A stretch of 38,842 bases of DNA from an uncultured Clostridia bacterium. GTDB lineage: Bacteria; Bacillota; Clostridia; Christensenellales; Borkfalkiaceae. Each line of letters opens with the position of its first letter. The first letter of the stretch is position 1. Shown here piece after piece: positions 1-38,842 of this stretch. The notes beneath the pieces were generated by a model. It had not been told where the DNA came from and searched no databases. It was given only the letters and a program-made list of their open reading frames with translations. The stretch lies in NCBI GenBank assembly GCA_947627955.1, contig CANQXZ010000010.1, positions 1-38,842 of the forward strand. The letters are read 5' to 3'. The position numbers and the translations under genes were made by a program.

Positions 1-660
1 ATGGATTGCACCGCCCTTTCAAGCATGAATATCCCGGACAGCGTGATTTCTGTGGGGCGGAGCGCGTTCTATCAGTGCGCAAGCAGTCTGAAACAAACGG
101 AAAACGGCTATCAATACGTCGATAATTGGCTCGTCGGCTATGAAGTCGGCTATCAATGGGGACGTTCGTCTTTGAGAGAGGGGACCAAAGGCGTAGCCGA
201 TTATGCGTTGGAAAGGGGAGCAAGTCATAGCCTCAACCCCGTAAGCATCGGGGAATTGACCATCCCGGACAGCGTTGCCATAATAGGCGATCACGCATTC
301 GACGGCGCATACCTTTCGGGCATAAATTTCGGGAGCGACAGCCAACTTACCACTATCGGCGAGTATGCGTTTTATGAGAGCAGAGGTCTTAAAAGCATAA
401 CCATACCCTACAACGTCAGCTATATCGGCGCGCATGCGGTTGAGAAATGCGGACAGGATTGCGTTTTGAAGTTCGAGAATAAAGAGGGCTGGAAGGGCGC
501 GGTAAAGTATGAATTTTTTGAAGACGAGCAGTATGCCGGAAGTCTTATAGACATAACGATAGGCGACGAAACAAGGTGGGATTTCAATGTTGTTTGGGAG
601 CTCGATGTTGTTAACGGTATCCGTCTTAATACTTTGTATTTGCGACGCTTTGACGTATGA
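1..660 (+). CDS. BspA-type leucine-rich-repeat protein, 5' truncated
   Basis: The 219 visible residues contain several LRR_5/BspA units of the form 'IPDSV..IG..AF' (IPDSVISVGRSAF near residue 12, IPDSVAIIGDHAF near 88, and TTIGEYAF / ITIPYNVSYIGAHAV near 120-145). The family is mostly surface or secreted proteins thought to act in adhesion or protein binding. The window begins in the middle of a repeat and shows no ribosome binding site, so the first ATG is probably internal and the gene extends upstream. The C-terminal ~60 residues do not look like repeats and no anchor is visible. It converges on the P-type ATPase with a shared hairpin between them. The specific ligand is unknown. Confidence 0.8.
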   Translation: MDCTALSSMNIPDSVISVGRSAFYQCASSLKQTENGYQYVDNWLVGYEVGYQWGRSSLREGTKGVADYALERGASHSLNPVSIGELTIPDSVAIIGDHAFDGAYLSGINFGSDSQLTTIGEYAFYESRGLKSITIPYNVSYIGAHAVEKCGQDCVLKFENKEGWKGAVKYEFFEDEQYAGSLIDITIGDETRWDFNVVWELDVVNGIRLNTLYLRRFDV

Positions 661-676
661 GTGAAACAAGGGATAT

Positions 677-731
677 AAAAAGGGAAGCGCCCCGCGGCGG
701 CAAACTGCCGCCGCGGGGCGCTTCCCTTTTT
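677..731. terminator. Bidirectional intrinsic terminator
   Basis: This is a long, nearly perfect hairpin with arms of about 24 bases (about 677-701 and 707-731), a 5-base loop (AAACT at 702-706) and an A tract on one side matched by a T tract on the other. It can serve both the LRR gene on the plus strand and the ATPase on the minus strand, which end on either side. Confidence 0.9.
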
Positions 732-740
732 ACCGTATTT

Positions 741-3365
741 TCAACTTTTCCTCTTGCCGATAAGCCGCACGATAAGTTTTTCGAGCTCGACGAGGGGGAT
801 TATCGCAAACGCCACGCCTATCGAGACGAGCCATTCCCGCCAATCGAGGGGATAGGTGTGGAATATCGCGCCCACGGGCGGTATGACCACCACCAACACG
901 GTGAGCAGCACGCCCAGAAGAAGGGACAGATCGAGATATATGTTCGAGAAAATCTTCCCGTTCAGTATGCTGTTCCTCTGCGAGCGCAGGTTAAAGGAAT
1001 GGAACAGCTGGATAAAGCACAGGCTAACGAACGCCATCGTCATGGGCGCTTCGTGGTGGGCGGTATCCAGAACGTGTTCGCCTATAAGGTACGCCGCGAG
1101 CACGAGCGCCGTCTGCATCGCGCCCTGAATAAATATGTCCCTGCCCATCGCGCCCGCGAACAGCGAGCCCTTGTTCTTTCTCGGCGGCAGGCTCATGACG
1201 TCCCTTTCGGCGGTTTCCGCGCCGAGGGAGAGGGCGGGGAAGGAGTCGGTTATCAGGTTCACCCACAGTATCATGACGGGGGTCAGGAACTGTTCCCCCA
1301 AAATGACCGTGGTTATGAACAGGCAGAGCACTTCCGCTATGTTTGCCGAGAGCAGGAACTGTATCGCCTTTGTGATATTCGTGAATATCTTTCTGCCCTC
1401 TTCCACGGCGTCCACGATCGTCGCGAAGTTGTCGTCCGCGAGCACCATGTCTGCCGCCTCTTTTGAAACCTGCGTGCCCGTGATGCCCATGCCTATGCCT
1501 ATATCCGCCTCCTTTATCGAGGGGGCGTCGTTCACGCCGTCGCCCGTCATAGCCGTGACCTTGCCGCGGCTCTGGAACGCCCGCACTATCCGCATCTTGT
1601 TTTCGGGGCTGACGCGGGCGAATACGGAGTACTTCATGATATCCGCGTCCAACTGTTCGTCGGTCATTTCGTCGAGCTGTCTGCCCGTGGCGCAGAGGTC
1701 GCCCTCCTCCAATATCCCGAGTTCCGCGGCGATAGCCCGCGCGGTGGCGAGGTGGTCGCCCGTTATCATGAGGGGCTTCATCCCCGCCGTGCGGCACTTT
1801 GCGACGGCGGCTTTCACCTCGGGACGGGGCGGGTCTATCATCCCCGCGAGCCCCACGAATATCAGCCCGCGCTCTTCTGTGGAAGCTCCCTCGCGGTAAG
1901 CCGCGGCGAGCACTCTCAGCGCCCTGCCCGCCATTGCCGAGTTGGCTTCCTCTATCCCTTTCAGGTCGTCCTCAGTTATGGGGCGCACGCCCTCGGGGGA
2001 GAGTATCCTGTCGCACCGCGCCGTGAGCATATCCACGGCGCCTTTCGTGTAGGAATATGTGCCGTCCGTGCGCACGTTTACGGTAGTCATGAGTTTGCGC
2101 ACGCTGTCGAACGGGAGTTCGTCTATCCGCCTGTTTTCCGCGATAAACGGGATATATCCCTCGCCCTTTTCGCCGAACGCGTAAGCCACGAGCGCCGTCT
2201 CCGTGGGGTCGCCCGCGAGCCCCGCCGCGGTGACGACCGTGTCGTTGCAGAGGGAGAGGATATCCTTTAACGTTTTCTCTTCGCCCGAGGGGACATATGT
2301 CTCCTTTACGGTCATTCTGTTGAGCGTGAGGGTGCCCGTCTTATCCGAACAGATTATCTCGCAGCACCCGAGCGTTTCCACCGACGACAGATTTTTGACT
2401 ATCGCGTTCCGCTTTGACATCTTCTGCACGCCCATGGCGAGCACTATCGTCACCACTGCGGGCAAGCCCTCGGGAATGGCGGCTACGGCTATCGCGACGG
2501 CGGTCATGAACGCCTCCGTCCACTTTGTGTAGTCCCGTATCATGGACGCGGCGAAGATCACCGCCGCCACTGCGAGCACTATTACGGACAGCACTTTCGC
2601 CGTCTTGGAGAGCTGTTTGTTCAGCGGGGAGGCGTCCTCCTTCGCGTTTTGCAGCATGTCGGCTATCTTGCCCATCTCGGTCTCCATGCCCGTGGCGGCG
2701 ACTATCCCCTGTCCCCGCCCGTAGGACACCGTGCCGCCGAGATACGCCATGTTGACCCTGTCCCCGAGGGGCGCGTCGGCGGGAACGGTCTTTTCGGCGT
2801 GTTTTTCCACGGGCACCGATTCGCCCGTCAGCGCCGCCTCTTCTATCTTGAGGGAAGAGGAGGAGACGAGCCGAAGGTCCGCGGGCACCATGTCGCCCGC
2901 TTCGAGCACGACGATGTCGCCTTTGACGAGGCTTTCCGCGGGCACGGACCTCATTTCCCCGCCCCTTATTACCTTTACGGACGGCTTGTTCTTCTCCCGC
3001 AGGGCTTCGAGGGCGTTTTCCGCCTTGTTCTCCTGCACGAAGCCTATGCACGCGTTGATCACGACTATCGCGAGGATTATCCCGCTGTCTGCGAGCTCGG
3101 TCAGATTTTCCCCGTGGGCGATATGCCCGTAAATGGCGAACCCCGCGCTCACCGCCGCCGCGACGAGCAGCACTATTATCATTGCGTCGGCGAACTGCGC
3201 GAAAAATCTCGCGATAGCGGGCTTTTTCTTCTTCTCCGCGAGCGCGTTGGGACCGTCTTTTGCAAGGCGGGCTTCCGCCTCCCCTTCGGGGAGCCCCCGC
3301 GGCGAACTTTCAAGCGAGGCTATCGCCTCTTCTGCCGTAACGGTGAACAGATCCAAAACATACAC
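741..3365 (-). CDS. P-type cation ATPase (Ca2+/Mn2+ type)
   Basis: This is an 874-residue P2-type ATPase of normal length. The phosphorylation motif DKTGT lies at 341-345 (D341), TGES at 180-183, and the M4 motif PEGLPA at 298-303. The hinge motif TGDGVNDAP is in the P domain, and an N-x-x-T-D motif sits in M6. These are typical of Ca2+ or Mn2+ export pumps of the membrane. An upstream yybP-ykoY Mn2+ riboswitch favours Mn2+ export, as for known riboswitch-controlled P-type ATPases; that assignment is inference. The start is uncertain. The 874-residue frame opens with GTG at 3363-3365, which is fused to the AAGGGG box. A TTG at 3354-3356 has that box 8 bases upstream and may be the real start. 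Confidence 0.93.
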   Translation of the reverse strand: MYVLDLFTVTAEEAIASLESSPRGLPEGEAEARLAKDGPNALAEKKKKPAIARFFAQFADAMIIVLLVAAAVSAGFAIYGHIAHGENLTELADSGIILAIVVINACIGFVQENKAENALEALREKNKPSVKVIRGGEMRSVPAESLVKGDIVVLEAGDMVPADLRLVSSSSLKIEEAALTGESVPVEKHAEKTVPADAPLGDRVNMAYLGGTVSYGRGQGIVAATGMETEMGKIADMLQNAKEDASPLNKQLSKTAKVLSVIVLAVAAVIFAASMIRDYTKWTEAFMTAVAIAVAAIPEGLPAVVTIVLAMGVQKMSKRNAIVKNLSSVETLGCCEIICSDKTGTLTLNRMTVKETYVPSGEEKTLKDILSLCNDTVVTAAGLAGDPTETALVAYAFGEKGEGYIPFIAENRRIDELPFDSVRKLMTTVNVRTDGTYSYTKGAVDMLTARCDRILSPEGVRPITEDDLKGIEEANSAMAGRALRVLAAAYREGASTEERGLIFVGLAGMIDPPRPEVKAAVAKCRTAGMKPLMITGDHLATARAIAAELGILEEGDLCATGRQLDEMTDEQLDADIMKYSVFARVSPENKMRIVRAFQSRGKVTAMTGDGVNDAPSIKEADIGIGMGITGTQVSKEAADMVLADDNFATIVDAVEEGRKIFTNITKAIQFLLSANIAEVLCLFITTVILGEQFLTPVMILWVNLITDSFPALSLGAETAERDVMSLPPRKNKGSLFAGAMGRDIFIQGAMQTALVLAAYLIGEHVLDTAHHEAPMTMAFVSLCFIQLFHSFNLRSQRNSILNGKIFSNIYLDLSLLLGVLLTVLVVVIPPVGAIFHTYPLDWREWLVSIGVAFAIIPLVELEKLIVRLIGKRKS

Positions 3366-3407
3366 CCCTTTTTTAAATTATTATTTACTACATGCGGGAA
3401 TAAATTC

Positions 3408-3442
3408 AAAAAAAGACTTCCGGCACGGCGCGCCAAAAGTCT
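3408..3442 (-). terminator. Riboswitch-associated intrinsic terminator
   Basis: On the minus strand, arms AGACTTTTGGC (3442-3432) and GCCGGAAGTCT (3424-3414) pair with two G-T wobbles around a 7-base loop and run into seven Ts (3414-3408). The 5' arm contains the AGACTTTT that also closes the aptamer, so terminator and aptamer P1 are mutually exclusive. Confidence 0.85.
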
Positions 3443-3530
3443 CGTTGCCGCATAAAGCGGCGGCGGCACCCGAGGGGAACGTCTCCCCATGTAATGACGT
3501 TTGCCGCGCTTGTAACTACTCCCTTTTACG
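3433..3530 (-). promoter_or_regulatory. yybP-ykoY (Mn2+) riboswitch aptamer
   Basis: Read on the minus strand, the 5' block AAAAGGGAGTAG (about 3528-3517), a middle GTCATTACAT block (about 3501-3492) and the 3' block CAACGAGACTTTT (about 3447-3435) match the conserved loops of the yybP-ykoY class in the right order. AAAAG and CTTTT would form P1. Ligand-stabilised P1 would sequester the 5' arm of the downstream terminator, giving a transcriptional ON switch with Mn2+. The family and its link to cation ATPases are known; the match here is by eye. Confidence 0.82.
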
Positions 3531-3536
3531 GCGGAT

Positions 3537-3566
3537 ATTTTAACACGCCGCAAGGGCGGCTGTCAA
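3537..3566 (-). promoter_or_regulatory. Promoter of the Mn2+ riboswitch / ATPase unit
   Basis: On the minus strand, TTGACA (3566-3561) and TAAAAT (3542-3537) are separated by 18 bases. The predicted transcription start near 3530 falls at the first base of the riboswitch, which supports both calls. Confidence 0.75.
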
Positions 3567-3646
3567 TAGTTCGGCGTAAATTTTCCGCCCCGCGGTCTTT
3601 CGCCGGGCCCGCGGGGCGGGCGGCGCGGAGAGCGGCTTCGAGTTAT
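3567..3646. other. Gene-free spacer with GC-rich hairpin
   Basis: No gene is seen between the divergent ATPase and aldolase promoters. An 11-bp GC stem (3585-3595 with 3609-3619, 13-base loop) lies here without a T tract on either strand, so it is not a clear terminator. Confidence 0.4.
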
Positions 3647-3678
3647 ATCCGCAAAATATATAAAACAATCCGTTTTGT
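3647..3678 (+). promoter_or_regulatory. Putative AraC-type operator upstream of the uronate operon
   Basis: A direct repeat ATCCGC (3647) and ATCCGT (3668) has a 21-bp period, the half-site spacing typical of AraC-family sites. The 32-bp block matches 31913-31944 upstream of the araC-type gene at 24 of 32 positions, including 12 identical bases (AATCCGTTTTGT, 3667-3678). It ends 3 bases before the -35 box, an activator position. Confidence 0.6.
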
Positions 3679-3681
3679 GAA

Positions 3682-3710
3682 TAGAAACGGGCGGTAATTT
3701 ATATTATAAT
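3682..3710 (+). promoter_or_regulatory. Promoter of the uronate catabolism operon
   Basis: A perfect -10 TATAAT (3705-3710) is preceded at 17 bases by a weak -35 TAGAAA (3682-3687). A weak -35 beside an upstream activator-type site fits a regulated promoter. The leader of about 70 bases has a small hairpin at 3731-3746 (CGCTAT/ATAGCG). Confidence 0.7.
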
Positions 3711-3786
3711 GTGTTCTGTGAAAATATGCACGCTATTATTATAGCGTTTATGAAAGCAGAAAAAACCGTAAAAAGTGGAGGATCGT

Positions 3787-4770
3787 ATGACAGTAAAAGA
3801 AAAGATCGACGCGCTTGTCGAAGAGCTCGGAAACGTGGGCATCGTGCCCGTGATAAAGCTCGACAAGGTGGAAAACGCCGTAAAACTCGCCAAGGCGCTG
3901 AGGGACGGCGGCATCAACTGCGCCGAAGTAACTTTCCGCGCGGCGGGCGCGGACAAAGTCATCCGCGCGATGACGGAGGCATATCCCGACATGCTCGTGG
4001 GCGCGGGCACCGTTCTGACCTGCGAACAGGCGGACGCGGCGTATGCGGCGGGCGCGAAATTCTGCGTGGCTCCGGGGCTCAACCCCAAGGTGGTTAAGCA
4101 CTGCCTCGACAAGGGCATACCCTTCGCCCCCGGGCTCTCTTCCGCGAGCGAGATTGAGCAGGCGCTCGAGCTCGGGCTCGACTTTGCCAAGTTCTTCCCT
4201 GCGGAGCAGGCGGGCGGGCTCCCCTACATAAAGTCGGTGTGCGGACCCTACACCACGATGCGCTTCATGCCCACGGGCGGCGTGACCGCGGACAACCTCA
4301 ACAGCTATCTGTCCTATAAGAAGATAGTCTGCTGCGGCGGAAGCTGGATAGTTCCCGCCAAACTGCTCGACGCCGAGGACTGGGCGGGCATAACCAAGCT
4401 CTGCCGCGAGGCGATAGACAAGATGCTCGGCTTCGAAATGGTGCACGTGGGGCTCAACTGCGCCGACGCGCAGGAAGCCGAAAGGGTCGCCGACGAGTTC
4501 GATACGGCGTTCGGCTTCGCCAAAAAAGTGGGCAACAGCTCGGTATTCGCCTCCACCTATGTGGAGATGATGAAAAAGCCCTTCAAGGGCACGAACGGGC
4601 ACATCGCCGTAGCCACGTATTCGGTAAAGCGCGCGCTCTACCAGCTCAAACTGCGCGGCTTCGAAGCGGACGAGAGCACCTTTAAGTACAACGCGGAAGG
4701 CGTTCTGAACGTCGCGTATCTCAAACACGAGTTCGGCGGGTTCGCCGTTCACCTCGTGCTGAAACACTGA
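3787..4770 (+). CDS. eda: KDPG/KHG aldolase with C-terminal VOC-like domain
   Basis: This class I aldolase splits 2-keto-3-deoxy-6-phosphogluconate into pyruvate and glyceraldehyde-3-phosphate, the last step of the pathway. The N-terminal ~210 residues carry the family residues: E47 and R51 in EVTFR, T75 in GAGTVLT, Schiff-base K135 in FAKFFPAEQ, and MPTGGV at 161-166. The protein is 327 residues, whereas Eda is normally ~210. Residues ~218-327 (MVHVGLNC..., NGHIAVATYSV) resemble a VOC/glyoxalase-fold domain of unknown role. The start was set at 3787 because GGAGG lies 5 bases upstream; a GTG at 3775 is in frame but overlaps that site. It is the first gene of the operon. Confidence 0.9.
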   Translation: MTVKEKIDALVEELGNVGIVPVIKLDKVENAVKLAKALRDGGINCAEVTFRAAGADKVIRAMTEAYPDMLVGAGTVLTCEQADAAYAAGAKFCVAPGLNPKVVKHCLDKGIPFAPGLSSASEIEQALELGLDFAKFFPAEQAGGLPYIKSVCGPYTTMRFMPTGGVTADNLNSYLSYKKIVCCGGSWIVPAKLLDAEDWAGITKLCREAIDKMLGFEMVHVGLNCADAQEAERVADEFDTAFGFAKKVGNSSVFASTYVEMMKKPFKGTNGHIAVATYSVKRALYQLKLRGFEADESTFKYNAEGVLNVAYLKHEFGGFAVHLVLKH

Positions 4771-4852
4771 CGCTTCCGCGCAGTTTCCCCGCAGGGAAGT
4801 CCCTGCCTCAACCCAAAACAAAAAAAATCATAAATATATGAGGAGAAAAATC

Positions 4853-5884
4853 ATGAAAAAGATCGTAACCATGGGCGAAATAATGCTTCGCCTTTCCACC
4901 CCCCACAACGAAAAGTTTATCCAGGCCGACGAATTCGACGTGAATTACGGCGGCGGCGAAGCCAACGTTGCGGTTTCCTGCGCAAACTACGGGCATAAAG
5001 CCGAATTCGTGACCGCCGTTCCCGACAACGAGATAGGCGAGTGCGCGGTGGCGGCTCTCCGCAAGTACGGCGTGGAAGTAGACCACATCGCAAGGTGCGG
5101 CGAAAGGCTCGGCATATACTACCTCGAAACGGGCGCGGCTATGAGACCTTCCAAGGTCGTTTACGACAGGGCTCATTCCTCCATATCCACGGCAAAAGCC
5201 TCCGATTTCGACTTTGACGCCATCTTCAAGGGCGCCGACTGGTTCCACTTCACGGGCATAACCCCCGCCGTTTCCGACGAGGCGGCAGTCCTCACCGAAG
5301 AGGCTCTCAAAGCAGCCAAAAAGCACGGCGTTACCGTCTCCGTAGACCTCAACTTCCGCAAGAAGCTGTGGTCGAGCGAGAAAGCCCAGAAAGTAATGAA
5401 GAACCTCATGCAGTACGTAGACGTGTGCATAGGCAACGAAGAGGACGCCGAACTCGTCTTAGGCTATAAGCCCGGCAAGACCAACGTCACGAGCGGCGAA
5501 CTCGAACTCGCGGGATACAAGTCCATATTCGAGCAGATGACCCGCGACTTCAAATTCAAATACGCCATCTCTTCCCTGCGCGTTTCGCACTCGGCTTCCG
5601 ATAACGGCTGGTCGGCGTGCATCTACAACGGCGCAACGGGCGAGTTCTATCATTCCAAGACCTACCGCATCAGCCCCATCGTCGACCGCGTAGGCGGCGG
5701 CGACAGCTTTGCGGGCGGCGTTATCACCGGCTTCCTCGACGGCAAGGACTTCAAAGCCGCCCTCGAATTCGGCGTTGCGGCTTCCGCCCTCAAACACACC
5801 ATCCCCGGCGACTTCAACCTCGTTACGAGGAAGGAAGTGGAGGCGCTGGCGGGCGGCGACGGCTCGGGCCGCGTTCAAAGGTAA
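4853..5884 (+). CDS. kdgK: 2-keto-3-deoxygluconate kinase (PfkB family)
   Basis: This is a 343-residue ribokinase/PfkB sugar kinase that phosphorylates KDG to KDPG, the substrate of the preceding aldolase. Visible motifs are the N-terminal GGGEANVA substrate-binding region (33-40) and the C-terminal anion hole GGGDSFAGG (281-289) with catalytic D284, followed by a conserved tail ending in GDGSGRVQR. The start at 4853 has AGGAG seven bases upstream; an in-frame ATG at 4838 precedes that site and is less likely. Its place between the aldolase and the isomerases in one operon supports KDG rather than another sugar acid. Confidence 0.9.
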   Translation: MKKIVTMGEIMLRLSTPHNEKFIQADEFDVNYGGGEANVAVSCANYGHKAEFVTAVPDNEIGECAVAALRKYGVEVDHIARCGERLGIYYLETGAAMRPSKVVYDRAHSSISTAKASDFDFDAIFKGADWFHFTGITPAVSDEAAVLTEEALKAAKKHGVTVSVDLNFRKKLWSSEKAQKVMKNLMQYVDVCIGNEEDAELVLGYKPGKTNVTSGELELAGYKSIFEQMTRDFKFKYAISSLRVSHSASDNGWSACIYNGATGEFYHSKTYRISPIVDRVGGGDSFAGGVITGFLDGKDFKAALEFGVAASALKHTIPGDFNLVTRKEVEALAGGDGSGRVQR

Positions 5885-6128
5885 AATAAACGTCGCATAA
5901 CTTCGTCGCGTTTGCGCACTCCTCGGTCACGTACGTCACTGTACGCTCCCGTCGTCGTTTGCGCACGCTCCTTGTTCTGCTCGTTTATTCCGACAAATTG
6001 CGTTGCGTTTAAGCGCGCTTCGGTCGCGTACGTTAAAGTACGTTCCCGTTGAGCGGGCGGACAAAAAATTCAAAATAACCGAAATCATCCGTGCGGGCTT
6101 TGCCGCCCGCACGGGAAGAGGTTTGAAA
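5885..6128 (+). repeat. Intra-operon spacer with two palindromic repeat elements
   Basis: The 244-base gap between kdgK and the next gene has no gene. It holds two copies of a short element with core CGGTCrCGTACGT...GTACGyTCCCG (5924-5951 and 6021-6048), each able to fold as CGTAC-N6-GTACG, with CGTTTGCGCAC directly repeated at about 5909 and 5956. The same core recurs at 13780 and 13983. A 9-bp stem (6090-6098 with 6105-6113) lies just before the ribosome binding site of the next gene. Confidence 0.7.
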
Positions 6129-6968
6129 ATGCAGATAGCATTCAGAACGCACGACCTCGGCGTGAGGGGTCTGGACGCGGCGGTCGAAAAACTGCACGCC
6201 TGCGGCATCTCCGCGGTGCAGCTCGTCGCGTACAAGTTCATGGACGAGGTCAAATACGCCCCCGGCGGCATCGACGGCGAAAAGGCGCGCCTTATCGGCG
6301 AAACTCTCAAAAAAGCGGGCGTTTCCGTCGGGCTCATAGGCGCATACTTCAATCCCGTCCATTCCGACGGCGAAAAGGTGGCGCGCTGCAAGGAAGTTTT
6401 CAAGGAATATCTGAGATATTCGCACCTTTTGGGGTGCCCCGTAGTCGGCAGCGAGACGGGCAGCTTCAACGACGACAAGTGGACTTATAATCCCCTCAAC
6501 CGCACCGAAGAGGCGCTCGGCAGGGTGATAGAGACCTTCCGCGAACTCGCCGAGTACGCAAAGAGCGTGGGCGCGTACGTGGGAATGGAGGGCGCCGCGG
6601 GGCACGTGTGCTACGACGTGAAGACGTTGAAGCGCGCGGTGGACGGCGTCGCGTGCGACAACGTGAAAGTTATATTCGACATATATAACTATCTCGACGC
6701 CTCCAACTACAAGGACTATCTTTCGATACTCGAAGAAGGGCTCTCCGTCTTTGCGGGCAGGATAATCGTGTTCCACATAAAGGACTGCGTGTTTGAGGAC
6801 GGGAAGCTGAGGCAGGTCGCGCCCGGCAAGGGAATGTTCGACTTCGGCAAGATCCTCGGCATGATAAAGGCGTACGACAAGGACGCCGTGCTCGTGCTCG
6901 AGGGCACCACGGGCGACGATATAGCGCCCTGCACGGACTTCATAAGAAGAAAATGGGAGGAAGTATAA
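6129..6968 (+). CDS. Sugar-phosphate isomerase/epimerase-like TIM barrel
   Basis: This 279-residue protein has the look of the AP-endonuclease-2/xylose-isomerase-like TIM-barrel family. Likely divalent-metal ligands are E154 (GMEGA), D184 (IFDIYN), H216 (FHIKD) and E258 (LEGTTG), in the usual E-D-H-E order. It probably interconverts a keto or aldo sugar, but its substrate is not evident. Because it sits between kdgK and kduI, uronate-derived intermediates are the obvious candidates, and it might cover a step for which no other gene is present. The start at 6129 follows AGAGG by 7 bases; the frame is open further upstream only through repeat DNA. Confidence 0.8.
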   Translation: MQIAFRTHDLGVRGLDAAVEKLHACGISAVQLVAYKFMDEVKYAPGGIDGEKARLIGETLKKAGVSVGLIGAYFNPVHSDGEKVARCKEVFKEYLRYSHLLGCPVVGSETGSFNDDKWTYNPLNRTEEALGRVIETFRELAEYAKSVGAYVGMEGAAGHVCYDVKTLKRAVDGVACDNVKVIFDIYNYLDASNYKDYLSILEEGLSVFAGRIIVFHIKDCVFEDGKLRQVAPGKGMFDFGKILGMIKAYDKDAVLVLEGTTGDDIAPCTDFIRRKWEEV

Positions 6969-6971
6969 ACA

Positions 6972-7841
6972 ATGAAATTCGACATAAGGTATGCAAATCA
7001 CCCCGACGACTCAAAGCATTACGACACAAAGGAACTGCGTGAAAAATACCTCATTAAAAAGCTGTTCGAGGAGGACGAGATACTGCTCACGTACTCCCAT
7101 CAGGACAGGATAATAGCGGGCGGTGCGATGCCCGTTAAAAAGACGCTTTCCCTCGGCACTTTCAAGGAACTCGCCACGGCGTATTTCCTCGAAAGACGGG
7201 AGATGGGCGTTATAAACATCGGCGGCGACGGCGTCATCACCCTCGACGGCAAGAAGTGGGAGATAGGACATAAGGAAGGCATATATATAGGGCTCGGCAC
7301 GAAGGAGATAGAGTTCTCCTCCCGCGACGGCAAAAACCCCGCCAAGTTCTATATCAACTCCTGCCCCGCGCACAAGGCGTATCCCACGGTCAAGATAGTA
7401 AAGCCCGTGGAGGGGAAAGAGCCTCCCGCGGGCACGAGATACTGCGTGCAGAGGCATCTGGGCGACCTCGCTTCCATCAACAAGCGCACCATCAACCAAT
7501 TCATAATAGGCGACGTGTGCGAGAGCTGCCAGCTCGCGATGGGAATGACGGAGATAGCCGAGGGCTCGGCATGGAACACCCTTCCCAGCCATACCCACGA
7601 GAGGAGAATGGAAGTATACATGTACTTCGAGCTCCCCGAAAACGAGGCGGTCATCCACCTCATGGGGCAGCCCCGCGAGACCCGTCACATAATAATGCAC
7701 AACGAGCAGGCGGTCATCTCCCCGAGCTGGTCTATCCACAGCGGCGTAGGAACGCACAACTACACCTTCATTTGGGGAATGTGCGGTGAAAACCAGACGT
7801 ACGACGATATGGACAATATCGCCACGTCCGACCTCAGATAA
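6972..7841 (+). CDS. kduI: 5-keto-4-deoxyuronate isomerase
   Basis: This cupin-fold isomerase converts 5-keto-4-deoxyuronate, released by unsaturated uronyl hydrolases and lyases, into 2,5-diketo-3-deoxygluconate. At 289 residues it is close to the normal ~278. The Zn2+ ligands are visible as H207, H209 and E214 (in SHTHERRME) and H256 (SIHSGVG). GGAGG lies 11 bases before the ATG and the gene starts 3 bases after the previous stop. It links the GH105 product made downstream in this window to KDG formation. The usual partner reductase KduD is not in the window. Confidence 0.95.
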
Positions 7842-7916
7842 AATTCCGCGGAGGGCGCCCTGCGCGCCGCGGGTAAATAAAATAATCAAAAATTTATATA
7901 GGGGAAAATAAATAAA
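7842..7916 (+). other. GC-rich intra-operon hairpin
   Basis: An inverted repeat CCGCGG...CCGCGG with a GGGCGCCC palindrome inside lies at about 7846-7873, just after kduI, with no T tract. It may protect or process the mRNA between kduI and the ATPase gene. The ATPase gene's own AGGGG site is rather far from its ATG (about 12 bases). Confidence 0.4.
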
Positions 7917-9014
7917 ATGGCACATCTTTTATTCAAAGGAATCAACAAAGTGTATCCCAACGGGTTCCACGCGGTGCATGATTTCAACCTCGAGATCAAG
8001 GACGGCGAGTTCATCTGTCTCGTAGGTTCGTCAGGCTGCGGAAAGTCCACCACCCTCCGTATGGTGGCGGGGCTCGAGGATATAACGGCGGGCGAGTTCT
8101 ATATCGACGGTAAACTCGCCAACCAGATGTCGTCGAGGGAGAGGGGGATCGCGATGGTATTCCAGTCCTACGCGCTCTATCCTCACCTCACGGTGTACGA
8201 AAATCTCGCGTTCGGGCTCACGCTCGAGGGCATCGACGCCGACGTCATAGAGGAAAAAGTTCAGGCGACGGCGAAGATACTCGGACTTACCGACTATCTC
8301 GAAAGGTTCCCCCGCGCGCTCTCCGGCGGTCAGTGCCAGCGTGTCGCGGTCGGACGTGCGCTCATAAGAAAGGTCTCCATCTTCCTTATGGACGAACCTC
8401 TCTCCAACCTCGACGCCAAGCAGCGCGTTACGATGCGTTCCGAGATCAAGCAGATACACCGTTCCGTCGGCGCGACTACGATATACGTCACCCACGACCA
8501 GACCGAAGCCATGACCATGTCCGACAGGATAGTCGTTATGAACGCGGGCAGGATCCAGCAGGTGGGCACTCCTTACGAGCTGTATTTCCACCCGCAGAAC
8601 CTCTTCGTGGCAGGGTTCATAGGCGAGCCTCCCATGAACTTCATACGCGGCACGGTCGAAAACGGCAAGCTCACCGTCGGCGAGCTCTCGCTCGACCTCA
8701 AACCCATAGTCAAGGACGTAAGCTCCATAGAGGGCAAAAAGATCGTGTTCGCGTTCCGTCCCGAGGCGATAGAAGTCGATCCCGAGGACAAGAATTGCTA
8801 CATGATCGATTCGCAGGTGGATCTGACCGAGCTTCTCGGCGACACGACCAACGTCTATGCGAACGTCGGCGACGTGAACGTCATACTCAAAGTCAATCCC
8901 CACAAGACCCCCGAGATGGGCGCGTCCTTCAAGTTCGCCGTTCCCTACAAGGCGGCGTATGTGTTCGACGCGGAGACCGAACTCGCGGTCGAGAGCGATT
9001 TGGAAAGACACTGA
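7917..9014 (+). CDS. Carbohydrate ABC importer ATPase (MsmX/UgpC type)
   Basis: This 365-residue cytoplasmic ATPase energises an ABC sugar importer. Walker A GSSGCGKST is at 37-45, signature LSGGQ at 135-139, Walker B IFLMDEP at 155-161 and the switch histidine is H193. A C-terminal TOBE/MalK-like regulatory region follows from ~230. It lies in the catabolic operon with no permease beside it, so it must serve permeases encoded elsewhere, possibly the cluster at 16-24 kb, which also has its own ATPase. Multitask ATPases of this type are known (MsmX). It resembles the ATPase at 22108 and the two may be interchangeable. Confidence 0.93.
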   Translation: MAHLLFKGINKVYPNGFHAVHDFNLEIKDGEFICLVGSSGCGKSTTLRMVAGLEDITAGEFYIDGKLANQMSSRERGIAMVFQSYALYPHLTVYENLAFGLTLEGIDADVIEEKVQATAKILGLTDYLERFPRALSGGQCQRVAVGRALIRKVSIFLMDEPLSNLDAKQRVTMRSEIKQIHRSVGATTIYVTHDQTEAMTMSDRIVVMNAGRIQQVGTPYELYFHPQNLFVAGFIGEPPMNFIRGTVENGKLTVGELSLDLKPIVKDVSSIEGKKIVFAFRPEAIEVDPEDKNCYMIDSQVDLTELLGDTTNVYANVGDVNVILKVNPHKTPEMGASFKFAVPYKAAYVFDAETELAVESDLERH

Positions 9015-9191
9015 CAGCGGCGTGCGCCGTACGGGCGGCACGGGGCGCGCTCCATGCCGCGGCGGCGGGATAAAATGACCGCCGCTTATTCCGCACGGCG
9101 CGTTTTGCCTGCGGTTTTAAAGAGCTGGGCGCAGTTTGCGCGCCCGCGGGGCTTTGACGAGCCCGCCAAATAAATTTCCGGAGTAAATTTT
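9015..9191 (+). other. Intra-operon spacer
   Basis: This 177-base GC-rich gap sits between the ATPase and tagaturonate reductase genes. I see no promoter, terminator or small gene in it beyond the CGGAG ribosome binding site for the next gene. Confidence 0.4.
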
Positions 9192-10643
9192 ATGGAGCTT
9201 TTAAGTAAAAAGATAATCAGAAACGTGCCCGACAGGAAGATAAAGATAATGCAGTTCGGCGAGGGCAATTTCCTTCGCGCGTTCGTCGAGTGGATCTTGC
9301 AGGACCTCAACGATAAGGGGGCGATAGAGGCGAACGTGGCTGTGGTCCAGCCCATGCCTTTCGGCAGAGTGGGCGAACTCAAAGCGCAGGACGGGCTGTA
9401 TACCCTCCGCCTCGAAGGCATAGACGGCGGCAAGAAGGTGAAGAGGAGCCAGATAATCAACGTGATAGGCGACTGCGTGAATCCCTTCACCGAATACGAG
9501 AGGTTCCTCCAATACGGCGAGAGCGAGGACCTGCAGATAATAATTTCCAACACCACGGAGGCAGGCATAGCCGTAGACCCTTCCGACACCGACTTTTCGG
9601 CTTGCCCCAAGAGCTATCCGGGCAAACTTCTCGCGCTTTTGAAGAGGAGATACGATAAGTTCGGGGGCGACCCCGGAAAGGGTCTCGACATAATCCCCTG
9701 CGAGCTCATCGACAACAACGGCGACGAGCTGAAAAGGTGCCTGACGGAGCTCGCGCACATCAATAAGATGGACGAAAAATTCGTGGATTGGGTGAGAAAC
9801 TGCAACCACTACACGTCCACCCTCGTAGACAGGATCGTGCCCGGCTATCCCAAGACCGAGATAGAGGACATACAGAAGGAGACGGGATATATCGACAACA
9901 ACGTCGTAAAGGGCGAGATATTCCACCTCTGGGTGCTCAAAAAGGAGCCGCACATCCAGAAATCGCTGCCTGCGGACAGCACGGGGCTCAACGTCATCTT
10001 TGCAGACGACATAAAGCCCTATAAGCAGAGAAAGGTAAAGATACTCAACGGCTCGCACACCGCGATGGTGCCCGTCGCATATCTGTGCGGCATAGACACC
10101 GTCGGCGAAGCCGTGAACGACAAGGTGATAGGCAAGTACGTGCGCGACTTCGTGTTCGACGAGGTAAATCCCACCATCGACCTCCCGCAGGACCAGATGA
10201 CGGCGTTCGCGAACAGCGTAATAGAGAGATACCAGAATCCCTATATCCGCCACGAGCTCATGTCCATAGCCCTCAACTCCACCACCAAGTTCAAGACGAG
10301 GCTTCTGCCCACGCTCGAGGACTATGTGCGCATAAAGGGCGCCCTGCCCAAGCACCTGCTGTTCTCGTTCGCGGCGATAGTCGTGTTCCACAAGGGCAAG
10401 AGGGGCGCGGAGGACATAGCGCTCAAAGACGACCCCGCATATCTCGAGGGCTGGAAAAAGCTCTGGGCGGGCTTTAAGGGGGACTACAAAGCCCTCGCCC
10501 GCGAAGCCCTTGCATGGAAAGAGGCGTGGGACGTGGACATGAACGCCATTCACCCCGAGATAACGGATACTGTCGCCGGATATATCGAGGCGATAGAGAA
10601 GAAGGGCATGAGAGCCGCGGTAGAGGAATTCGTCAATGGTTAA
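9192..10643 (+). CDS. uxaB: Tagaturonate reductase (altronate oxidoreductase)
   Basis: This 483-residue mannitol-dehydrogenase-family enzyme reduces D-tagaturonate to D-altronate with NADH. The N-terminal nucleotide-binding motif FGEGNFLRAFVEW is at 22-34. The family's catalytic K-x4-N-x2-H is present as K281, N286 and H289. UxuB (fructuronate reductase) is a related possibility, but the adjacent altronate dehydratase points to UxaB. CGGAG precedes the ATG by 8 bases. The gene overlaps uxaA by 8 bases, so the two are probably translationally coupled. Confidence 0.92.
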   Translation: MELLSKKIIRNVPDRKIKIMQFGEGNFLRAFVEWILQDLNDKGAIEANVAVVQPMPFGRVGELKAQDGLYTLRLEGIDGGKKVKRSQIINVIGDCVNPFTEYERFLQYGESEDLQIIISNTTEAGIAVDPSDTDFSACPKSYPGKLLALLKRRYDKFGGDPGKGLDIIPCELIDNNGDELKRCLTELAHINKMDEKFVDWVRNCNHYTSTLVDRIVPGYPKTEIEDIQKETGYIDNNVVKGEIFHLWVLKKEPHIQKSLPADSTGLNVIFADDIKPYKQRKVKILNGSHTAMVPVAYLCGIDTVGEAVNDKVIGKYVRDFVFDEVNPTIDLPQDQMTAFANSVIERYQNPYIRHELMSIALNSTTKFKTRLLPTLEDYVRIKGALPKHLLFSFAAIVVFHKGKRGAEDIALKDDPAYLEGWKKLWAGFKGDYKALAREALAWKEAWDVDMNAIHPEITDTVAGYIEAIEKKGMRAAVEEFVNG

Positions 10644-12108
10644 AAAGACTATAATCATCAACCCTCTCGACAACGTGGCAGTGGCGCTTACCGACCTGAA
10701 AAAGGGCGAAAAGCACGAGGGCGTCACGCTTGCCGAGGACATAACAAAGGGTCACAAGTTTGCGCTCAGACCCATAAAAGAGGGCGAGCATATCATAAAG
10801 TACGGCAATCCCATAGCCTATGCCACCAAGGCGATAGGCGTTGGCGAGCACGTGCACACGCACAACGTGCACACCAACCTCAAAGGGGAGCTCGAATACA
10901 CCTATCACAAGGTCCCCACCGACCTCAGACCGGCTAAGCCGAGGAAAGTGAGGGTGTATCCCCGCAGTAACGGCGACGTCGGCATAAGGAACGAGCTGTG
11001 GGTGATCCCCACCGTCGGCTGCGTCAACGGACAAGCCAAGCTCATCGTGGAGACCTTTAAAGAGCAGTACGGCACCGAGGGCTTCGACGGGATATTCACC
11101 TATACCCATCCCTACGGCTGTTCCCAGCTCGGCGACGACCACGAGAGGACGAAGCTCATCCTGCAAAAGATAGTCCGCCATCCCAACGCGGGCGGCGTGC
11201 TCGTGCTCGGGCTCGGCTGCGAAAACAACCAGATGGCGGCGTTTAAAGCGAGCCTCGGCGAGGTGGACGGCGACAGGATCAAGTTCCTCGTCTGCCAGGA
11301 AGTGGAGGACGAGATAGCGGCGGGCGTGGAGCTCTGCCGCGAGATCGCCTCGGTGATAAAACACGACAAGAGGGAGGAAAGGGATATATCCTGCCTCAAA
11401 GTCGGCTTGAAGTGCGGCGGCTCGGACGGGCTTTCGGGGATCACCGCAAATCCCCTTGTGGGCAGATTTTCCGACTATATCGTCGCGGCGGGCGGCACCA
11501 CGGTGCTCTCGGAAGTTCCCGAGATGTTCGGCGCGGAACAGCTGCTCATGAACAGGGCTAAGGACGAAGCCACGTTCAAAAAGGTCGTCCGCCTCATAAA
11601 CGAGTTCAAGGAATACTTCATCCGCAACGGGCAGGAGGTGTACGAAAACCCCTCCCCCGGCAACAAGGCGGGCGGTATAACCACTTTGGAGGACAAGTCT
11701 CTGGGGTGCACGCAGAAGTCGGGCTCGGGACCCGTGGAGGACGTCGTTTTCGACGACGGATTCGTCACGCACAAGGGCTTGAACCTGCTCAACGGTCCGG
11801 GCAACGACATGTGCGCCGTCACCAACATAGCGGCGGCGGGTTGCCACCTCGTGCTGTTCACGACGGGGCGCGGCACTCCTTTCGGCGGGTTTGTGCCCAC
11901 CGTAAAGATAGCCACCAACTCCGACCTTGCCAAAAACAAAGCCAATTGGATAGACTTCAACGCGGGCGCCGTGCTCGACACCGACTTCGATACGCAGCTT
12001 GAAAAGCTCATCGACCTCGTCGTGGAAACGGCTGACGGCAAGCCCACCAAGAACGAACTCAACGAGACCAAAGAAATTGCTATATTCAAAACGGGGGTGA
12101 CCTTATAA
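10636..12108 (+). CDS. uxaA: Altronate dehydratase
   Basis: This 490-residue UxaA/GarD-family enzyme dehydrates D-altronate to 2-keto-3-deoxygluconate. It has the N-terminal SAF domain (~1-85, HTHNVHTN at 75-82) and the main domain opening with YPRSNGDVGIRN at about 111-122. Length equals that of the E. coli enzyme (~495). It overlaps uxaB by 8 bases and touches uxaC by one base (TAATG), an arrangement for tight coupling of consecutive pathway steps. Confidence 0.95.
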   Translation: MVKKTIIINPLDNVAVALTDLKKGEKHEGVTLAEDITKGHKFALRPIKEGEHIIKYGNPIAYATKAIGVGEHVHTHNVHTNLKGELEYTYHKVPTDLRPAKPRKVRVYPRSNGDVGIRNELWVIPTVGCVNGQAKLIVETFKEQYGTEGFDGIFTYTHPYGCSQLGDDHERTKLILQKIVRHPNAGGVLVLGLGCENNQMAAFKASLGEVDGDRIKFLVCQEVEDEIAAGVELCREIASVIKHDKREERDISCLKVGLKCGGSDGLSGITANPLVGRFSDYIVAAGGTTVLSEVPEMFGAEQLLMNRAKDEATFKKVVRLINEFKEYFIRNGQEVYENPSPGNKAGGITTLEDKSLGCTQKSGSGPVEDVVFDDGFVTHKGLNLLNGPGNDMCAVTNIAAAGCHLVLFTTGRGTPFGGFVPTVKIATNSDLAKNKANWIDFNAGAVLDTDFDTQLEKLIDLVVETADGKPTKNELNETKEIAIFKTGVTL

Positions 12109-13520
12109 TGAAAGAGTTTATGGATAAAGATTTCCTTCTGGACACCGAAACGGCTAAAAAGCTCTATCACGAGCACGCCGAAAAGATGCCCATAATAGAC
12201 TATCACTGCCACCTGCAGCCCAAAGAGATATATGAGGACAAGAAGTTCAGGAACCTTGCCGAAGTATGGCTGGGCGCGGGCGACAGATACGGCGACCACT
12301 ACAAGTGGCGCGCCCTCCGCGCGAGGGGCTACGAGGAGGATTCCATCTCGGGTCCCGACGACGACTACAAGAAGTTCATGCAGTTCGCGGAGAGCATGCC
12401 CTATTTCGTGGGCAATCCCCTCTATCACTGGTCCCACCTCGAAATGCGCAGATATTTCGGGATAGAGGACATAATAAACGCCGAAAACGCCCCCAAGATC
12501 TGGGAAAAGGCGAACAAGGTGCTCGAAACGCTGACCGCGCGCGAGATGATGTATAAGTTCAACGTGAAGACGGTGTGCACCACCGACGACCCCGTAGACA
12601 GCCTCGAATGGCACAAGAAGATGAACGAGGACAAGACGCTCAAAGTGCGCGTCCGCCCCGCCTTCCGTCCCGACAAGGCGATAAACGTGGAGCTCTCGTG
12701 GTTCAAAAGCTGGGTAGACCAGCTCGCCGGAGTGGTCGGCAGACCCATAAATTCGCTCGAAGATCTGCTCGGCGCCCTCGCGGAGAGGATAAAGTTCTTC
12801 GATTCGATGGGCTCCAAGCTCTCCGACCACGCGCTCGACGTCGTCTGCTACGCGCCCTCCACCTATGAGGAAGCCAACAAGATATTCCTCAAAGGCATGA
12901 AGGGAGAGCACATCACCGCGGAAGAGCAGGATAAGTACAAGGGCTATGTGCTCATCGCGCTCGCAAAGGAATATGCGAAGTACGGCTGGGTGCAGCAGTA
13001 TCATATCGGCGCGCTCCGCAACAATTCCAAGAGCATGCTCGAAAAGATCGGTCCCGACACGGGCTACGACGCCATAGAGGACGCCGTATACATGGAAAAG
13101 CTCTCCGCCCTCCTCGGCGAGATCGACAAGGACGGCAATCTTCCCAAGACCATCCTGTACTGCCTCAATCCCCGCGACAACTATGCGCTCACGGTGCTCG
13201 CCGGCTGCTTCCAGAAAGAGGGAGTAAAGGGCAGGGTGCAGGTCGGCACGGCATGGTGGTTCCTCGACCAGCAGGACGGCATGCGCCAGAACCTCGAAAC
13301 GCTGATGCAGGTCGGGCTCGTCGCGCAGTCCGTGGGAATGCTCACCGACAGCCGTTCCTTCCTCGCATATCCCCGTCACGAGTATTACAGGCGCATTCTC
13401 TGCCAGATGCTCGGCAGGCTCGTCGAGAGCGGGCAATATCCCGCCTCCGAACTGCCCCGCCTCGGGAAGATAGTGGAGGATGTGTGCTATAACAACGCCG
13501 CGGAATACTTCGGATTCTGA
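12108..13520 (+). CDS. uxaC: Uronate (glucuronate/galacturonate) isomerase
   Basis: This 470-residue amidohydrolase-fold isomerase converts D-galacturonate to D-tagaturonate, and D-glucuronate to D-fructuronate. The N-terminal metal motif DYHCHL gives H33 and H35, and the length is the same as E. coli UxaC. It is the entry step of the galacturonate branch although it is the last gene of the operon, directly upstream of a strong terminator. Its stop-start overlap with uxaA is one base. Confidence 0.95.
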   Translation: MKEFMDKDFLLDTETAKKLYHEHAEKMPIIDYHCHLQPKEIYEDKKFRNLAEVWLGAGDRYGDHYKWRALRARGYEEDSISGPDDDYKKFMQFAESMPYFVGNPLYHWSHLEMRRYFGIEDIINAENAPKIWEKANKVLETLTAREMMYKFNVKTVCTTDDPVDSLEWHKKMNEDKTLKVRVRPAFRPDKAINVELSWFKSWVDQLAGVVGRPINSLEDLLGALAERIKFFDSMGSKLSDHALDVVCYAPSTYEEANKIFLKGMKGEHITAEEQDKYKGYVLIALAKEYAKYGWVQQYHIGALRNNSKSMLEKIGPDTGYDAIEDAVYMEKLSALLGEIDKDGNLPKTILYCLNPRDNYALTVLAGCFQKEGVKGRVQVGTAWWFLDQQDGMRQNLETLMQVGLVAQSVGMLTDSRSFLAYPRHEYYRRILCQMLGRLVESGQYPASELPRLGKIVEDVCYNNAAEYFGF

Positions 13521-13530
13521 TAAAGTTCAC

Positions 13531-13566
13531 AAAAATTGCGGAGCCTTTGCGGGCTCCGCAATTTTT
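13531..13566 (+). terminator. Terminator of the uronate catabolism operon
   Basis: A perfect 15-bp stem (13531-13545 with 13552-13566) has a 6-base loop and ends in a five-T run, 10 bases after the uxaC stop codon. Confidence 0.93.
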
Positions 13567-14110
13567 CGTGAGGGATAGCGGCTCCGCCGCTCTTGCCGCC
13601 ATAACTAAGGGCGCACATATAACGTAATGGCGGCAATTCACACCGCCGAGGCGAAAGTTTTCGCAAATTGTGTCTTGCGGCGCAGGGGAACCCTGCTTGC
13701 AACGTTTTTATTATGGAATGTTCTTCCTCGTCCGGCGAGCATATGCGTCGCAATACTTTGTCAAAACTTTGTCCCCCTTGGTCACGTACGTCTGTGTACG
13801 CTCCCTTCGGGGGACTTTGTTTTTCCTTGTCTTGCTCGCGTCTGCGCGCCGTCAACTCCGTAATTGTAAATTGTATCTTGCGGCGCAGGGGAACCCTGCT
13901 TGCAACGTTTTTATTTTGGAATGTTCTTCCTCGTCCGGCGCGCATATGCGTCGCAATACTTTGTCAAAACTTTGTCCCCCTTGGTCACGTACGTCTGTGT
14001 ACGCTCCCTTCGGGGGACTTTGTTTTTCCTTGTCTTGCTCGCATTTGCGCGCCGTCAACTCCGTAATTGTAAATTGAAAGAGGGCTTTTTGCCCTCTTTC
14101 CGCATTTTTC
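13567..14110. repeat. Gene-free region with 203-bp tandem duplication
   Basis: Two nearly identical 203-base copies lie head to tail at 13665-13867 and 13868-14070, with a partial third start at 14071. Differences are a few substitutions. Each copy contains an AGGGGAACCCT palindrome and a long imperfect hairpin closed by GTCCCCC/GGGGGAC (13771-13815 and 13974-14018) around CGTAC-N6-GTACG. Open frames of 60-150 codons occur on both strands in both copies, but none has a convincing start or codon pattern, and I do not call them genes. Confidence 0.88.
14076..14100. terminator. Terminator of the pectinesterase gene
   Basis: A perfect 10-bp stem GAAAGAGGGC/GCCCTCTTTC has a 5-base loop, just beyond the pectinesterase stop on the minus strand. 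T-rich sequence follows on both strands, so it may act bidirectionally. Confidence 0.75.
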
Positions 14111-15046
14111 TCAATTCATACCCTTAAACCGCGCGTCCGCGGCGTTTATAATTTCATTTGTTTCCCCGCGCGAGAGTTCCCTGCTCCAATCCACGGGCGA
14201 CAGGGCTGCGGCGGAGGAGAGCCCGCAATGGCGGAACCTCGCCGTCTTGTCGCGCGGCGTGTCGTTCCACTTGTCGTAGAGCGCGGCGTTGATGTGTGCG
14301 CCTATGCTGCAATCTATGAATTCGCATTTACCGAAGTCCCTCCACGGTCTTGCAAGGTAAACCGTCCCGTCCGCGGCGCCGCGCGAGGTGAAGTTGCAGC
14401 CCAAAAACACGAATCCGCGTTCCTGTTTGAGCGAGTGGGCGGGCGCCGCCACGAAGCCGTAGCCCCGCGGGTCGGCGAGGGAGATCAGCTCGCAGTTTTT
14501 GAAATACGCCTCGGCGCAACCGAAAATGAAGTCCACGGTGCCGAAAATGCGGCAATTTTCGAAGAGGTGGACCGCTCCGCCCTCGAGATAGAGCTGCTTT
14601 TCGGGGATAAACCCGCGGTAGCGCACCACGAGGTCGTCGGGGAAGGGCGCGACGAAGAGCGTGTCCTGCGTGGATCTGAGGTCCACGTCTTTGGCGTAAA
14701 AGTTCCGCGCGTTTACTGAGAGCGCCACGCACTGTCCCGCGACGTGCGGGTCGGGGGTGGAGTTCTCCACGGTGAGATTACGAAGTTTTACGTTTTCGCC
14801 CGTAATGCAGAGGGTGTAGGTGCGGAAAGTGTTGTATTCCCTGCCGTCCTCATGTATTTTTCGCGCGTAATCGTCGTAAGTTATTATGGTTGTTTCACGG
14901 TTTTCGCCTATCAGTGAAACATTGTCCCGTGAAATTTCGCATTTGAGCCTGTAAACGCCCGCGGACAGATATATTGCGGTCGGGCTCGCTGCGTCATTCA
15001 ATATTTCCGCCAGATCGTCGGCGGGGGTGACGTGCAGTTCCTGCAT
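14111..15046 (-). CDS. Cytoplasmic pectinesterase (CE8)
   Basis: This 311-residue right-handed β-helix methylesterase removes methyl groups from galacturonate residues. Motifs in order are GQCVAL (104-109), QDT (127-129, catalytic D128), GTVDFIFG (169-176, catalytic D172) and LARPW (231-235, R233). No signal peptide is present: the protein starts MQELHVTPADD directly before the helix. It therefore probably acts on imported methylated oligogalacturonides rather than on polymer outside. AAAGGAGGA lies 5 bases before the ATG. It is divergent from the transporter cluster, with back-to-back promoters. Confidence 0.93.
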   Translation of the reverse strand: MQELHVTPADDLAEILNDAASPTAIYLSAGVYRLKCEISRDNVSLIGENRETTIITYDDYARKIHEDGREYNTFRTYTLCITGENVKLRNLTVENSTPDPHVAGQCVALSVNARNFYAKDVDLRSTQDTLFVAPFPDDLVVRYRGFIPEKQLYLEGGAVHLFENCRIFGTVDFIFGCAEAYFKNCELISLADPRGYGFVAAPAHSLKQERGFVFLGCNFTSRGAADGTVYLARPWRDFGKCEFIDCSIGAHINAALYDKWNDTPRDKTARFRHCGLSSAAALSPVDWSRELSRGETNEIINAADARFKGMN

Positions 15047-15072
15047 ACTTTTCCTCCTTTAAACGCGAGCTA

Positions 15073-15101
15073 ATTATAGCACATTTTTTTTCGTGAAACA
15101 A
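15073..15101 (-). promoter_or_regulatory. Pectinesterase promoter
   Basis: On the minus strand, TTGTTT (15101-15096) and an extended -10 TGCTATAAT (TATAAT at 15078-15073) are separated by 17 bases. The expected start near 15066 gives a short leader with a strong ribosome binding site. Confidence 0.8.
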
Positions 15102-15112
15102 TAAAAAAAGTA

Positions 15113-15141
15113 TTGATTTTTAAAAATGCCTATGTTATAAT
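15113..15141 (+). promoter_or_regulatory. Promoter of the transporter cluster
   Basis: TTGATT (15113-15118), a 17-base spacer and TATAAT (15136-15141) with an extended -10 TGT make a strong promoter. Its -35 is only 11 bases from that of the divergent pectinesterase promoter. A palindrome AATGTAACATT (15160-15170) sits ~12 bases past the expected transcription start and could be an operator. Confidence 0.82.
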
Positions 15142-15204
15142 GAGTAAGCTAAATGTAAAAATGTAACATTCTGCGGTCATTAAAAATGTCCGATTTGATT
15201 ATAT

Positions 15205-15897
15205 ATGCGTAAGAACGGTTCAAGATTAATCTCATTCAAGCAATATCGCATAACCGACTTACTCCTGTTCGCGCTCATACTTACCATATTTGATATGATA
15301 GCCCATTTTGCCCCGATAGCGCTTAAACAGGGCGCCGACTACACGTTTGTGCTCACCGTACCGATAGTGTTGCTGATAATGATAAGATGGGGTTGGCAAA
15401 GCGCGCTGTTCGCCGTGGGCGACGGGCTGTTGCTCAGCGCTTTGAACAATACGGGGGTCTGGCAATCGTATGTAAGTTATGCCGTAGGCAACAGCTTCAT
15501 TCTCCTTCTCCTTGTCGCCGTCAGATTTATCGGCAAGGAAAAAATAACAGGAAAGTGGTTCTTTTCTGTTGTGTTTGTCATTTCAGGGTGGATATTGCAG
15601 ATATTGGGCGTAACGCTGATGATGTGGATAACCACGGGCGGAGACTTTCTGGGTTATCTTGCCGCGAATGCGGGGTTCGGCGCTACGGGGCTTATCTCCC
15701 TCGCCGTAGGGATAGCGCTGTTTTTGGTGCTGAGGCGGCTTGACGGAATGGTGGAGGACCAGAAGCACTACCTTTTAAGGCTCGATGCGGAGCGGAAAGA
15801 GGCTATGCGGCGCGACGAGTTCGGGGACGAGCCCATTGAACTTGACGAAGAGTCGATTTCGATAATCAAAAGGGACGAAAACGATTTCCATAAATAA
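15205..15897 (+). CDS. Membrane protein, ECF S-component-like
   Basis: This 230-residue protein has about six predicted membrane segments (roughly 17-36, 46-61, 64-80, 87-108, 117-141 and 148-176) and a charged cytoplasmic tail from ~178. The size, segment count and glycine-rich RWGWQSALFAVGDGLLL stretch resemble substrate-binding S components of energy-coupling-factor transporters, but I cannot assign it with confidence. It is the first gene after a strong promoter and 120 bases before two ABC permease genes. No Shine-Dalgarno site precedes the ATG at 15205, so initiation may be weak or leader-structured. Confidence 0.65.
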   Translation: MRKNGSRLISFKQYRITDLLLFALILTIFDMIAHFAPIALKQGADYTFVLTVPIVLLIMIRWGWQSALFAVGDGLLLSALNNTGVWQSYVSYAVGNSFILLLLVAVRFIGKEKITGKWFFSVVFVISGWILQILGVTLMMWITTGGDFLGYLAANAGFGATGLISLAVGIALFLVLRRLDGMVEDQKHYLLRLDAERKEAMRRDEFGDEPIELDEESISIIKRDENDFHK

Positions 15898-16017
15898 TAT
15901 GTCTGTTTATTTGAACAGACCGCGCGTCAGGGATATTTATCTGATAAGGTAAACCGCGGACAACCGCTTTTACAAATAATTACTTAAACTTTTAAGTGAT
16001 ATGGAGGAAAATTTTCA
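15898..16017 (+). promoter_or_regulatory. Spacer with two inverted repeats before the permease genes
   Basis: Two perfect inverted repeats are visible: GTCTGTT/AACAGAC (15901-15920, 6-base loop) and ACTTAA/TTAAGT (15982-15997, 4-base loop). Neither has a T tract. A TTGAAC overlaps the first, but no good -10 follows at the right spacing. They may be operators or mRNA hairpins. GGAGGAAAA before 16018 is the ribosome binding site of the permease. Confidence 0.45.
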
Positions 16018-17094
16018 ATGTTCAAACTCAAGTATGACGACTTCCTTGTCTACGATGAGGCGACCGGAACATATTCTATGTCGCCCGAACAGCAGGTAAG
16101 GGATCAAACAGAGAAGAACAGATGGAAGAACGTCGGATGGACGGTTCTTAAAGATTGGCGCCTTTATATCATGCTCGTACCCATGTTGCTCGTGTATATC
16201 CTTTGGAAATACGCGCCCATGTACGAGCTTATGGGCTGCTTTAAGGACCCCACCACGGGCGACACCGAACATGTTGCCACTTATTCGTGGGTAGGTCTGA
16301 GGTACTTTGAAGAGATCTTTACGGGGCTTGAGAGCAATTTGTTCTGGCGCGCTTTCCGTAATACGTTTATAACCGCGTTTTACGGTTTGCTTTTCGGATT
16401 TCCCATGCCTATAATCCTCGCACTCTTCTTCAACGAGGTCAGGTCCAACATAACGAGATCGGTCATACAGGTATGCGTATATCTGCCCAAGTTCCTTTCT
16501 ACGGTTATAGTAACGTCGCTTGCGCTGATACTTTTCCGTGGTACGGGCGGCGGCGTCCAGTCGATAGGCGTCGTATCCAAGGTATTCCAGCTCTTCGGCG
16601 CTTCCAAGGCGGATCTTGAAAACGGTCTTGTGTTCACGACGCGCTATTACAGGACGATATATGTAATAACCGACCTGTGGGAGCATGCGGGCTATGACTC
16701 GATAGTGTTCTTCGCCGCGGTAATAGCCGTATCGCCCACCTCGTACGAGGCGGCGCAGATAGACGGCGCGGGCAAGATGGCTCAGATGAGATACGTTGTA
16801 ATTCCTTCTATCCTTTCCACAGTCGTCATAATGCTCATAATGAAGATAGGCGGACTCCTCTCCGTAGGCTACGAAAAGATTTACCTGTTATACGGGCAGG
16901 GCGCAGGCCAGAATATACAGAACAACTATGCCGCGTGCGACGTTGTTTCAACGCTTGCCAACCGCTGGTCGGATGACGCGGACACCAAGGCGTGCGGTAT
17001 CGCAGCCGAGATGATGAACAACCTCATAGGTATGATCCTCGTCCTCGGTGCAAACTCCATAGCCAAGAGAGCTTCGGACGTATCGCTGTACTAA
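16018..17094 (+). CDS. ABC sugar permease, LplB/YtePQ type
   Basis: This 358-residue inner-membrane permease of an oligosaccharide ABC importer has about six membrane segments from residue ~50. The cytoplasmic EAA loop (SYEAAQIDGAGK...IP at about 242-262) docks the ATPase. A ~45-residue hydrophilic N-terminal extension precedes the first segment (LYIMLVPMLLVYILW). LplB/YtePQ-type permeases are common for uronate-containing oligosaccharides, fitting the pectin context. GGAGG lies 10 bases upstream of the ATG. It pairs with the permease starting at 17113. Confidence 0.92.
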   Translation: MFKLKYDDFLVYDEATGTYSMSPEQQVRDQTEKNRWKNVGWTVLKDWRLYIMLVPMLLVYILWKYAPMYELMGCFKDPTTGDTEHVATYSWVGLRYFEEIFTGLESNLFWRAFRNTFITAFYGLLFGFPMPIILALFFNEVRSNITRSVIQVCVYLPKFLSTVIVTSLALILFRGTGGGVQSIGVVSKVFQLFGASKADLENGLVFTTRYYRTIYVITDLWEHAGYDSIVFFAAVIAVSPTSYEAAQIDGAGKMAQMRYVVIPSILSTVVIMLIMKIGGLLSVGYEKIYLLYGQGAGQNIQNNYAACDVVSTLANRWSDDADTKACGIAAEMMNNLIGMILVLGANSIAKRASDVSLY

Positions 17095-17112
17095 GGAGGG
17101 AGAAAGGGTATT

Positions 17113-18042
17113 ATGAAGAGAAAAATCGAAAAATCCGAACTTATATTCAAGATCGTAGCGTACTTCTTCCTCATAGTGTTTGCGGCGATGTGCATTTATC
17201 CCCTGCTGTATGCGCTCAGCGCGGCGTTCTCCTCGGGCAGCGCGGTGGACACCGGCAAGGTGGTCATCGTCCCCATAGATGTTACGGGAGCCGCATTCAT
17301 GTCGGTAGTTCAGGATAATATGTTCTGGGTCAACTATGCAAACACCTTGTTTGTGACCTTCTTCGGAACGGTGTGGGCGCTCGGCTATTCCATACTCGGC
17401 GCATATGCGCTCTCCAAGAAGAGGTTGCTCGGCAGACACGGCTGGAACTTCGTGCTCGTATTCACGATGTGGTTCTCCGCAGGTATAATTCCCCAATATC
17501 AGAACTACATGCAGACAGCCGACATCTTTGCGAATCTCGGAATAGTCGACCTCAAGTGGACCATCATAATAGCGATGGGCATGAACGCGACCAACATAAT
17601 CCTTCTCCGCAACTCCTTCGAGGGCGTGCCCTCCGAGATAGAGGAGGCGGCGAGGATAGACGGCGCTACCGAAATGCAGATCCTCACCAAGGTATACATT
17701 CCCATGAGCAAGGCGACTATCGCAACAGTCGCGCTCTTCTTCGGGATCTCCCGCTGGAACGGCTACTTCTGGGCTTTCAAGGTAGTGGACTACGATCACA
17801 GGTTCTCTTGGCCCGTGCAGGTTTATATCCGCGACTACATAAATAAGTATACTTCCATAGCGGGCGAAGCCGATCCGACCACTGTAGACGACAGAATGTA
17901 TTGGTACGACACCCACTCGTATGCAGCCGTTTCGGCAGTGTACTCCATGGTCATCTGCGCCATAATCCCCATCCTTGCGATATACCCCTTCATTCAGAAG
18001 TATTTCGCAAAGGGCGTCAACATGGGCGGCGTAAAGGAATAA
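17113..18042 (+). CDS. ABC sugar permease, YtcP/MalG type
   Basis: This 309-residue partner permease has about six membrane segments. The EAA loop is IEEAARIDGATEMQI...IP (around 176-197). AAGGAGGG ends about a dozen bases before the ATG, 18 bases after the previous stop. With the 16018 product it would form the heterodimeric channel, fed by the binding lipoprotein encoded next. The substrate is inferred from context to be pectin-derived oligosaccharides. Confidence 0.93.
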   Translation: MKRKIEKSELIFKIVAYFFLIVFAAMCIYPLLYALSAAFSSGSAVDTGKVVIVPIDVTGAAFMSVVQDNMFWVNYANTLFVTFFGTVWALGYSILGAYALSKKRLLGRHGWNFVLVFTMWFSAGIIPQYQNYMQTADIFANLGIVDLKWTIIIAMGMNATNIILLRNSFEGVPSEIEEAARIDGATEMQILTKVYIPMSKATIATVALFFGISRWNGYFWAFKVVDYDHRFSWPVQVYIRDYINKYTSIAGEADPTTVDDRMYWYDTHSYAAVSAVYSMVICAIIPILAIYPFIQKYFAKGVNMGGVKE

Positions 18043-18106
18043 TAAAAAGTTTAATTCGGCGAATAACCGCAATTATAAAACAAAAAATCAATATAAGGAG
18101 AAAAAT

Positions 18107-20737
18107 ATGAACAAGTACAAAAAGCTCGCCATTGCTGCGGTTTCCGTGGTAATGGCAGGAACAATGGTTGCTTCCCTGGCTGCTTGTAACGGAAACGGCG
18201 ACGAGGGCGGCAACGGCGGCGGCACAACCAATTGGGACGGCGTCGTTAACATCCCCGCGCTCAGTGCGGACGCTCTGAACGACCTCGTAAGCTACATGTC
18301 TAATCCCGGCTCTCCCAATACGGGCGCAACGCTTCGTGAAAACGCGATGGCAGGCGGCTGGACTACGGCAAAATCTTACTGGACCTACCTTAAGGGGCAG
18401 AAGCCCTCAAAATATCAGGATAAGCTCAGCGTTTTGAAGGCTGACGGCACTATCAATTACGAGACCTATTCGGGTCGTTCAAAGACAACCCTTGATATCT
18501 CCATAGGTTACGACAGCAAGATCGCGGGCGCGTTCGTAAACGACGTAGGCGCACAGTTCACTCTTCCCGACGGCAATAGCTATCAGGATAAGGCCCTTAA
18601 GCCCGTTTTCAAACAGCTTGAAACAGATCTTAACGTAACGTTCGTTGACCACTATGCGGGGAAGAAGACCGATGCCAACCTCGATTACATGGTAGGCACG
18701 AACGCAAAGGACAACACCGGCACAGGCGGCTTGAATGAAAAATATGAGGCTGTAGATATCTTCACCAGCGATATCGCGCCCATACTCAAGAATGTTTCGT
18801 CTTCAAAGGCTGACGTTCTCGACCTCGGCAAATATCTCGACTACATGCCCAACCTTTCCAAGTTCCTCAACGAGAACCCCATCGTATATCTTTCCCTGTT
18901 GCAGGAGGGCATGAACACTTCTACCGGCGAGGGCAAAAAGCTGTATGTCGCTCCCTACTTCGACGGTAACGACGATATAGAGAGATACAACCTCATGCGT
19001 ACCGACCTCGTAGAGAAGCTCCTCAACGGCAACACCGCGCTTACCGGCACCGAGACCTTCAAGGATAAGTGCAGCGCTTCCGGCGTACACGTAGAGTCCT
19101 ATTTCGGCTCCACCGCCTATGAAATAGAGTCCCTTACCGCCGACGGCTCCGCTAAGCAGACCATCAAGAAGGACTACGCTGCTGCCAAGGCTGCTGCCGA
19201 AGACGATACTACCGCTCTCGGCAAGGCATACAAGGCTATCGCAGGCAAGGCATACGACGGCACGAGCGGCAACATCGTCGACATAATGAACAAGGCGATC
19301 ATGTGGAACGGCGAAGTTACCGGACCCAAGCTCGTAGATCTCTACCGCGCATATATCGACGTTGCGTATAAGGTAGGCGCCAATGCGGCGTATACGGCTG
19401 ACAAGCGCGCTAACCTCTTCTGCGGCTATGACGCGGCTTGGGACGTAGACGACCTCGTAGCCCTGCTCCGCTGCGTACTGACCAACGGCTCCACGCTTGC
19501 GGCTAACGGCAATACCATGAACGGTATCGCTCCCCGCTCGGGCGAAAACGACAGAACTCCCGATATGGTAAGGCTTGCGGGTCAGCTGTACGGCGTCCGC
19601 GGCACCGAGTCGAGATATGAATACACCTATATAGATAAGGACGGCACTCTTCAGGACGCCCGTAATGAAAAGGACATCTATGAGGCTTGCGCTCTCCTCA
19701 ACAGGCTTAAGCAGGAAAACCTCATTGCCGATTACAGCGGTCTGAAAGCGTTCAACGCCGCAGGCGCCGTACAGGGCAAGAACGAATACTTCATGATGTA
19801 TGACTATTCGCAGACCCAGACGGGTGCATACGGTTTCAACGCCGAAGATACCACTCTTCCCGCGGCAGCCGTAAAGCTCTCCGCAGGGTTCAACCTTTCG
19901 CCCGTTATCAACCCCGTAGCTAAGTGGACGGTGGATTCCTCTAAGCCCGACGGCACGATAATGAGATTCACCGAGAGCTGGCGTTCCACCAAGACGGGCG
20001 GCGTTGCAATAAACGGTAAACTCGACAACGAAGACGATAATCCTGCCACCAACAAAAAACTTGAGGCAGCCCTTGAGTTTGTAGACTATCTGTATTCCGA
20101 AGACGGCCAGATCCTTACCACGTTCGGACCTATGGCTACCAATGCTCAAAGCAAGGGCGGCTTCTGGTACAACACTGCAGCAAGCCAGGAACAGGTATCT
20201 GCGGGTCAGTACTTCACCTATAAGGGCACAAAGTATGCGGGCACCGAGTACAAGGGCAGATATACCCCTACCGTAACCGAGGCTACCTACAACTTCTTCA
20301 CCGGCAAGACGATGGGCAATGCTCCCGATAAGGTAAAGGGTACCGCTAAGTCCTTCACGAACTTCGCGCGTAAGCTCATCGGTTCCACCCTTCCCATCTG
20401 CGTAAAGGATCAGTCTTTCGAGAACCAGCTCACTCCCAAGATGGGTCAGAAGGGCGCCAATATCGTAGGTAAAGCGCTCGATCAGGAAATTGTAAAGGGC
20501 ATGACCCTCAACGTAGATCAGTCCACATATTGGTACACCTGCGTTCCCACGGCTCTGCCTCTTTCCTCTGACAATACGACTTCGCTCAATGCAACTTCCG
20601 CCAAGATAGTACGCGAAATGAGCGGCGACAAGATCACCGCAACCGACAAGAGCTTCCTCAGCATCTTCAACTATATCATTCTGAACGGTCTCAGCGGAAC
20701 GTATAAGCAGCAGAGCGTAACGTACGATTTCGAATGA
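18107..20737 (+). CDS. Large oligosaccharide-binding lipoprotein
   Basis: This extracellular solute-binding protein is lipid-anchored to the membrane. It has a signal peptide with lipobox LAAC and acylated C27, then a Gly/Asn/Asp-rich linker. At 876 residues it is well above the ~500 usual for the LplA/YtcQ group, which suggests inserted regions or a binding site for long ligands. Residues ~600-700 show the typical late binding-protein pattern (FVDYLYSEDGQILTTFGP). AAGGAG precedes the ATG by 6 bases. Its position directly after two permease genes is standard. It is followed by a strong stem without a T tract that may stabilise its mRNA. Confidence 0.9.
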   Translation: MNKYKKLAIAAVSVVMAGTMVASLAACNGNGDEGGNGGGTTNWDGVVNIPALSADALNDLVSYMSNPGSPNTGATLRENAMAGGWTTAKSYWTYLKGQKPSKYQDKLSVLKADGTINYETYSGRSKTTLDISIGYDSKIAGAFVNDVGAQFTLPDGNSYQDKALKPVFKQLETDLNVTFVDHYAGKKTDANLDYMVGTNAKDNTGTGGLNEKYEAVDIFTSDIAPILKNVSSSKADVLDLGKYLDYMPNLSKFLNENPIVYLSLLQEGMNTSTGEGKKLYVAPYFDGNDDIERYNLMRTDLVEKLLNGNTALTGTETFKDKCSASGVHVESYFGSTAYEIESLTADGSAKQTIKKDYAAAKAAAEDDTTALGKAYKAIAGKAYDGTSGNIVDIMNKAIMWNGEVTGPKLVDLYRAYIDVAYKVGANAAYTADKRANLFCGYDAAWDVDDLVALLRCVLTNGSTLAANGNTMNGIAPRSGENDRTPDMVRLAGQLYGVRGTESRYEYTYIDKDGTLQDARNEKDIYEACALLNRLKQENLIADYSGLKAFNAAGAVQGKNEYFMMYDYSQTQTGAYGFNAEDTTLPAAAVKLSAGFNLSPVINPVAKWTVDSSKPDGTIMRFTESWRSTKTGGVAINGKLDNEDDNPATNKKLEAALEFVDYLYSEDGQILTTFGPMATNAQSKGGFWYNTAASQEQVSAGQYFTYKGTKYAGTEYKGRYTPTVTEATYNFFTGKTMGNAPDKVKGTAKSFTNFARKLIGSTLPICVKDQSFENQLTPKMGQKGANIVGKALDQEIVKGMTLNVDQSTYWYTCVPTALPLSSDNTTSLNATSAKIVREMSGDKITATDKSFLSIFNYIILNGLSGTYKQQSVTYDFE

Positions 20738-20789
20738 TCGTAAACCTGTAAAGCCAACGCGGAATGCGTTGACGGCCGAACAAAACAAT

Positions 20790-20818
20790 GGGGCGCCCGC
20801 GCGGGGCGCGGGCGCCCC
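20790..20818 (+). other. Strong GC hairpin after the binding-protein gene
   Basis: A perfect 13-bp stem (20790-20802 with 20806-20818) has a 3-base loop and no T tract. It lies between the abundant-type binding protein gene and the membrane protein genes. Such stems commonly protect the 3' end of the upstream message and lower expression downstream. Confidence 0.6.
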
Positions 20819-20846
20819 AAATCCTTTCGGGGGGAAATTTTAAAAA

Positions 20847-21485
20847 ATGAAAACTCAGATGAGATTCCAGAAGTATATATGCCTTGCGATGCTGATACTC
20901 GGCGCGCTCGGCTTATTATACGCGTTTATGTATTGTACGGGCGGCCTTTCCGAGCTCGGCAGGAACATAATTGCCGAGGGCGACCAGAAAGTGTCCACTT
21001 TCGAGGCAGCCGAGGGCAAATATGACGCCTTTATGTACAACAGAGTACAGCCTTTCAATAACGCGATGATGTATTGCGGAATAGTGATGGTGCTGCTTGC
21101 GGCGCTCCTCTTTGCAACGGCGTCGCATTCGAGGAGGAATTACTACATAACCAACTATATCGCCACGGGGCTCTGCAGCGTGAGCAACATAGTTATGTCG
21201 GTCATCCTCATGGTCTACAATACATATTGGAAGGGCGAATTCCTTAAAGTGGATTTTGCGGCATGGGATAGCTATGTTCAGGAAAGGATCAACATGGGCT
21301 TCAGCGTTGCCGACCAGCATTTCAGCGATTCCACGCTTTGGTTTAATATAGGATATGTGGTGTACGCCCTCATAATCGTGGGTTCGATACTCCTTATCCT
21401 CAATATGGTTTGGAAAATAATGCTTATGCGCGGTGAAAAGAAATTGCTCAACGGCAATGCCACCGTGAAGGAGGTAGCGGCATGA
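20847..21485 (+). CDS. Unassigned 4-TM membrane protein A
   Basis: I do not recognise this 212-residue protein. It has four predicted membrane segments (about 10-29, 73-92, 101-124 and 167-191), with hydrophilic stretches of ~43 residues between the first two and the last two, and a short basic C-terminal tail. GGGGGGA precedes the ATG. Its stop overlaps the next start (ATGA at 21482), so it is translationally coupled to protein B. It lies within an ABC importer cluster, between the binding protein and the ATPase, and may be an accessory importer subunit. That role is inferred from position only. Confidence 0.8.
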   Translation: MKTQMRFQKYICLAMLILGALGLLYAFMYCTGGLSELGRNIIAEGDQKVSTFEAAEGKYDAFMYNRVQPFNNAMMYCGIVMVLLAALLFATASHSRRNYYITNYIATGLCSVSNIVMSVILMVYNTYWKGEFLKVDFAAWDSYVQERINMGFSVADQHFSDSTLWFNIGYVVYALIIVGSILLILNMVWKIMLMRGEKKLLNGNATVKEVAA

Positions 21486-22108
21486 AAGGTCAGAAACCCG
21501 AAATAAATCCCGTTATCGGACACGATATACTGCGTTATAAGAAGAATAAATTCGGAGCGAACCTCGCTCTCGGCGGGCTTGCCTGCGGTTGCATATACTT
21601 CATGTTTTTATATGCGGTATTCAACACCAACAGGAAATACGGAGAGGATTTCTTCTTCTATTGGAAGCCCGCGAACGGACAGTTCGGCGGCTGGGGAATT
21701 GCCTTTGACGTAATTTACAACCTGTTCTTCCTGCTGCTTGTGTTCCTCTGCTCCGAGCAGGTCAAAAACTACAACAGAAAGCTGTTTATACCCCAGATAG
21801 TGGTAGGCGCTTTGCAGTTTGCGAGAATTTTCTGGCATCCTTTCACCGGGTTCAAAGCCGGCATAGTGGAGCCTGCAAAGTTTGTTATCATGGCTATCGC
21901 GCTTGCGGCTTCCGGCGCGCTCATAATAGCGTCTGCCATAATCGGCTATCTCCGTTCGAAGGAGGTTGAGGAATTCAACAAGACTATCGAAAACGGCGAA
22001 GTCGACATTATGGCGGTAGTAAAAGAGCTCGACGAAGAAGACGAAAGGGCAGCAGCCGCGGCGGCGGAGGCGGTTGCACCTGCCGGGAATAACGAGGAGG
22101 TGCAATAA
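21482..22108 (+). CDS. Unassigned 4-TM membrane protein B
   Basis: This 208-residue protein of unknown family has four predicted membrane segments (about 27-47, 72-91, 102-118 and 133-157). A cytoplasmic acidic and Ala-rich tail follows from ~160 (KELDEEDERAAAAAAEAVAP). It overlaps protein A by 4 bases and the ATPase gene by 1 base, so A, B and the ATPase should be made in fixed proportion. It resembles A in size and segment count. Partnership with the ATPase is likely but inferred. Confidence 0.8.
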   Translation: MKGQKPEINPVIGHDILRYKKNKFGANLALGGLACGCIYFMFLYAVFNTNRKYGEDFFFYWKPANGQFGGWGIAFDVIYNLFFLLLVFLCSEQVKNYNRKLFIPQIVVGALQFARIFWHPFTGFKAGIVEPAKFVIMAIALAASGALIIASAIIGYLRSKEVEEFNKTIENGEVDIMAVVKELDEEDERAAAAAAEAVAPAGNNEEVQ

Positions 22109-23205
22109 TGCCCGAAGTAAACATTCAACATCTCGATAAAATTTACGACGGCGGCGTTCAGGCTGTATACGATTTCAACCTCGACATAGCCGACGGCGAG
22201 TTCATAGTGCTGGTAGGACCTTCCGGCTGCGGAAAGTCGACTACCCTCCGTATGGTGGCGGGTCTTGAAGATATATCGGCAGGTACGCTGATAATCGACG
22301 GCAAAGACTGCACCCGTCTTCCCCCGAAAGACAGGGATATAGCGATGGTTTTCCAGAACTACGCGCTGTACGGGCACATGACTATCTATGAAAACATGGC
22401 TTTCTCCCTTACCCTGCGCAAGGAAAGAAAGGACATAATCCACAGAAAAGTTATGGCGGCGGCGGAGATCCTCGACCTCAAAACGCAGCTCAACAAAAAG
22501 CCCCGCCAGCTCTCCGGCGGTCAGCGCCAGCGTGTTGCGATGGGTCGTGCGATAGTGCGTAACCCCAAGGTGTTCCTCTTCGACGAACCCCTTTCCAACC
22601 TCGACGCGAAACTCCGCGGCTCCATGAGGCGCGAGCTGATGCTTCTCCATAAAAAGCTGAACGCCACAATGATGTACGTCACCCACGACCAGACCGAGGC
22701 TCTGACCCTCGCGGACAGGATCGTCTGCATGTCGATGGGGCACGTCCAGCAGATAGGCAAGCCCATAGAGCTCTATGAAAGGCCTGCAAATACCTTCGTT
22801 GCTACGTTCATAGGACTTCCTCCCATGAACATGTTCGAGGGCACGGTGAGCGGCGGAAAATTCGTGTGCGAATACTTCGAATATCCTCTGAGCGCCGCTC
22901 AGTACAATACTTTGGCAGGGTACGAAGGCAAGCAAGTGATTTTGGGCGTACGTCCCGAGAACATAACCCGCGACGGGCACATAAAACTCGATATAACCAA
23001 TAACGAGAATCTCGGCATGAACACCCTCGTTCACGGCAAGATAGGCGGCACTAAGATAATAGTGTGCAAGTTTGCCGAGTGGTGCAACTATAAGAACGGC
23101 GACAGCATAGAGATAGGTTTCGACCCCGACATGATGCACTTCTTCGAAATGCCCGTGCTCGACGAAAAAGGTAATGTTGCCGAGTATGGCAAGGCGATAA
23201 GATAA
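22108..23205 (+). CDS. Carbohydrate ABC importer ATPase (MsmX/UgpC type)
   Basis: This second 365-residue ATPase has Walker A GPSGCGKST (37-45), LSGGQ (135-139), Walker B VFLFDE (155-160), the THDQTEA switch region and a C-terminal TOBE-like domain. It lies in the cluster with the permeases and binding protein and is the natural motor for them. It starts on the last base of the preceding stop codon. It resembles the ATPase at 7917 but differs in the residues after the Q-loop and in the C-terminal domain. Confidence 0.94.
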   Translation: MPEVNIQHLDKIYDGGVQAVYDFNLDIADGEFIVLVGPSGCGKSTTLRMVAGLEDISAGTLIIDGKDCTRLPPKDRDIAMVFQNYALYGHMTIYENMAFSLTLRKERKDIIHRKVMAAAEILDLKTQLNKKPRQLSGGQRQRVAMGRAIVRNPKVFLFDEPLSNLDAKLRGSMRRELMLLHKKLNATMMYVTHDQTEALTLADRIVCMSMGHVQQIGKPIELYERPANTFVATFIGLPPMNMFEGTVSGGKFVCEYFEYPLSAAQYNTLAGYEGKQVILGVRPENITRDGHIKLDITNNENLGMNTLVHGKIGGTKIIVCKFAEWCNYKNGDSIEIGFDPDMMHFFEMPVLDEKGNVAEYGKAIR

Positions 23206-23216
23206 GGAGGGTAAAA

Positions 23217-23825
23217 ATGGCTGAGAATGAAAACGTAGTTGTTGAAGAACAACAGGAAACGACTCAAAAAGTCAGCTTCGGCGCTAAAATAAAGGAATGG
23301 TTCCGTAAACAGATAGTTTCGTTGAAGCGCGCGCCGCAGAGGATCCCTCTCGTATGCCTGACGGCTTGCTCGGTGTTCTATCTGCTCGCCATGTACAATG
23401 TCGGCGTTGCGATATTGCCCAGCTTCAGCGAAAAGGCGTACGTTCCCACGGCAGGGCTCTGCACGTTTATATCGACTTTGCTCTCGATACTCGTGCTGGT
23501 CAGCTTCCTGAACGCTTTCCCCAAGCGCAAAAAGCCCAATATCGTGTTTATAGTTCTTGTATTCGTGATGATCGCGGCAATAATCGCGTTTGACCTCTGG
23601 TACTACTTCCAGATGGAAAATCTGATCGCCAACAAGAGCGGCAATATGCAGGAAAAGGCAATGATAGCGCAGCCTTACGTGCTCGCACACGTTATAATGC
23701 TGGGAGTTGCGGCTGTAATATTCGCACTGCTGCCCGTGTACAAGAAACTCATAAACAAGATCGATACTTCCGTCAAACTCGAATCCACTTCCGAAAATAT
23801 GGAAAAGATCGATATCGAAGATTGA
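23217..23825 (+). CDS. Unassigned 4-TM membrane protein C
   Basis: This 202-residue protein is of unknown family. A hydrophilic, partly acidic N-terminus (~1-43) leads to four predicted membrane segments (about 44-67, 79-99, 108-131 and 153-174) and a short charged tail. AAGGAGGG sits right after the ATPase stop, 5 bases before the ATG. The size and topology are like those of proteins A and B on the other side of the ATPase. It may be another accessory component of the same importer. No catalytic motif is visible. Confidence 0.8.
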   Translation: MAENENVVVEEQQETTQKVSFGAKIKEWFRKQIVSLKRAPQRIPLVCLTACSVFYLLAMYNVGVAILPSFSEKAYVPTAGLCTFISTLLSILVLVSFLNAFPKRKKPNIVFIVLVFVMIAAIIAFDLWYYFQMENLIANKSGNMQEKAMIAQPYVLAHVIMLGVAAVIFALLPVYKKLINKIDTSVKLESTSENMEKIDIED

Positions 23826-23849
23826 CATTAACGGAAAACCAATGAGAGT

Positions 23850-23884
23850 AATAACCGGCAAAATTATTTTTGTCGGTTATTTTT
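23850..23884 (+). terminator. Terminator/attenuator before the hydrolase genes
   Basis: A 14-bp stem (23850-23863 with 23868-23881, one G-T wobble) has a 4-base loop and is followed by Ts. The ribosome binding site of the next gene starts only a few bases later, so partial read-through is likely, giving lower hydrolase than transporter expression. Confidence 0.75.
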
Positions 23885-23897
23885 CAAGAAGGTAAAA

Positions 23898-24581
23898 ATG
23901 GCAAAAAAGAAGAAAAAAATTCAGGAAACAACGATCGAAGATTATTATGACCTGAAAACCGACAAGGTCGACGAGCTCGTTGCGGCGCTCAAAGACGAGA
24001 GCACGACGTTGCAGGACGACATAAATTTCGCCATGAACGCGAGCATGGGGGTAGACGACCCCGCAAACCGCACAAAGCGGGGCAAGGATAAGAAATTCGA
24101 CCCGTACAGGACCGATTTTCTGGGCAAGATCCCCACATGGATAAAGGCGCTGTTTATAAAGTGGTGGTTCGCGGGCGTAGTGTGCTATTTTGTGCTGATG
24201 CCCTTCATGAACGACCCGCTGGACGCGACGTTTCTCGCAGGCGCGGCGATGGGGCTCGTCACGGATATTCTCGTAAACCCCCTGTTCCGCTTTATGGAGT
24301 CGGACAGCAAGGAATATAACGCGTATATGATGTTCCCGTTCCCCTTCAAGGCGGCGTGGACGCTGTTTGCAAATATTGTCTACTACTGCCTTGTCGGCTA
24401 TCTTGTTTCCGTTATAGTAACTGTTTTTGTCGCATATACGCCGTACAGCGGCACCGAACCCCTTTCGTTCGGGCTGTTTGCGCTCGCCGTGGACATGGCG
24501 TTTATCGGGATAAAGGACGGAGTGGTGGCGCTCGTCCGCCACATAAAAAACAAAAAAAAGGAGAAAGCGTTGAATGTTTAA
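23898..24581 (+). CDS. Unassigned 4-TM membrane protein D
   Basis: This 227-residue protein has a Lys-rich start (MAKKKKK), a ~75-residue charged cytoplasmic N-terminal region and four predicted membrane segments (about 86-104, 109-128, 152-180 and 190-212), with a short Lys-rich tail. I do not recognise the family. It overlaps the polygalacturonase gene by 8 bases, so the two are co-translated. A role in holding cytoplasmic hydrolases near the importer is conceivable but has no direct support. Confidence 0.8.
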   Translation: MAKKKKKIQETTIEDYYDLKTDKVDELVAALKDESTTLQDDINFAMNASMGVDDPANRTKRGKDKKFDPYRTDFLGKIPTWIKALFIKWWFAGVVCYFVLMPFMNDPLDATFLAGAAMGLVTDILVNPLFRFMESDSKEYNAYMMFPFPFKAAWTLFANIVYYCLVGYLVSVIVTVFVAYTPYSGTEPLSFGLFALAVDMAFIGIKDGVVALVRHIKNKKKEKALNV

Positions 24582-26115
24582 GCTGCTTTTCAAGTCGGGC
24601 ACGACAGCGTGTTTCGAGCTTAAAAACAAAAGACCTTATTACAGCCCCGCAAAATACCGCGTGCTCGTCAACGGCGCAGTCGTGGGCGGAGACAGGGACA
24701 CTAACGTGTTCTCGCTGTTCGATCTGACGCCCGACACGGAATACGTCGTTTCCACCACGGTGGACGCCAACACCGTCAAGTTCAGAACGGACAGCGAGAC
24801 GGAGGTAATAGACGTAAAGGCGCTCGGCGCAAAGGGCGACGGCGTTTCCGACGATACGTACTACGTTCAGATGGCGATAGACAAGTGCCCCGCGGGGGGC
24901 AGGGTCACGCTGGACGGGGGCGATTTCCTCGTCCGCCCGATCGTGCTGAAAAGCGATATCACCTTCGAGATAAAGAAGGGCGCGTCCCTTTTGGGCGACA
25001 CGGTGGAAGAGCACTATCCCTACGTGCCCGCGCGCCTTCTGAACAACGGCAAAGAGGTGGTTACGGCGAGCTGGGAAGGTCTGCCTTACGACTGCCATCA
25101 GTCCTTTGTTTCGGCGTACAAACAGCGCAACATAAAGGTCGTGGGCGAGGGCGCGATAAACGGCAATGCCGACAACTCCACGTGGTGGGCGACACCCAAG
25201 GGCAGGGCGGTCGCGCGCCCGAGGCTGCTGTTTTTGAACAGGTGCAAAAACGTGTATTTCCACGGCGTGACGTGCAAGAACTCCGCCTCATGGAACCTGC
25301 ACCCCTTCTTCTCGCAGGACCTCGGCTTTTACGACCTGAAGATACAGAACCCCTACACGGGTCCCAACACCGACGGGCTCGACCCCGAAAGCTGCGACAA
25401 GGTGGACATAGTGGGCTGCCAATTCAGCGTGGGCGACGACTGCTGCGCGATAAAGAGCGGCAAGCTCTACATGGGCAAGACCTATAAGACGCCCGCCAAC
25501 CGCCACACCCTCCGCAACGACCTGTTCTGCGACGGGCACGGCGCGATAGTTCTGGGCAGCGAAATGAGCGGCGGCGTTACCAATCTCTCCGTCTGCCAAT
25601 GCGTGTTCAAGCACACCGACAGGGGACTGCGCATCAAATCTCGCCGCGGCAGGGGCAAGGACGGCATAATAGACGGCGTTCTGTTCGAGAACATAAAGAT
25701 GGAAAACGTGATAACCCCGCTCGTGATAAACATGTACTACTTCTGCGATCCCGACGGGCACACCGAATACGTGTGGTCGCGCGATCCCGCGACACCCGTC
25801 GACGACGGCACGCCCTATCTCGGCAAATTCACGTTCAAGGATATCGACTGCGTTGACTGCGAGTGCATGGCGGGCTATTTCGACGGGCTTGTGGAGCAGC
25901 CCATAAAGGAGATCGTGCTCGAAAACGTAAGTTTCCACTTCAAAGAGGACGCCAAGCCCTTCAAGCCCGCGATGCTTGAAAACGTGCGCGACTTCTGCAA
26001 GGAGGGGCTGTACGCGGACAACGTGGAGCATCTCGTGCTCAAAAACGTCACGTTCGACGGCGTTGTCGGCGAAAAGGTGATAAAGCGCAATATCGGAAAT
26101 ATAACGGAGGAATGA
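24574..26115 (+). CDS. Cytoplasmic polygalacturonase (GH28) with N-terminal FN3-like domain
   Basis: This 513-residue enzyme hydrolyses galacturonan, probably from chain ends of imported oligomers. The catalytic β-helix motifs are NTDG (265-268, D267), GDD (287-289), GHG (321-323, H322) and RIKS (353-356). Residues ~1-75 look like a fibronectin-III-type domain (LVNG...DLTPDTEYVV). There is no signal peptide, so the enzyme is predicted to be cytoplasmic. An AAGGAG-type site lies within the end of the upstream gene, which overlaps by 8 bases. The GH105 gene follows after one base. Confidence 0.94.
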   Translation: MFKLLFKSGTTACFELKNKRPYYSPAKYRVLVNGAVVGGDRDTNVFSLFDLTPDTEYVVSTTVDANTVKFRTDSETEVIDVKALGAKGDGVSDDTYYVQMAIDKCPAGGRVTLDGGDFLVRPIVLKSDITFEIKKGASLLGDTVEEHYPYVPARLLNNGKEVVTASWEGLPYDCHQSFVSAYKQRNIKVVGEGAINGNADNSTWWATPKGRAVARPRLLFLNRCKNVYFHGVTCKNSASWNLHPFFSQDLGFYDLKIQNPYTGPNTDGLDPESCDKVDIVGCQFSVGDDCCAIKSGKLYMGKTYKTPANRHTLRNDLFCDGHGAIVLGSEMSGGVTNLSVCQCVFKHTDRGLRIKSRRGRGKDGIIDGVLFENIKMENVITPLVINMYYFCDPDGHTEYVWSRDPATPVDDGTPYLGKFTFKDIDCVDCECMAGYFDGLVEQPIKEIVLENVSFHFKEDAKPFKPAMLENVRDFCKEGLYADNVEHLVLKNVTFDGVVGEKVIKRNIGNITEE

Positions 26116-26116
26116 C

Positions 26117-27247
26117 ATGGACTATTCGCTTATAGACAAATACATAGACAGGCTCATAGAGGACACCGTTCCCGCCGCGCCCATATGGAACATCGAGAAC
26201 ATAAAGCAGGGCAAAAAGCCCGCGTGGAACTATATCGACGGCTGCATGATGACCTCGCTGTACACCATATACAGGCAGACGGGCGACAAAAAATATCTCG
26301 ATTTTATCGATAAATTCGTGGATTATTACGTGTTTGAGGACGGCTCTATCCGCGGATACGAACTCGATACGTACAACCTCGACAACCTCAACGAGGGCAG
26401 GGTCCTCTTCGATCTGTATAAGGAGACGGGCAAGGAAAAATACAGAAAGGCGATAGACCTTCTGCACAGCCAGATACTCGGTCAGCCCCGCACGGGCACG
26501 GGCAACTTCTGGCACAAGAAGATATATCCCAATCAGGTGTGGCTGGACGGGCTGTACATGGCGCAGGTGTTCTACACCCGCTACGAGGCTGAGATAAACG
26601 GCGGCAAGAACTTCGCGGACATAGTGGGGCAGTTCCGCGCCGTTTACGAAAATATGTACGACAGGGAAAAGAGGCTCTACTATCACGGCTGGGACTACTC
26701 CAAAACGGCGTTCTGGGCGGATAAAAAGACGGGGCTCTCCAAGTCGTTCTGGCTGCGCTCCGTGGGCTGGTACACCGTGGGGCTTGTGGACGCCATAAGC
26801 TATTTCAACGGCCCCGCAGAGCTGAAAGGCGAGCTCGAAAAGATATTCGCGGAGACGATAGAGGGGCTTGAACGCTATATCGACCCCGTGGGTCACATGT
26901 TCTATCAGGTGCCCGACCAGATGGGCAGGGAGGGGAACTACCTCGAAACGTCGGGCTCGGCAATGATAGCTTACGCCATGATGAAGGGCGCGCGCCTCGG
27001 GATCGTAGACAGGCGTTTCGCCCAAGTCGGCAAGCAGGTGTTCGACGGCATATGCGAAAAATACCTCTCCGAGACGGACGGCAAGCTCAATTTGGGCGGC
27101 ATCTGCCTTGTGGCAGGGCTCGGACCCGAGAGCAACCGCCGCCGCGACGGCACCTTCGAATACTATATCTCCGAACCCGTAGTCGAAAACGACGCCAAGG
27201 GCACGGGTCCCTTTGTAATGGCGTATACCGAACTGAAAATGCTGTGA
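26117..27247 (+). CDS. Unsaturated uronyl (rhamnogalacturonyl/galacturonyl) hydrolase, GH105
   Basis: This 376-residue (α/α)6-barrel hydrolase of the YteR/YesR family removes the unsaturated 4-deoxy-uronate left at oligosaccharide ends by pectate or rhamnogalacturonan lyases. The catalytic aspartate is D144 in QVWLDGLYMAQ, equivalent to D143 of YteR. It has no signal peptide, as is typical. GGAGG is 7 bases before the ATG. Its product isomerises spontaneously to the substrate of KduI encoded at 6972. It is the last gene of the cluster, before a strong terminator. Confidence 0.95.
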   Translation: MDYSLIDKYIDRLIEDTVPAAPIWNIENIKQGKKPAWNYIDGCMMTSLYTIYRQTGDKKYLDFIDKFVDYYVFEDGSIRGYELDTYNLDNLNEGRVLFDLYKETGKEKYRKAIDLLHSQILGQPRTGTGNFWHKKIYPNQVWLDGLYMAQVFYTRYEAEINGGKNFADIVGQFRAVYENMYDREKRLYYHGWDYSKTAFWADKKTGLSKSFWLRSVGWYTVGLVDAISYFNGPAELKGELEKIFAETIEGLERYIDPVGHMFYQVPDQMGREGNYLETSGSAMIAYAMMKGARLGIVDRRFAQVGKQVFDGICEKYLSETDGKLNLGGICLVAGLGPESNRRRDGTFEYYISEPVVENDAKGTGPFVMAYTELKML

Positions 27248-27264
27248 TTTGAAGCGTAAAGCGT

Positions 27265-27298
27265 AAAGGCGCGGAAGGTGTTCCTTCCGCGCCTTTTT
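27265..27298 (+). terminator. Terminator of the transporter/hydrolase cluster
   Basis: A perfect 14-bp stem (27265-27278 with 27283-27296) with a TGTT loop is followed by Ts. A second perfect 12-bp stem without a T tract (27302-27313 with 27318-27329) follows at once. Confidence 0.92.
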
Positions 27299-27329
27299 AA
27301 TGCGCGCTCCCGCATGCGCGGGAGCGCGC

Positions 27330-27480
27330 GCCGCATAAGTAACCGAAAATATGAATTTTTATAATACGCCAAAGGGGCAAAAAACTGCATAATTTTCCGT
27401 GTATAACCACAAATTATATCCACAATAAGCAAAATTATGTAAAAATGGAGTTATTCCCATAAAAAAGTCCGCCAAAACGC
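27330..27480 (+). other. AT-rich spacer
   Basis: The gap before the lipoprotein gene spans 27248-27615. Apart from the hairpins and promoter listed separately, this AT-rich stretch shows no gene or convincing site. Confidence 0.4.
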
Positions 27481-27508
27481 TTGACGATTCAAAGGGGGGG
27501 GGTATAAT
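27481..27508 (+). promoter_or_regulatory. Lipoprotein promoter with G9 tract in the spacer
   Basis: TTGACG (27481-27486) and TATAAT (27503-27508) are separated by 16 bases, nine of which are a run of G (27494-27502). Gain of one G would give the optimal 17-base spacer, so slippage could change promoter strength. The leader of ~100 bases includes a TCCGCGCGGA palindrome (27540-27549). Confidence 0.78.
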
Positions 27509-27615
27509 AATCTAAAACTGAATATTTATGCTCTAATTTGTCCGCGCGGAGCCCGAAACGGCGCCGAGTGCGGCAACATGGAAATAATGCAAAGAATAAA
27601 AAAAGGAGCAAAATT

Positions 27616-30171
27616 ATGGACAAGATGAAGAAGTTTCTCGCTTTGTCCTGCACCGCGCTTGTCGTTGCCCTCTCGGCAACGTTTTTAGCGGCGTGCGAGG
27701 ACGGCAAAGACCCTTCGGCCACGACGCCCGGCGGCACCACACCGGGCGGCACCACACCGCCTCCCGCCACGACCGGCTATAACGTCGACGCGAGCTGGGC
27801 GGGCACCTACGCCTCCAAGGACGGCGCAACCACGGTTGAAGTTGCCGAGCACAGCATCAAGCTCAACAACACCGAGATCGAAGAGGTTACCGAATCCACC
27901 GAGGGCGGAAAGAGCTATTCGTTCACCCTCACGGAGCACGAGTATACCCTCTCGCTCGGGCATGCGACGTACGGCGCGGGGCACCTGCTCGTTCTGAGCG
28001 ACGACACCGCCGATACAAGCGTGTACGTAGCCACGAGTTTCGACGTGACGTTCGGCGCGGAGTACGTAGCTTCGTGGTACGCGCTCGACGGCACGGAGCT
28101 CAAGGTCGAAGCGAAGGCAGTCAAGGTAGTCGAACCGGGCGACGGCGAATCCGAAGGGACGGAGACCGCCTCCGAATTCGTTGTGAACGCGGGCGCGGCA
28201 TACCTCGTTAAGATGGCGGGCAGCGCAAGCGTAGAGGCGCTCACCTATTCGCAGGAGAACGTTGAATTCACCTTCGGCGGCGCCGTTTACGGCAAGTATC
28301 AGAACAATCTTGAAATACCCGCCGAGTGGAAGGGCACGTGGAATAAGATAGGCGGCACGGGCACTCTGGAGATCGGCGACGATTTCAAAGTGGACGGCAA
28401 GGCTTACGCTATCAACGAAACCGCCAATTTTATGCTGGACGGCAAGATAATGAGCGCTCACATTAAGGGCGACTACATTATGGAGATATGGGAAGAGCAT
28501 TACGACGAGTCTGACCTGCTTACCGGCTATGATATAACCTACTATATCAAATCCGATTATGCGGAAATATCCGTGACCGACTCCAACCTGCTCAATACCA
28601 AGTGGTATGCGGCAAACGTAAGCACGTTTGAGATCTCCGCGGAAGGCAAAGTAAAGTGGGGTACGGTCGATGGCAAGGTATTCGCGACCGAAGAGCACGA
28701 CGGCGAAAACCATTCCTATTCCGTAATGCTCGGCAATATGGCGTATGACTTCTATCTCGACGGCGACGACCTCTGGCTCGAACCCTACACGGGCGATACT
28801 GTCGTGTTTGACAACGGCACCGTAAAAGAGGCTTATCGCGGCACGTGGGAATTCAAGTCCAACGAAGTAGTTGCGACGGGCACGATAGTGATAGGCGAAA
28901 ACACCTCCAAGGTCGGCGACGACAACGGCACGGCTCCCCGCCGTACGCGTACGGGTTACACTTTCTCCGTCACCGATTCGGAAGGCGCGACCACCGTATA
29001 TAACATTGCTCTCCTCACAGCCGAGGAAGGAAATGTGTTTGCAGGCGGCAAGATACTTGCCGTTACGGTAAGCGCAAATACTCAGTACTACCTCAAACAG
29101 GGCACCGTTTCGATTTCCGATAGCGTAAACGCCAAGCTCACGGCAACGTGGAAGCCCGAAACGACGGGCGCATCAAGCGTCAACATTGATGGCAACAATA
29201 TCACCGTCAACGGCATTGCCGCCACCTTGCTCAACAAGGAGCTCAACGAAATCGACTCCAAAGAAATTTACACCGTATATGTCAACGGCGAACTCTATCT
29301 GTTGATATATGACGAAACGGCGGATAAGCTCACCCTGCACCCCTACGGCGGGGAAGTTGAAAACGACGTCGTAATGATAAAAGACATTCCTCCCAAGGTT
29401 ACCGTAGATACCAAATATGCGGGAACATATTCGGATAACGAGCACACGGTAATCGTGGACGGAGAGGGCAATTTCAAGTTCGATAACACGGCTTACGACC
29501 TCACCTACGACAGCTCGATGCATGAATATTATTTCAGAATGTCGGGATATGAATACACCGTACTGTTCAGCGACAGCAGCGTGTCCGTATTCAGCTCGGC
29601 GGCAGATAACAGCTGGGATTTGAATAAAATTGACGAGGGCGCGCAGAAGTATACCCTCACCGTAACCTATGAAGCGAGCCAGGGAACCGTAACGGTCAGC
29701 CCTCAGAGCCCCGACAATCAGTATTATGAGAATTCCACCGTCAAGCTCACCATAGTTGCGCAGAGCGGATATGAACTCGACAAGGTGACCGTAAACGGCG
29801 AGGACGCAACTGTTGAGAGCGGCAGGTGCGAGGTGACTATCACCGCGGCTACCACCGTTGAGGTGAAATTCAAGCCCAAGGCGACCGCAGAGGAAAATCT
29901 GCTTACCGATAAGTATATCGGCGTTTATAAGGATACGGGTGAAATGGGATATGTTGTTACCATAACCGCAACAAATGTAACCGTATTCAATGGAAACGAT
30001 ATTACCGCGACTTATACCTCGGAACAGATAACTGCGCTCGGAAACGGAGTTTTCGAATTGGATGACGGCACATATAAGGTGAAGTTCACTTTTGCAGACG
30101 ACAGCCTTACCGTTGAAGATGTGAGTGGCATATTGATGGTCGACGGCGTGTATACCAAGCAGCCGGCATAA
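27616..30171 (+). CDS. Repeat-rich surface lipoprotein with InlB B-type repeat
   Basis: This 851-residue lipoprotein has lipobox LAAC with C27 and a TTPGG-repeat linker (36-53). It then has about eight β-rich modules, each opening with a W/Y-x-G/A-T-W/Y-like motif (near 61, 155, 239, 329, 408, 511, 602 and 769). An InlB B-type repeat (about 674-758, ending VEVKFKP) interrupts the series. No enzyme motif is seen; glycan or surface binding is a guess. The start at 27616 follows AAAGGAG; the frame is open to 27538, but the signal peptide begins at the chosen Met. Its closeness to the pectin cluster may be coincidental. Confidence 0.82.
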   Translation: MDKMKKFLALSCTALVVALSATFLAACEDGKDPSATTPGGTTPGGTTPPPATTGYNVDASWAGTYASKDGATTVEVAEHSIKLNNTEIEEVTESTEGGKSYSFTLTEHEYTLSLGHATYGAGHLLVLSDDTADTSVYVATSFDVTFGAEYVASWYALDGTELKVEAKAVKVVEPGDGESEGTETASEFVVNAGAAYLVKMAGSASVEALTYSQENVEFTFGGAVYGKYQNNLEIPAEWKGTWNKIGGTGTLEIGDDFKVDGKAYAINETANFMLDGKIMSAHIKGDYIMEIWEEHYDESDLLTGYDITYYIKSDYAEISVTDSNLLNTKWYAANVSTFEISAEGKVKWGTVDGKVFATEEHDGENHSYSVMLGNMAYDFYLDGDDLWLEPYTGDTVVFDNGTVKEAYRGTWEFKSNEVVATGTIVIGENTSKVGDDNGTAPRRTRTGYTFSVTDSEGATTVYNIALLTAEEGNVFAGGKILAVTVSANTQYYLKQGTVSISDSVNAKLTATWKPETTGASSVNIDGNNITVNGIAATLLNKELNEIDSKEIYTVYVNGELYLLIYDETADKLTLHPYGGEVENDVVMIKDIPPKVTVDTKYAGTYSDNEHTVIVDGEGNFKFDNTAYDLTYDSSMHEYYFRMSGYEYTVLFSDSSVSVFSSAADNSWDLNKIDEGAQKYTLTVTYEASQGTVTVSPQSPDNQYYENSTVKLTIVAQSGYELDKVTVNGEDATVESGRCEVTITAATTVEVKFKPKATAEENLLTDKYIGVYKDTGEMGYVVTITATNVTVFNGNDITATYTSEQITALGNGVFELDDGTYKVKFTFADDSLTVEDVSGILMVDGVYTKQPA

Positions 30172-30189
30172 ACAACTTAAAAAGGCAAA

Positions 30190-30215
30190 GCCGCGCCGCT
30201 TTAAGGCGGCGCGGC
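30190..30215 (+). terminator. GC hairpin after the lipoprotein gene
   Basis: A perfect 10-bp stem (30190-30199 with 30206-30215) has a 6-base loop, 18 bases after the stop codon. No T tract follows, so termination may depend on the second stem beyond it. Confidence 0.55.
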
Positions 30216-30232
30216 GGTAAACAGCAAAAGAG

Positions 30233-30260
30233 CGCGCCCGCGGAACATTCCGCGGGCGCG
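30233..30260. terminator. Hairpin between convergent genes
   Basis: A perfect 13-bp stem (30233-30245 with 30248-30260) has only a 2-base gap. On the minus strand it is followed by CTCTTTTGCTGTTT, so it probably ends the lipid kinase transcript. It may also back up the lipoprotein gene. Confidence 0.7.
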
Positions 30261-30275
30261 TTACCTTATATAATT

Positions 30276-31163
30276 TCAGACCTTTGCGGTGTAGGAAGTC
30301 ACCCCGAGCACCGTTTCTCCGTCTATCTGCAGGGCGCAGGGGGCGTCGAATTCAACGGTTATCTCCCTGCCTTCCAGAATCTTTACCATCTTCTCCTTTT
30401 TCACGTGTTCGCCCTTGAAAATGGAGGGGAACGCCATCAGCGTGGCTATCTTGCCCTTGCCGTACATAACGCAGAGGCTCAAAGTGCCCTCTTTCGTCCT
30501 GTCCTGCGCGGGAGTGGGCATCATGCCGCCGCCGTAATATCTCCCCTTCATTGCGGGGGCTATCCACGCCTTTTTGAAGTAGTATTTCTGCCCGTCCACG
30601 GTCACCGTGGCGTTTTTGGGCTTGAAGTGGAAGAGGAGCCCCTTTATCGCTATGGAAGTGTAGTTCACCTTCTTGTTTTCGGCTTTCAGCTTGTCGCCCA
30701 CTTCGCAGCAGTAGCCGTCTATGCCGTAGCCTATGCCATTCACGAACTTATACGTCTTGCCGTTCACCGTAACGGTGGGCAGGTTTTTCAAAAACCTGTT
30801 TATGGGCAGAAGCCTGCGCTCTTCCTCCTTTACGGGGGGCTGGATCTCGGGGAAGTACTCCGCGGAGTGCTGCGCGAGGTCCTTATAGAAATCGTTGCCG
30901 CTGCCCGCGGGGCAGAGGAGCACTTCGTTTTCGAGCTTGTCGCAGTCCACGTCGTTTACGAACCTGTTTAGGGTGCCGTCGCCGCCCGCCACGACTATTC
31001 TGACATCTTTTCCGAGCCCGTCTATAAATTGCTGCAAGTCCCCGTTGAGTTCGGTCACGTCCTCAAACGCCGTTTCGCCTTCAAGTTCCGCCGCGAGGGC
31101 TTTTTTCATCTCGTCCGAAAGACCCGTTCCCGCCTTGGGATTGGTGAGTACAACGTTGTTCAT
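30276..31163 (-). CDS. Diacylglycerol/lipid kinase (DagK/YegS family)
   Basis: This 295-residue member of the DAGK catalytic family phosphorylates diacylglycerol or a related lipid at the membrane. The nucleotide-binding motif GGDGTLN is at 60-66 and PAGSGND at 85-91. The length is normal for bacterial DgkB/YegS. GAGGAAAA precedes the ATG. It follows the AraC-type gene by 29 bases on the same strand, so they may share a transcript. In Gram-positives this enzyme recycles diacylglycerol released during cell-wall polymer synthesis; that role is family knowledge. Confidence 0.9.
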   Translation of the reverse strand: MNNVVLTNPKAGTGLSDEMKKALAAELEGETAFEDVTELNGDLQQFIDGLGKDVRIVVAGGDGTLNRFVNDVDCDKLENEVLLCPAGSGNDFYKDLAQHSAEYFPEIQPPVKEEERRLLPINRFLKNLPTVTVNGKTYKFVNGIGYGIDGYCCEVGDKLKAENKKVNYTSIAIKGLLFHFKPKNATVTVDGQKYYFKKAWIAPAMKGRYYGGGMMPTPAQDRTKEGTLSLCVMYGKGKIATLMAFPSIFKGEHVKKEKMVKILEGREITVEFDAPCALQIDGETVLGVTSYTAKV

Positions 31164-31192
31164 CTGATTTTCCTCTCATGTTTTGATATTTT

Positions 31193-31912
31193 TCAACGCC
31201 GCGCCGCGTTCATGAATTTTGAAGGCGGCGCGCCGTAGTAAGCGGTGAAAACGCGCGTAAAATAGAGCGGTTCGGCATAGCCGCAGGCTTCCGCTATCTG
31301 CGAAACGGTGTATCGGCTGTAACGGTTGCCCATTCCGCTGTCAATGAGCCCGCGCGCGAGCTCCATCCTGCATTTTAAGAGATATTCGCGGGGGGTGAGC
31401 CCCGTCTCTTTTTTGAACATTTTCCGCACATAGTCGTAGTTGAGCGGCAGTTTTTTGATGCTGTCGGAGAGGGAGAAAGTGGGGTCGGAGAGGTTCTTGT
31501 CTATCTCCGCGAGCACCTGCTCCACCACGGGCGAAAACTTCCGCCCGCCCGAAAAGTGCGTGATATACGCCGCCACGAGCCCGCCGAGCGCCTGCGCCAG
31601 CTCGCCGCCGCCGTCCGGGCAGTATTTTTCCGCTTCCCGCGCGGCGAACGCTATGCCGCCCCCGCCGTCCTTTACCGCCGTCGGCTCCTTGAAGGGCAGA
31701 ATGGCTTTTTCGAGGGAAAGGGAGAGGCACTTGCCCGTGACCGCCCGCCTTGTGAGCGGGGGGATAGCCGCCGCTTCGCCGGGGGAGAGGGTCAGCTCTT
31801 TCCCCCCGCAGACTATGCGGCATTCCTCTTCGGGCACGAGGATTTCAAAGTTTTTATCTGCGCGCTCGCCCTGCGCGTTTTTGGGCGGGCCCGCATATAT
31901 AACCGAATTCAT
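31193..31912 (-). CDS. AraC-family transcriptional regulator
   Basis: This 239-residue regulator has a small cupin-like N-terminal domain (~20-75, with LSPGEAAAIPP) and a C-terminal double helix-turn-helix of the AraC/XylS type. The first recognition region is about 145-168 and the second about 203-224 (VSQIAEACGYAEPLYFTRVF, the classic signature). Its own promoter carries a 21-bp direct repeat, matched upstream of the uronate operon. The inferred role is therefore control of that operon and autoregulation. The -10 box ends 6 bases before the ATG and no ribosome binding site is present, so the mRNA is probably leaderless. The ATG at 31912 is the only start that fits. Confidence 0.9.
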   Translation of the reverse strand: MNSVIYAGPPKNAQGERADKNFEILVPEEECRIVCGGKELTLSPGEAAAIPPLTRRAVTGKCLSLSLEKAILPFKEPTAVKDGGGGIAFAAREAEKYCPDGGGELAQALGGLVAAYITHFSGGRKFSPVVEQVLAEIDKNLSDPTFSLSDSIKKLPLNYDYVRKMFKKETGLTPREYLLKCRMELARGLIDSGMGNRYSRYTVSQIAEACGYAEPLYFTRVFTAYYGAPPSKFMNAARR

Positions 31913-31944
31913 ATCCGTATTATATCATATAAAATCCGTTTTGT
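31913..31944. promoter_or_regulatory. Putative AraC-type operator in the regulator's own promoter
   Basis: Direct repeats ATCCGT (31913) and ATCCGT (31934, plus-strand reading) have a 21-bp period. The 32-bp block matches 3647-3678 at 24 positions. It covers the -10 box and overlaps the -35, a position expected to repress. Confidence 0.6.
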
Positions 31945-31947
31945 CCA
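31919..31947 (-). promoter_or_regulatory. Promoter of the AraC-type gene
   Basis: On the minus strand, TGGACA (31947-31942) and TATAAT (31924-31919) are 17 bases apart. The expected transcription start is at about 31912, the A of the start codon. Confidence 0.78.
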
Positions 31948-31965
31948 TAAAATCGGGGCGGATCT

Positions 31966-33447
31966 TCAAATTTCGACCGCGTCGTAGGGGATATTGAAGG
32001 GCTCTTCTTTTATCACGGTGTGCTCCTCGTGATAGGTGCGGTGGGGCACGGCGAAGATCTTCCCGCAGGCGTGCGATCTTATGTCCTCCCGCATTTCCCG
32101 CCACGCAAGGAGCTTCGCGAGCACCTCGTTGTTCATATCTATCCTTATGTCCCCTTTTCTTGCGGCGAATATATCCAGAAGTCTTGCCCTGAGCCCTATT
32201 ATAATGAACTCGGCGGTGGGGGTGTGCCCCGTGCCGCCGCAGTAGCGGCAGGGTTTGGAGTGCGCGCCTAAAAGGGAGGCGCCAATGCGCTTGCGGCTGA
32301 ACTCCACGAGTCCGAGCCTCGACATGGGGGACACGGCGCACTTCGCCCTGTCGTCCTTTAATGCGCTTTCGAGTTCTTCCACGACGGACTTTCTGTGTGC
32401 GGGCAGGGTCATGTCTATGAAGTCCACCACGACTATGCCGCCGATATTTCTGAGGCGCACCTGCCGCGCTATCTCCCGCGCGGCGACCATGTTCGCGGCG
32501 TAAACGGTCTGTTCGAGGTTTTCTCCGCCCGTAAATTTGCCCGTGTTCACGTCTATCACGGTCAGCGCCTCGGTGCGCTCGATTATGAGATACGCGCCGT
32601 TTTCGAGGTCGACCCTCGGGGAGGTCATCGAGAGGAACTGCTTTGAAACGCCGAGTTCGCTCATCATGTCCCTGCCCGTGTCGTGTATTACGACGGGGCG
32701 CATCGTGCGCGAGGGATAGAGGTTTATCACCTCTTCGGTCATCTTCGCGAGGTATTCCGAGCCGACGACTATCTCGTCTATGTCGCTCGAAAGGGTGTCG
32801 CGCAGAACGCGTATGGGCAGGGCGAAATCGGTGTACAGGAGGGCGCCGACGGGGGCGGCGGCGAACGCCGCCGAAACGCCCTTATACAGGTTTTTGAGAT
32901 AGGTGTATTCGGCTTCGAGCTGGTTGCGCTTGGCGTACGGCGCGGCGCTGCGCACAACGAGCCCCTCGTTGCCGCTCACAAGTTTTTTGGCGGCGAACAC
33001 GAGATTTTTTTTGAGCTCGGCGTCGGTTATCTTGCGCGAAACGCCTATAAAGGGCACGTCGGGCAGATAGATCATGATCTTGCCGACAAAGGAGAGGCGG
33101 GTAGTGACTTTCGCGCCCTTGTTGCCCGTGGGGAGCTTTACCACCTGCACGAGCACGGGATCCCCGGGGGAGAGGCTTTTCAAGTCCGCCTTGGGGAGGG
33201 CGCCGCCGAGGTCTCCGTCGGGGAGATAGTCGTCCCCCGAAAGATAGCAGTTCTTGTCCAGCCCGCAGTTGATAAACGCCGCGTTCATGCCGGGCAGAAC
33301 GCTCTCCACCTTGCCCTTGTACACGTTGCCCACAGCACAGCCCGAGCCCAATTTTTCAAAGCCGAACTCCACGACCTTCTTTTCCTGCAAGACCGCGGCG
33401 ACCATATATCCGCAAAAATTGTCGAAATACAGTGTTTTATGCGCCAT
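31966..33447 (-). CDS. rng: Ribonuclease E/G family endoribonuclease
   Basis: This 493-residue cytoplasmic endoribonuclease acts in rRNA maturation or mRNA decay. An S1-type RNA-binding domain lies at about 40-90 (GNVYKGKVESVLPGMNAAF). The metal ligands are D299 (VIDVNTGKF) and D342 (VVVDFIDM), with the 43-residue separation found in E. coli RNase E (D303/D346). The Zn-link is CRYC at 400-403. It lacks the long C-terminal scaffold of RNase E, so it is RNase G-like. The Met at 33447 was chosen because the preceding 35 codons lie in promoter DNA. No ribosome binding site is present, and the predicted leader is only 2-4 bases. Confidence 0.92.
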   Translation of the reverse strand: MAHKTLYFDNFCGYMVAAVLQEKKVVEFGFEKLGSGCAVGNVYKGKVESVLPGMNAAFINCGLDKNCYLSGDDYLPDGDLGGALPKADLKSLSPGDPVLVQVVKLPTGNKGAKVTTRLSFVGKIMIYLPDVPFIGVSRKITDAELKKNLVFAAKKLVSGNEGLVVRSAAPYAKRNQLEAEYTYLKNLYKGVSAAFAAAPVGALLYTDFALPIRVLRDTLSSDIDEIVVGSEYLAKMTEEVINLYPSRTMRPVVIHDTGRDMMSELGVSKQFLSMTSPRVDLENGAYLIIERTEALTVIDVNTGKFTGGENLEQTVYAANMVAAREIARQVRLRNIGGIVVVDFIDMTLPAHRKSVVEELESALKDDRAKCAVSPMSRLGLVEFSRKRIGASLLGAHSKPCRYCGGTGHTPTAEFIIIGLRARLLDIFAARKGDIRIDMNNEVLAKLLAWREMREDIRSHACGKIFAVPHRTYHEEHTVIKEEPFNIPYDAVEI

Positions 33448-33456
33448 AACGTCAAT

Positions 33457-33485
33457 ATTATAATATGTTTGCGCCCGAATGGCAA
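33457..33485 (-). promoter_or_regulatory. Promoter of the RNase E/G gene
   Basis: On the minus strand, TTGCCA (33485-33480) and TATAAT (33462-33457) are separated by 17 bases. The expected start near 33450 leaves almost no leader before the ATG at 33447. Confidence 0.78.
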
Positions 33486-33545
33486 CAGATAAGCGGAAAA
33501 AATCCCGCCGCGCGCCAAAATATTGTCCGTTTGCCGCGAGTAATA

Positions 33546-33574
33546 TTGACATTTCCGCGCAAAACGGTTATAAT
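33546..33574 (+). promoter_or_regulatory. Promoter of the SecB-like gene
   Basis: Consensus TTGACA (33546-33551) and TATAAT (33569-33574) are separated by 17 bases. The gene starts at 33608 with AGGAG 9 bases upstream. Confidence 0.88.
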
Positions 33575-33592
33575 AATTACATATAACCGTTT
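33562..33592. promoter_or_regulatory. Perfect inverted repeat over the promoter
   Basis: AAACGGTTATA (33562-33572) and TATAACCGTTT (33582-33592) form a perfect 11-bp inverted repeat with a 9-base centre. It spans the -10 box and the expected transcription start. This is a typical repressor operator layout; the repressor is unknown. Confidence 0.65.
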
Positions 33593-33607
33593 CAGGAGCG
33601 TATTTAA

Positions 33608-34042
33608 ATGAAAGTAGATTTCAAGGGCATAACCGCGGAAGAACTCAGCTTCAAACTCAACAGGATCCGCATCCAGCCCGACACAAAACTCGATATAAAG
33701 CCCCAATTTTCAAGACAGGTCCGCAAGATGAACGACAACGACAAGATGAACTTTGTCGCGCTCTCCGTGAAGATAGAGAGCACCGAGGCGGAGCCCAAGC
33801 CCTTCGACATAAACGTGACCCTCGTGGGCGTGTTCGAAGTGAGCGGCGCCACGGGCGACGCGGACGAGAGGAAGTTCGTGATAGACGCGACTTCGCTCAT
33901 GTATCCCTATCTCCGCACGGCGGTTACAAACCTCACGGCGGGGGCGTATATCACCCCGTTGAACCTGCCCGTCATAAGCGGACCCATCTTCTCGGAGGAC
34001 AGGGAGCAGTACACCTTTACCGCCGGCGGCGACGTAAACTGA
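33608..34042 (+). CDS. SecB-like export chaperone
   Basis: This 144-residue protein has a SecB-type pattern: an early FKLNRIRIQP strand, a central β region (FVALSVKIES...VTLVGVFEV), and the conserved PYLRTAVTNLT...ITPLNLPVI segment before a short tail. SecB is a tetrameric chaperone that keeps preproteins unfolded for export. It is common in Proteobacteria, and shorter SecB-like proteins occur in some Firmicutes and in toxin-antitoxin systems. No toxin or antitoxin gene is adjacent. It has its own promoter and terminator and lies just before the gene cluster encoding SecE. Confidence 0.75.
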   Translation: MKVDFKGITAEELSFKLNRIRIQPDTKLDIKPQFSRQVRKMNDNDKMNFVALSVKIESTEAEPKPFDINVTLVGVFEVSGATGDADERKFVIDATSLMYPYLRTAVTNLTAGAYITPLNLPVISGPIFSEDREQYTFTAGGDVN

Positions 34043-34068
34043 AAAAATCGCAGCTCATCCGAAATATT

Positions 34069-34095
34069 TTCCCCGCTCCGCGCGGGGAATTTTTT
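34069..34095 (+). terminator. Terminator of the SecB-like gene
   Basis: An 8-bp stem TTCCCCGC/GCGGGGAA (34069-34076 with 34082-34089) has a 5-base loop and six Ts. Confidence 0.88.
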
Positions 34096-34138
34096 CTTGC
34101 GGGCGGACAAAAATTTTATCAAAATTCCGGAAAATGAG

Positions 34139-34168
34139 TTGACACGGGCGGCGTTTGTGTGTTAAACT
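34139..34168 (+). promoter_or_regulatory. Promoter of the rpmG-secE-nusG operon
   Basis: Consensus TTGACA (34139-34144) is followed after 18 bases by TAAACT (34163-34168), a moderate -10. This is the only candidate upstream of rpmG. Confidence 0.65.
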
Positions 34169-34219
34169 GCCTTTACACCGCAAGAAGGGGTGTAATTTTT
34201 TTGTACGGAGTTTTCCAAA

Positions 34220-34387
34220 ATGGCTACAAAGGCACAGGTAAGAACGAAGATAACCTTCGAATGCACAGAATGCAAGCACCGTAATTACGACAGCTATAAG
34301 AATAAGCGCAACGACCCCGACAGACTTACCATATCCAAATACTGTCCTTTCTGCAAAAAGCATACCGAGCACAAAGAGAGCAAGTAA
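34220..34387 (+). CDS. rpmG: 50S ribosomal protein L33
   Basis: This 55-residue L33 is of the zinc-binding type, with CTEC (C15, C18) and CPFC (C42, C45). GGAG lies about 9 bases before the ATG. The order rpmG-secE-nusG is the common bacterial arrangement. Confidence 0.96.
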
Positions 34388-34411
34388 TTAAAAGATATAA
34401 CGAGGTTCAAA

Positions 34412-34642
34412 ATGGCTAACCAAAAGGATTCTTCTAAAAAGCCCAATTTTTTAGTGCGCATGGGCAGAAGAATAAAGGAGACTTTTTCCGAGCTCAAGAG
34501 GGTCACGTGGCCGACTTTCCCCAAAGTCGTAAAGGCGACGTGCGTGGTCCTCGTCGTGGTGCTCGCGTTCACCCTCGTGGTGACGGGCATAAACTACGGC
34601 TTGCAGAAACTTCTCGAATTAGTGACCAACATAGGTAAGTAA
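34412..34642 (+). CDS. secE: Protein translocase subunit SecE
   Basis: This 76-residue single-span form of SecE is typical of Gram-positives. An amphipathic segment with the conserved FSELKRVTWPTFPKV lies at about 25-40, followed by one membrane helix (VVLVVVLAFTLVVTGINYGL). It clamps SecY in the translocon. It lies between rpmG and nusG. Confidence 0.96.
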   Translation: MANQKDSSKKPNFLVRMGRRIKETFSELKRVTWPTFPKVVKATCVVLVVVLAFTLVVTGINYGLQKLLELVTNIGK

Positions 34643-34653
34643 GGAGGCGGCTT

Positions 34654-35193
34654 ATGACGATGGTAGCTGATCCCGTAAATCCTTGCTGGTATATCCTGCA
34701 TACCTATTCGGGCTACGAATCTATGGTGAAGGACAGCCTTTTCAGGCTGATCGAAAACAACAATTTGCAGGATATGATCTTCGACGTGAAGATCCCCATG
34801 GAGCAGACCATAGAGGAGAAAAACGGCAAGCGCAAGATAGTGGAGCGCAAACTTTTGCCCTGCTACGTGTTCATAAAGATGATATATTCCAACCAGCTGT
34901 GGTATCTTGTGACCAACACGAGGGGGGTAACGGGCTTCGTAGGTCCTCAGGGCAGACCCATTCCCATGAAGGAAGCCGAGATCCGCAAGATGCGGCTCGA
35001 AGAGGTCGTCGTGAACGCGGATTTCAGCGTCGGCGACAGGGTCGGCGTGGATTCGGGTCCTCTGGAAGGCTTCGAGGGCGTGATAACCGAGCTCAACGAC
35101 GCCGCCCAGAAGGCGAAGATAAATATACAGATGTTCGGCAGAAACACCGACGTCGAAGTGGAGTATATCCAGATAAAGAAGCTGGATAACTGA
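34654..35193 (+). CDS. nusG: Transcription termination/antitermination factor NusG
   Basis: This 179-residue protein has the NGN domain first (WYILHTYSGYE at 12-22) and a C-terminal KOW domain (FSVGDRVGVDSGPLEGF near 126-142). It binds RNA polymerase and modulates elongation, pausing and Rho or ribosome coupling. AAGGAGG is 6 bases before the first ATG (34654); a second ATG two codons later is possible but has poorer spacing. Confidence 0.96.
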   Translation: MTMVADPVNPCWYILHTYSGYESMVKDSLFRLIENNNLQDMIFDVKIPMEQTIEEKNGKRKIVERKLLPCYVFIKMIYSNQLWYLVTNTRGVTGFVGPQGRPIPMKEAEIRKMRLEEVVVNADFSVGDRVGVDSGPLEGFEGVITELNDAAQKAKINIQMFGRNTDVEVEYIQIKKLDN

Positions 35194-35299
35194 GTTTTTC
35201 AACAAGGCGTATAGCCCTCGCGGGCTCATACATACGGTGGGAGAATATATCAAATCTTTCAGGGTATATCCGTTTTAACCACCACGGAGGAAATATTTT
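35194..35299 (+). promoter_or_regulatory. Structured leader before rplK, possibly L1-responsive
   Basis: The gap contains a hairpin GTATAGCCC/GGGCTCATAC around 35207-35230. A GGTGG (~35236) can pair with CCACC just before the ribosome binding site of rplK. L1 feedback on rplK-rplA leaders is known in bacteria, but I cannot confirm an L1 site by eye. No promoter is clear. Confidence 0.35.
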
Positions 35300-35725
35300 A
35301 TGGCAAAGAAGATTACCGCGGTAGTCAAATTGCAACTCCCCGCAGGCAAGGCGACGCCCGCGCCTCCCGTAGGTTCCACGCTGGGACCCCACGGCATCAA
35401 CATTCCGGGCTTCACCAAGGAGTTCAACGCAAAGACCGCGGCGCAGGCGGGACTTATAATTCCCTGCGTCGTGACCATCTATCAGGACAGAAGTTTCACG
35501 TTCGTGCTCAAAACGCCGCCCACGCCCGTACTTATCAAGAAGGCGCTGGGGCTTGAAACGGCGTCCGCACGCCCCAACCGCGACAAAGTCGGCAAGCTCA
35601 CCAAGGCGCAGGTGGAGGAAATAGCCAAGACCAAGATGCCCGACTTGAACTGCCACGACCTCGACGCGGCAAAGAGCATGGTAAAGGGCACCGCCCGTTC
35701 CATGGGGATAACGGTCGAGGAATAA
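35300..35725 (+). CDS. rplK: 50S ribosomal protein L11
   Basis: This 141-residue L11 is of standard length, with the N-terminal [20 protein letters not shown] signature and the C-terminal rRNA-binding domain ([14 protein letters not shown] onward). It forms the GTPase-associated stalk base. ACGGAGG precedes the ATG. rplA follows after 13 bases. Confidence 0.97.
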
Positions 35726-35738
35726 GGAGGAGCGGAAC

Positions 35739-36428
35739 ATGAAAATGTCTAAAAAATATGCCGAGAGCATAAAGTCGTACGACCGTTCCAAGTCCTATGA
35801 GGCAGCCGAAGCCGCAAAGATCGTTGTGGATACGGCAAAAGCCAAGTTCGACGAGACGATAGAACTTCACATCCGTCTGGGCGTAGACCCCCGTCAGGCA
35901 GACCAGCAGGTCCGCGGCGTGCTCGTTCTCCCCAACGGCACGGGTAAATCCCTCCGCGTGCTCGTCATAGCAAAGGGCGACAAGGCGGACGCGGCGCAGG
36001 CGGCAGGCGCGGACTACGTCGGCGCGGAAGAGACCATCCAGCGCATCCAGACCCAGAATTGGTTCGACTTCGACGTCATGATCACCACGCCCGACATGAT
36101 GGGCATGGTAGGTAGGATAGGTAGGATCCTCGGACCCAAAGGGCTCATGCCCAACCCCAAGAGCGGCACCGTCACCATGGACGTCGCCAAGGCGGTCAAG
36201 GAAGTAAAAGCAGGTAAAGTGGAGTACCGTCTGGACAAGACTGCTATAATCCACGTGCCCATCGGCAAGAAGTCTTTCGGCGCAGAAAAGATACTCGAAA
36301 ACTTCAACGCCCTCATGGAGGCAATAGTAAAAGCCAAGCCCGCCGCTGCCAAAGGGCAGTATATAAAGAGCGTGACGATGGCTTCCACCATGGGTCCCGG
36401 CGTAAAAGTGAACTACAATAAGGGTTAA
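35739..36428 (+). CDS. rplA: 50S ribosomal protein L1
   Basis: This 229-residue L1 is of normal length, with the conserved [18 protein letters not shown] motif at about 128-145. It forms the L1 stalk and is a known translational repressor of its own operon. AAGGAGG lies 8 bases before the ATG at 35739. Confidence 0.97.
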
Positions 36429-36455
36429 AAAAACAAAACCGAACCGCAAAAACGG

Positions 36456-36484
36456 TTGACATACGTGTTTTTTGCGGCTATAAT
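36456..36484 (+). promoter_or_regulatory. Promoter of rplJ-rplL
   Basis: Consensus TTGACA (36456-36461) and TATAAT (36479-36484) are 17 bases apart. An inverted repeat CCGCAAAAA (36444-36452) / TTTTTGCGG (36469-36477) flanks the -35 and spacer and could be an operator or a weak terminator stem for rplA. Confidence 0.87.
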
Positions 36485-36489
36485 GACAA

Positions 36490-36660
36490 AGCAAACGGAA
36501 TTTCCGTGCCGTAGAAGGCGGGCGCCGCAAGGCTCAATCTCCCGCGGAGGCAAAGAGGACGATTTTTTACGGGCATAGCGCCCGCATGTCCCCGCCGCCT
36601 CATTCGCGGCGGGGACATTCGTTTAAACGCGGAATTTTCCGCAGCTTTAAAGGAGGTAAT
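36490..36660 (+). promoter_or_regulatory. Ribosomal protein L10 leader
   Basis: The leader contains the L10-leader hallmarks: CCGTAGAAGGCGGGCGCC..., GGCTCAATCTCCCGC and GGAGGCAAAGAGGAC (about 36508-36560). A perfect 13-bp stem follows (36586-36598 with 36606-36618). The L10(L12)4 complex binds such leaders and represses rplJL; the stem may be the attenuator, although its T tract is weak. Confidence 0.8.
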
Positions 36661-37185
36661 ATGTCGGCTAATTTTGAAGCTAAAAAGGCAGTCGTGACCG
36701 AGATCACCGAAAAGATCAAGGCGTCAAAATCGGTAGTGCTCGTGGACTATAACGGGCTGACCGTCGCCGAGGTTTCGGAGCTCCGCAACAAGTGCAGGCA
36801 AGCCGGCTGCGAATACAAGGTGTACAAAAACACGCTTGTAAGGAAGGCGCTCAACGATCTCGGCTATAAGGACTTCGACGCCGACCTGAACGGTCCCACG
36901 GCGGTCGCGTTCGGTCAGGACGAGACGGGCGCGGCAAAGGTAATGGTTGCCGCCGCCAAGGACTATGACAAGAAAATAGTTCTCAAAAGCGCGTTTGTGG
37001 ACAACTCTTACGTCGACAAAAAGGGCGTGAGCGAACTCGCCACGATGCCTTCGAGAGAGGAACTCATCGCGAAGATGCTCGGTTCCCTTCAGGCGCCCGT
37101 GGCAAACCTTGCGGGAGTTCTGTCGAACATCATTTCGGCTCTTCCCCGCGCACTCGACGCCGTAGCCCGCAACAAGCAGGCTTAA
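36661..37185 (+). CDS. rplJ: 50S ribosomal protein L10
   Basis: This 174-residue L10 has the conserved VVLVDYNGLTVAEVSELR region (~25-42) and a C-terminal helix that anchors L7/L12 dimers. AAAGGAGG lies a few bases before the ATG at 36661. The frame is open back to 36586, but only through the leader hairpin. Confidence 0.96.
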   Translation: MSANFEAKKAVVTEITEKIKASKSVVLVDYNGLTVAEVSELRNKCRQAGCEYKVYKNTLVRKALNDLGYKDFDADLNGPTAVAFGQDETGAAKVMVAAAKDYDKKIVLKSAFVDNSYVDKKGVSELATMPSREELIAKMLGSLQAPVANLAGVLSNIISALPRALDAVARNKQA

Positions 37186-37258
37186 AGCGGCAAAATTTAA
37201 GGGGAGCGCTTCCCCGCGTAAAGGCGCAAAAAATAAAAATTTTCAGGAGTAAACAAAG
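37186..37258 (+). other. rplJ-rplL spacer with small hairpin
   Basis: A GGGGA...TCCCC-type hairpin lies at about 37201-37215, and CAGGAG is the ribosome binding site for rplL. The hairpin may help set the higher output of L7/L12. Confidence 0.45.
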
Positions 37259-37642
37259 ATGGCAGACGTAAAGGCAATAATAGAAGAGATCAAGAACATG
37301 ACCGTTCTCGAACTGAACGAACTCGTAAAGGAGATCGAAGCCGAATTCGGCGTAAGCGCAGCCGCTCCCGTAGCAGTTGCGGCGGCTCCCGCAGCAGGCG
37401 GCGCAGCTGCAGCCGCTCCCGCAGCCGAGGAGAAGACCGAATTCAACATCGTGCTCAAAGACGCAGGCGCCAATAAGATCGCCGTAATAAAGGTCGTAAG
37501 GGCGTTCACGGGTCTCGGGCTCGTAGAGGCTAAAACCGCCGTTGAAAAGGGCGGCGTGCTCAAAGAGAACGTTGCAAAGGAAGAGGCGGAGAAGATCCTC
37601 GCCGACCTCAAAGCGGCAGGCGCAAGCGCCGTTCTGGAATAA
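37259..37642 (+). CDS. rplL: 50S ribosomal protein L7/L12
   Basis: This 127-residue protein has an N-terminal dimerisation domain ([19 protein letters not shown]), an Ala/Pro-rich hinge (~38-60) and the C-terminal factor-binding domain ([20 protein letters not shown]). It recruits translational GTPases. It is followed by two terminators instead of rpoB. Confidence 0.97.
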
Positions 37643-37660
37643 TAGCAGCATAAAAAATTC

Positions 37661-37691
37661 AAAGGACTGCCGCTTGCCGGCAGTCCTTTTT
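37661..37691 (+). terminator. First terminator after rplL
   Basis: A perfect 12-bp stem AAAGGACTGCCG/CGGCAGTCCTTT (37661-37672 with 37678-37689) has a 5-base loop and a T tract. Confidence 0.93.
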
Positions 37692-37735
37692 CTGCCCGCC
37701 CGCACCCCCGACAAGGGCGCGGGCGGGCAGTTTTT
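37692..37735 (+). terminator. Second terminator after rplL
   Basis: A 12-bp stem CTGCCCGCCCGC/GCGGGCGGGCAG (37692-37703 with 37719-37730) is followed by TTTTT. In tandem with the first it should block read-through from the highly transcribed ribosomal operon. Confidence 0.88.
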
Positions 37736-37766
37736 AAATCTTTTTGGGCATTTATAAACAAATTGC

Positions 37767-37795
37767 TTGACGAGGGGCGCAATAAAAAGTAAAAT
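37767..37795 (+). promoter_or_regulatory. Promoter of the cyclophilin-like gene
   Basis: TTGACG (37767-37772) and TAAAAT (37790-37795) are separated by 17 bases. The leader is about 26 bases, without a strong ribosome binding site. Confidence 0.78.
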
Positions 37796-37827
37796 ATTAG
37801 AGTATAGTCATATCGGGAATATCTAAG

Positions 37828-38712
37828 ATGTTTAAAAGACTTTTCACAAAATTCATGACCGCGGCGGCGATCGTCGCCATGGCGTTCGGGATAGGCGGCG
37901 CGGCAGCCTGCAATATGCAGACCGACCACCCCGAGGTGCGGATAAGCGTTGAATTCAACGGCGGCACCTACGACCTCTATTACACCCTTTACCGCAATAT
38001 GTACCCCACGACGGTAGGGCACTTCATCACCCTTGCCGAAAACGGGATATACAACGACATGCTCGTGCACGACACCAGCCGTTCCACCGATTGGATCTCG
38101 GGCGGCTATAAGTACGACGCCGCGGACTTCTCCGCAAAGGCGGAGGCGAACGCCCTCGCCGACTACTTGCAGGAGCACTCGGTGGAGACGAGCTATATGG
38201 AGCTGTTTAATGCGGGCAAGCTCAACACGGGGGCGTATAACTACACCGACCGCTCCATGCTGCCCACGCTCGTCGGGGAGTTCTCGAAGAACAGCTCGCC
38301 CGAAATAGAGAACGGCAAGCCCACCGCGCAGACGGGTTCCCTCAAAATGTACTACTACGAGAAGAAGACCACCGAAAAGGTGCTTTCCGATTTCGGGCAG
38401 GGCGAACTCTTCCAGAGGGACTATAAGTACAACTGCGCCACGTCGCTCTTTGCGATGCAGATAGAGAACGGCAACACCCTTTCGGGGGAATATTACTGCG
38501 TGTTCGGCAGGCTGAACAACCTCGACGCATTGCAGAGCCTTAAAGACGCGATAGCCGACTACGACGGCGCGAGCACGACCGTGACGGGCGTCTCCGTGGA
38601 CAACGACGTGGAGATATACTCGCCCAACGTGGAGGACAAGGGCATCACCCAATCCTTCAAAATGTACTCCCAGCCCCTCGTGATAAGGTCCGTCACCGTC
38701 ACCAAATACTGA
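37828..38712 (+). CDS. Cyclophilin-like lipoprotein, probably catalytically impaired
   Basis: This 294-residue exported protein has a signal peptide ending GGAAAC (possible lipobox, C28; the -3 residue is not the usual Leu). A cyclophilin-type fold follows: PTTVGHFITLAENGIYNDMLVHDT...WISGG (~55-95) corresponds to the family's VxNFxxLxxxGxYdxxxFHRvi...QGG. The catalytic Arg of FHR is Asp here (VHD) and the Gln of QGG is Ser. A ~100-residue region between the halves is larger than in minimal cyclophilins. It may be a binding rather than a foldase protein. It has its own promoter and terminator. Confidence 0.75.
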   Translation: MFKRLFTKFMTAAAIVAMAFGIGGAAACNMQTDHPEVRISVEFNGGTYDLYYTLYRNMYPTTVGHFITLAENGIYNDMLVHDTSRSTDWISGGYKYDAADFSAKAEANALADYLQEHSVETSYMELFNAGKLNTGAYNYTDRSMLPTLVGEFSKNSSPEIENGKPTAQTGSLKMYYYEKKTTEKVLSDFGQGELFQRDYKYNCATSLFAMQIENGNTLSGEYYCVFGRLNNLDALQSLKDAIADYDGASTTVTGVSVDNDVEIYSPNVEDKGITQSFKMYSQPLVIRSVTVTKY

Positions 38713-38730
38713 GTATCCGAAAAGACATGC

Positions 38731-38764
38731 GCGCCGCGCGGCTTTCTGCCGCGCGGCGCTTTTA
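38731..38764 (+). terminator. Terminator of the cyclophilin-like gene
   Basis: A perfect 12-bp GC stem (38731-38742 with 38748-38759) has a 5-base loop and is followed by TTTTACTTTT. The last ~78 bases of the window are AT-rich with no feature I can support. Confidence 0.9.
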
Positions 38765-38842
38765 CTTTTGGTGAATTATCATATCAAGTGCAACGTTTGT
38801 GGGCAAAAAAGTAGTTCATATAAATCAACTGTGTTAGAATAG

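Follow-up and report, generated by a model that had tools for sequence, protein, structure and literature searches.

Two similar 32-nucleotide sequences occur in the 38,842 nucleotides of DNA analysed here (the window), which come from a gut-type clostridial bacterium, one (3647-3678) directly beside the promoter of eda, the first gene of a presumed uronate operon, and the other (31913-31944) over the promoter of a gene for an AraC-type regulator, which raises the question of whether the regulator controls the operon and its own gene through a common operator. The operon is presumably transcribed as a single unit, comprising eda, a kdgK-type kinase gene, a gene for a TIM-barrel protein, kduI, an MsmK/UgpC-type ATPase gene, uxaB (tagaturonate reductase), uxaA (altronate/galactarate dehydratase family) and uxaC (glucuronate isomerase), and is followed in the sequence by a hairpin and then a T-run at about 13531-13566. 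UxaC, UxaB, UxaA, KDG kinase, KDPG aldolase and KduI belong to the established pathway that converts galacturonate into pyruvate and glyceraldehyde phosphate. The coordinates of these features, and of the operators proposed below, are collected in Table 1.

Table 1. Positions of the genes, promoters and predicted operator elements in the window
Feature	Position	Strand	Remarks
Predicted 44-bp eda operator, upstream of the operon and in reverse orientation to eda	3642..3685	-	40.2 bits, second best in home genome
Half-site 1 at eda: TTCA, N6, GGATT; promoter-proximal	3667..3681	-	
Half-site 2 at eda: TATA, N6, GGATA	3646..3660	-	
eda promoter: weak -35 TAGAAA 3682-3687, 17 bp, -10 TATAAT 3705-3710	3682..3710	+	
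Presumed uronate operon	3784..13520	+	presumably one transcript
Rest of pectin locus: pectinesterase (-), ABC permeases and ATPase, GH28, GH88/105-type hydrolase	14111..27247	.	
AraC/XylS-family regulator, 239 aa	31193..31912	-	HTH_18 and HTH_AraC above Pfam cut-offs
Predicted 44-bp operator over the AraC gene's own promoter and start codon	31908..31951	-	42.7 bits, profile R1, best site of home genome
Half-site 1 at araC: box A TGGA, N6, box B GGATT	31933..31947	-	boxes assigned after the XylS layout
Half-site 2 at araC: box A GATA, N6, box B GGATA; last A is the A of ATG	31912..31926	-	
araC promoter: TGGACA 31947-31942, 17 bp, TATAAT 31924-31919	31919..31947	-	predicted +1 is the A of ATG

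A preliminary description of this DNA had reported that the two sequences are identical at 24 of 32 positions, share a run of 12 identical bases, contain ATCCG direct repeats with a period of 21 bp and lie beside one promoter and over the other, all of which is borne out by direct comparison; in both, two direct half-sites lie 21 bp apart. The next best 32-mer against either site, on both strands of the window, matches at 19 of 32 positions, and one 32-mer, at a match probability fixed at 0.29, is expected to have 0.0076 chance matches of at least 24 of 32 over the two strands of the window. Yet the real window holds 522 same-strand pairs of 32-mers at this level of identity or above, versus 2, 4 and 19 in three block-shuffled copies, so that the raw match proves little: by itself it is weak evidence, and the comparison across the genus decides. 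It is this abundance of pairs that would favour an accidental resemblance of two AT-rich promoter regions, an explanation which raw identity does not exclude but which is ruled out by the conservation of both places across the genus, with the far-side flanks of the eda site nearly devoid of information; the probability we assign to it is negligible. The same comparison leaves the two shared copies in place while revising their length, the conserved element being about 44 bp rather than 32 bp. The pattern of each half-site is TNNA-N6-GGNTA, repeated with a 21-bp period that leaves N6 between the half-sites, with a looser box A in the second half-site at araC. A shared promoter rather than an operator was also considered and rejected, as the eda copy runs opposite to eda and has no counterpart of the -10 hexamer of the araC copies.

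At the regulator gene, conservation was followed in 30 AraC loci, home included, obtained from a family-wide search of 301 genomes. A site fitting the core pattern with at most four mismatches is found upstream of the AraC frame in 27 of these, at a distance of 349 bp in one case (L030); L006, L012 and L015 have no upstream site within four mismatches, a degenerate copy being visible in the latter two. An alignment anchored on the start codon, involving no motif selection, could be made for 22 of the 30 loci, home included, after leaving out seven that lack an ATG at the computed start and L015, which duplicates L012. Its consensus is TATRGACAAAACGGATaTtTTaTGgTAtAATACGGaT, with the ATG following directly. 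In all 22 loci a TATAAT-like hexamer stands 6 nt before the ATG (TATAAT in 13, TAAAAT in seven, TAATAT and TATTAT in one each), and the -35 matches TTGACA at five of six positions. The first box B starts with GGAT in 18 loci, and the second fits GGNTA in 21 (GGATA 15, GGTTA 2, GGCTA 2, GGGTA 2), the remaining locus having AGCTA. Self-similarity within this unselected set peaks at a shift of 21. Such a layout predicts that the AraC message is leaderless, starting at its own start codon. A similar TATAAT-N6-ATG arrangement precedes another gene in one related genome (G327:C76).

The second class of site was found by a pattern search over 61 genomes of the genus, from which 40 stretches around matches were fetched. 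The site is upstream of eda in 30 and of kdgK in two; the other eight, which have neither gene nearby, were dropped from the eda set before counting (L065, L066, L083, L084, L085, L088, L089 and L090). In G184 and G268, where no eda orthologue was found, the site lies before kdgK. A site of at least 20 bits is present within 450 bp upstream of eda in 44 of the 47 genomes with an eda orthologue, home included, among the 61 examined. Sixteen of the 47 eda upstream regions were outside the class-B matrix, some of these having also matched the initial search pattern: 14 score between 29.7 and 51.9, that of G122 scores 18.9, and that of G169, at 8.1, falls inside the range of 800 simulated sequences (maximum 9.4).

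Conservation around these sites is sharply confined. When 49 eda or kdgK upstream regions, home included, are aligned on the site, the mean information per column is 1.03 bits within it versus 0.05 for the 60 bp beyond it, away from the promoter; towards the promoter the mean is 0.31 bits, the site edge and the -10 region standing out and a weak signal appearing just past the -10. The distance from site to TATAAT in these 49 is nearly fixed, at 26 nt in 37, 25 nt in six, 27 nt in three and other values in three, and an exact TATAAT is found 24-28 nt from the site in 48. The -35 hexamers of 48 such promoters match TTGACA at a mean of 3.7 of six positions, taking the best of three spacers. Self-similarity of the 32 eda and kdgK sites also peaks at a shift of 21, in a set that had been picked with a 21-bp pattern, and the second half-site at eda carries GGATA in 18 of the 32. 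The predicted eda half-sites are directed away from the promoter and span about -71 to -36, counted from the predicted start.

The specificity of the motif was gauged with a profile, R1, which was scanned over the 61 genomes. Its 58 source sites comprise the pair in the window and many others that were later re-found; the tests outside this profile are the 16 left-out eda upstream regions and the start-anchored araC upstream regions. In the home genome R1 scores the araC site at 42.7 bits and the eda site at 40.2, followed by 15.3 among the matches listed, which extend far below 20 bits, both top sites being part of the model. Across all 61 genomes, 95 matches reach at least 20 bits: 42 at AraC, 44 at eda, two at kdgK and seven elsewhere. 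One outcome that the preliminary description named as refuting, a motif present at many unrelated promoters, is not observed: the home genome has two high-scoring sites, and 88 of the 95 matches in the genus fall at AraC, eda or kdgK. Nor is a second, a lack of conservation in relatives that carry both loci, the site being conserved there with exceptions. As the genome scan used strict filters, under which true sites may be missed, the exceptions should be read accordingly: 11 of 53 genomes with AraC lack a site of at least 20 bits there, some sites being degenerate, for example those at AraC in G064 and G249, and 3 of 47 with eda lack one at eda.

The seven matches elsewhere are varied. Two lie inside reading frames (G122:C6 and G259:C4), one directly before the ATG of another gene (G327:C76) and one before an apparent AraC remnant (G327:C21), while those on G189:C7, G189:C3 and G272:C12 are the sites of L083, L084 and L088. 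The L084 site is inside a long reading frame, GH3-like by eye, the sequence of L090 being nearly identical, and the L083 site is at the 5' end of a frame that is phosphoesterase-like by eye, the sequence of L088 being similar.

An orthologue of the regulator (at least 131 bits) is found in 53 of the 61 genomes, home included, and one of eda in 47; both occur in 47, AraC only in six (G104, G184, G214, G268, G282 and G305), eda only in none and neither in eight, a joint presence with a Fisher P of 1e-6, uncorrected for kinship. Seven of the eight genomes without either orthologue have no 20-bit site. The exception is G327 (65% complete), where an intact operator and promoter stand before what seems, by eye, to be a short AraC remnant made up of the start and a later piece (L181, G327:C21, 1463-1640), which tblastn with the AraC protein did not detect; an eda orthologue was not found in this genome.

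The regulator is a member of the AraC/XylS family by its DNA-binding domain. The C-terminal double helix-turn-helix is present (PF12833, 57.7 bits against a cut-off of 33.6; PF00165, 43.4 bits against 26.6), with the best stretches at residues 155-235 for HTH_18 and 200-228 for HTH_AraC, and its sequence relatives in the PDB include MarA and GadX. Residues before 155 have no Pfam match at E<=0.001, and the N-terminal half is assumed to contain an effector-binding domain. Of NCBIfam models, 21 match at E<=0.001, including AraC, RhaS, RhaR and PocR, none reaching its cut-off. In the home genome the protein's sole match at E<=0.001 is itself. This protein probably binds the paired sites. Alternatively, another DNA-binding protein might own both, the AraC gene being just one of its targets; such a protein is very improbable, given that direct repeats at 21 bp with XylS-type boxes are an AraC/XylS architecture and that the AraC and eda orthologues are kept or lost together.

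The position of the regulator relative to its presumed target becomes clearer when the locus is compared between genomes. In G149, G309 and G189, which were read end to end, the whole locus is syntenic, bounded by the AraC gene and by the eda operator, and the order AraC, GH105, GH28, ABC and membrane genes, pectinesterase, uxaC, uxaA, uxaB, msmK, kduI, the TIM-barrel gene, kdgK, eda is kept. The tie between regulator and pathway put forward in the preliminary description is supported, whereas its long-distance character is not, 28 kb being the length of one locus in which the regulator is local. A scan of the window reveals no third operator, the next score being -8 versus 55.9 and 46.4, so the transporter and hydrolase genes have no site; these neighbours probably answer to another control.

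Several other features of the locus may be recorded. The eda product (3784-4770) is 328 aa long, of which about 115 aa form a C-terminal extension past the aldolase models, which end near residue 206-214. Matches in G189 and G272 cover only query residues of about 10-73 and 188-327, apparently within a single open frame (212 or 217 aa), so that the extension is kept there and the aldolase domain is mostly missing. The gap between uxaC and the pectinesterase gene (13600-14080) contains apparent tandem repeats, with overlapping reading frames that share recurring peptide phrases. A gene for a calcium-type P-type ATPase occupies 741-3365, directed away from the eda promoter, and 14 of the 32 eda/kdgK loci have a match to it next to the site.

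It is likely that both copies are operators of the regulator encoded at 31193-31912, bound by it as a dimer that activates the eda operon and represses araC. The dimer would occupy both half-sites of the 21-bp direct repeat. Its place at eda would be about -71 to -36, beside a poor -35, where it would recruit RNA polymerase, so that the eda-kdgK-kduI-msmK-uxaB-uxaA-uxaC operon would be switched on when a pectin-derived sugar acid is present; activation is suggested by the near-constant placement of the site beside a weak -35. At araC the same dimer would cover both promoter hexamers and the start codon (-35 to +1) and turn the gene off, negative autoregulation being suggested by this full cover of a good promoter. 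A location beside or overlapping the -35 is as in class II activators, and would suit an activating role. The box A and box B repeats of XylS are ordered along the direction of transcription at Pm, and those at eda run opposite to this; hence the class II analogy to XylS at Pm is inexact. Other points that weigh against the reading are the genomes without a 20-bit site at AraC or eda, the G169 score within the simulated range, the absence of an operator from the transporter and hydrolase genes in the window, and the lack of a Pfam match in the N-terminal half of the regulator.

The same geometry might instead indicate that the regulator represses both genes, the eda -35 being blocked until an inducer releases the protein. 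The promoter-proximal eda half-site abuts the -35, the 44-bp element overlaps it, and the half-site orientation is unlike that described for XylS at Pm, all of which would fit such a scheme. Against this, a poor -35 at eda contrasts with a good one at araC, and 46 of 49 upstream regions have the -10 at 25-27 nt from the site, as would be expected for contact with RNA polymerase rather than for blocking. Repression at both genes is accordingly judged unlikely, and activation at eda with autorepression at araC is retained as the preferred reading. A more elaborate version of it can be offered as a doubtful though possible proposal: a dedicated two-site regulon, each genome having a single site for autorepression and a single site for the operon, in which the dimer would activate from the usual place beside the -35 (-71 to -36) but, both half-sites being reversed with respect to XylS at Pm, would turn its other face to RNA polymerase, and a leaderless regulator message would have its start codon inside its own operator.

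For the use of pectin sugars in this genus, these results propose which protein regulates, what its operator looks like and which operon it targets, and they supply a motif for seeking this switch in other genomes. A by-eye match of 24 in 32 has been raised to a firm operator call through comparison of relatives, and the operator pair is well supported as a prediction, to which the binding protein, the direction of control and the inducer are added as the probable reading. The mechanism looks like a textbook one, the new element apparently being the assignment of an ordinary sugar switch to this regulator and locus. No title or abstract opening found in the open-licence literature, which is the literature to which any judgement of novelty is limited, names such a regulon.

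Related arrangements are found outside the genus. Two Oscillospiraceae MAGs (L108 and L109) have a regulator of about 30% identity beside the same GH105-GH28-ABC genes (around 9927-10717), with TATGGACAAAAC retained upstream; by eye, the second half-site is unrecognisable and a Shine-Dalgarno-like leader is present. In another genus (G051, L192, 1875-1918), the first half-site and promoter are recognisable directly before the ATG of an AraC relative, the site scoring 29.0 with the araC matrix and a kdgK relative lying nearby.

Among characterised systems, the AraC protein of Escherichia coli, with its operator position at araBAD and its autoregulation, is similar in being a sugar regulator with direct half-sites that activates a catabolic operon and represses its own gene, as is proposed here. 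It differs in that no distant looping site appears in the window scan, and in that the present regulator scores 32.8 bits against an NCBIfam AraC cut-off of 208. The box sequences are also different, the E. coli half-sites being given as TAGC-N7-TCCATA in one study (PMC4514859). The operator of XylS, from the Pseudomonas TOL plasmid, is written in that study and another as two direct repeats, TGCA-N6-GGNTA-N6-TGCA-N6-GGNTA (PMC4514859, PMC5481539). The likeness is in the AraC/XylS family and the direct repeats at 21 bp, with box A relaxed in the present sites: TGCA itself serves as box A in 4 of 32 first half-sites at eda and 0 of 22 at araC, the others being only TNNA-like. The differences are that the eda half-sites are directed away from the promoter, that XylS and Pm concern aromatics rather than a sugar-acid locus, and that a second copy lies here on the regulator's own promoter. 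The closest published proposal among the literature compared is PecR of Caldicellulosiruptor bescii, an AraC-family protein proposed for extracellular pectate lyases, in a species whose galacturonate steps are attributed to a DeoR-family protein, UxaR, and an IclR-family protein, KdgR (PMC8579813). By that account, the two systems share a proposed AraC-family control of pectin genes in a Firmicute, but PecR would be directed at pectate lyases, and the switch proposed here at the galacturonate steps.
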